Shown: piece after piece, positions 1 to 40,322 of the stretch
How positions within the stretch are numbered: the first letter of the stretch is position 1
Layout: each line of letters opens with the position of its first letter
Assembly (NCBI GenBank): GCA_016937715.1
Contig: JAFGWA010000039.1
Coordinates: 1 to 40,322 of the forward strand
Direction of reading: 5' to 3'
Length of the DNA stretch: 40,322 nt
DNA from: Candidatus Goldiibacteriota bacterium
GTDB taxonomy: Bacteria > Oederibacteriota > PGYV01
Notes under the pieces: model-generated
Databases searched by the model: none
What the model was told of the DNA's origin: nothing
The model's input: the letters and a program-made list of their open reading frames with translations, nothing else
Program-made: the position numbers and the translations under genes

Positions 1-71
1 ACGAGTTCGCTAAAATAATGAAAGAATACGTCAAAGAGGTAAAAATTCTTAACACCGCCGTCCTTGCCTGA
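1..71 (+). CDS. C-terminal tail of an unidentified protein (partial)
   Basis: An open frame enters from the left edge (first full codon at base 3) and stops at TGA 69-71. The 22 visible residues are EFAKIMKEYVKEVKILNTAVLA, too few to assign a family. It is supported only by being open to the edge, by same-strand context and by the clear promoter that follows it, so it could be chance. No terminator-like hairpin follows before the rpsB promoter. Confidence 0.4.
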   Translation, partial: EFAKIMKEYVKEVKILNTAVLA

Positions 72-98
72 ATTTTTACCTGAATTCATAAAAAATAC

Positions 99-127
99 TT
101 GTCTTATAGGGTAAAATCTGATATCAT
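99..127 (+). promoter_or_regulatory. Sigma70-type promoter of rpsB-tsf
   Basis: A -35 box TTGTCT at 99-104 and a -10 box TATCAT at 122-127 are separated by 17 bp. Transcription would start near 134 and leave a leader of roughly 105 nt before rpsB. That length would allow leader control by S2, as known in other bacteria, but I did not recognise a specific structure. Confidence 0.5.
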
Positions 128-241
128 TTGCAGACTTTTAAAAAACGCATGTTTTCGGATTTTGCGGCTGGTCCCTTTATCATAAGGGTGCCGCGGGAGA
201 TGATGAAAACAGAGGCGAAAAAACCGGTACGGAGGAATACT

Positions 242-1084
242 ATGCCACAGATTACCATGAAAGCCCTGCTTGAATCAGGCGTCCATTTCGGACACCAGAC
301 CAAAAGATGGAACCCAAAGATGAAACCTTATATCTTTGCCGCAAGGAACGGGATTTACATCATTGACCTTCAGAAGACCTTAAAGTACACCAAGGAAGCT
401 TCACAGTACTTAAGGACCATCGTCAGGAACGGCGAAAAAGTTATATTTGTCGGCACCAAAAAACAGGCCAAAGACGCCATCAAAGAAGAAGCCATACGCT
501 GCGGAATGCCTTACATTGCGTCACGCTGGCTTGGCGGAATTCTTACCAACTTTACCACAATCAAAACCAGGGTGGCCCGTTTAAAACAGCTTGAAGATAT
601 GGAAGCAACCGGTTACATCAACCGCTATCCGGTAAAAGAAAAAATGAACATGATTAAAGAAATGAAAAAGCTGCAGAATAACCTTGGCGGCTTAAAGGAT
701 ATGAACGAACTTCCCGGAGCGCTTTTCATCATAGACGTAAAAAGGGAAGAAAATGCCGTACGCGAAGGCAACAGGCTTGGAGTTCCGGTAGTGGCTGTTG
801 TTGACACAAACTGCGACCCTGACGGAATAGACAAAATAATCCCCGGTAATGACGACGCTATAAGGGCTGTAAGGCTTATGTGTAAGATTATGGCTGATAC
901 CATTATTGAAGAAAAAGTGGCTATGGAAAAAGAAAAAGAAGTGGCAATGCAGAAGGAAGAATCAGAAAAAACAAAAGAACAGTCTGTTGAAGGAATGGAA
1001 AACGCGGCGGAAGTTGCTGCTGCTGCGGCTGATAACACGAATTACGCTGAAGTATTTAAAGATAAGCCGGAAGGCGCAAAGTAG
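242..1084 (+). CDS. rpsB: 30S ribosomal protein S2
   Basis: Ribosomal protein S2 of the small subunit, 280 residues. The start is ATG 242 because GGAGG at 231-235 sits 6 nt upstream and the protein then begins with the family-typical [19 protein letters not shown]. The open frame continues 38 codons further upstream but that part does not resemble S2. The core motifs are present: the [12 protein letters not shown] segment, the IDLQKT helix start, the [11 protein letters not shown] segment and the VVDTNCDP segment. The last 50 or so residues form a Glu/Lys/Ala-rich tail, common and variable in S2. tsf follows after 30 nt, the usual rpsB-tsf pair, probably on one transcript from the promoter at 99-127. 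Confidence 0.98.
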
Positions 1085-1114
1085 TATCCAAACTATAAAA
1101 AAAGGTGATATAAA

Positions 1115-1717
1115 ATGGCAGAAGTGACAACTGAACTGGTAAAAGAATTAAGGGAAAAAACAGGCGCCGGCATCGGCGACTGCCGCAAGGCTCTTATGGA
1201 ATGCGAAGGCGATATTGAAAAAGCAGGCGAGTGGCTGCGTGAAAAAGGAATTGCGTCTGCCGGTAAAAGGGCGGGAAAATCAGCTAATCAGGGGCTGATA
1301 TTCAGCTACATCCACGGCGAAGGAAAAGTGGGTGTGCTGCTTGAAGTGAACTGCGAAACAGATTTTGTGGCAAGGACAGAAGATTTCAAGGACCTGTGCA
1401 AAGATATAGCAATGCAGATAGCGGCAATGAATCCGCTTTATGTAAGGCGTGAAGAAGTGCCTCTTGAAGTCATTGAGAAAGAAAAAGAAATATATACGGC
1501 ACAGATGGCGGAAACAAAAAAGCCGGCTAATATCATTGAAAAGATTGTGCTTGGAAAACTGGACAAATATTTCAGCGAAGTATGCCTGCTGGAACAGCTT
1601 TTTGTGAAAGACGACACCAAAAATGTTGATACGCTTGTTAAGGAAAAAATAGGTAAAATCGGCGAAAATATCTCTGTTAAAAGGTTCGCCAGGTTTGTAC
1701 TTGGAGAAAATGTTTAA
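1115..1717 (+). CDS. tsf: Elongation factor Ts
   Basis: Guanine nucleotide exchange factor that regenerates EF-Tu-GTP in translation. At 200 residues it is a short EF-Ts, like the Thermus type with a reduced dimerisation module, rather than the roughly 280-residue E. coli type. The N-terminal UBA-like domain carries TGAGIGDCRKAL (about residues 16-27), followed by the EKAGEWLREKG segment. The EF-Tu contact region contains LLEVNCETDFVAR near residues 75-87. The start ATG has AAGGTGA about 7 nt upstream. It pairs with rpsB and is separated from pyrH by 155 nt holding a separate promoter. Confidence 0.97.
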   Translation: MAEVTTELVKELREKTGAGIGDCRKALMECEGDIEKAGEWLREKGIASAGKRAGKSANQGLIFSYIHGEGKVGVLLEVNCETDFVARTEDFKDLCKDIAMQIAAMNPLYVRREEVPLEVIEKEKEIYTAQMAETKKPANIIEKIVLGKLDKYFSEVCLLEQLFVKDDTKNVDTLVKEKIGKIGENISVKRFARFVLGENV

Positions 1718-1741
1718 CACAGCCAAAACCTTAATATTTCA

Positions 1742-1770
1742 TTGTGATTTAAAGGCGGATGTTTTATAAT
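1742..1770 (+). promoter_or_regulatory. Sigma70-type promoter of pyrH and downstream genes
   Basis: TTGTGA at 1742-1747 and a consensus TATAAT at 1765-1770 are separated by 17 bp. The predicted start near 1777 lies just before the inverted repeat at 1781-1808, so that hairpin would be the first thing transcribed. Confidence 0.65.
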
Positions 1771-1780
1771 AATTAACAAT

Positions 1781-1808
1781 TCCCCTCCTCACTAACCTGG
1801 GGAGGGGA
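1781..1808 (+). terminator. G/C-rich hairpin between tsf and pyrH (terminator or 5' leader hairpin)
   Basis: Arms TCCCCTCC (1781-1788) and GGAGGGGA (1801-1808) are perfect complements. Two further pairs, one of them G-T, close the stem to 10 bp around an 8-nt loop. The T run afterwards is weak (ATAGTATTTTAAG). By position it can end rpsB-tsf transcripts. It also lies immediately downstream of the pyrH promoter, so it could instead be a 5' stem-loop or attenuator of the pyrH mRNA. The sequence does not decide between these. Confidence 0.5.
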
Positions 1809-1872
1809 TAGTATTTTAAGGGCTTAATTTAATGCAATTATACCTGTATCCTGAAAAAAGGCGGAGACTCTG

Positions 1873-2601
1873 ATGGCTAAAAAGGCAAAATCCGGCGGGA
1901 AAAACTACAAACGCATAATGCTGAAAATAAGCGGCGAAGCTTTAGCCGGGGACAAAAGCAGCGGAATTGACTATGAAACAATTCACAGGATTGCTTCAGA
2001 GATAAAAGAAGTTCAGAAAATGGGAGTTCAGATAGGCGTGGTAATAGGCGGCGGAAACATTTTCCGGGGCGGCAGGGGAAAGATAAAGATAGACAGGGTG
2101 GTAGGCGATTACATGGGGATGCTTGCCACAATCATAAACGCTATGGCTGTGCAGGATATTTTAGAGCACATGGGCGTTCAGACAAGGGTTTTAACGGCAA
2201 TTGAAATGAAACAGATAGCGGAACCCTATATCAGAAGAAGGGCTATGAGGCACCTTGAAAAAGGGCGGGTGGTTATTTTCGCGGGCGGCACAGGAAACCC
2301 CTATTTTACAACCGATACCGCCGCGGCTTTAAGGGGAATTGAAATAGGCGCGGAAGTTTTTTTAAAAGCCACAAAGGTTTCCGGCGTTTACAGCGGCGAC
2401 CCAATGACTGATAAAAATGCCAAACGTTATACAGCTTTAAAATATATGGATGTGTTAAGCAAGAATTTAAAAGTAATAGATTCTACGGCGATATCGCTTT
2501 GCATGGAAAATAATATACCGCTGGTTATATTTAACATGAAGGAAAAGGGGAACGTAAAGAAAGTTGTGCAGAAGAAAAACATAGGCACAACCATTAGCTA
2601 A
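1873..2601 (+). CDS. pyrH: UMP kinase
   Basis: Phosphorylates UMP to UDP with ATP, a hexameric bacterial enzyme of the amino acid kinase fold in pyrimidine nucleotide synthesis. It has 242 residues, the usual size. The family order is complete: [12 protein letters not shown] near residues 13-24, [12 protein letters not shown] near 54-65, the [13 protein letters not shown] segment, [19 protein letters not shown] in the UMP/ATP site, and [14 protein letters not shown] short basic tail ([11 protein letters not shown]) precedes the core. GGCGGAG lies upstream of ATG 1873. frr follows after 10 nt, so the genes are probably co-transcribed. Confidence 0.97.
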
Positions 2602-2611
2602 GGAGGGCAAT

Positions 2612-3166
2612 ATGAACCAGATATTCGCGGAATGCGAAAGCAAAATGAAAAAAACCACGGAACATTTTATCAAGGAACTTGGGTCATTAAGGACGGGCAG
2701 GGCAAGTACTTCCGTGCTTGACGGAATAAAGGTTCCCTATTATGGAAATGAAATGCCGATAAATCAGGTTGCAAGTATGGCTGTCATAGAAGCCAAGACA
2801 ATAGATATTAAGCCCTGGGACAAAGGGGCTTTGTCAGAAATAGAAAAAGCTATATTGGCATCCAACCTGGGAGTTTCTGTCACAAATACCGGCGATTCGC
2901 TTAAAGTAAGATTTCCTGAATTAACCGAAGAAACAAGGAAAGACATGGTAAAAAAAGTAAAAAAAATGGCCGAAGAGACAAAGGTGGACGTAAGAAACAT
3001 ACGCCGTGACGCGAATGAAAAAGCAAAAGAAAAAGAAAAAAATAAAGAAGTGTCAGAAGACGAATTAAAAAACGCGGAAGGCAAAATTCAGAAGATAACC
3101 GATAAAGCCATAGCGGATATTGACCACATAGCCAAACAAAAAGAAGAAGAATTAATGAAGATTTAA
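2612..3166 (+). CDS. frr: Ribosome recycling factor
   Basis: Splits the post-termination ribosome together with EF-G. It has 184 residues, the standard length. The sequence shows the family hallmarks: LRTGRASTSVLDGIKVPYYG near the N-terminus, an AKTIDIKPWD strand and SNLGVSVTNTGDSLKVRFPELTEE split over the hinge. A final coiled-coil helix carries VDVRNIRRDANEKAKE and a charged stretch ending in IADIDHIAKQKEEELMKI. A strong site AGGAGGG lies 5 nt before ATG 2612. It sits 10 nt after pyrH and 11 nt before uppS. Confidence 0.97.
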   Translation: MNQIFAECESKMKKTTEHFIKELGSLRTGRASTSVLDGIKVPYYGNEMPINQVASMAVIEAKTIDIKPWDKGALSEIEKAILASNLGVSVTNTGDSLKVRFPELTEETRKDMVKKVKKMAEETKVDVRNIRRDANEKAKEKEKNKEVSEDELKNAEGKIQKITDKAIADIDHIAKQKEEELMKI

Positions 3167-3177
3167 GGATAAATATT

Positions 3178-3894
3178 GTGGATAAAAACCGCCTGCCGGT
3201 TCACATTGCCGTTATTATGGACGGCAATGGAAGATGGGCAAAAAAAAGGGGACTGCCCAGAATAATGGGGCACAAAGAGGGAGCGGAATCCGTAAGGGTG
3301 ATTACGGAGACGTGCGCGCAAATAGGGATAAAATACCTTACCTTCTACGCTTTTTCCACAGAAAACTGGAAGCGCCCAAAACCTGAAGTGAAATTTTTAA
3401 TGTCAATGCTTGATTCTTATCTAAAGCGCGAACGCAAAACTATTATGAAAAATAATATACGGTTTAAATCAATCGGAGACAGAAAAAAACTGCCTTCTGT
3501 TGTAATAAAAAAGATAAACGCGCTTGAAAAAGAATCCTTAAAAAATACCGGCCTTACTATGATATTGGCTTTAAACTACGGCTCCCGTGACGAGATTAAA
3601 AAGGCTTTTATTAAGATAGCAAAAAAGGTTAAAACAGGCGAAGTTAAACCTTCTGATATAACCGAAAAAATGATAGAAGAAAACCTTTACACAAAAAACA
3701 TACCTGACCCGGACCTGATGATAAGGACAAGCGGAGAGATGAGAATAAGTAATTTCTTATTGTGGCAGCTTGCTTATTCGGAACTGTACGTGACCGGCAC
3801 TCTGTGGCCGGATTTCAGAAAAAAAGAACTTATCGCGGCTATTGAAGAATATCAAAAACGCGACAGAAGGTTCGGAGGGCTTACAAATGGTTAA
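3178..3894 (+). CDS. uppS: Isoprenyl (undecaprenyl) diphosphate synthase
   Basis: cis-Prenyltransferase that extends farnesyl diphosphate with isopentenyl diphosphate to make the C55 carrier lipid for cell-wall polymers. The 238 residues include the catalytic MDGNGRWAK motif with Asp15, the GHKEGAE segment, YAFSTENWKRP, and the C-terminal DLMIRTSGEMRISNFLLWQ and SELYVT motifs. The start is GTG 3178, with AAGGAT upstream and no better ATG. The last 8 nt overlap cdsA. It supplies the lipid carrier, while dxr and ispG in the same cluster supply the C5 precursors. Confidence 0.97.
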   Translation: MDKNRLPVHIAVIMDGNGRWAKKRGLPRIMGHKEGAESVRVITETCAQIGIKYLTFYAFSTENWKRPKPEVKFLMSMLDSYLKRERKTIMKNNIRFKSIGDRKKLPSVVIKKINALEKESLKNTGLTMILALNYGSRDEIKKAFIKIAKKVKTGEVKPSDITEKMIEENLYTKNIPDPDLMIRTSGEMRISNFLLWQLAYSELYVTGTLWPDFRKKELIAAIEEYQKRDRRFGGLTNG

Positions 3895-4690
3895 AAGAAT
3901 TATAATCTCGCTTATTATTCTTCCGGTATTTGTTTTTCTTATTTTCTATCCGAATCCTTATTTTTTTGTCGCGCTTAACATTATCGCGCTTACTATGGCG
4001 TTAAACGAACTGTACGTGATGCTTGAAAATAAAGGGGATAAAAATTTCAGGCTTACAGGGCTTGCGATTTCTTTTGTGGTTCTTGCTTTAATTACCATGC
4101 AGATGGAAAAGTCCTACGTATTTTTTGCTTCCGCGCTTTTTATAATGGGTCTGTTCTTTATGGTGGTTTTAAAAAAAGATGTTGAAGGCCTTCCCAGAGT
4201 ATTTAATACTCTTGGGCCTGTGTTTTATATTACAATTCTTGGTTCGTTTGGGATTTTGTTAAGGTTTATAGAACCGGGAGGCAGCTGGTGGGTATTCCTT
4301 CTTGGACTTTTAACGCTTACCTATGACGGAGGAGCGTATTTCGTGGGGTCTTCAATCGGAAAGCATAAACTTATACCTGAACTGTCGCCGGGCAAAACAA
4401 TTGAAGGGTGCATAGGCGGAGTCATAGTAAATGTAATTGTGGCGGCAGTTGTTTCCTTAACTGTGCTGCCAAAAGGGTTTATTGCGATACACCACGTTAT
4501 GATACTTGCTGTTATATTATCTTTCACCGGACAGGTAGGCGATATCGCGGAATCGGTAATTAAAAGATACGCGGGCGTAAAAAATTCATCCGATTTACTG
4601 CCTGAACACGGGGGGGCCCTTGATAAAATTGACTCTATGATGTTCAATGCCCCGGTATTATATTTTTACATAAAAACTTTTCTGATGTAA
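3887..4690 (+). CDS. cdsA: Phosphatidate cytidylyltransferase (CDP-diglyceride synthase)
   Basis: Integral membrane enzyme converting phosphatidic acid and CTP to CDP-diacylglycerol, the branch point to membrane phospholipids. I place the start at ATG 3887, 7 nt after GGAGGG (3874-3879), giving 267 residues. The open frame extends 15 codons further upstream but lies inside uppS there. Several hydrophobic segments cover the first 200 residues. The C-terminal signature is present: ESVIKRYAGVKNSSDLLPEHGG followed by ALDKIDSMMFNAP, with the conserved acidic residues. It overlaps uppS by 8 nt, suggesting translational coupling. Confidence 0.95.
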   Translation: MVKRIIISLIILPVFVFLIFYPNPYFFVALNIIALTMALNELYVMLENKGDKNFRLTGLAISFVVLALITMQMEKSYVFFASALFIMGLFFMVVLKKDVEGLPRVFNTLGPVFYITILGSFGILLRFIEPGGSWWVFLLGLLTLTYDGGAYFVGSSIGKHKLIPELSPGKTIEGCIGGVIVNVIVAAVVSLTVLPKGFIAIHHVMILAVILSFTGQVGDIAESVIKRYAGVKNSSDLLPEHGGALDKIDSMMFNAPVLYFYIKTFLM

Positions 4691-4710
4691 CGGAGACAAA
4701 AGGATAAATT

Positions 4711-5856
4711 TTGAAAAAAATAGCAATTCTGGGTTCCACAGGCTCCATAGGAAAATCCGCGCTTGAACTGTTTGACGGGCCGCTGTCAGATTATAAAGTA
4801 ATTGCCCTGTCAGCCAATGATAACGCGCGGGAAATGTTAAAACAGGCAAAAAAATATAAGCCTAAATATATTGCCATGCTTGATACAAAGGCCGCGGAAT
4901 TTTTAAAAAAGAAACTTAAAGGTATTAAGGTTTTATCCGGCATGGAAGGGCTTATTGAACTTGCGGTATTACAAGAAGCTGACGTAATTTTATTATCTGT
5001 TGTCGGCGCCGTGGGAATGGTTCCCCTTTTATCCGCCATAAGAAAAGGCAAGACAATCGCCCTTGCAAACAAAGAAGCCCTGATAATAGCCGGTGAACTT
5101 ATAAAAAAAGAGGTAAAAAAATACGGCGCCACCATACTTCCGGTTGACAGCGAGCATAACGCTGTTTTCCAGGCAATGCAGGGAAATAAAAAAGAATACA
5201 TAAAAAAGCTTATCATTACCGCGTCAGGAGGCCCTTTAAAAAATACGCCGTTTGAAAACTTTAAAAAAATATCAGTGGAACAGGCGCTGGCACATCCAAC
5301 CTGGAAGATGGGAAGAAAGATAACCATTGATTCTTCCACGTTAATGAACAAGGGGCTGGAAGTGATTGAAGCGCACTACCTGTTTGATATTCCTTTTGAA
5401 AAAATAGAAGTGGTGATACACCCGCAGTCCATAGTGCATTCGCTTGTGGAATACATAGACGGTTCTGTAATGGCGCAGCTTTCAAATCCGGACATGAAAC
5501 TTCCTATCATGTACGCCTTAACATATCCGGAAAGAAGGCAGGGTATTGTAAAACCGTTAAATCTTGCGCAGGCGGGCAGGCTTGAATTTTACCCGGTGGA
5601 TTTTACAAAGTTTAAGGCTTTTTCAATCGCGTTAAAAGCCGGAAAAGCCGGCGGTACAATGCCGGCGTGCATGAATGCAGCAAACGAAACAGCCGTACAC
5701 GCGTTTCTGGAAAAACGCATTACCTTTGACAGAATCACTGACATAGTTGAAAAAACGGTTTTATTGCATAAAAACATAAAAAATCCAAATCTGGAACAGA
5801 TATTAAAAACTGACCTGCTTTCAAGGCAGGCGGCAGAGGAGATTATAAATGGTTGA
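4711..5856 (+). CDS. dxr: 1-deoxy-D-xylulose 5-phosphate reductoisomerase
   Basis: NADPH-dependent conversion of DXP to 2-C-methyl-D-erythritol 4-phosphate, the committed step of the non-mevalonate (MEP) isoprenoid pathway. The 381 residues start at TTG 4711 with AGGAT about 6 nt upstream; no ATG lies closer to the conserved N-terminus. The Rossmann motif GSTGSIGKSALE is at residues 8-19. Further motifs are LANKEALI, the metal and substrate site PVDSEHNA, ASGGPLKN, the HPTWKMGRKITIDSSTLMNK segment split over the flexible loop, and IVHSLVEYIDGSVMAQLS. The last 8 nt overlap rseP. Confidence 0.97.
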   Translation: MKKIAILGSTGSIGKSALELFDGPLSDYKVIALSANDNAREMLKQAKKYKPKYIAMLDTKAAEFLKKKLKGIKVLSGMEGLIELAVLQEADVILLSVVGAVGMVPLLSAIRKGKTIALANKEALIIAGELIKKEVKKYGATILPVDSEHNAVFQAMQGNKKEYIKKLIITASGGPLKNTPFENFKKISVEQALAHPTWKMGRKITIDSSTLMNKGLEVIEAHYLFDIPFEKIEVVIHPQSIVHSLVEYIDGSVMAQLSNPDMKLPIMYALTYPERRQGIVKPLNLAQAGRLEFYPVDFTKFKAFSIALKAGKAGGTMPACMNAANETAVHAFLEKRITFDRITDIVEKTVLLHKNIKNPNLEQILKTDLLSRQAAEEIING

Positions 5857-7168
5857 AGTATTGTATATAGTAGTTGCCCTTGGCATAACGGTTCTTGTAC
5901 ACGAACTTGGTCATTTTGTGGCGGCAAAAGCACAGGGAATAAAGGTTGAAAAGTTTTCCATCGGCTGGGGGCCGCCTATTGTGTCTTTTAAAAAAGGGGA
6001 CACTGAATACATGATTTCCTGGCTTTTTTTCCTTGGCGGATTTGTAAAACTTGAAGGGGAACACCCCGAAGAAGCGCATCCGGAAAATGAAAATGCTTTT
6101 TTAAACCAGCCGGTTCCAAAAAAACTGCTTGTTGCGGTATCCGGGGTTTTCATGAACTATGTTTTTGCCGTATTTCTAATATGGGTAGTTTTAATGGCTG
6201 GCACTGATGTTTTAAAACCGCAGGTTGGAGAAATTAAAGACGGGTATCCTGCTGCTGCGGCGGGTATTAAAACAGGCGACCTGGTAACAGAAATAAACGG
6301 TAAAAAAGTAAAATACTGGGAAGATTTATCAGAAGGCATAAAAGAAGCCGGCGAAAAAGAAATGACAATTAAATTAACGCGTGCGGGTAAGGAAGAAACG
6401 GTTAAAGTAATTCCAAAGATAGAAGAATCCGTAACCATTCTTAACGAAAAAGAAAAGAGGCCATTTATAGGCATAAGCCCGCTTGCGGAAACAATGTATA
6501 TTGACAGTTTTGAAAAGGGTTATCCCGCGGAAACGTCCGGCTTAAAAAAAGGCGATAAACTTATTTCAGTAAACGGAAATAAGACGGAATACTGGGAAGA
6601 TTTTAAAGCGCAAATGCAGAACACAAAAGGTAAAGACACTATAATTGAAGCGGAAAGAAACGGCGCCATTATGAGGTTCAAAATTACGCCGAAAGAACAA
6701 AAAAATGAAAATGAAATTAAGTATATTGCGGGAATAGTTCCGGCCTATAATGCGATAAAAGAAAGGTACAATCCGATAATTGCTTTTGGCAAGGCTGTTG
6801 ATAAAACATGGGAACTGACTTCGCTTACTGTCAAATCCATATACAGGATGATAACAAGAAAAATGGCGGCTGATGTGGCAGGGCCTATCGGTGTCATGGA
6901 AATATCATACAAAGTGGCCAAAACCGGGATAATAAACCTGCTTATGCTTTTTGCTATTATAAATATTAATTTAGCTATTGTGAACTTTCTGCCTGTACTG
7001 CCGCTGGACGGCGGCCTTGCGCTGATATTTACAATTGAGGGCATAACAAAAAAACCGGTATCTTTAAGGGTACAGGAAGCTTTAATGCAGCTTGGCTGGT
7101 TTTTATTAATCGCCCTGCTTGTGTTTGTCACGTATAAGGATATCGTAAGGCTGTTTTTCAAAGTGTAG
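5849..7168 (+). CDS. rseP: RseP-like site-2 intramembrane zinc metalloprotease
   Basis: Membrane-embedded protease of the S2P/M50 family that cleaves transmembrane substrates, classically the anti-sigma factor RseA in envelope stress. The zinc motif HELGH is at residues 18-22 inside the first membrane segment. The second active-site motif LPVLPLDGG lies near the C-terminus and is followed by two hydrophobic helices. Between them are two PDZ domains, about residues 125-195 and 210-285, the two-PDZ architecture of RseP at 439 residues. GAGGAG precedes ATG 5849, which overlaps dxr by 8 nt. No rpoE or rseA homologue is in the window, so the substrate is unknown. Confidence 0.95.
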   Translation: MVEVLYIVVALGITVLVHELGHFVAAKAQGIKVEKFSIGWGPPIVSFKKGDTEYMISWLFFLGGFVKLEGEHPEEAHPENENAFLNQPVPKKLLVAVSGVFMNYVFAVFLIWVVLMAGTDVLKPQVGEIKDGYPAAAAGIKTGDLVTEINGKKVKYWEDLSEGIKEAGEKEMTIKLTRAGKEETVKVIPKIEESVTILNEKEKRPFIGISPLAETMYIDSFEKGYPAETSGLKKGDKLISVNGNKTEYWEDFKAQMQNTKGKDTIIEAERNGAIMRFKITPKEQKNENEIKYIAGIVPAYNAIKERYNPIIAFGKAVDKTWELTSLTVKSIYRMITRKMAADVAGPIGVMEISYKVAKTGIINLLMLFAIININLAIVNFLPVLPLDGGLALIFTIEGITKKPVSLRVQEALMQLGWFLLIALLVFVTYKDIVRLFFKV

Positions 7169-7234
7169 TTTTTAAATGTTTTAATGGTGTGTAAGTTTTG
7201 GAAGTTGTTTTCAAAATGATATAAAGAGGAAGAT

Positions 7235-8296
7235 ATGCATAAAACAAAAACAGTTATAATCGGCGGTTTAAAAACAGGCGGCGGCGCGCCTGTGCGCGTG
7301 CAGTCCATGACCAACACAAAAACAACAGACATAAAGGGTACAATAGGACAGATAAAAAGGCTTGAAAAAGCCGGGTGTGAACTTGTCCGCTGTTCCGTTC
7401 CTGACCATGAATCCGCGCTGGCGTTAAAACAGATAAAAAGGAAAATAAATATTCCGCTTATAGCCGACATCCACTTTGATTACAAACTTGCCATAGAGGC
7501 AATGGAAAACGGCGCGGACAAGATAAGGATAAATCCGGGCAATATAGGAAGTGAAGAAAAGGTAATAGCTGTTATAAACGCCGCCAAAAAATATAAAACC
7601 GCGATACGTATCGGTGTTAATTCGGGATCGCTTCAGAAAAACGTAAAATACACGCTTAAGAATAAAAGTAATAACGCTGACGCCAATACAATGACAGCCA
7701 GCCTTATGGAACACATTGAAACCTTTGAAAAACATGATTTTAACAGTATTGTTGTATCTTTGAAAGCGTCAGATGTAATGACCACAGTGGAAGCGTACAA
7801 ACTATTTTCCAAAGAGCGCGATTACCCGCTGCATATAGGGATTACAGAGGCGGGCACGGAAATATCGGGCATGATAAAATCCGCTGAAGGGCTTGGCATA
7901 CTTTTATATGAAGGCCTTGGCGATACAATGAGAGTATCATTAACGGCAGAGCCGGAGCTTGAAGTTTACGCCGCGTACAGAATGCTTTCCAACCTTGGTA
8001 TACGCAGATACGGCGTTGAAATAATATCGTGCCCCACATGCGCAAGGACGGAAATTAACGTAATAAAACTTGCCAAAGACGTGGAAAAAATGACAATGTA
8101 CATTCCAAAACCCCTTAAAGTGGCGGTAATGGGATGCTCTGTTAACGGCCCCGGCGAAGCCGCGCACGCGGATATAGGCGTGTCCGGGGGAAAAAAAATA
8201 GGGATTATAACGGTTAAAGGCAAAATTATAAAACGCGTCCCTAAAAAAGACCTTTTAAAAGAGTTTAATAAAGAACTGATGAAGTTTATAAAATAA
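7235..8296 (+). CDS. ispG: 4-hydroxy-3-methylbut-2-en-1-yl diphosphate synthase
   Basis: 4Fe-4S enzyme (GcpE) that reductively opens methylerythritol cyclodiphosphate to HMBPP, the penultimate MEP-pathway step. At 353 residues it is the short two-domain bacterial form. The TIM barrel begins with VRVQSMTNTKTTDI and contains IPLIADIHFDYKLA and DKIRINPGNIG. The cluster ligands are visible in the C-terminal domain: Cys266 and Cys269 in CPTC, Cys301 in VMGCSVNGPGE, and Glu308. The start has GAGGA upstream. It follows rseP after 66 nt without a terminator, so it may still belong to the same transcript. Confidence 0.97.
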   Translation: MHKTKTVIIGGLKTGGGAPVRVQSMTNTKTTDIKGTIGQIKRLEKAGCELVRCSVPDHESALALKQIKRKINIPLIADIHFDYKLAIEAMENGADKIRINPGNIGSEEKVIAVINAAKKYKTAIRIGVNSGSLQKNVKYTLKNKSNNADANTMTASLMEHIETFEKHDFNSIVVSLKASDVMTTVEAYKLFSKERDYPLHIGITEAGTEISGMIKSAEGLGILLYEGLGDTMRVSLTAEPELEVYAAYRMLSNLGIRRYGVEIISCPTCARTEINVIKLAKDVEKMTMYIPKPLKVAVMGCSVNGPGEAAHADIGVSGGKKIGIITVKGKIIKRVPKKDLLKEFNKELMKFIK

Positions 8297-8359
8297 CTAT
8301 GGCAGTATAATTCTAAAGTATGTTATCAAGTTGCAGACTGGTTTTATACGTTAGAATGA

Positions 8360-8387
8360 TTGACAAAGAAAATATAAAGATTATAAT
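8360..8387 (+). promoter_or_regulatory. Consensus sigma70 promoter of the DUF5678/retropepsin pair
   Basis: A perfect TTGACA (8360-8365) and a perfect TATAAT (8382-8387) with 16 bp between them. The predicted start lies near 8394, leaving a short leader before the gene at 8420. It shows this small pair can be transcribed independently of ispG. Confidence 0.75.
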
Positions 8388-8419
8388 TACTGTAACAATG
8401 ACGTTTTCAAGGAGAAAAA

Positions 8420-8608
8420 ATGCATCAGGTAATGATTAAAGAAAAAAAGTATCAGGGTAAATATGTGGCTGTAAAAAGTATGAATGACACCAAGGTTATT
8501 GCAAGCGGAAGCAGTATGAAAATAGCTTTTGATAAAGCGGTAAAGACGGGTGTTGAAAAACCTTTATTAATATATGTTCCTGAAAAAAATACGGTGCATA
8601 TTTATTAA
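8420..8608 (+). CDS. Small DUF5678-like protein
   Basis: A 62-residue protein with a strong site AAGGAG upstream of ATG. The pattern KYQGKYVAVKSMNDTKVIASG followed by a helix and KPLLIYVPEK resembles the DUF5678 family of small bacterial and archaeal proteins of unknown function, which I recall often lie next to retropepsin-like protease genes. The next gene abuts with no spacer (TAA then ATG). The tight pairing and separate promoter suggest a functional unit, possibly with a binding or antidote-like role for this protein. That role is inference only. Confidence 0.8.
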   Translation: MHQVMIKEKKYQGKYVAVKSMNDTKVIASGSSMKIAFDKAVKTGVEKPLLIYVPEKNTVHIY

Positions 8609-9010
8609 ATGTTCAGCATAACTAAACCTTTTAGACTGCTGGCACAGGGCCAGATTCCAAGGCCCTGGCTGGAAATTGAATTAAAAAATCCGGATACAAA
8701 TAAGGCAATTTCTGTTGTTGCTCTTATTGATACAGGTGCTGATGAATGCGCAATGCCGCAGGATTTGGCAGAAATACTTGGGCACAATTTAAGAAAAGGA
8801 AAGCCGAAAACTATCAGGACGGGAAGCGGTATTTCAACCGCTTATTCTCATACAGTTAATATTAAAATAGACGGGCTTATTATATCAAACGTACTCATAG
8901 ATTTTATGCCTGGCCTGCATACCCCTCTTTTAGGGGTGAAAAGTTTTCTTTCGGAATTTATCTTAACCGTAAACTATCCGCGAAAAACATTTACGCTTTT
9001 AAAAAGTTAA
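8609..9010 (+). CDS. Retropepsin-like aspartic protease domain protein
   Basis: A 133-residue protein with the aspartic protease signature LIDTGADECAMP (Asp41-Thr-Gly-Ala44) after a short first strand, and a second half containing LIDFMPGLHTPLLGVKSFL, which fits the flap and hydrophobic-loop region of single-domain retropepsins. Such proteins work as dimers, each subunit giving one Asp. There is no signal peptide or transmembrane segment, so it should be cytoplasmic. It starts directly after the DUF5678 stop codon and has no own ribosome site visible, which implies translational coupling. The natural substrate cannot be read from the sequence. Confidence 0.85.
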   Translation: MFSITKPFRLLAQGQIPRPWLEIELKNPDTNKAISVVALIDTGADECAMPQDLAEILGHNLRKGKPKTIRTGSGISTAYSHTVNIKIDGLIISNVLIDFMPGLHTPLLGVKSFLSEFILTVNYPRKTFTLLKS

Positions 9011-9079
9011 TATTTTTTAATGATTTAATGAAATAACGGACTGAGTTTAAAATATTTTAAATGTTTATCAGGGGGAGAA

Positions 9080-9652
9080 ATGAAAAAATTAATTATAATT
9101 TCAATTCTACTGATTATTTCTAAGTTCTGTATTGCCGAAACAATTTCTAACCCTATCAGTAAAGCCGACGATAATGGTTCATATATACAGAATACACCTA
9201 AAGAAGAATATTATTATAGGCGTTCAATTATTGATTCGCCTTTAATGATGGGGGTATTTGGTGCAACGCTTATCTATTTCAATTATGAAATTTGTGCAGA
9301 TAAAAATCTGACTTACGCAATAATCTGTGACAGCGCAGCCATTGTCGGTATTGGAATTGGAGTTCTGAGTGGGGGAAAAAATGATAATTCTTTGTCTGGT
9401 TTAGGAACAGGTTTATTTTCTTTAGGATTAGGAGGCATTATTCTTTATCCGTATTACGGTATAATCAATGGTTATGTGACAAAAAATACCGAACAACAAA
9501 TAAGGGGATGGTTGGGATTATTTGTTGCAAGTGTTTCTGTAGCCATGATGATGTTTGAAAGACAAATACCAATATCAAAAGAGTCAGGTTTAAGTGTATA
9601 TCCAATTATACAGCCGGATACTTCGGGATTGTTTGTAAGCATAAATATTTGA
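9080..9652 (+). CDS. Membrane protein of unknown function with signal peptide
   Basis: 190 residues, preceded by GGGGGAG 5 nt before ATG. Residues 1-19 form a typical signal peptide (KKLIIISILLIISKFCIA then ET). The rest is Gly-rich and hydrophobic, with about four candidate membrane spans: around SPLMMGVFGATLIYF, IICDSAAIVGIGIGVLSG, LGTGLFSLGLGGIILYPYYG and GWLGLFVASVSVAMMMF. No family recognised. Its codons are visibly richer in A and T than in the neighbouring housekeeping genes, which would fit a recently acquired or fast-evolving gene. It lies between the retropepsin pair and proS. Confidence 0.75.
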   Translation: MKKLIIISILLIISKFCIAETISNPISKADDNGSYIQNTPKEEYYYRRSIIDSPLMMGVFGATLIYFNYEICADKNLTYAIICDSAAIVGIGIGVLSGGKNDNSLSGLGTGLFSLGLGGIILYPYYGIINGYVTKNTEQQIRGWLGLFVASVSVAMMMFERQIPISKESGLSVYPIIQPDTSGLFVSINI

Positions 9653-9837
9653 TTTAAAGATATTTATTCCTGAATGTGATTTGTTGGGTTAGACAGTATT
9701 CCTGAGTTTCAATCCATGATTAATTTAAGGGTATATTAAAAATCGGCTAAAAAGTAAAAATCATTAGTTTTTCGGCTTTTTATGTGTTAAGTTCTATATT
9801 ATATTTATTGCAAATATATATTTTCGGAGGTAATAAA

Positions 9838-11568
9838 ATGAGATTCAGTAATGCTCTGATAAACACTCTTCGCGAGACGCCCAAAGAGGCGGAAACAGTC
9901 GCGCATAAATTCATGCTGCGCGCTTGCATGATAAAAAAACTTGGGGCGGGCATATATGACTGGATGCCGCTGGGGTTCAAATCGCTCCAGAAAGTAATAA
10001 ATATAATAAGGGAAGAGATGAACAAAGCGGGCGCGCAGGAAGTTTTATTGCCTGTGTTGTCCCCTGCCGAACTGTGGAAAGAGACAGGCCGCTGGAATGT
10101 TTACGGGAAAGAACTTATGAGAATAAAGGACAGGCACGATAACGAATTCGCGCTTGGGCCCACTCATGAAGAAGTTATAACCGACCTTGTAAGAAGGGAA
10201 GTAAACTCTTACAAACAGCTTCCGATAAACCTTTACCAGATACAGGGAAAGTTCCGCGATGAAATAAGGCCGCGTTTTGGCGTTATGCGTTCAAGGGAAT
10301 TTTTGATGAAGGACGCTTATTCATTTGACCGCGATGAAGAAGGTGCGATGAAGAGTTATAAAAACATGTTTGAAACTTACGTTAAGATCTGTAAGAGAAT
10401 CGGTTTTAAATTCCGCGCTGTTGAAGCGGATTCCGGCGCCATAGGCGGCAATTTATCATCGGAATTTATGGTACTGGCTGAAACAGGTGAAGACACAATA
10501 ATTTACTGCGAAAATTGTGAATACGCGGCGAATATGGAAAAGGCGGCTTTCAAAAAAGACGCGCCAAAAGATACCTCTGAAGAACCGCTTACCAAAGTCC
10601 ACACCCCCAATATCAGGACAGTGGAAGAACTTGCGGCATTTTTGGGGAAAAAGCCTGAAGAGACAGCAAAGACAATCCTTTACATAGTTGACGGTAAAAA
10701 AATGGCGGGAGCTGTTATCAGGGGCGACAGGGAAATTAACGAAGTTAAATTAAAAAATGCCCTTGGCGCGGCAGAGCTGCGCCTTGCCACACCTGAAGAA
10801 ATACTTGAAAAAACCGGCGCGCCTGTCGGGTTTGCGGGGCCTATTAATTTAAGGGAAAAGGGAGTTAGGCTGGCAGTGGATGAAACAGCTGCATATTTAA
10901 AGAATACAGTCACCGGCGGAAATGAGAATGACTACCATTACACAGGGGTTAACCGCGGCAGGGATTATCAGGAAAACTTTATTGCGGATTTTGCGGCCGC
11001 TAAAAAAGGGGACAGCTGCCCCAAGTGCGGCGGGGTGTTAAACGAACAGAAAGGCATAGAAATGGGGCATGTGTTCTTCCTGGGTAATAAATATTCCAAA
11101 TCCATGAAAGCCACATTTCTTGATGAATCAGGAAAATCAAAGGAAATGGTAATGGGCTGCTATGGAATAGGCGTTTCAAGGGTGGTGGCCGCCTCTATAG
11201 AACAGAACAATGACGAGAACGGCATAATATGGCCCATGGCAATAGCGCCGTATGAAGTGAATATTGTCGTGGTTAACGCAAAATATAAGGAAGGCATGGA
11301 TTATTGTGAAACTCTGTATAAGCAGCTTAAAGAAGCCGGCGTGGATGTCATAATGGACGACCGCGACATTTCTCCCGGCGTAAAATTTAAAGACGCCGAC
11401 CTTATCGGTTTTCCATTAAGAATAGTGGTGGGCGAAAAGAATTTTGTTACCGGGCAGGTGGAAATGTCTTTAAGGCGTGACCCCAAGAACCGGGTTATGC
11501 TGGACAAGGGCGCGGCCTTTGAGGAAATAATAAATATAATAAATAAGGAAAAAAGCGTAAATATATGA
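9838..11568 (+). CDS. proS: Prolyl-tRNA synthetase (bacterial type)
   Basis: Class II aminoacyl-tRNA synthetase charging tRNA-Pro. The start is ATG 9838, 7 nt after GGAGG (9826-9830). An in-frame extension of 18 codons upstream is A/T-rich and unlike the family. The 576 residues match the E. coli-type enzyme with an inserted editing domain. Motif 1 region is VLLPVLSPAELWKETGRW, motif 2 is RPRFGVMRSREFLMKDAYSF, the YbaK-like editing insertion covers roughly residues 230-385, and motif 3 is GCYGIGVSRVVAASIEQ. A C-terminal anticodon-binding domain follows. A CENC / CPKC pair near the insertion resembles a zinc site. Confidence 0.97.
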   Translation: MRFSNALINTLRETPKEAETVAHKFMLRACMIKKLGAGIYDWMPLGFKSLQKVINIIREEMNKAGAQEVLLPVLSPAELWKETGRWNVYGKELMRIKDRHDNEFALGPTHEEVITDLVRREVNSYKQLPINLYQIQGKFRDEIRPRFGVMRSREFLMKDAYSFDRDEEGAMKSYKNMFETYVKICKRIGFKFRAVEADSGAIGGNLSSEFMVLAETGEDTIIYCENCEYAANMEKAAFKKDAPKDTSEEPLTKVHTPNIRTVEELAAFLGKKPEETAKTILYIVDGKKMAGAVIRGDREINEVKLKNALGAAELRLATPEEILEKTGAPVGFAGPINLREKGVRLAVDETAAYLKNTVTGGNENDYHYTGVNRGRDYQENFIADFAAAKKGDSCPKCGGVLNEQKGIEMGHVFFLGNKYSKSMKATFLDESGKSKEMVMGCYGIGVSRVVAASIEQNNDENGIIWPMAIAPYEVNIVVVNAKYKEGMDYCETLYKQLKEAGVDVIMDDRDISPGVKFKDADLIGFPLRIVVGEKNFVTGQVEMSLRRDPKNRVMLDKGAAFEEIINIINKEKSVNI

Positions 11569-11586
11569 TATACTTATCTTCATAAG

Positions 11587-11606
11587 TTGCGGTTTTAATA
11601 CCGCAA
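11587..11606 (+). other. Hairpin in the leader of the cold-shock gene
   Basis: A 7-bp perfect stem TTGCGGT (11587-11593) / ACCGCAA (11600-11606) with loop TTTAAT. There is no T run, so it is not a standard terminator for proS. It lies 33 nt upstream of the csp start codon. Cold-shock mRNAs are known to have structured, temperature-sensitive leaders, so it may act there, but no promoter upstream is clear. Confidence 0.4.
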
Positions 11607-11638
11607 GAGTTTAAAGTTTTTAAGGAGGATTTAGAATT

Positions 11639-11839
11639 ATGGCAACAGGAAAAGTGAAATGGTTTAACGAAAAGAAAGGGTACGGTTTCATCGAACAGGA
11701 AGGCGGAAAGGACGTATTTGTACATTACGAAGCGATTCAGATGGACGGCTTTAAGAACCTTAGAGAAGGCGAAGCAGTAAATTTTGACATCGTAGAAGGA
11801 CAGAAAGGGCCACAGGCCGCAAACGTAACAAAGGCCTAA
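11639..11839 (+). CDS. Cold-shock protein (CspA family)
   Basis: A 66-residue single-domain OB-fold protein that binds single-stranded RNA/DNA and acts as an RNA chaperone. Both RNA-binding motifs are present: KGYGFIEQ (RNP1) and VFVHYEAI (RNP2), after the canonical [11 protein letters not shown] start. AAGGAGG lies about 10 nt upstream of ATG. It stands alone between proS and a strong terminator. The paralogue (cspA, B, C and so on) cannot be told from sequence alone. Confidence 0.97.
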
Positions 11840-11856
11840 ACCTTACATAACGTTTA

Positions 11857-11895
11857 AAAGCCCGGGCGCCGAAAGGCTCCCGGGCTTTTTTTTTT
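11857..11895 (+). terminator. Strong intrinsic terminator after the cold-shock gene
   Basis: A G/C-rich stem AGCCCGGG / CCCGGGCT, extended inward by GCC-GAAA-GGC, is followed by ten T residues (11886-11895). A-rich bases before the stem pair with the first Ts. This is a textbook rho-independent terminator. Confidence 0.95.
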
Positions 11896-12106
11896 ACGCA
11901 GAGCACGTCAGGATAAAACCGTAAAATGGATAAACAGGTATTTTTTTTTGAATGCCGGTTTCAAATGCTGTTGTTTAATAATTCTCCCAAACATAATCCG
12001 GCAGGCATTGTTTTATTTTTTTCATTTCTCGGCACGCGGTGGTTCTCAATGCGGGTCAGAAGCATAATACAATACATCCGCGGTTAAAAAATATTTATTT
12101 TTTTAC
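11896..12106. other. Intergenic stretch, nothing recognised
   Basis: About 210 bases between the csp terminator and the Rrf2 promoter. They contain A/T runs and no open frame with a ribosome site, no convincing hairpin with a T run and no repeat matching others in the window. Confidence 0.6.
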
Positions 12107-12135
12107 TTGACAATTTTATTAACTGATACTAAAAT
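12107..12135 (+). promoter_or_regulatory. Sigma70-type promoter of rrf2-hcp
   Basis: TTGACA (12107-12112) and TAAAAT (12130-12135) with 17-bp spacing. The -10 box and the spacer are covered by the palindrome at 12114-12152, a placement expected for repression. Confidence 0.8.
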
Positions 12136-12152
12136 AGTATCAGTTAATAAAA
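12114..12152. promoter_or_regulatory. Perfect palindromic operator overlapping the rrf2-hcp promoter
   Basis: Arms TTTTATTAACTGATACTA (12114-12131) and its exact complement (12135-12152) flank the 3-base centre AAA. That is 18 bp per arm without a mismatch. The likely protein-contact core is CTGATACTA-AAA-TAGTATCAG. The repeat covers the spacer, the -10 box and the predicted start site, so bound protein would block RNA polymerase. The adjacent Rrf2-family gene is the obvious candidate to bind it, meaning autoregulation and joint control of hcp. The binding itself is inferred. Confidence 0.85.
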
Positions 12153-12162
12153 AGGAGATGAT

Positions 12163-12570
12163 ATGAAAATTATAAATAAGGACACTGATTACGCGGTAAG
12201 GGCGTTGATGGTGCTTGCGGGTAACGGCGGTTCTTACGTGTCGGCAAAAACAATCTCTAAAGCACAAAATATACCATATCCGTTTTTGAGAAGGCTTTTA
12301 AAGCCTTTGATTAAAAACAAAGTGATTGAATCAAAAGAAGGCGCTGAAGGCGGGGTAAGGCTTCTTTTACACCCCGGCAAAATAAGAGTGATTGACCTGA
12401 TAAAAATATACCACAAGGGATTTGAAATGTCCGAATGTATGTTCCGTGGAAAACCCTGCTGCAACCGGCCTACGTGCGTGTTAAGGCGTGAAATAGTTAA
12501 AATAGAAAAACTTGTGACGGGCCGTTTTGAAAAAATGACAATAAAATCTCTGCTGCAAAATAAAAATTAA
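12163..12570 (+). CDS. Rrf2-family transcriptional regulator (NsrR/IscR-like, putative Fe-S sensor)
   Basis: A 135-residue winged-helix regulator. It begins with [12 protein letters not shown] (residues 8-19) and continues with a recognition-helix region [20 protein letters not shown] and a wing GAEGGVRLL, all typical of Rrf2 proteins. Cysteines at 92, 99, 100 and 105 lie where IscR and NsrR hold their Fe-S cluster, with spacing C-x6-C-C-x4-C instead of the usual C-x5-C-x5-C. A strong AAGGAG precedes ATG. hcp follows after 11 nt. Context with hcp and the self-overlapping palindrome suggests a nitric-oxide or redox sensor that represses its own operon. The specific ligand is inference. Confidence 0.92.
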
Positions 12571-12581
12571 GGAGGCAAAAG

Positions 12582-14210
12582 ATGGGAATGTACTGCAATC
12601 AGTGTCAGGAAACAGCTAAGAACACAGCCTGTACTGCTAAGGGGGTATGCGGAAAGAACGACAGCACTTCAAACCTTCAGGATCTTCTGATATTTCTTCT
12701 GCAGGGAATATCGTATTACGCGGAAAAAACAGGCAATAAAGATAGAAAATACGGGTTATTTTTGTGTCAGGCGTTGTTTGCCACAATCACAAACGCGAAT
12801 TTTGACGATGATAAAATAGAGAGCCTTATCAGAAAGGCTCTTGTATTAAGGGGCGAGTTAAAAATCAAATCCGGTGCTGCGGCTGACGCGCCTGACTGCG
12901 CGGTGTGGGAAGGTTCAACAAAGGAAGAATTCGCACAAAAAGCCCTTTTAACAGGCGTGTTAAGTTACAGTTCAAATGAAGACGCAAGGTCTTTAAAATC
13001 GCTGATGGTTTACGGGCTTAAAGGTATTGCCGCTTACGCTGACCACGCCGCAGTGCTTGGTTATTATGATGATGAAGTGTTTGCGTTTATCGTAAAGGCG
13101 CTTGCGTCAATTCCCAAAGACCTTGGCGCGGACGAACTTACGGCGCTTGTACTTGCAACCGGGGAAGCGGCGGTAAAAGCAATGGCGGTTCTTGATAAGG
13201 CCAATACAGAAACATACGGCAAACCTGAAATTACAAAAGTTAATATAGGCGTAAGAAATAATCCGGGTATTCTTATTTCCGGCCACGATTTAAAAGATAT
13301 GGCGGAACTTTTAACTCAGACTGAAGGCACCGGAGTGGATATTTACACTCACAGCGAAATGCTTCCTGCAAATTATTACCCTGCTTTTAAAAAATACAAA
13401 CATTTTGCCGGTAATTACGGCGGATCGTGGTGGCATCAGAATAAAGAGTTTGATACCTTTAACGGGCCGATAATAATGACAACCAACTGCATTGTACCTG
13501 TTAAGGATTCATACAAAGACAGGATATTTACCACGGGAATGGCCGGATATCCGGGCGTAAAACATATTGCAGACAGGGAAGATGGAAAGGCAAAGGATTT
13601 TTCCGCTGTTATTGAACTTGCAAAAAAATGCCCGCCGCCTGTTGAGCTTGAAAAAGGTGAAATTATAGGCGGTTTTGCGCACGATCAGATACTTGCCCTT
13701 GCCGATAAAGTGGTGGATGCCATAAAAAGCGGTGCGATTAAAAGGTTTGTGGTAATGGGCGGATGCGATGGAAGGCAGCCCGGCAGAAGTTATTTTACAG
13801 AAGTGGCGGAAAACCTTCCGAAAGACACTGTGATTTTAACGGCCGGGTGTGCCAAGTACAGGTATAACAAACTTCAGCTTGGAGACATAGGCGGCATACC
13901 GCGCGTGCTTGACGCGGGACAGTGTAATGATTCCTATTCGCTTGCAGTTGTGGCGCTTAAACTGAAAGAAGTTTTTGGTTTAAAAGACATAAATGAGCTG
14001 CCGATATCTTTTGACATTGCATGGTATGAACAAAAGGCCGTGGCAGTACTTCTTGCTCTTCTGTTTTTGGGCGTTAAAGGAATAAGGCTTGGCCCCACAT
14101 TACCCGCGTTTTTATCTGCCGGCGTGGCAAAGGTTCTTGTTGAAAACTTTAATATTAAAGCAACCGGAGAAGTGAAAGCCGATATAGAAGCTATGATGTC
14201 AGGAAAATAG
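12582..14210 (+). CDS. hcp: Hybrid cluster protein (hydroxylamine / NO reductase)
   Basis: Fe-S/Fe-O protein first described as hydroxylamine reductase and linked to NO reduction and protein S-nitrosylation in other bacteria. The 542 residues begin with the cubane cluster ligands Cys5, Cys8, Cys17 and Cys23 (C-x2-C-x8-C-x5-C, the Desulfovibrio-type spacing). Hybrid-cluster regions are intact: GHDLKDM, the His/Glu segment near [49 protein letters not shown] and [19 protein letters not shown] precedes ATG. It is the second gene of the rrf2 unit and ends at a strong terminator. No hcr reductase gene is adjacent, so the electron donor is unknown. Confidence 0.97.
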
Positions 14211-14229
14211 CAGTCTTTTAGTTTTTTTC

Positions 14230-14262
14230 AATAAGCCCGCGGTTTTGTGCCGCGGGCTTATT
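14230..14262. terminator. Strong, probably bidirectional, terminator after hcp
   Basis: A 13-bp perfect stem AATAAGCCCGCGG (14230-14242) / CCGCGGGCTTATT (14250-14262) around loop TTTTGTG. T-rich bases follow it (TTATTTATTTAT), and a T-run precedes it. It separates the hcp unit from the chemosensory operon. Confidence 0.92.
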
Positions 14263-14360
14263 TATTTATAAAATACATTAAAATATTGTAAATTAACGGC
14301 TGTTTCATTCTGTGGCATTGTTTTATTAAATATTACCTGCAAAAACACCTATAATCAAAA

Positions 14361-14389
14361 TTGACAAAATACCTTATTATTGATATTAT
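14361..14389 (+). promoter_or_regulatory. Promoter of the chemosensory operon
   Basis: TTGACA (14361-14366) and TATTAT (14384-14389) with 17-bp spacing, predicted start near 14396. The promoter at 29230-29258 has exactly the same two hexamers and spacing, suggesting that the two chemosensory units are expressed alike. It lies within the extended open frame upstream of ATG 14428, which rules out that extension as coding. Confidence 0.8.
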
Positions 14390-14427
14390 TAATATGTATT
14401 ATTATATTAATTTATAAGGAGGAAAGT

Positions 14428-14844
14428 ATGAAAGGATTGGGTATTATAGCGGCAATTCTTATAATAATTGCGATTGTTTTTGTCGGCAATGCAGAAGAAA
14501 TAAGTGTAAAATGGGAAGAAAAATCAAGGGCAGAACTGCAGGATCAGGCGTTGGAAGAAGCATTGTATAAAAATATTAAGTATGTTTATACGGTTGGTAA
14601 ATATGAAAGGACCCTTGAATTGGTTGAAAAATACCTTGAAGCTTATGATATTTATGATGAATATGATAAAAATGAATCCAGTGACAGGATTGATGACGTG
14701 AATTTCTTCAGGGCAAGGACTTTTGACCGCATGATAGACGGAACAAAAGCCAGATTTGCCTATAAAGCATACATGGAACGTTTTCCGAACGGAAAAAATT
14801 ATCAGGAAGCCAAAGACAGGCTTATGGAATTTGGGAACTTCTAA
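14428..14844 (+). CDS. Secreted or membrane-anchored helical-repeat protein, first gene of the chemosensory operon
   Basis: 138 residues from ATG 14428, chosen because AAGGAGG lies 5 nt upstream. Residues 2-21 are a signal peptide or N-terminal anchor (KGLGIIAAILIIIAIVFVGN, then AEE). The mature part is highly charged and helical. Its end, FAYKAYMERFPNGKNYQEAK, resembles the TPR-like repeats of YbgF/TolA-binding proteins, in which a Y-x-x-F-P-x-G-x-x-x-x-A motif recurs. No lipobox cysteine is present. A periplasmic scaffold role is plausible. It is the leading gene of the operon, 15 nt before the next, also secreted, protein. Confidence 0.8.
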   Translation: MKGLGIIAAILIIIAIVFVGNAEEISVKWEEKSRAELQDQALEEALYKNIKYVYTVGKYERTLELVEKYLEAYDIYDEYDKNESSDRIDDVNFFRARTFDRMIDGTKARFAYKAYMERFPNGKNYQEAKDRLMEFGNF

Positions 14845-14859
14845 TTGGGAAGGTGAAAA

Positions 14860-15999
14860 ATGAAAATAATTCAGCTGCTTGCACTGTCTTTTTTTATTTT
14901 ATCGGGTTTACTTTTCGCGGATGATGACGGTTTTATAATGTCAAGCGGGCCGGCGCAGCAGATAGAAGAAAAAAAAGCTGTTGAGGAAGCGCGGGATGTT
15001 ATACCGCCCATACCTGCTGAAAAAACATCCTGGAATACCCCTTTAACTGTTCAGCCGGCTGCAACTCAGGCGATAGTGGTTGATGAAAGCGGTGACACGG
15101 AAGGTATAATTATACTTTTGCCTGGCGAAACAGAGCCTGCGGAGATAGAAAAATTTATAGCCAGAAAAAAAGAAGATGCGGCCCCGCAGGAAAAAAGGGC
15201 GGACGTGGATTACGGCGACCTTGAAGAACGCGGCGAAGACGGCGAATTTGTTGTGGATTATGAAGCGGATACCGAAGGCGAGCTTATACTTGTGGAAGAT
15301 GAAAAAAAAGGAAAGATTCAAAGCGCGGGATATGTACTTGTGGAACGCGCCGGATTTATATCGGATAATTTCGCGGATGACGGTTTTATTTATACGGTGG
15401 ACAATAAACTTATGCTTGTCCATAATGACCGGGCTTACGTAAAAATAACGGTGGGTAAAAGCGTAAAAGCAGGCAGCGAACTTATGATATATGATGATTC
15501 CGAGGAAATTTTTGAAAAAGAGACGGGGGAAGCCCTGGGTAAACTTATCAAAGTAAACGGTGTGGCAAGGGTAACAAAGAAAATTAAAGACAATATATTT
15601 CAGGTGGTTATAACAAAAAGTTATGAACCCATAGGGGACAAGAACAAGGTCAAACTGCGCAGGGAAGTAAAGGATTATCAGTCAAAACTTTCAAGAAAAA
15701 TAAAATCTAAAAATGTTGAAAGGGAAGGCCGGGTAATAAAAACAGTGAAAGGCCCGGTTAATTTTAAAAACAAGGATGTTGTTTATATAAATATAGGGCT
15801 TGATAAAGGCATTCTGCCCGGTGAAAAGCTTGAGGTAATCCGCGAAACACAGGACCCCGAAAGCAAGGAAGCGGACCTGTATCATGTAGCCGGCAGAATT
15901 ATGGTGATAAATTCCATGAAAAGCAGTGCAACGGCGATAGTTATTGAGCAGAGCGAGGTTTTTGGCGAAGGTTACGCAGTAAAAACTATTGCGAAGTAG
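14860..15999 (+). CDS. Secreted protein with a FlgT-C-like C-terminal domain, function unknown
   Basis: 379 residues. Residues 1-20 form a signal peptide (MKIIQLLALSFFILSGLLFA, then DDD). Residues about 25-155 are low-complexity, very acidic and probably disordered. The C-terminal third (about 280-379) has a beta-rich pattern, KDVVYINIGLDKGILPGEKL then a gap and AGRIMVINSMKSSATAIVIE, resembling the FlgT C-terminal / small beta-barrel domains seen in periplasmic flagellar or LysM-associated proteins. I recognise this only by pattern. The middle (155-275) has similar strands and may be a related domain. It sits between another secreted protein and the HD-GYP gene, so a cell-envelope role tied to the sensory pathway is possible. 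Confidence 0.75.
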   Translation: MKIIQLLALSFFILSGLLFADDDGFIMSSGPAQQIEEKKAVEEARDVIPPIPAEKTSWNTPLTVQPAATQAIVVDESGDTEGIIILLPGETEPAEIEKFIARKKEDAAPQEKRADVDYGDLEERGEDGEFVVDYEADTEGELILVEDEKKGKIQSAGYVLVERAGFISDNFADDGFIYTVDNKLMLVHNDRAYVKITVGKSVKAGSELMIYDDSEEIFEKETGEALGKLIKVNGVARVTKKIKDNIFQVVITKSYEPIGDKNKVKLRREVKDYQSKLSRKIKSKNVEREGRVIKTVKGPVNFKNKDVVYINIGLDKGILPGEKLEVIRETQDPESKEADLYHVAGRIMVINSMKSSATAIVIEQSEVFGEGYAVKTIAK

Positions 16000-16007
16000 A
16001 GGTATTC

Positions 16008-17390
16008 ATGAAACAGGACGGTATTTTTTCTTTACAGGTTCTGGCCGGATTTTTAGCGTTTATTCTCGCGCTTAATCCCCTGGCACTTGAAACTAAATGG
16101 GTTTTTGCCCTGATATGCGGCCTGGTGGTTCTGTTATCATATGTTAAGTCATGGGTCAACGGCCTCTTTATATCGCTGTTTTCTGTCTTTATTTTTTATT
16201 CCATGAACGGTTTAAAGGCGGCGGAATTATTTTTTTATATTGTTTCGCTTGCCGCCCTCTGTGTGCTTGCGGATTTTTCGGGTAAAATAAGAAAAAAACC
16301 TGAAACAAAAAGTTCTGACGACGACGAAAAAGAATTTGTAAATAAAGTGGTTAATTCCCTTATGCTTGCGCATGATATGCTGCGCGAGATTAAAGCGGAC
16401 ACTAATTCTCTTTCTGTAAGAAAAGTGCTTTCAAGGAATATAGAGTCTATAATGGGAATTAAACATATGTTTGTGTATTCAACAGAACCAAAAAAGGACG
16501 GGGTGCTTACCTCTGTTTTTTCCCACGGGGACATGCACGGCCAGATAAAAGATGAAATAGAGCCGGAAAAAATAAATGACCTTATGTTAAAAAATATCAG
16601 CGCCGATTCCACGGGTTTTATTTCTGCGGCGGCCGGCCTTAATGCGGTTATTGTACCGGTCTTTGACGAAAACAAACTGCGTGAAATAACGGTGGCGGTG
16701 CGAGAAAAGCCCTTCAGGGAAATTGACATTTATATACTTGAATTTTTCAGCGAGCAGGTCTTTATAATTATGGAAAAACACGCCCTTATTTCCAAACTTA
16801 AAGGCAATTATGAAAAAATAATACAGGCGCTGGCTATTGCAATAGACACAAAAGACCATGAAACACACGGGCATTCTATGGCCACGATGACCTACGCGAT
16901 AAAACTTGCGGAAAAACTTGGGCTGCCGGAAACTGAAAAAGAAAAAATACGGTATGCCTCGCTTCTGCACGATATAGGAAAAATAAATATAAGCAGCAGT
17001 ATTCTTAATAAACCGTCTTCGCTTACCAAGGAGGAATTCGGGGTAATAATGCAGCATCCCAAGGAAGGCGTTGATATTTTAAATAAACTGGATATATTTG
17101 ATGAGATTCTTCCTATTATTCTCTATCATCACGAGCATTTTGACGGTAAAGGGTATCCTTCAAACCTTAAAGGAGAGGAAATTCCGCTTGGAGCCAGAAT
17201 ATGTTCCATAGCGGATGCTTATTCCGTAATGCGTTCTGACAGGCCTTACAGAAAAGCCCTTACACAAGAAGCGGCAGTCAGCGAGCTGAAAAAATGTTCC
17301 GGAACGCAGTTTGATTCAAGGCTTGTGGGTAAGTTTCTTGAAATAATAAATGAAGAAAACGGCGGCGCCGGCGGGATTCAGCTGAACTGA
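16008..17390 (+). CDS. Membrane HD-GYP domain protein (putative cyclic-di-GMP phosphodiesterase)
   Basis: 460 residues. Three to four hydrophobic segments fill residues 8-95. A middle region (about 110-265) looks GAF-like, with secondary structure and length fitting but no clear ligand motif. A C-terminal HD-GYP domain (about 268-450) is complete: HGHS early, the metal pair His321-Asp322 in LLHDIGKIN, a conserved HP-x-EG, His374-His375 in YHHEHFDGKGYP (GYP at 382-384) and the SIADAYSVMRSDRPYR segment. HD-GYP enzymes degrade c-di-GMP to GMP. All metal ligands I look for are present, so it is probably active. cheR starts 1 nt after its stop codon. Confidence 0.93.
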   Translation: MKQDGIFSLQVLAGFLAFILALNPLALETKWVFALICGLVVLLSYVKSWVNGLFISLFSVFIFYSMNGLKAAELFFYIVSLAALCVLADFSGKIRKKPETKSSDDDEKEFVNKVVNSLMLAHDMLREIKADTNSLSVRKVLSRNIESIMGIKHMFVYSTEPKKDGVLTSVFSHGDMHGQIKDEIEPEKINDLMLKNISADSTGFISAAAGLNAVIVPVFDENKLREITVAVREKPFREIDIYILEFFSEQVFIIMEKHALISKLKGNYEKIIQALAIAIDTKDHETHGHSMATMTYAIKLAEKLGLPETEKEKIRYASLLHDIGKINISSSILNKPSSLTKEEFGVIMQHPKEGVDILNKLDIFDEILPIILYHHEHFDGKGYPSNLKGEEIPLGARICSIADAYSVMRSDRPYRKALTQEAAVSELKKCSGTQFDSRLVGKFLEIINEENGGAGGIQLN

Positions 17391-17391
17391 C

Positions 17392-18210
17392 ATGGATGAG
17401 ATTACCGCGTACCTTAAAATAAAGGAAAAGATACACGCTGACCGCGGCCTGGACGTCAGCCAGTATAAGGAAAATTATTTAAAAAGAAGGTTCGCGGTAA
17501 GGATGCGCGCGCTTGGGGCAAGGCTTTACGCTGATTATCTTAATGTGCTTGAAAGAGACAGCAGGGAAATGTCGGTGCTGCTGGACAAACTTACCATAAA
17601 TGTCACCGAATTTTTCAGGGATCCGGAAGTGTTCACGGTATTTGAAAATGAAATTCTGCCGAAGATGTTTGAAGAAAGTAAAAAAATAAAAGTTTGGAGC
17701 GCCGGCTGCAGTTCCGGTGAAGAGCCGTATTCAATAGCTGTTTCAATTGAAGAAACAATGGAAAGGCTGGGCGTAAAGGGTGTTGATTACGAGATTCACG
17801 CCACTGATATTGATGATGCAATCCTGTTCAGGGCTGTTGAAGGCAGATATGAAGGGCACACGCTTGATAATGTGGCCGCCAACAGGAAAGCAAAGTATTT
17901 TATAAAGGACGGCAATTACTTCAGGATTAAGGATTCAATAAAAAAGAAGGTAAAGTTTATCAGGGCTAACCTGATGAAACCATATTTAAAAGAGCAGTTT
18001 GACTTTGTTTTCTGCAGAAATGTGATAATATACTTTTCAAGGGAGCTGCAGAAAAGTGTGCTGCTGTTTTTTCATGAAGCGCTTAAAAAAAACGGAGTTT
18101 TTTTTATGGGAAAGACAGAGACCATGCTTCTGGAATACCGCGATAAGTTTAAGTGCATTAACATAAAAGAACGCATTTTTACAAAGCTGGAAGACGGAAA
18201 GGAAGAATAG
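17392..18210 (+). CDS. cheR: Chemotaxis protein methyltransferase CheR
   Basis: S-adenosylmethionine-dependent methylation of receptor glutamates. 272 residues with both domains: an N-terminal helical domain with the RRFAVRMRALG-type basic helix and LTINVTEFFRDPEVF, and a C-terminal SAM-binding Rossmann domain with KVWSAGCSSGEEPYSIA, HATDIDDAIL and FVFCRNVIIYF. There is no C-terminal TPR fusion; instead the next gene encodes a separate all-TPR protein. It works against CheB in the same operon on the single receptor at 24019. Confidence 0.97.
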   Translation: MDEITAYLKIKEKIHADRGLDVSQYKENYLKRRFAVRMRALGARLYADYLNVLERDSREMSVLLDKLTINVTEFFRDPEVFTVFENEILPKMFEESKKIKVWSAGCSSGEEPYSIAVSIEETMERLGVKGVDYEIHATDIDDAILFRAVEGRYEGHTLDNVAANRKAKYFIKDGNYFRIKDSIKKKVKFIRANLMKPYLKEQFDFVFCRNVIIYFSRELQKSVLLFFHEALKKNGVFFMGKTETMLLEYRDKFKCINIKERIFTKLEDGKEE

Positions 18211-19377
18211 ATGCAGACGGTACAGGACCATATAAACCTTGGCCTTGCCTTTACGGTAAGCAAGAATTTTGGGCAGGCTATTTCAGAGTTTGAAAGGGCG
18301 CTTTCAATTAATCCTGATGACGCGGAAGTGCATTCTCATCTTGCCAACGCGCTTGTTTTTAAAGGCGATTTTGAAAAAGGCGTGCAGGAATATGAAAAGG
18401 CTCTTAAACTTAACCCTATGAACATAAGCGCGCTTATGCGCCTTGGCAAACTGCACGCGAATATGGGTAAACATGAAAAAGCGCTTGAAGAATACAAAAA
18501 AGCGATTGAGATAAAGCCCAAAGACCTGGAATTAAAACACGCTCTTGGCGATCTTTACCTTAAAATGGATAATTATGAAGAAGCGCTTAAGATATACAGG
18601 GACATTCTGGATTTAAAACCCGATTACAGCGAAGTCAGGTTCAAAACAGGGTATATTTATGAAGCGCAGAAGAAACACATCGAAGCCGCCGCGGAATATG
18701 AAAGGGTGCTTAAAGCCAACCCTAAAAGTTCCGGGATAAATTCAATGCTGGGCAACGTGTTCAGGGAGCTTAAAGATTATTCCAAAGTAATAGAATATTA
18801 TGAAAAAGCCATTAAACTGAATCCCGCTGAAACAGGAGTGGCATATAACCTTGGAATTTTATATTACAATCAGGGTAAGTTTGAGCAGGCGTTAAAAGAA
18901 CTACAGCGCGCGAAAAATTCCATAATGACCTCCGAAATTTGCCTTCTTGTCGGGGAAATTTACGGGAAACTTGGGAAAAAGAAAGAGGCCATAGAAGAAT
19001 ACAAAAAAGTTGCTGAAATGGGAGCCGCAGACGCAGAGGTTCACAAGGCGCTTGGATTTATCTACATGGAAGAGGGACAGCAGGACGATGCTATCATTGA
19101 ATATAAAAAAGCTCTGGATAAAAAAGGCGATGATGTAACCATTCTTGAAAATATAGGGAATATTTATTATAAAAAAGTTATGTATAAAGAGGCAAAGGAA
19201 TATTTTTCAAAGTCAATTGAAAAGGGGCGTGAAAACGGGGATATTTATTACAAAATGGGAAATATGTCCCTTAAAGAAGGCAAAGCTGAAGACGCAAAAA
19301 AACACTGGAAAAAATCGCTGGAACTTAACCCGGAAAACGAGATAGTAAAAAAGAATTTAAAACTGCTGGGCGGTTAG
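18211..19377 (+). CDS. All-TPR protein (about 11 repeats)
   Basis: 388 residues almost entirely made of 34-residue tetratricopeptide repeats: I count 11 in a row from residue 3 to 376, most closing with a P-x-D/N or similar turn. No signal peptide or membrane segment, so it is cytoplasmic. It begins at the base after the cheR stop codon, strict translational coupling. Some CheR proteins in other bacteria carry a C-terminal TPR domain, so this may be a split-off partner scaffold of CheR. A solenoid of this length would form a superhelix suited to protein binding. The partners are unknown. Confidence 0.9.
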   Translation: MQTVQDHINLGLAFTVSKNFGQAISEFERALSINPDDAEVHSHLANALVFKGDFEKGVQEYEKALKLNPMNISALMRLGKLHANMGKHEKALEEYKKAIEIKPKDLELKHALGDLYLKMDNYEEALKIYRDILDLKPDYSEVRFKTGYIYEAQKKHIEAAAEYERVLKANPKSSGINSMLGNVFRELKDYSKVIEYYEKAIKLNPAETGVAYNLGILYYNQGKFEQALKELQRAKNSIMTSEICLLVGEIYGKLGKKKEAIEEYKKVAEMGAADAEVHKALGFIYMEEGQQDDAIIEYKKALDKKGDDVTILENIGNIYYKKVMYKEAKEYFSKSIEKGRENGDIYYKMGNMSLKEGKAEDAKKHWKKSLELNPENEIVKKNLKLLGG

Positions 19378-19384
19378 GCGGAAT

Positions 19385-19993
19385 ATGGAAACAATAAAAA
19401 AACAGGATAAAAGCCTGGGAACACTGCTTTTGCAGGCGGAATATATTACAAAAGAGCAGCTTGATGAAGCCCTGCGGGAACAGGCTTCCACAGGCGAGCA
19501 TCTGGGAAAAATCCTGGTAAAAAACGGCATAATCAAAGAACAGCAGATTATGGAAATGCTTAAGGGTATTCTTGTCGTAGTGTTTCAGGTACGCGAAGAA
19601 CTTTATGCCCTTGAAGTGGTTTTTTCCAAGGAAATTATAAAACCAAAAAAAATAATACCTGTTCCGGGCGTGCCTTCATATATCCTTGGGCTTATGGGGA
19701 TAAGGGAAGATGTGGTGCCGGTAATCAGTTTATCGATGAAAATCTTCGGAAAACAAAGCCCTATTGATGAAAATTCAAGGGTTATTATCGTGGAAGTAAA
19801 AGAAGAAAAAATAGGGCTTCTTGCGGATGGTGTTTATTCGGTGCGTAACTTTGAAGCGTCTGATTTTGAAAATGCTTCAAAACATAATTTTGATTCTGAT
19901 AAAAAATACATAGCGGGGATTATAAGGGACAAAGACAGGATAGTGACGCTTTTAAAACCGGAAGCTTTCGCTGAAAAGGATAATAAACCATAG
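19385..19993 (+). CDS. CheW-like adaptor with an N-terminal MshEN-like domain
   Basis: 202 residues. The first 60 hold two consecutive L-G-x-x-L motifs with following helices: LGTLLLQAEYITKEQLDEAL (11-30) and LGKILVKNGIIKEQQIMEML (40-59). This is the pattern of the MshEN / type II secretion ATPase N-terminal domain, members of which bind c-di-GMP. The canonical first residue Arg of each motif is Ser10 and His39 here, so binding is uncertain. From about 62 to 195 is a CheW fold (VVFQVREELYALEVVFSKEI, PVPGVPSYILGLMGIREDVV split across strands). CheW couples receptors to CheA. The fusion would let a nucleotide or protein signal act on the array. It overlaps the next gene by 1 nt. Confidence 0.88.
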   Translation: METIKKQDKSLGTLLLQAEYITKEQLDEALREQASTGEHLGKILVKNGIIKEQQIMEMLKGILVVVFQVREELYALEVVFSKEIIKPKKIIPVPGVPSYILGLMGIREDVVPVISLSMKIFGKQSPIDENSRVIIVEVKEEKIGLLADGVYSVRNFEASDFENASKHNFDSDKKYIAGIIRDKDRIVTLLKPEAFAEKDNKP

Positions 19994-22179
19994 TGGAAGA
20001 AAAAAACGATAATTCAAAACAGGAAAAAAAAGAAGACGCCGTATCTTTAAATAATCTTGGAGTGTATTATTATTCCAAGGGAATGTATCAGGAAGCTATA
20101 GAAAATTTTAAGAAAGCAATTGAAATGAATCCCACCTACACCCAGGCCCAGGAAAATCTGAAATCCGTAAATAAACAGACTGGTATATATGACCGGGCAA
20201 TCCTGGCATACCGGAAAGCGCTTCAGTTTTACGCGGGTGACCCGGAAGCCTATTATAACCTTGGCAACGCGTTAAGTTATACGGGGGATTATCAGGAGAG
20301 CCTTAAACTTTTAAACCGGGCGCTGGAATTAAATCCGGAACACCTGCTTGCCAGAAACCTTATGGGGATAATTTATAAAAATACAGGCGAATATGACAAA
20401 GCCGAAGCTGTCTTTAAAAAAGCGCTGGAACAGTATCCTAATTACTCGGAAATAAGGAATAATCTTGGCGAAACGCTTTATAAAAGGGGCATGTATGAAG
20501 AGGCGGAAAATGAACTGAAGAAAGCCATTCAGATAAACAAAGAATACGCCCTTGCGTATTATAATTTAAGTTTTGTGTACGGCGAACTTGGCAGGGATGA
20601 AGAAGCGCAGATGTGTTATAACAGGGCTATTGAACTTAACCCTTCATTTGTCCAGTCCAACAAAAGCCTGGTAATAGAGCATTATGATGAGAAATCACAG
20701 AAACGCGAAAAATTTGTGGAATCTATGAAAGAAGACAGAAAAGAAGAGGCTTATTACAACCTTGCTCGCGTAAATAAAATGAAAGGCTATATTGACGACG
20801 CGATAAGGGAGATTAAGAAAGCCATTTCACATAATGGAAGCAACCCTTTATACTATAATTTTTTTGGAGAGCTTTTGATTAAAAAGCACCTTTTAAGTGA
20901 TGCTATAGAGGTGTTTAAACAGACGCTGAAAATAGACCCGGCGCTTGTTGATGCTAAGGTTAATATTGCTGTGGCGTACAGGGAGATGGGAGATTATGCC
21001 AAAGCCCTTGCCGTTCTGGACGCGGTGGAAGAGGAAAACCCGGAATTCAGAAGGATAGAACTTGAAAGGGCCGTGATATTTATAAAGCAGGACCTTCTTG
21101 AAGACGCGGTAAAAAAGCTTACCGCCCACCTTGTAAAAGAGCCGTATGACAATGAAGCCCGCTATTATCTTGGCACATGTTATTATAAACAGAAAAGGTA
21201 TGATGAGGCGGTAACGGAATTCAGAAACGCCCTTGAAATGCAGCCGCATTACATGAGAAAACCGGAAGTGAATTTATACCTTGGGCTGGTTTTGACGGAT
21301 AAAGGAAGAAATGAAGAGGCTGTGATTGAATATCAGAAAGTAATTTCCATGCAGCCGTCAAACGCGGTGGCTTATAACAGTATGGGCGTGTCTTACAAGA
21401 ATATGGGCGATCTGGAAAAAGCGATAGAATATTATAAAAAAGCCGCCGAGATAGATCCAAAATACTTTAAAGCGTATAACAATCTGGGAGTGGCCTTTTA
21501 TAAAAAGAATTTTTTCATAGAAGCGCAGAAGTATTTTGAAAAAGCCCTTGAAATAGAGCCGGGGTATGAAGTTGCCAGGAAAAACCTTGAATCCGCCAAA
21601 AAGAAGGACATTGTATTTAAGGAAACCATATCAAAATTAAGTGAAAAAGCGGCAACGGAAGAAAAAAACCCCATTATTCACAGCGATTTAGCAGGCGCGT
21701 ATAGAAATACTGGACATTTGCGGGAGGCTATTGTAGAATATAAAAAAGTGCTTGATTTACAGCCTGATAACAGGGATGCCATTATAAATTTAGGGTCTGT
21801 TTATTATGAGACCGCCAAATATGATGAGGCCATAAAATGTTTTATTTCCGCCGTGTCCGGCAGCAGCAAAGACCCGGCGGCGCATATGAAGCTTGCTATG
21901 GCATATCAGAAGAAAGAATGGTGGGACGAGGCGGATATTGAATTCCACAAAACGATTGAAATTGACCCCAAAATGTCAGAGGCATATTTCAGGCTTGGGG
22001 AAGTTTTTCGCAATAAAAGCTGGTGGGATGAAGCCATTGAAATGTGGAAAAAATATATAGAATTGAATCCGGACAGCGAATTTGCCACACAGTCGCAGGA
22101 AAACATCCGAATGGTGGAAATATGGCGTAAAGAACTTATGCTTTCGCCTTCTGCCGGAAGAAAAAAGATTATTAAATGA
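19993..22179 (+). CDS. Large TPR protein (about 18 repeats)
   Basis: 728 residues starting with GTG, whose first base is the last base of the previous stop codon. I count about 18 TPR units in three blocks: residues about 14-220, 245-545 and 575-695. They are separated by two charged helical linkers. The last two repeats carry unusual Trp pairs (KKEWWDEADIEF and NKSWWDEAIEMW) that are absent elsewhere in it. No signal peptide. The last 4 nt overlap the PII gene. It is a cytoplasmic scaffold by appearance. Some TPR proteins bind glycosyltransferases (OGT-like), but no such domain is fused here. Confidence 0.9.
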   Translation: MEEKNDNSKQEKKEDAVSLNNLGVYYYSKGMYQEAIENFKKAIEMNPTYTQAQENLKSVNKQTGIYDRAILAYRKALQFYAGDPEAYYNLGNALSYTGDYQESLKLLNRALELNPEHLLARNLMGIIYKNTGEYDKAEAVFKKALEQYPNYSEIRNNLGETLYKRGMYEEAENELKKAIQINKEYALAYYNLSFVYGELGRDEEAQMCYNRAIELNPSFVQSNKSLVIEHYDEKSQKREKFVESMKEDRKEEAYYNLARVNKMKGYIDDAIREIKKAISHNGSNPLYYNFFGELLIKKHLLSDAIEVFKQTLKIDPALVDAKVNIAVAYREMGDYAKALAVLDAVEEENPEFRRIELERAVIFIKQDLLEDAVKKLTAHLVKEPYDNEARYYLGTCYYKQKRYDEAVTEFRNALEMQPHYMRKPEVNLYLGLVLTDKGRNEEAVIEYQKVISMQPSNAVAYNSMGVSYKNMGDLEKAIEYYKKAAEIDPKYFKAYNNLGVAFYKKNFFIEAQKYFEKALEIEPGYEVARKNLESAKKKDIVFKETISKLSEKAATEEKNPIIHSDLAGAYRNTGHLREAIVEYKKVLDLQPDNRDAIINLGSVYYETAKYDEAIKCFISAVSGSSKDPAAHMKLAMAYQKKEWWDEADIEFHKTIEIDPKMSEAYFRLGEVFRNKSWWDEAIEMWKKYIELNPDSEFATQSQENIRMVEIWRKELMLSPSAGRKKIIK

Positions 22180-22514
22180 AAAAAATAACCGTAATTATAG
22201 CACCTTCAAAGTTTGAAGCTTTAAGAAAGCGCATGATAGAAACCGGTGTGTGCGGGCTTACTGTAACCTCCGCTGAAGGTTTTGGGGTGCAGAAAAGCAA
22301 GCTTGAAAAGATGAAGGACAGGGACATTGCGGTGGAATTTCTGCCCAAGTCAAAAATTGAAATGGTGGTTAAAGACGCCGAAGCGGAAACTGTGATAAAA
22401 GAGATAATTGACTGCACCAGGACGGGCAGGATAGGCGACGGGAAAATTTTTATTTCTGAAATAACGGATGTTTTAAGGATAAGGACGGGCGAAAGAAAAG
22501 AAGATGCCCTTTGA
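22176..22514 (+). CDS. PII-family signal protein lacking the uridylylation tyrosine
   Basis: 112 residues, same numbering as E. coli GlnB. Nucleotide-site residues are in place: Thr29-Val-Thr31, Gly37, Gln39, Lys58, Gly87-Asp-Gly-Lys90, Arg101 and Arg103, with the closing TGRIGDGKIFI and VLRIRTGE motifs. The T-loop (about 37-55) is full length, but position 51, Tyr in classical GlnB/GlnK, is Ile, and the loop is rich in Lys and Asp. So ATP/ADP and 2-oxoglutarate sensing is expected while uridylylation is not. PII genes usually neighbour amtB or glnA. Here it lies between a TPR gene (ATGA overlap) and cheY (26 nt), implying input to the sensory pathway. Confidence 0.92.
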   Translation: MKKITVIIAPSKFEALRKRMIETGVCGLTVTSAEGFGVQKSKLEKMKDRDIAVEFLPKSKIEMVVKDAEAETVIKEIIDCTRTGRIGDGKIFISEITDVLRIRTGERKEDAL

Positions 22515-22540
22515 TATAAATATGATGCGGAGGAACTTAA

Positions 22541-22906
22541 ATGGCAAAAAGAGTATTAATAGCCGATGACGCGGCGTTTATGAGAATGATGCTTAAGAAT
22601 ATACTTACCGAGGGCGGGTATGAAGTTGTGGGCGAAGCCGGCAACGGGCGCGAAGCCGTTGAACTTTACAGAAAACTTCTGCCTGATATGCTTATTTCCG
22701 ACATGGTTATGCCGGAAATGGGAGGAATAGACACGTTAAGGGAGATAATAAAAGATTTTCCCAATGCCAATGTGCTTATCTGCAGCGCCATAGGGCAGCA
22801 GGCTCTTGTAATTGAAGCCATTCAGGCGGGGGCAAAGGATTATATCGTAAAACCGTTTGATCAGTCAAACGTGCTTGAAACCGTGGGAAAGATATTGGGT
22901 GCTTAA
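22541..22906 (+). CDS. cheY: CheY-like response regulator (first copy)
   Basis: 121-residue single receiver domain. It shows the acidic pair in LIADDAAFMR, the phospho-acceptor Asp in ISDMVMPEMGG, a Ser in ICSAIGQQ at the switch Thr/Ser position and Lys in IVKPF. It is closely related to the second receiver at 25765, sharing the GQQALVIEAIQAGAKD stretch almost exactly, so the two are paralogues. GGAGG lies upstream of ATG. The next gene is cheC, a CheY phosphatase, starting right after the stop codon. There is no output domain; it acts by protein contact. Confidence 0.95.
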   Translation: MAKRVLIADDAAFMRMMLKNILTEGGYEVVGEAGNGREAVELYRKLLPDMLISDMVMPEMGGIDTLREIIKDFPNANVLICSAIGQQALVIEAIQAGAKDYIVKPFDQSNVLETVGKILGA

Positions 22907-23527
22907 ATGGCCATTAAACTGAGCGATTTTCATAAAGACGCCCTTCGTGAAATGGGAAACATAGGTGCCGGCAACGCGGCCACCGCGCTTTCACAGCTTT
23001 TAGGAAAAGATGTTTCATTAAGTGTGCCCAAAGTGTTAATGGTTCCTGTTGATAAAATGGTGGACCGGATAGAATCAAAAAATGAAATTGTTGCCGCTGT
23101 TTATCTGAAAATTTTCGGGGATATTACAGGCAGGGCGCTTATGATTTTTCCGCAGAACAAGGTATTCTTAATTGTTGACCTTCTGATGAGGCGCCCCCTT
23201 GGCACCACAAAAGAGTTTGGGGAAAATGAACAGTCCGCTTTAAAAGAGATAGGAAATATTCTTATTTCGTCATATATGAATGCCATTGCAAAATTAATGG
23301 GGTTAAATTCAGTGCCTTCGGTGCCCGCGCTGGCCGTTGATATGGTGGAAGCGGTCTTTCAGACTGTTTCCGCGGAAATTGCGGAAACAGGTTCAGAGGC
23401 GCTTTTGATAGAAACTGATATGGTGGAAGAGACCGCGAAAATACAGGCGACTGTTTTTTTAATACCTGATGAAGAATCCATGAGAAAAATATTAAAGGCG
23501 CTTGATAATACGGCAAGCGGCGCCTGA
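22907..23527 (+). CDS. cheC: CheC-family CheY-P phosphatase (first copy)
   Basis: 206 residues. Two phosphatase helices, each with D/S-x3-E-x2-N, are intact: DALREMGNIGAGNAATALSQ near the N-terminus and SALKEIGNILISSYMNA in the middle. CheC with two active helices removes phosphate from CheY and binds CheD, as in Bacillus and Thermotoga. The gene begins immediately after cheY and is 7 nt before cheD, the classical functional trio. A second CheC paralogue lies at 29302. Confidence 0.95.
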   Translation: MAIKLSDFHKDALREMGNIGAGNAATALSQLLGKDVSLSVPKVLMVPVDKMVDRIESKNEIVAAVYLKIFGDITGRALMIFPQNKVFLIVDLLMRRPLGTTKEFGENEQSALKEIGNILISSYMNAIAKLMGLNSVPSVPALAVDMVEAVFQTVSAEIAETGSEALLIETDMVEETAKIQATVFLIPDEESMRKILKALDNTASGA

Positions 23528-23534
23528 AGAATAA

Positions 23535-24011
23535 ATGCCTGCTAAATGTATCAAGGTAGGTATGGGAGAGCTGCACACCGGACAAAGCGGTGATATATTA
23601 ACCGCGTACGGAATAGGTTCCTGTATTGTGGTGGTGTGTTTTGACGCTGAAAAACCGATGGCAGGAATGCTTCACGCAATGCTTCCGGAAAAGGCAGGAA
23701 AAGGTACGGACAAAAACAGATATGCCGATACGGGGATTGAAAATCTTGTTAAGGCAATGATAGATATGGGAGCGGGCATAAAAGAGATGCGCGCCAAGAT
23801 TTTTGGCGGAGCCAGGATGTTTGAAATAGGAAATCAGGAAGAATCCATAGGCAGCAGAAACGTTAGAAAGGCAAAAGCAATTCTTGAAAAAAAAGGAATC
23901 CCGATACTGGGAGAAGACACCGGAAACAATTACGGCAGGACAATAGAGTATTTTGTAACGGAAAAAAAAGCAAAAGTAAAAAGCTTCGGCAGGGATATTA
24001 AAATAGTGTGA
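23535..24011 (+). CDS. cheD: Chemoreceptor glutamine deamidase CheD
   Basis: 158 residues. The enzyme deamidates receptor glutamines and is regulated by CheC. The catalytic Cys is Cys30 in GIGSCIVV and the catalytic His is His47 in MLHAMLP, 17 residues apart as in the family. The KIFGGARMF and NYGRTIEYF segments are also typical. The Thr that completes the triad in Thermotoga CheD is at 23, one residue further from the Cys than I expect, which may be an alignment shift. Spacing of 7 nt to both neighbours. Confidence 0.95.
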
Positions 24012-24018
24012 GGTAATA

Positions 24019-25296
24019 ATGGCTGTAAATAAAACCGGAAAAAAAGGTTTTTTCCTTAAAAAGATGCTGATAATTAACCTGTCAGTGGCTGTTGTTACGG
24101 GCATTGTCCTGGCTTCTATACTGTATTTTTTGAAGCTTTATGAAAAACCGTTTATGTTTTTTATGCTTATCACAGGGGTGTTTGCACTTGGGGGAGCTGC
24201 CGCTGTTTTTATGGGGGCTAAAGCCGTTATAGATGCTTTTACAAATGTGGCTTTTTTCTTTGATAAAATTGCTGACGGAGATTTGACCACAAGGGTTGAG
24301 GAAAGCGACGGGTTTCTGCCTGTTATTGCCAGGCCGATAAATAAAATGACAGCAAGCACAAAAAAAGTGCTTCTGCAGATGAAAGAGTCCATAGATACCA
24401 TGAGAATGCTTTCGGAAAACCTTTCCGCTTCAACGGAAGAAATAAACGCGTCCGCTGAAGAAATAAGCAGCACCGTTCAGCAGATAGCCCACGGCGTGGA
24501 ACAGCAGGCGGAACGTACCGTGGAAACTTCCAGAATTATGGAGAACATGTCAGATTCAATACAGACTGTGGCGTCAAAGTCCGAAGATGTGCTTAACGTC
24601 GCCAATGAGGCCAAACAGGCTTCTGAAAAAGGGATGGAAGCCGTTAAACAGACAATTATAAAAATTGAAGATATAGTGCAGGTGACAAGCAAGGCAAAAG
24701 ATTCAATAGAAGAACTTAAAAGGTATTCCGAAAAAATAGAAGAAGTGGTAAATATAATTACCGAAATAGCGGACGAGACAAACCTGCTGGCGCTGAATGC
24801 CAATATAGAAGCGGCGCGCGCGGGCGAAGCCGGCCGCGGTTTTGCCGTTGTGGCGGAAGAAGTAAGAAAACTTGCCGAAGGTTCCGGGGATGCGGCAAAG
24901 GAAATTGCCAGGCTTGTGGAAGACATACACGAACGCACGGCACAGGTGGTTGTGGATATAATGACCGGAGTGCGCGAAACAGAAGAGGGCAAACTTGTGG
25001 TTAAAGAAAGCGGGCAGGCTTTAAAAGAGATAAATGCCGTTGTCACAAAAGTGGTAAAACTTTCAAATGAGATTTTCAGCCTTACCAAAGCGCAGGCGGA
25101 AGACACGGATAAAGTGGTAAAGGCGGTTGAAGAAATAGCCGCGGTATCGGAAGAAACAGCCGCGGGCACGCAGCAGGCTTCCGCTTCCACGCAGGAACAG
25201 ACCGCGTCCATGCAGGAAATAGCGGCGCAGGCGCAGGAACTGGCGCAGATGACGGAAACTCTGCGCGAATCAATTTCAAAGTTTAAAACGGAGTAA
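24019..25296 (+). CDS. Methyl-accepting chemotaxis protein without a periplasmic sensor domain
   Basis: 425 residues. Two membrane helices (about 16-38 and 45-70) are joined by only about six residues, so there is no room for a periplasmic ligand domain. A HAMP-like segment follows ([17 protein letters not shown] with PINKM after it), then a long coiled coil with the receptor tip [20 protein letters not shown] and [16 protein letters not shown]. Glu/Gln-rich methylation helices are present on both arms. There is no C-terminal pentapeptide for CheR/CheB binding. It is the only receptor in the window. Sensing must be in the membrane, at the HAMP or via cytoplasmic partners. Confidence 0.94.
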
Positions 25297-25298
25297 AA

Positions 25299-25787
25299 GT
25301 GGAAAAGAAAATTGTGGGCTTCAGGCTTAAGGGAGAGGAATTTGCTTTTAACATAATGAAAGTGGTTGAAATAATCAGGTTAAAGCAGATAACACCCGTA
25401 CCTACGGCGCCGTCCTTTATAGAAGGCGTTATAAATTTAAGGGGCAAGATTATACCCATCATAGACCTGCGTAAGCGTTTTAAACTGCATGAAGACGCGC
25501 GCGGAAAAAATGTAAGGATAATTATAATTGAAATGCACGGCAGCCAGCTTGTAGGCGTGATTGTGGATGAAGTGACTCAGGTAATTACCGTGCCGGAAGA
25601 ACAGATACTGCCGGCGCCGCCTTCCATAGTAAGCGTGGGCGGCAGGTATATTGAAGCTGTTGTGCAGCTGGAAGATAAAATAATTGTATTTCTTGACATT
25701 GAAAAAATATTTTCTGATCAGGAAAATTCCGAAATGCAGGGAATATCAATCACGGAGGCAGGAATTGAAGAAAGTCCTGATTGTTGA
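25299..25787 (+). CDS. cheW: Chemotaxis coupling protein CheW
   Basis: 162 residues, GTG start 2 nt after the receptor stop codon. Two SH3-like subdomains with the usual motifs: VGFRLKGEEFAFNIMKVVEI, PVPTAPSFIEGVINLRGKII, PIIDLRKRF and VGVIVDEVTQVI. It bridges the receptor tip and the P5 domain of CheA. Unlike the fused copy at 19385 it has no extra domain. The last 20 residues are outside the fold and overlap the start of the following cheY by 23 nt. Confidence 0.96.
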   Translation: MEKKIVGFRLKGEEFAFNIMKVVEIIRLKQITPVPTAPSFIEGVINLRGKIIPIIDLRKRFKLHEDARGKNVRIIIIEMHGSQLVGVIVDEVTQVITVPEEQILPAPPSIVSVGGRYIEAVVQLEDKIIVFLDIEKIFSDQENSEMQGISITEAGIEESPDC

Positions 25788-26130
25788 CGATACAAAGTTC
25801 ATGAGAAATATGCTGCGCAACATCCTTAAAAAAAAGGATGTTGAAGTTGTTGGTGAAGCGGTAAACGGCAGAGAAGCGGTTGAAAAATTCAGGGAGTTAA
25901 AGCCTGACCTTGTTACCATGGATATTATAATGCCCGAAATGAACGGAATTGAAGCGGTGAAAGCTATTCTGGCGGAAGACCCTTCGGCCAAGATACTTAT
26001 CTGCAGCGCCATGGGGCAGCAGGCAATGGTGATAGAGGCAATTCAGGCCGGAGCCAAAGATTTTGTTATAAAACCTTTTCAGCCCGCAAGGGTTCTGGAG
26101 GCGGTTGACAGAACGCTTCAGGAGAACTGA
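25765..26130 (+). CDS. cheY: CheY-like response regulator (second copy)
   Basis: 121 residues from TTG 25765, chosen because CGGAGG (25753-25758) sits 6 nt upstream and the protein then begins MKKVLIVDDTKFMRN. The open frame extends 27 codons upstream but only as a shadow inside cheW. Acidic pair, phospho-acceptor Asp in VTMDIIMPEMNG, Ser in ICSAMGQQ and Lys in VIKPF are all present. It is a near paralogue of the copy at 22541. The start lies 23 nt inside cheW, and cheB follows after 3 nt. Confidence 0.95.
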   Translation: MKKVLIVDDTKFMRNMLRNILKKKDVEVVGEAVNGREAVEKFRELKPDLVTMDIIMPEMNGIEAVKAILAEDPSAKILICSAMGQQAMVIEAIQAGAKDFVIKPFQPARVLEAVDRTLQEN

Positions 26131-26133
26131 TAA

Positions 26134-27198
26134 ATGGGAAAGATAAGGGTTCTTGTTGTGGATGATTCCGCTTTTATGAGGAAAATTATACCCCAAATCC
26201 TTCAGGAAGATGACGGAATTGAAGTCATAGACACCGCGAAAGACGGGCAGGAAGCTTTTAAGAAAACCCTTGAATTAAAACCTGACGTTATCACGCTTGA
26301 CGTGGAAATGCCAAAAATGAACGGCCTTTCCACCCTTGGATGCATAATGAGCGAACGCCCAACGCCGGTTATTATGCTTTCCGCCTATACGCCCAAAGGC
26401 GCGGAAACAACCCTTCAGGCGCTTGAATACGGCGCCGTGGATTTTGTCTGTAAACCTTCCGGTGAAATATCCATAGACATAAAAAAAGTAAAAGACGAAC
26501 TTATAAGCAAGATAAAAATAGCTGCAACAACTGACGCTTCCAAACTTACATTTTTTACCCCCGAAACCGTGGAAAAAACCGCGCCTGAAAAAGAAAAAGA
26601 GATAAAAGATTTTGTGCTTGTTATAATTGCCACATCCACCGGAGGGCCAAGGGCGCTTTCTGAATTCGTCACAAAAATTCCAAGAAATCTTCCGGCGGCG
26701 TATCTGGTAGTTCAGCACATGTCTCAGGGGTTTACAAAGACCCTGGCGGAAAGGCTTAACAGCCAGTCGCTTATAAGCATTAAAGAAGCGGAAGACGGTG
26801 AAATAATTACAGCAGGAAGGGCATATGTCGCGCCCGGAAATTATCATATGGAAATTGAAAAAACAGACGGAAACTATACAATTGCGCTTAACCAGAAACC
26901 CACCAGGCTTGGCGTAAGGCCAAGCGCTGATATGACGCTGTTTTCAGCGGCTGAAAAATTTGAAGGCAAATCAATTGCGGTTGTGCTGACAGGAATGGGC
27001 AGGGACGCGTCAGCCGGAGTGGAGCGTTTAAAGGCAAAAAAAGCGCTGGTGCTTGCGCAGGATAAAGACAGCAGCGTAATTTTCGGCATGCCCAGGGCGG
27101 TAATTGAAAGGGGTATGGCGGACGAAGTATCATCCATCGCGGGGATGAAAGACGCGCTTGTATCAGCAATGGCGCGTATAACGGGCGGCAAATCATGA
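26134..27198 (+). CDS. cheB: Chemotaxis protein-glutamate methylesterase CheB
   Basis: 354 residues. The N-terminal receiver domain has VVDDSAFMRK, phospho-acceptor Asp in TLDVEMPKMNG and VCKPSG. The C-terminal esterase has the catalytic Ser in IATSTGGPRAL, His in LVVQHMSQGFT and Asp in VLTGMGRDASAG, plus YVAPGNYHM. It removes methyl groups from the receptor when phosphorylated by CheA. The stop codon overlaps the cheA start by 4 nt (ATGA). Confidence 0.97.
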   Translation: MGKIRVLVVDDSAFMRKIIPQILQEDDGIEVIDTAKDGQEAFKKTLELKPDVITLDVEMPKMNGLSTLGCIMSERPTPVIMLSAYTPKGAETTLQALEYGAVDFVCKPSGEISIDIKKVKDELISKIKIAATTDASKLTFFTPETVEKTAPEKEKEIKDFVLVIIATSTGGPRALSEFVTKIPRNLPAAYLVVQHMSQGFTKTLAERLNSQSLISIKEAEDGEIITAGRAYVAPGNYHMEIEKTDGNYTIALNQKPTRLGVRPSADMTLFSAAEKFEGKSIAVVLTGMGRDASAGVERLKAKKALVLAQDKDSSVIFGMPRAVIERGMADEVSSIAGMKDALVSAMARITGGKS

Positions 27199-29210
27199 AC
27201 ATGGACAGTTACAGGGAAGTATTTATTGAAGAAGCCAGAGAAAACGTAAATAATCTTAATAATTCCCTTTTGGAACTTGAAAAGAACCTTGATGATTTGA
27301 CTCCCGTAAATGAACTTTTCAGGGCGGCCCACACGTTAAAAGGCATGTCCGCGACCATGGGTTATGACAGAATGGCGGGATTTACTCACATTCTTGAAGA
27401 AGTGCTTGATTCCGTGCGTTCCGGTAAAACAAGGCCTACGCTGGAAATTATGAACATTTTGTTTAAAAGCGTTGACGCGCTTTCTGATTTTGTTGATTCT
27501 ATAGTGGAAACCAACGCGGATTATTCAGCCGGCGCCGCAATTGTGGCGGACAGCATAAAAAAACAGCTTGAAACCGGGCAGCAGCCGCAGTTTCAAGGCG
27601 CTCCAAAAACAGTACAGATGCCTCTTAAAGAAAAAGAAGAAATGCCCGCGATAAACGCCGCGGGATTTAATTTAAAACCGGACGAAAAAATAATAAGCCA
27701 GGCCGCGGAAAAATCAATGAAAGTGTTTCTTATAAAAACAGTGCTTGATGAAAACTGCGCATTTAAAAATGTACGTTCGTTTATGGTGTCAAGAAACCTA
27801 TCTGAAAAAGGTGAAATTATAGGTTCATATCCTTCGTCCAGGGATATAGAAGACGGAAAATTTGAAAGTGAATTTGAATTTGCTTTTGCAACGGCGCTTG
27901 GCGCGCCGGAAACAAAAGCGCTTGTGTCAAAAGTATCTGAAGTTAAGGAAGTAATTATAAAAGAAGTGACGCCGGAAATGCCTGCGGAAAATGTTTTGGC
28001 GGATAAGGAACAAAGCGCGTCCTTCAAGGCGGAAGAAATAAAAAACGACGGCATGCAGAAAAAACATTCATCGGCGCAGAGCGTAAGGGTAAATATAGAC
28101 AAACTTGACACGCTTATGAACCTTGTGGGCGAACTTGTAATAAATAAGATAAGGTTTGACCAGATAGCCAAGGAAAAAAAGTATGAACTTCTTAATGATA
28201 CTGTGGAAGAATTTGACAGGGTGATAGATGAACTTCAGATAGAAATAACAAGCGTAAGAATGCTTCCCGTGTCGCATATTTTTGACAGGTATCCGCGTTC
28301 TGTACGCGACCTTGCGGTGCAGGCAGGCAAACAGGTGGAAGTGGAAATAGAAGGCGGGGACATTGAAATTGACAGGACTGTGCTTGAAGAGATGAACGAA
28401 CCGCTGCTTCACCTTATCAGAAATTCTCTTGCGCATGGTATAGAAATGCCGGACGTCAGGATAAAAGCGGGAAAGAATCCCAAGGGAGTAATAAGGCTTT
28501 CCGCCAAAAGGGAGCGCAACTCCGTAATTATAGAGGTGTCTGATGACGGCGCGGGAATTAATACTGCGGCTGTAAGAAAAAAAGCCCTGGAAAGAAAAGT
28601 GGTGACAGAAGAGCGCCTTAAAAATATGAATGACGACGAAGTGGTGTCTCTTATATCACTTCCGGGTTTTTCCACTGTGGAAAGCGTAAACAAAGTGTCA
28701 GGACGCGGAGTGGGCGTGGATGTTGTGAAAACCAAGGTGGAAGGTTTTGGCGGAATATTCAGGATAGAAAACTATCCTAAAGAAGGTTCAAAATTTATTC
28801 TGAAACTGCCGCTTACCCTGGCAATTGTGCAGGCGCTTCTTGTAAAGGCGGGCAAAGAAATATATTCTATTCCGGTAATTCACACGGTGGAGACCTTTGA
28901 AAGTTTTGAAAAAGACTACCGCTATATTCAGGACAGAAAGGTGATAATATTAAGGGAAGAAGTCATTCCGGTTTACAGCCTTATGGAACTTCTTGGAAAA
29001 AAACGGGTTGAAGCGGAAATGCACGAACTTGTAATAGTGGATGTAAGGGATAAAAAGGCCGCCATAGAAGTGGACCGCGTGATAGGGCAGCAGGAAGTGG
29101 CTATAAAAAGCCTTGGTGAATTTTTAAAATTCGCCAAAGGTTTTTCCGGCGTCACCATCCTTGGCGACGGAAGCATAAGCTTAATTGTGGATATCACGTC
29201 GCTGCTTTAA
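27195..29210 (+). CDS. cheA: Chemotaxis histidine kinase CheA
   Basis: 671 residues in class order. P1/Hpt has phospho-acceptor His46 in AAHTLKGMSATMGY. A linker follows, then a P2-like CheY-binding region (about 170-255, divergent). The P3 dimerisation helix is MNLVGELVINKIRFDQ. The P4 kinase has LLHLIRNSLAHGIE (N box), VSDDGAGIN (G1) and GRGVGVDVVKTKV (G2). The P5 CheW-like domain runs to the end. One P1 domain only, no fused receiver. ATG 27195 overlaps cheB; ATG 27201 two codons later is possible, but its spacing to GGGCGG is worse. It is the last gene of the 14428-29210 unit. Confidence 0.97.
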   Translation: MNMDSYREVFIEEARENVNNLNNSLLELEKNLDDLTPVNELFRAAHTLKGMSATMGYDRMAGFTHILEEVLDSVRSGKTRPTLEIMNILFKSVDALSDFVDSIVETNADYSAGAAIVADSIKKQLETGQQPQFQGAPKTVQMPLKEKEEMPAINAAGFNLKPDEKIISQAAEKSMKVFLIKTVLDENCAFKNVRSFMVSRNLSEKGEIIGSYPSSRDIEDGKFESEFEFAFATALGAPETKALVSKVSEVKEVIIKEVTPEMPAENVLADKEQSASFKAEEIKNDGMQKKHSSAQSVRVNIDKLDTLMNLVGELVINKIRFDQIAKEKKYELLNDTVEEFDRVIDELQIEITSVRMLPVSHIFDRYPRSVRDLAVQAGKQVEVEIEGGDIEIDRTVLEEMNEPLLHLIRNSLAHGIEMPDVRIKAGKNPKGVIRLSAKRERNSVIIEVSDDGAGINTAAVRKKALERKVVTEERLKNMNDDEVVSLISLPGFSTVESVNKVSGRGVGVDVVKTKVEGFGGIFRIENYPKEGSKFILKLPLTLAIVQALLVKAGKEIYSIPVIHTVETFESFEKDYRYIQDRKVIILREEVIPVYSLMELLGKKRVEAEMHELVIVDVRDKKAAIEVDRVIGQQEVAIKSLGEFLKFAKGFSGVTILGDGSISLIVDITSLL

Positions 29211-29229
29211 ACGCGCCGGTATATACTGT

Positions 29230-29258
29230 TTGACACTTTATAATTTATGAAATATTAT
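29230..29258 (+). promoter_or_regulatory. Promoter of the cheC2-ftsA-like unit
   Basis: TTGACA (29230-29235) and TATTAT (29253-29258), 17-bp spacing. Hexamers and spacing are identical to those at 14361-14389. No terminator hairpin separates it from cheA, so read-through is also possible. Confidence 0.78.
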
Positions 29259-29301
29259 TAAACTGACCCTGAAAGGGGAAAAAATTTAAAGAGGTAATAA
29301 A

Positions 29302-29925
29302 ATGTCTGATGATTCACTGCTGACGCTGACCGATATTCAGGTGGACGCGTTAAAAGAAGTGGGCAATGTGGGGGCGGGTCACGCTGCCACAGCGCTGTCG
29401 CAGCTTTTAAAAAGAAAAATTATGATATCTGTGCCGCAGGTTAAAATATTAAAACTTCAGGAAGTGGAAAACCTGCTTGGGGACTCAAAGACGCTGGTGG
29501 CCGGTATAATAATGAATTTTTTGGGTGATGTTACAGGAAAAATACTTCTGCTTTTAACAAGGGAAAGCGCGCTGTCGCTTGCGGATATGCTGCTGCAGAA
29601 TCCTGCGGGCACTACAAAAGTGCTGTCAGAAGTCGGTAATTCCGCTATAAAAGAAACGGGCAACATCCTTGCCGGCGCTTATATGAATGCCCTTAATGAA
29701 TTTCTGGGGCTGCTGTTATTGCCGTCTGTACCCAGCCTGGTTTTTGACATATCAGGCGCTATTTTAAATTCGTTGTCCGAAGGGTTTGAGGGAATGTCCA
29801 ATCATATCCTGTCGGTTGAGACGCAGTTTTCAGAGGAAAATGATAAAGTTATAAATGGGTATTTATTATTAGTGCCTGATATTCCTTCCGTAAAAGTGCT
29901 GCTGTCAGCAATAAAGGTGGACTGA
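29302..29925 (+). CDS. CheC-family phosphatase (second copy)
   Basis: 207 residues, a paralogue of the CheC at 22907 (both share GAG-x-AATALSQLL and a SVPSL or SVPAL segment). Both phosphatase helices are complete: DALKEVGNVGAGHAATA and SAIKETGNILAGAYMNA. It has no N-terminal CheY-binding peptide of the FliY type and no C-terminal FliN domain. It starts a separate unit under its own promoter and is followed after 3 nt by the FtsA-like gene, which ties CheY-P removal to that protein rather than to the array operon. Confidence 0.93.
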   Translation: MSDDSLLTLTDIQVDALKEVGNVGAGHAATALSQLLKRKIMISVPQVKILKLQEVENLLGDSKTLVAGIIMNFLGDVTGKILLLLTRESALSLADMLLQNPAGTTKVLSEVGNSAIKETGNILAGAYMNALNEFLGLLLLPSVPSLVFDISGAILNSLSEGFEGMSNHILSVETQFSEENDKVINGYLLLVPDIPSVKVLLSAIKVD

Positions 29926-29928
29926 ACT

Positions 29929-32046
29929 ATGGCTGTTTTTGCCCTTGATATCGGGACAAGAAAAGTGGCCGGCATACTTGGCGAATTAAGCGGCGATAAA
30001 ATACGCGTTGTTGATGCCTGCGTGCGCGAGCATGAAAAAAGGGCTATGGTGGACGGGCAGATACACAGCATTGAAGAAGTGTCGGGAATTGTTTTAAAAA
30101 TAAAAAAAGAACTTGAAGAAAGAAATAATATTGTAATAACAGAAACCGTCACCGCGCTTGCGGGAAGAAACCTGCATACGGAAAAAACAGAAGCGCTGAT
30201 AAACAAAAAAGGCGAAATAACGCGCGATGACCTGCGCGGCCTTACGATAGAATGCGTAAAAAAAGCCGTCATAAAAATGACGGAAGAAAAAAAGCAGGGG
30301 TATTACTGCGTGGGGTACAGTGTTTCGCATTACACCCTTGACGGGCAGCATGTCAAAAACCCGCTGCAGCATTTTGCCAAAGAAAATCTGGCTGTTTCCG
30401 CGATTATCACGTTTCTTCCAAAAATAACCTTTGACAGCCTTATATCCGTGTTAAAAAACTGCGGGTTAAAACTTGCGGGGCTTACCCTTGAACCGATAGC
30501 GGCGATGGCTGTGACAATTCCCGAAGATATGCGGCTTTTAAATCTGGCGCTGGTGGATGTGGGCGCCGGGACTTCGGATATTGCAATTACGGAATCCGGA
30601 AAAATAACCGCGTATGGCATGATACCCAAAGCCGGCGATGAAATAACGGAAGTTATAGTAAATGAATACCTTACGGATTTTAATCAGGCGGAAGTCATAA
30701 AAAGGGCTTCAGCGGCGGGAACACCGCTTACCGGCAGTGATATTTTTGGAAACGTTTTTGAAATAGCGCATTCGGATTTTATGCTGGCTGTAAAAGAAAA
30801 GACGGAAGAAATTGCAGCTGACATCGCGGATGAAATTCTTATGTTAAACGGCAGACAGCCGCGCGCCGTTGTAATGGTGGGCGGCGGAAGCTCTTTTGTC
30901 TATTTAAGAAACAGGGTGGCGGAAAAACTTGGGCTGCCGGAAAACAGGGTGGGCAGCAGGGAACCCGGAAACACAATGAAAATAGAGAATCTGCCCGAAG
31001 CACTTGCCGGAACAGAAGGCGCGACGCCTCTTGGCATTCTTGATACCGCGCTGTACGGCCGCGGACTGGGATTCATAGAAGTTAAAGTAAACGGGGAAAA
31101 ACAGTATATTATAAATATGGAACAGGAAATAAAAGTAATGGACGCAATAATCGCTTCGGGGATGGAATTAAAACAGCTGTATGGAAAACCGGGCGAAGCC
31201 GTGTCTTTTACGGTTAACGGGCAGCTTAATATAGTGCGCGGCGGCCACGGGGAGCACGCAAAATTTTTTGTAAACGGCATTCAGCGGGGTATTGATGACA
31301 TAATAAAAAACGGAGATGACGTTATAATAACAGCCGTTAAAAACGGAGTTAACGCGTCGGTAAAAGCCGGTGACCTTGTAACGGCGGATAACGCCCTTAC
31401 GGTGGAAGTAAACGGCAGGGTGGAAAAAATAGCGCCGGAAATTTATATAAACGGGTTTCAGGTAAGCGAAAATGAAGCGGTTCCGGACAGGGCTGCTGTC
31501 ACAATATCGGCGCCTAAAACCGTATCTGAAGTGCTGTCTAAATCAGGGCTTGCAATAGGCGCGCAGGCGCAGGAACGCGACATTATAATCACTTTAAACG
31601 GCGAGCCGGAAGTGTTAAAACAGAGAACTTATCAGCTTAAGGTTAACGGCATGGATGTGCCGCCGGATTTTGAGGTGAAGAGCATGGACAGGATGGAATA
31701 TTCCGACAAGCCAAGCTATTACAGAATACGCGACCTTTTTAAGGAAAACCTTAAAAGTAAAATGACCATTTCAATAAACGGTAAACCGTATGAAATAGAA
31801 GCAGACAGGTTTGAAATTACAATGAACGGCAGAAGGGCCGGGGAAGATGAATTCATAATAAACGGCGCTTCCATAGAAATTAAAGCTCCGCAGGAACCGG
31901 TCATACTATCCACGATATTTAAAAGCTACCCGATAGATACGGGCAGGCTTAAGGGAAAGATGCTTGACCTTAAGTTAAACGGGGAAAAGGCGGGATACAC
32001 AACGCCTATTAAGAACGGGGATAATGTGGAAATAAGGTTTGTGTAA
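29929..32046 (+). CDS. FtsA/PilM-like actin-fold ATPase with a long repetitive C-terminal region
   Basis: 705 residues. The first 375 form an actin-type ATPase of the FtsA/PilM group: phosphate-1 loop ALDIGTRKVAG, phosphate-2 LVDVGAGTSDIAI, adenosine motif VVMVGGGSSF, plus an SHS2/1C-like insert around VTALAGRNLHTEK. The tail from about 385 holds eleven copies of a hydrophobic-x-hydrophobic-Asn-Gly turn (first at 385-389, last near residue 683), suggesting tandem small beta domains. There is no C-terminal amphipathic helix of the FtsA type. Long FtsA-domain proteins of about 700 residues occur in Clostridia, function unclear. Pairing with CheC suggests polymer or localisation control by the sensory pathway. 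Confidence 0.88.
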   Translation: MAVFALDIGTRKVAGILGELSGDKIRVVDACVREHEKRAMVDGQIHSIEEVSGIVLKIKKELEERNNIVITETVTALAGRNLHTEKTEALINKKGEITRDDLRGLTIECVKKAVIKMTEEKKQGYYCVGYSVSHYTLDGQHVKNPLQHFAKENLAVSAIITFLPKITFDSLISVLKNCGLKLAGLTLEPIAAMAVTIPEDMRLLNLALVDVGAGTSDIAITESGKITAYGMIPKAGDEITEVIVNEYLTDFNQAEVIKRASAAGTPLTGSDIFGNVFEIAHSDFMLAVKEKTEEIAADIADEILMLNGRQPRAVVMVGGGSSFVYLRNRVAEKLGLPENRVGSREPGNTMKIENLPEALAGTEGATPLGILDTALYGRGLGFIEVKVNGEKQYIINMEQEIKVMDAIIASGMELKQLYGKPGEAVSFTVNGQLNIVRGGHGEHAKFFVNGIQRGIDDIIKNGDDVIITAVKNGVNASVKAGDLVTADNALTVEVNGRVEKIAPEIYINGFQVSENEAVPDRAAVTISAPKTVSEVLSKSGLAIGAQAQERDIIITLNGEPEVLKQRTYQLKVNGMDVPPDFEVKSMDRMEYSDKPSYYRIRDLFKENLKSKMTISINGKPYEIEADRFEITMNGRRAGEDEFIINGASIEIKAPQEPVILSTIFKSYPIDTGRLKGKMLDLKLNGEKAGYTTPIKNGDNVEIRFV

Positions 32047-32143
32047 AATAATAAGCTATAAGCAGTTAAGCATAAGCGGAAAATAAATCTAAAAAAATAA
32101 TAGAATAATGCACCTTGAAATTATCTTAAAACAGGATGTCTGA

Positions 32144-32929
32144 ATGAAAAAAATAATAATGATTATCCCCGCTCTTTTTGTTTTTTTTGCGGGGGTTTAT
32201 GCGGCAGAACAGGAAACAGAGTTTGCCAAAGCGGTATATAAAACCGCGGCGCATTATGTGGGGAAGGATTATGTGTATGGCGCAAAGTCGCCGTATGACC
32301 ATTTTGCATGCAGCAAAAACGACAACAGAAAAGGGCCCTGCATAAAATGCGGAAGCTGCCCCGAAAAACCTTCCGGCTGCTATAACAGCGCCACAAAGTG
32401 TTTAACCGGTTTTGACTGTTCCGGTTTCATTCAGTACGTATATAAAACCAACGGGGTTAAATCGGTTAAAGTGTCTGACCTTGTAAGCACACAGTTTGTG
32501 TGCATGGAAAACAGCTGGTATGAAAAAAAGAAAAAGTCCGAAGTTTTAAGCAGGCAGCAAACGAAAAAGATAGAAAATGGGGACATAATATTTTTCTACA
32601 GGTCGCCAAGGCATGTGGGGCTGTTTTTCACGGATAAAAAAATAACATGGAAAAGAAATGAAGCCGCTTTTTTAAATGACGGTGACCTGCCGTACCTGGT
32701 AAACGATATTCACAGAAAAGCGGAATTTGACAGCGAAGGCGAATTTACCGGCTACAGTTATTCATATGAAGGGGATGTGGTAATACACGCAAGCGGCATC
32801 CTTGACCACTATTCCACCGATACGGTACCGGGGGATATTGTGTGCGTGCCGATGTCAACAATGCGCGGCGCTCTGGCGGAATGCGATGAGACGCACAAAG
32901 GGCAATGCGCTGTCACGGTGTCTGAATAA
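32144..32929 (+). CDS. Secreted NlpC/P60-like peptidase with a Cys-rich insertion
   Basis: 261 residues. Signal peptide 1-20 (ending VYA, then AEQE). An NlpC/P60 fold is indicated by the YVGKDYVYGAKSPYD entry strand, catalytic Cys92 in GFDCSGFIQYVY, and His in RHVGLFF. A third polar residue may be the His in VIHASG. Such enzymes cleave peptidoglycan stem peptides. Between entry strand and active site lies an insertion with Cys56, 66, 69, 72, 79 and 86 (C-x9-C-x2-C-x2-C-x6-C-x6-C), which could bind metal or form disulfides. More Cys occur near the C-terminus. It overlaps the following secreted protein by 1 nt. Confidence 0.85.
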   Translation: MKKIIMIIPALFVFFAGVYAAEQETEFAKAVYKTAAHYVGKDYVYGAKSPYDHFACSKNDNRKGPCIKCGSCPEKPSGCYNSATKCLTGFDCSGFIQYVYKTNGVKSVKVSDLVSTQFVCMENSWYEKKKKSEVLSRQQTKKIENGDIIFFYRSPRHVGLFFTDKKITWKRNEAAFLNDGDLPYLVNDIHRKAEFDSEGEFTGYSYSYEGDVVIHASGILDHYSTDTVPGDIVCVPMSTMRGALAECDETHKGQCAVTVSE

Positions 32930-33942
32930 TGAAAAAATTTATTATAACTGTTTTTATACTTCTGTTTGCCTGCATAATATCCGCGGATGAAATTATAAAA
33001 ATACCAAGAAAAGCCATGGGAAAAAATATGGGCAGGATTAATGTGGAATCCGGCGCCGGCACTGACAGCTGCCACCTGTACACCCAGTTTGCCGCTGACG
33101 CCGCGGGGCAGATGTATTTTCTGGACCAGGCAAACGACAGGATTCTTAAGTATATAAAGGAAGAGGATAAATGCGAAGTTATTCACACCTTTCATAAGAG
33201 CGATTCTTTCAGGGTCATAAGGATGAAGTTCCGGGGTTTTTATGACAACGGCGTGTATTTTTTAAGGGGTCAGCAGCTGCATTTTTATGACACGCAGGGG
33301 GAGCGGCTTATTACCTTTAAAGAGATAAGCAATGCCTTTATAGATTCCAAAAACGGCAGTGTATATGAACAAAAAGGGTTAAAGTACCTTCCGGTGGAAA
33401 AAGGCAATAAAAATCAGATGCCGCAAAGGGGCAAGTATTCAATACTGCCGCCGGCGGGCAGCGGGGAAGAAGAATCCAAAATGACCGCGGTAATGGGAAA
33501 GTTTATAGGGATAAATAATATGAGCCTGCTGGACGAGGCATATATAAACGGCAGATACACAGTTTACGCGATACAGGATTATGTGGATAAAGGAAAGATG
33601 AAGCTTATGAAATACAACCTGGCAGAAGGCACTGTGGAGCAGGAAAAAGGGACGGGATATATGGTTCACGCGTATATAGGGGATTATGAAGGAAGGATAT
33701 ATTTTCTTGGAAAGAAAGATAAAAAATCCAAATTTCAGGTTGTGTGTTATAACGGTGAAAATCTTGACAGGCACGGCACGCGGAGTATTAATTTAGACGG
33801 CGGGGATGACTTGTGCTACCAGAACATCTCCGCAGGAAAAAACGTGTATCCCGCCGCTGTCTGCCCTGACGGGTATATCTATTACAGCGCCGGTTTTGAT
33901 AAAGATTATCTGCTGATAGGGAAGATGAAAATAAATAATTAA
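32929..33942 (+). CDS. Secreted protein of unknown function, possibly beta-propeller
   Basis: 337 residues. Signal peptide 1-19 (KKFIITVFILLFACIISA, then DEI). No family recognised. Recurrent short segments of the kind D-x-x-G-x-x-Y/F-hydrophobic (ADAAGQMYFLDQANDRI, DYEGRIYFLG, CPDGYIYYSAG) are spaced like blades of a beta-propeller. The first of these looks like an NHL/SMP-30-type strand pair. The start ATG shares one base with the stop of the NlpC/P60 gene, so the two are translated together, and both are exported. It may be a partner or substrate-recognition protein of that peptidase. Confidence 0.75.
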   Translation: MKKFIITVFILLFACIISADEIIKIPRKAMGKNMGRINVESGAGTDSCHLYTQFAADAAGQMYFLDQANDRILKYIKEEDKCEVIHTFHKSDSFRVIRMKFRGFYDNGVYFLRGQQLHFYDTQGERLITFKEISNAFIDSKNGSVYEQKGLKYLPVEKGNKNQMPQRGKYSILPPAGSGEEESKMTAVMGKFIGINNMSLLDEAYINGRYTVYAIQDYVDKGKMKLMKYNLAEGTVEQEKGTGYMVHAYIGDYEGRIYFLGKKDKKSKFQVVCYNGENLDRHGTRSINLDGGDDLCYQNISAGKNVYPAAVCPDGYIYYSAGFDKDYLLIGKMKINN

Positions 33943-34002
33943 CCCATAATTTATTATCCCATAAACGTTTATCCCATATCCCATAAATAAAAAACGCTGA
34001 TC

Positions 34003-34086
34003 GGCAGCTGGGTTTTGTTTTGGTAGGCGCACCCTTCAGGGTGCGGCAGTTGATTTGAATTTGTTCTTGCTTCTGTCCCTCCGTCC
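34003..34086. repeat. Dispersed intergenic repeat, copy 1
   Basis: Starts GGCAGCT-GGTT, then TTGTTTTGGTAGGCGC, the hairpin CGCACCC-TTCA-GGGTGCG (34028-34045), and AGTTGATTTGAATTTGTTCT leading to GCTTCTGTCCCTCCGTCC. It aligns with 38918-39050. The two hairpins occupy the same place but have different stem bases. A shorter part is found again inverted at 34150-34171. Confidence 0.75.
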
Positions 34087-34088
34087 TT

Positions 34089-34127
34089 CGCGCCCTACAG
34101 GGCTTGGGTATATTTTTTCAGGGCGCG
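34089..34127. other. Hairpin inside the gene-free stretch
   Basis: Perfect 8-bp arms CGCGCCCT (34089-34096) and AGGGCGCG (34120-34127) with a 23-nt interior that contains an alternative inner pairing (GCCCT / AGGGC) and a T run. It could terminate transcription of the NlpC/P60 unit by the inner stem followed by TATTTTTT, but the arrangement is atypical. Confidence 0.5.
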
Positions 34128-34406
34128 CCGCAAATTTGTATTCTTGCAGGCAAAGAAATTTGAAATCAACACTGTGTTAACGTCATTGGCAATCGGGAAC
34201 TTGTTAGATATACATTTTTGCCGCCGAAGCATTAAACCGCCTCTGCCGCAGACACACTATGTTAACGCGGCACACCCTGAAAAAACACACCCAAACCCCG
34301 CAGGTTATATTCTAATTGTCGAATTTTGAATTTTCGATGTTTGATCTTCCTTCTGTCCCTCTGTGCATCCGACCTTCTGTCCCTCATGTTATTATCTATT
34401 CTTGCC

Positions 34407-34436
34407 TTGACACCGCCCCGTTCACAATAGTAAAAT
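34407..34436 (+). promoter_or_regulatory. Promoter of dprA-topA-xer
   Basis: TTGACA (34407-34412) and TAAAAT (34431-34436) with 18-bp spacing. Predicted start near 34443, about 30 nt before the chosen dprA start. This also argues against the upstream TTG at 34441 as a start codon. Confidence 0.65.
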
Positions 34437-34473
34437 CCTATTGCATAAAAAAACTTTAGAGGGGTTTTTGACA

Positions 34474-35586
34474 ATGGGAAAATTCTGTACGGAAAAAGAC
34501 GCTTTAATCGCCATTAATACCATTCCCGCAATCGGCGGGATAAAGCTCCGCAGGCTTATTAATGCTTTTGGCACATCCCTTGATATATTTGATGCTTCGC
34601 CGGAAATGCTGATGGGGGTGGAAGGAATAGGGATAGAAACAGCAAAAGACATACTTGATTTAACTCCTGAAATTACTGAGCGCGAAGAAGAGGCGTGCGG
34701 AAAAAATTCCATCCGTATTATCTGTCAGGATGACATAGAATACCCAAAGCAGTTAAAAACCATTTATGACCCTCCTCCTGTCTTATACATGGCGGGGGTG
34801 GACTATCAGGAGACAGCGCTTCCGCTTGCGATAGTGGGCACTAGGCAGTGCACGGAATATGGTGAAGCCGCGGTAAGGCGAATGGTTCAGCGTATGCGCG
34901 CGATTTTTACGGATTTTTCTATAATCAGCGGGCTTGCCACCGGTATAGACAGCAGGGCGCACAGGGCGGCGTTAAACAGCGGTGTGTATACGGCGGGTGT
35001 ATTAGGTTTTGGGTTCGGGCAGCTTTTGACAATGGCAAACAGGCCCCTTATAAAAGAGATGCTTGAAAAGGCCACTATCATATCGGAATTCCCGTTTTAC
35101 GCGGAAGGGTTAAAGCAGAACTTTCCCCAGCGCAACAGGGTGATAAGCGGGCTTGCCAAAGGTGTGCTGGTGGTGGAAGCCGGAGAGAAAAGCGGCACAA
35201 TGATAACGGCTGATTTCGCGCTGGAGCAGGGCAGGGAAGTATTCGCGGTTCCGGGGTCAATATTTTCCTTAAAATCGCGCGGAGCAAACAGGCTTATTTC
35301 TCAGGGGGCAAAGATTGCGCAGGACGCGGACGACATTTTAATAGAATTTTTTGAAGATATAAAAATACCCGAAAAAGAGAGTGAAACAGCCGTAAATACG
35401 GCGTTAAAACTGACTGACGACGAAAAAACCGTATATGAAAAAATAAGTTTTGAAAAAAAACATGTTGACATTATAGCGTTTGAAAGTAATATTGATGTAA
35501 TTAAATTGAGTTCCATGCTGACTCTTCTTGAAATGAAGGGCGCTATAAGGCAGCTTGCCGGAATGAATTTTGTCCGTAACAGGTAA
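34474..35586 (+). CDS. dprA: DNA processing protein DprA
   Basis: Binds single-stranded DNA taken up by transformation and loads RecA. 370 residues from ATG 34474, with GAGGGG (34459-34464) upstream. An N-terminal SAM/helix-hairpin-helix-like region (about 1-75, ALIAINTIPAIGGIKLRRLI) is followed by the Rossmann-like DprA core: AIVGTRQCTEYGEAAV, SGLATGIDSRAHRAAL, PQRNRVISGLAKGVLVVEAG, KSGTMITADFALEQGREVFA. A C-terminal winged-helix-like DML1 region ends it. It is 16 nt from topA, the common dprA-topA order. Confidence 0.96.
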   Translation: MGKFCTEKDALIAINTIPAIGGIKLRRLINAFGTSLDIFDASPEMLMGVEGIGIETAKDILDLTPEITEREEEACGKNSIRIICQDDIEYPKQLKTIYDPPPVLYMAGVDYQETALPLAIVGTRQCTEYGEAAVRRMVQRMRAIFTDFSIISGLATGIDSRAHRAALNSGVYTAGVLGFGFGQLLTMANRPLIKEMLEKATIISEFPFYAEGLKQNFPQRNRVISGLAKGVLVVEAGEKSGTMITADFALEQGREVFAVPGSIFSLKSRGANRLISQGAKIAQDADDILIEFFEDIKIPEKESETAVNTALKLTDDEKTVYEKISFEKKHVDIIAFESNIDVIKLSSMLTLLEMKGAIRQLAGMNFVRNR

Positions 35587-35602
35587 ACCAGGAGGTTATA
35601 CA

Positions 35603-37981
35603 TTGTCTGACAGCACCGAAGAAATAAAAAAGAAAAGCCCGGCAAAAAAGGCAAAACCGGCCGCGAAAAAGAAAAAAGCGGTTAAATCAAAAAAGTCCGG
35701 CAGAGAAAAAAGCGGAAAGATTATACTTGTTGAGTCTCCCACTAAGGTTAATACCATAAAAAAGTTTGTTGCCGGCAAATATAAAGTGCTTGCCACCAAA
35801 GGGCACATCTTTGACCTTCCCAAAACAAAACTGGGTGTTGATGTTGAAAATGACTTCACCCCGACATATATAGTAATGAAGGATAAAAAGAAGATATTAA
35901 AGGAAATTAAAGAAGAGACAAAAAATGCCGCCGAAATATACCTGGCCACTGACCCTGACCGCGAAGGAGAGGCAATCTGCTGGCACGTTGCCAACGAAAT
36001 TCTGCGCGTGCAGAAAGAACCCGGCTCCCAGAAAATTGTAAGGGTGACCTTTAATGAAATCACAAAGACCGCTGTTTTAAACGCGCTTGATAATCCGCGC
36101 GAAATAAACATAAACCTTGTAAACGCCCAGCAGGCAAGAAGGGTGTTAGACAGGCTTGTAGGGTACCGCTTAAGCCCGCTGTTATGGAAAGTATTAAGAA
36201 AAGGGCTGTCCGCAGGAAGGGTGCAGTCTGTTGCTTTGAAACTGATTGTGGACAGGCAGGCAGAAATTGACGCTTTTAATCCCGTGGAATATTGGAGCGT
36301 AAAAGGGTTATTTGAAAAGTTAAATGCCGGAAAGTTTGAAGCTAAGCTTACGGAAAAAAACGGCGAAAAAATAGATTTAAAAGCAGAACCGGATTCGGCA
36401 GCAGTTGTCGCGGAACTTCAAAATCAACAGTATGTTGTTTCTGATGTTATAAAAAAAGAAAGAAGGCGCAAGCAGTACCCGCCTTTTATAACCAGTACCC
36501 TTCAGCAGGATGCCGCAAGAAGGTTCAGGTTTACCGCGCAGAAAACAATGATGCTGGCGCAGCAGCTTTATGAAGGTATTGAAATAAAAGGCGAAGGGCA
36601 TGTGGGTTTAATAACATATATGCGTACCGACAGTTTAAGGGTATCCGCGGAAGCGCAGCAGGAAGCCATGAAATACATAAATGAAAACCTTGGCCCTGAA
36701 TACGTGCCTGCGGAGCCTAACTTTTATAAAAGCAAAAAATCTTCGCAGGACGCGCATGAAGCCATAAGGCCGTCTTCCGCTTACAGAAACCTGGGCGCGA
36801 TAAAAGACAGCCTTGACCCTGATCAGTTTAAAATTTACTCCATAATATGGAAAAGGTTCATGGCATCGCAGAGTGTGCCTGCCGTATTTGACGACACGCG
36901 GGTAAAAATATCCGCCGGCCCTTATACGCTTCAGGCAAACGGGTCAATTAAGAAATTTGACGGGTTTATGAAACTTTATGACGAAGAACCCAAAGAACAG
37001 GAAGGCGGCGAACAGGATTCAAATGACGGCAGCCAGGAACAGGCGCTGCTTCCCGAATTAAACACAGGCGACGCGCTTAACCTTCTTGAATTAATGCCGG
37101 AGCAGCACTTTACCCAGCCGCCGCCGTATTTTACGGACGCTTCGCTTGTAAAGGCGCTGGAAGAAAAAGATATCGGCAGGCCGTCCACTTACGCGCCGAT
37201 TATTTCCACCCTTGTTTACAGAAAATACGTTGACAGGGACAGGGGTAAATTTATGCCTACGGAACTTGGCACACTTGTGTCGGGCATTCTTTCAAAAAAT
37301 TTCCCTACAATTATAAATGAAGAATTTACGGCGAAAATGGAAAATGATCTTGACAGCGTGGAAGAAGGAAGCGTGGAATGGAAGACGCTGTTAAAGGGTT
37401 TCTTTGCCAACTTAACCGAACTGATAGCGGCGGCAGAACCGCATATGGATGAAATGAAGCGGGAGCTTGAAGGCAATATTGAAGAAAAGTGCGAAAAATG
37501 CGGAAGCAGGATGATAATAAAATGGGGCAGGTTCGGTAAATTTCTGTCCTGCGAAAAATACCCCGAATGCAAAAACGCCAAGCCCATGGAAGGAATGGAA
37601 AGGGAGCAGGAAAAAATAGAAGGTAATTGTCCGGAATGCAACAGTCCGTTACTGTTAAAACGCGGCCCTTACGGCGCCTTTATCGCGTGTTCCCGCTACC
37701 CTGAATGCAAGTACACAAAGCAGCACATAATAAAAGCCGGCGTTCCGTGCCCTGACTGCGGCGGCGATATAATAGAAAGAACGTTTAAGATGACCAGAAA
37801 ATTCTACGGGTGCAGCAATTACCCAAAGTGCAAATTCATGGTCTGGGACAAGCCTATAGATGAAAAGTGCCCCAAATGCGGTGCGCCTTTCCTTCTTGAA
37901 AAATGGCGTAAGAATAACGTGACGGTGTACTGCAGGCAGTGCGATTACAAGTATGACAAGGAAACCGTTTCGAATGAGTGA
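35603..37981 (+). CDS. topA: DNA topoisomerase I with a Lys-rich N-terminal tail
   Basis: Type IA topoisomerase relaxing negative supercoils. I place the start at TTG 35603, 7 nt after AGGAGG (35590-35595), giving 792 residues. Residues 2-40 are a Lys/Ala/Pro-rich, histone-H1-like tail. The Toprim domain begins at GKIILVESPTKVNTIKKF and has ATDPDREGEAICWHV. The active-site Tyr is Tyr339 in GLITYMRTDS. The C-terminus holds four Cys4 zinc ribbons, starting CEKCGSR, CPECNSP, CPDCGGD and CPKCGAP. All four keep both Cys pairs. The next gene overlaps its last 8 nt. Confidence 0.96.
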   Translation: MSDSTEEIKKKSPAKKAKPAAKKKKAVKSKKSGREKSGKIILVESPTKVNTIKKFVAGKYKVLATKGHIFDLPKTKLGVDVENDFTPTYIVMKDKKKILKEIKEETKNAAEIYLATDPDREGEAICWHVANEILRVQKEPGSQKIVRVTFNEITKTAVLNALDNPREININLVNAQQARRVLDRLVGYRLSPLLWKVLRKGLSAGRVQSVALKLIVDRQAEIDAFNPVEYWSVKGLFEKLNAGKFEAKLTEKNGEKIDLKAEPDSAAVVAELQNQQYVVSDVIKKERRRKQYPPFITSTLQQDAARRFRFTAQKTMMLAQQLYEGIEIKGEGHVGLITYMRTDSLRVSAEAQQEAMKYINENLGPEYVPAEPNFYKSKKSSQDAHEAIRPSSAYRNLGAIKDSLDPDQFKIYSIIWKRFMASQSVPAVFDDTRVKISAGPYTLQANGSIKKFDGFMKLYDEEPKEQEGGEQDSNDGSQEQALLPELNTGDALNLLELMPEQHFTQPPPYFTDASLVKALEEKDIGRPSTYAPIISTLVYRKYVDRDRGKFMPTELGTLVSGILSKNFPTIINEEFTAKMENDLDSVEEGSVEWKTLLKGFFANLTELIAAAEPHMDEMKRELEGNIEEKCEKCGSRMIIKWGRFGKFLSCEKYPECKNAKPMEGMEREQEKIEGNCPECNSPLLLKRGPYGAFIACSRYPECKYTKQHIIKAGVPCPDCGGDIIERTFKMTRKFYGCSNYPKCKFMVWDKPIDEKCPKCGAPFLLEKWRKNNVTVYCRQCDYKYDKETVSNE

Positions 37982-38858
37982 GCCGGAAAACAGCCCGGAA
38001 CTTGATTTATACCTTCGCCACCTTTTACACGAAAAGAATTATTCGCCCAAGACTGCCGAAAGCTACGGCAATGACATACGCCAGTTTCTAAAGCATACCG
38101 GTGGTTTTGAAAAAGCTGATGAAACGTCAATAAGGGCGTTTATGGAAAAAATGTCCCATGCCAAATATAACCGTAATTCTGTTATAAGAAAAATAGTGGC
38201 GTGCAGAAATTTCTACAGGTTTCTGCTGCGTACAAAAAAAATAACAATAAATCCTTTTGAATATATCCTGACCCCCAAAGCCGAAAAACGGCTGCCCGGT
38301 TTTTTAACTGAAAGTGAAACGGCGTCTCTTCTTGAATCCCCTGACATAAGTCAATTTTTCGGGCTGCGCGACAGAGCAATACTTGAATTTATTTATTCCA
38401 CCGGCGTGCGAATAGATGAAATTGTAAAACTTAATTCAGGCGATATTGACTATGTGAATGAAGAAATAAAAGTTCTTGGTAAAGGTTCTAAAGAGCGCAT
38501 AGTGCCTGTGGGCGGAATCGCGCTTAGTATTCTTAAACAGTATATCAGGGAATTAAAGTCAAAGTTTGATTCCGGGCCTTTGTTTGTCAATAAGAACGGG
38601 ACGCGGCTTACCGCCAGAAGCATAGAAAGAATGATGAAAAAATATGTGTTAAAAGCCGGCATTCAAAAAGAAGTGACCCCGCACACGCTAAGGCATTCAT
38701 ACGCCACGCACCTTTTAGACCGCGGCGCTGACCTGCGTTCCGTGCAGGAACTGTTAGGCCACAGCAGCCTGTCCACAACCCAGATATACACCCACCTTAC
38801 AGTGGCAAGGCTGAAAAAAGAATATGACAAAGCACACCCAAGGGCGAAGAAAGGATAG
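37974..38858 (+). CDS. xerC: Tyrosine recombinase of the XerC/XerD type
   Basis: 294 residues from ATG 37974. An ATG 7 codons earlier (37953) is in frame but lacks a ribosome site, while AAGGAAA lies upstream of 37974. The N-terminal SAM-like core-binding domain contains LRHLLHEKNYSPKTAESYGN. The catalytic set is complete: Arg146, Lys170, His237, Arg240, His263 and Tyr272, within TGVRIDEIV, GKGSKER, HTLRHSYATHLL and LLGHSSLSTTQIYTH. The size and dprA-topA context favour the chromosome dimer resolution recombinase over a phage integrase. XerC versus XerD cannot be settled alone. Confidence 0.93.
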   Translation: MSEPENSPELDLYLRHLLHEKNYSPKTAESYGNDIRQFLKHTGGFEKADETSIRAFMEKMSHAKYNRNSVIRKIVACRNFYRFLLRTKKITINPFEYILTPKAEKRLPGFLTESETASLLESPDISQFFGLRDRAILEFIYSTGVRIDEIVKLNSGDIDYVNEEIKVLGKGSKERIVPVGGIALSILKQYIRELKSKFDSGPLFVNKNGTRLTARSIERMMKKYVLKAGIQKEVTPHTLRHSYATHLLDRGADLRSVQELLGHSSLSTTQIYTHLTVARLKKEYDKAHPRAKKG

Positions 38859-38863
38859 AAAGG

Positions 38864-39066
38864 CAGAGGGACAGAGGGACGGATGCACGGATGGACAGAA
38901 GTAAAGACATAAGGTTTGGCAGCTCGGTTGGAGCGAGCCTGCGAAGCTAAAATACCTGTCCTTGTATGGATTGTTTGTTCTGGTAGACGCGGGTCTTTAG
39001 CCCGCGGTAGTAGATTTACATTTGTTTTTACTTCCGTCCCTCTGTCTCTCCGTGCATCCGTCCCTC
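38864..39066. repeat. Imperfect inverted repeat flanking the second dispersed-repeat copy
   Basis: The left arm contains AGGGACGGATGCACGGA followed by TGGACAGAAGTAAAGACA. The reverse complement of the right arm contains the identical 17 bases AGGGACGGATGCACGGA, then GAGACAGAGGGACGGAAGTA. The arms are about 45 bp, with a spacer of about 110 bp. A related half-unit (CTTCTGTCCCTCTGTGCATC) occurs near 34351. Confidence 0.75.
38918..39050. repeat. Dispersed intergenic repeat, copy 2
   Basis: Begins GGCAGCTCGGTT and includes a hairpin GCTCG-GTTGGAG-CGAGC (38922-38938) absent from copy 1. It resumes with TTTGTTCTGGTAGACGC, hairpin CGCGGG-TCTTTAG-CCCGCG (38988-39006) and AGTAGATTTACATTTGTTTT, leading to ACTTCCGTCCCTCTGTC. 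It aligns with 34003-34086 after allowing for a gap of about 45 bases. Confidence 0.75.
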
Positions 39067-39176
39067 GGCTCTTCTGTCCTTCCTTATAATAATCCCTTTA
39101 TTTGCCGTTATTATATAGTATAATATTAGTACTAATGGTGCCGGGGGAATAAAAAGGCCTATATTAATATAGAGGT

Positions 39177-40322
39177 ATGTCAGTGCTGAGAGTGTTTTTG
39201 ATAATTACAGCTATTATAGTTGGTATGTTTTCCGGGTTGCGCGCGGATATTATTACGCTTTCCGCCAATGGTTCCATGCCCGGACAGACATCTGACTGGA
39301 TAACGCCTGAAAATATAGTTTCTTTTAATAATGGGGTTGCAGAGACAAATGTTTCGGGGAACAGGTTATATACCGGTTTTAACAACCTGCTTACAAATGA
39401 AATCATAATTAACTCCGTTAAACTTCGTATAAGGCAGTACGCTTCAGGCGTGCTTGTTAATGACCGTTTGGACATTAACCTTACAACAGATAACGGCAGT
39501 ACGTGGCAGACGGGTAATCTTGATACATATTATGCCGTGACGCACACCACAAGCGCGCTTGAAATTCTTGATGTTGATATAACTGCAGCTTACACCTGGA
39601 ACGCGGCAATGGTTGACAGCCTTGGCGTTGTTATAACCGCAAGGGATATAACAGACACGGCATATATTGATTATGTTTACCTTGAAATTGACTACAGCGC
39701 GCCCACAAAGACAGTTACGCCGACGGTTTCGCAGACAGCAACACAAACGCTGACTGTAACGCAGACCGCCACAGGTTCTGTGACGCAGACAGTGACACAG
39801 ACCGTAACTGAAACAATGACGCAGACAGAAACACAAACCGTAACACAGACATCAACTGAAACTGCAACCGGTACAGTTACACAGACTGTAACAGAAACAA
39901 ATACGCAGACCGTTACCGCAACCGCAACGCGGAGTGTAACTGCCACTGTGTCGGAAACAGTGACAGGAACAAATACCGGGACAATTACAGAAACAACAAC
40001 ACAGACAAACACACGGACTGTGACAGAAACAGCCACACAAACTGCAACAGGCACAGTATCAGAAACAGTAACACAGACAAATACACAGACAGTGACAGAA
40101 ACGGCAACGCAGACAACAACAGAAACTGTTACAAAGACTGCCACACAGACTGTAACGCAGACAATAACCCAAACCGCTACGGCAACATCCACTTTTACCC
40201 CTTCGGCTTATGGATATATAGAGCCAAATTATACTGCGTTCGGGCAGCTGACAGGATACACTTACAGGTTAACATCAAGAAACGAAGGGCCGATAACAAG
40301 TGTGCTGATAAAAATACCTGCA
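39177..40322 (+). CDS. Secreted/surface protein with a Thr-x-Thr linker (partial, runs off the window)
   Basis: At least 382 residues with no stop codon before the right edge. The signal peptide ends near GLRA (residue 23). Residues 24-173 look like a beta-sandwich domain (SVKLRIRQYASG, a WQTGNL strand, YIDYVYLEIDYS). Residues about 176-341 are a linker of alternating Thr with Val, Gln, Glu and Ala (T-V-T-Q-T, T-E-T-A-T). A second domain starts at about 342 (YIEPNYTAFGQLTGYTY). ATG 39177 lies only 1 nt after GAGG, so GTG 39183, 7 nt after GAGG, may be the real start. Probably exported and attached at the cell surface. Confidence 0.85.
   Translation, partial: MSVLRVFLIITAIIVGMFSGLRADIITLSANGSMPGQTSDWITPENIVSFNNGVAETNVSGNRLYTGFNNLLTNEIIINSVKLRIRQYASGVLVNDRLDINLTTDNGSTWQTGNLDTYYAVTHTTSALEILDVDITAAYTWNAAMVDSLGVVITARDITDTAYIDYVYLEIDYSAPTKTVTPTVSQTATQTLTVTQTATGSVTQTVTQTVTETMTQTETQTVTQTSTETATGTVTQTVTETNTQTVTATATRSVTATVSETVTGTNTGTITETTTQTNTRTVTETATQTATGTVSETVTQTNTQTVTETATQTTTETVTKTATQTVTQTITQTATATSTFTPSAYGYIEPNYTAFGQLTGYTYRLTSRNEGPITSVLIKIPA

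Follow-up and report, generated by a model that had tools for sequence, protein, structure and literature searches.

A PII protein in the chemosensory operon of Candidatus Goldiibacteriota and its candidate TPR partner

PII proteins are among the best-studied metabolic sensors of bacteria, and elsewhere they control nitrogen uptake. Energy input to chemotaxis is usually explained by membrane receptors. In solved PII structures, 2-oxoglutarate is bound via Mg on the side chain of Gln39 and by salt bridges with Arg9 (or Lys9) and Lys58, the backbone of residues 39 and 41 also contacts this ligand, and residues 87, 90, 101 and 103 are among those that hold ATP (PMC8395244). The PII protein GlnZ of A. 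brasilense acts on cyclic-di-GMP (c-di-GMP) enzymes and on motility (PMC7646526). Here, we describe a PII gene (che-PII) in the window, that is, the whole 40,322-nucleotide stretch of DNA from a Candidatus Goldiibacteriota bacterium that was analysed, together with its relatives. In this one little-known phylum, a PII protein of the metabolic-sensor type is a fixed part of a gene cluster that steers movement, where it probably serves to let the energy state of the cell influence movement.

The operon and its PII protein

The initial annotation had placed a PII protein inside a chemotaxis operon, and this description holds: the open reading frame (ORF) encodes a full-length PII protein, and its neighbours are che genes, as follows.

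16008..17390, + strand: HD-GYP-type HD domain protein
17392..18210, + strand: CheR
18211..19377, + strand: 388-aa TPR protein
19385..19993, + strand: CheW with an N-terminal extension of ~60 aa
19993..22179, + strand: 728-aa TPR protein, the proposed che-PII partner, with the conserved C-terminal tail WRKELMLSPSAGRKKIIK
22176..22514, + strand: che-PII ORF, 112 aa, a PII protein with A9, V38, Q39, S41, I51, K58, K90, R101 and R103
22541..22906, + strand: CheY-like response regulator
22907..23527, + strand: CheC
23535..24011, + strand: CheD
24019..25296, + strand: methyl-accepting chemotaxis protein (MCP)
25299..25787, + strand: second CheW
25768..26130, + strand: second CheY-like protein (the frame of 121 aa seen in relatives; the ORF list has its start at 25684)
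26134..27198, + strand: CheB (name based on sequence; position in the gene order conserved)
27195..29210, + strand: CheA with Hpt, P2, dimerisation, ATPase and CheW domains
29302..29925, + strand: second CheC (CheC2)
29929..32046, + strand: 705-aa FtsA/PilM-like ATPase, whose position 3′ of CheC2 is conserved

The ATG of che-PII overlaps the stop codon of the 728-aa TPR gene (ATGA), the genes from CheY to the second CheC lie on the same strand as che-PII with short gaps, and the chemosensory set of CheA, CheW, CheY, CheB, CheR and MCP is complete. Several other features of the region were noted. The N-terminal extension of the CheW at 19385-19993 resembles the c-di-GMP-binding MshEN domain by eye, with only a weak DUF4388 match in Pfam; the FtsA/PilM-like ATPase, which directly follows the second CheC across families, contains a weak ThiS-like stretch; and in the window's genus the che operon is adjoined by genes for an Rrf2-type regulator and, after it, a hybrid-cluster (prismane) protein (12163-14210).

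The che-PII protein belongs to the PII superfamily. It matches PF00543 at 88.9 bits (cut-off 25) over profile positions 1-102 of 102 (Pfam) and gives a gap-free alignment with E. coli GlnB, so that GlnB numbering applies directly. The closest solved structure is 2eg1 (1e-29); an AlphaFold model built with 15 family members as input has the PII fold (pLDDT 86), and the 50 PDB matches listed for it are PII/GlnK proteins, with TM up to 0.86. The NCBIfam equivalog cut-offs for GlnB and GlnK are not reached (104.9 against 202 bits and 103.7 against 181 bits), which is weak evidence because the amtB-linked PIIs of the same genome fail them too.

Linkage, descent and distribution

Among the 45 phylum genomes compared (Candidatus Goldiibacteriota and relatives), the 728-aa TPR protein has an orthologue (E below 1e-150) in 26, spread over nine families, and in every one of these a PII gene lies directly 3′ of the long TPR gene, at a gap of -4 to +105 bp; a chance neighbour or an annotation artefact is thereby dismissed. 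Gene order around che-PII is kept between families at protein identities down to ~33-43%, CheY, CheC and CheD genes lie downstream of PII in nearly all loci, and CheA was detected in 25 of the 26 genomes. Family f7 has no CheW between its two TPR genes, and PII still directly follows the long one. In family f3 (G004 and G009), the operon is retained from CheY to the FtsA-like gene and is devoid of CheR, both TPR genes, the first CheW and PII; the 728-aa TPR protein was not found elsewhere in these two genomes. The constant adjacency, the joint loss in f3 and the retention in f7 together indicate that PII tracks the TPR protein, although the f3 loss cannot single this protein out, because a block of several genes was removed. 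The remaining CheD clusters of these genomes showed no PII, and no natural TPR-PII fusion occurs among the 26 loci. TPR and PII divergence are correlated (r 0.90), as expected from common descent alone. The C-terminal tail of the 728-aa protein is conserved in 25 orthologues, with a Trp, a Ser/Ala-Pro and a final basic residue, and this tail (WRKELMLSPSAGRKKIIK in the window) is possibly a docking peptide. Of the partners put forward in the initial annotation (CheY, CheC or a TPR protein), linkage favours the TPR protein; CheY and CheC remain when PII is lost, and a partnership between PII and the TPR protein is what we infer. Operon ends also vary: some loci of f7 and f13 (L056, L058, L090, L093-L095) lack CheA and CheC2 at this position and carry a nucleotide-sugar epimerase-like gene after CheB, and in the f13 genomes G028, G020, G025 and G034 a CheA-CheC2-FtsA-like set is found at a separate locus.

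The initial annotation had also proposed that the protein was recruited to the chemosensory operon, with PII-family phylogeny as the result that could overturn the idea, and the trees came out against a grouping with amtB-linked GlnK. Trees were built from 81 or 95 PIIs, with amtB-linked proteins of the same genomes and of other phyla included. In them, all 26 che-PIIs group as a single clade (ultrafast bootstrap 99 and SH-aLRT 97 in the careful tree; all on one side of a branch with SH-aLRT 95 in the quick tree), and the amtB-linked PIIs encoded by those genomes fall outside it. The branch remains at 99/83 once T-loop columns are removed, which disposes of the clade as a T-loop artefact. Branching inside the clade largely matches the families, as expected of vertical descent, and no amtB was found in the window operon or adjoining che-PII orthologues. 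The genome from which the window derives encodes six PIIs: che-PII, three that adjoin amtB genes, and a pair located between nifH and nifD. This nif-linked pair, on contig C28, lies apart from che-PII in the tree. On the same contig (L007:10597-17999), nifH and the two NifI-type PIIs are followed by nifD, nifK, nifE and nifN-like genes (named by sequence), and three amtB-PII pairs are also present; from these genes, this genome (G000) is predicted to be that of a nitrogen fixer.

Outside the phylum, the 728-aa TPR protein was found in none of 243 genomes at 1e-95 (with 3 candidates scored per genome), and none of 62 CheD-bearing genomes carried a PII gene within 10 kb of CheD, the nearest lying ~26 kb away (G086). 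The nearest relatives of che-PII in named genomes of other phyla are mostly amtB-linked, with none in a che operon. The presence of PII in a che operon thus looks confined to one phylum within the genomes sampled.

Ligand-site residues, the T-loop and GlnD

As the initial annotation had described, Gln39, Lys58, Lys90, Arg101 and Arg103 are all found in che-PII in GlnB numbering, and alignment to E. coli GlnB places Ile at position 51 in place of Tyr. The relevant positions within the gene are given below.

22200-22202, + strand: codon of residue 9 (Ala), on the altered 2-oxoglutarate side
22211..22211, + strand: approximate start of the che-PII stretch after residues 9-12, marking the altered 2-oxoglutarate side
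22281..22340, + strand: T-loop residues 36-55, FGVQKSKLEKMKDRDIAVEF
22326-22328, + strand: codon of Ile51

T83, D88, G89, K90, R101 and R103 are unchanged across all 26 che-PIIs, and these invariant residues make binding of ATP or ADP plausible. The 2-oxoglutarate side is altered throughout the clade: residue 9 is basic in none of the 26, Gly41 is absent from every che-PII whereas it is present in all 22 other PIIs compared, residue 38 is hydrophobic or aromatic throughout, Gln39 is replaced by Glu, His or Arg in 9 che-PIIs, and Lys58 by Gln in 3. A non-basic residue 9 is not decisive by itself, because it is also common in amtB-linked PIIs, with Gln at this position in 20 of the 22 of the phylum. 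In the window che-PII, Q39 and K58 are retained, while residues 9, 38 and 41 are Ala, Val and Ser, respectively, three features that the initial annotation had not noted. The case for canonical 2-oxoglutarate sensing is weakened by Ala9 and the lost Gly41, and in relatives by the lost Gln39, and the trend across the family appears to be towards losing the 2-oxoglutarate response; with Q39 and K58 intact, some binding by the window protein is possible.

The T-loop had been described as unusually charged. Its charge count is indeed higher: by a count made by eye, positions 36-55 carry 9 charged residues and the same stretch of E. coli GlnB carries 6, but the excess is only modest. Within the window's order, pairwise identity among che-PIIs is 50% in the T-loop against 57% in the core, and the B and C loops are conserved at 95-100%; the T-loop varies slightly more than the core, which gives no hint that it is a tightly fixed docking loop.

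Tyr51 is present in 16 of the 26 che-PIIs, and in all 10 from the window's order residue 51 is Ile or Val, a loss that maps to one change on the PII tree; most amtB-linked PIIs of the phylum also lack Tyr51. No GlnD was detected above the family cut-off in the 45 phylum genomes, whereas the E. coli and Caulobacter controls were detected, and uridylylation is therefore not expected, whether Tyr51 is present or not. The substitution of Tyr51 by Ile, a single loss in one order of a phylum without GlnD, was accordingly discarded as the key feature. The independence of GlnD that had been proposed is supported in that no genome has GlnD above the cut-off, but Ile51 is not the reason for it, since most che-PIIs keep the tyrosine.

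Proposed function and comparison with known systems

The genome of the window has both FliG and PilT, and PilT is present in 44 of the 45 phylum genomes. In four che-PII genomes of f13, FliG gave no match at threshold and PilT is present; just upstream of the che operon, f12 and f15 carry a gene for an ATPase of the PilT family; and in the f13 genome G028, CheA, CheC2 and the FtsA-like gene lie ~8 kb from pilM, pilN and secretin genes. These observations make type IV pili a likely output of the operon, with flagella as a possible second; in the window's own genome, which has FliG as well, either organelle may be the output. At L049:888-3188, the upstream PilT-family ATPase is seen to be fused to a TPR domain, and a 762-aa PilT-family protein of the window's genome sits on another contig (C111).

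Taken together, we tentatively favour a reading, to which we give somewhat less than even confidence, in which che-PII is an adenylate sensor partnered with the TPR protein that tunes chemosensory control of type IV pili and/or flagella. A vertically inherited PII paralogue dedicated to the che operon would form a unit with the 728-aa TPR protein. The che-PII trimer would bind ATP or ADP in competition, and, by analogy with PII biology, the bound nucleotide would determine the conformation of the recoded T-loop, which would dock onto the TPR protein. The TPR protein may in turn connect, as a scaffold or adaptor, to the CheW/CheA complex or else to the CheC/CheD adaptation branch. In this way, the adenylate energy state would bias chemosensory output, with a 2-oxoglutarate response that is weak, altered or absent, and the output would most likely be control of type IV pili, plus flagella where present. 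If true, this would provide a concrete route for energy state into chemotaxis. A more specific version, which we consider doubtful, has che-PII act together with the TPR protein as a cytoplasmic input module, through which the ATP/ADP state is passed directly to the CheA system that drives type IV pili. Such a module would be an energy-taxis sensor whose fold, that of a nitrogen regulator, has lost most of its 2-oxoglutarate sensing, and it would add a new class to the inputs of chemosensory systems.

Other explanations can be weighed against the same data. It is rather unlikely that a dedicated che-PII acts directly on CheA, CheC/CheD or CheB, or reports canonical 2-oxoglutarate (nitrogen/carbon) status. 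The CheY, CheC and CheD genes that follow PII almost everywhere would suit direct action, but f3 keeps all three without PII. A report of 2-oxoglutarate would agree with the Q39 and K58 of the window protein and with the Gln9 of many other PIIs of the phylum, a non-basic residue 9 alone perhaps not abolishing binding, yet G41 is lost in every che-PII and Q39 in 9 of 26. Action through c-di-GMP, in which che-PII would control the HD-GYP protein of the operon and affect motility only indirectly, appears improbable: the HD-GYP gene belongs to the operon in the window's genus, f4 and f6, and effects on motility, together with an interaction with c-di-GMP enzymes, are known for the PII of A. brasilense (PMC7646526), whereas in f2 and f12-f15 PII is kept with no HD-GYP gene beside the operon (as judged from blastp homologues of the window protein only). 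That an ordinary GlnK stands in the che operon by chance, functionally unlinked, is barely credible; its Pfam match and fold are those of an ordinary PII, but linkage in all 26 genomes of nine families, a separate clade and several other PIIs elsewhere in the genome argue against it. The proposed adenylate sensor partnered with the TPR protein is directly testable in natural variants, namely proteins with or without Tyr51 or Gln39, f3 without PII, and families without FliG.

Among the open papers searched, work on A. brasilense relates PII to c-di-GMP and motility (PMC7646526), and no description was found of a PII clade bound to a chemosensory operon. Compared with GlnB and GlnK (E. coli GlnB, A. 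brasilense GlnZ and S. elongatus PII), che-PII shares the fold, a gapless length, the C-loop RTGE and the ATP-site residues K90, R101, R103, T83 and G87-G89. Unlike them, it has a recoded T-loop with no YRG, no G41 and a hydrophobic or aromatic residue 38, it lacks a basic residue 9, GlnD and an amtB or glnA neighbour, and it falls outside their clade. NifI1 and NifI2 offer a precedent for a PII paralogue tied to one operon (nif in their case), but che-PII differs from them in clade, context and loop lengths. An influence on motility, as proposed for che-PII, is known for A. brasilense GlnZ (PMC7646526); GlnZ is a general PII acting on a diguanylate cyclase and a phosphodiesterase, whereas che-PII is encoded by a dedicated gene inside the che operon. 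With chemosensory systems of type IV pili, the operon has in common CheA, CheW, CheY, CheB, CheR and MCP, along with pil linkage in relatives; unlike those systems, the window operon has CheC/CheD and adds the long TPR proteins and PII.
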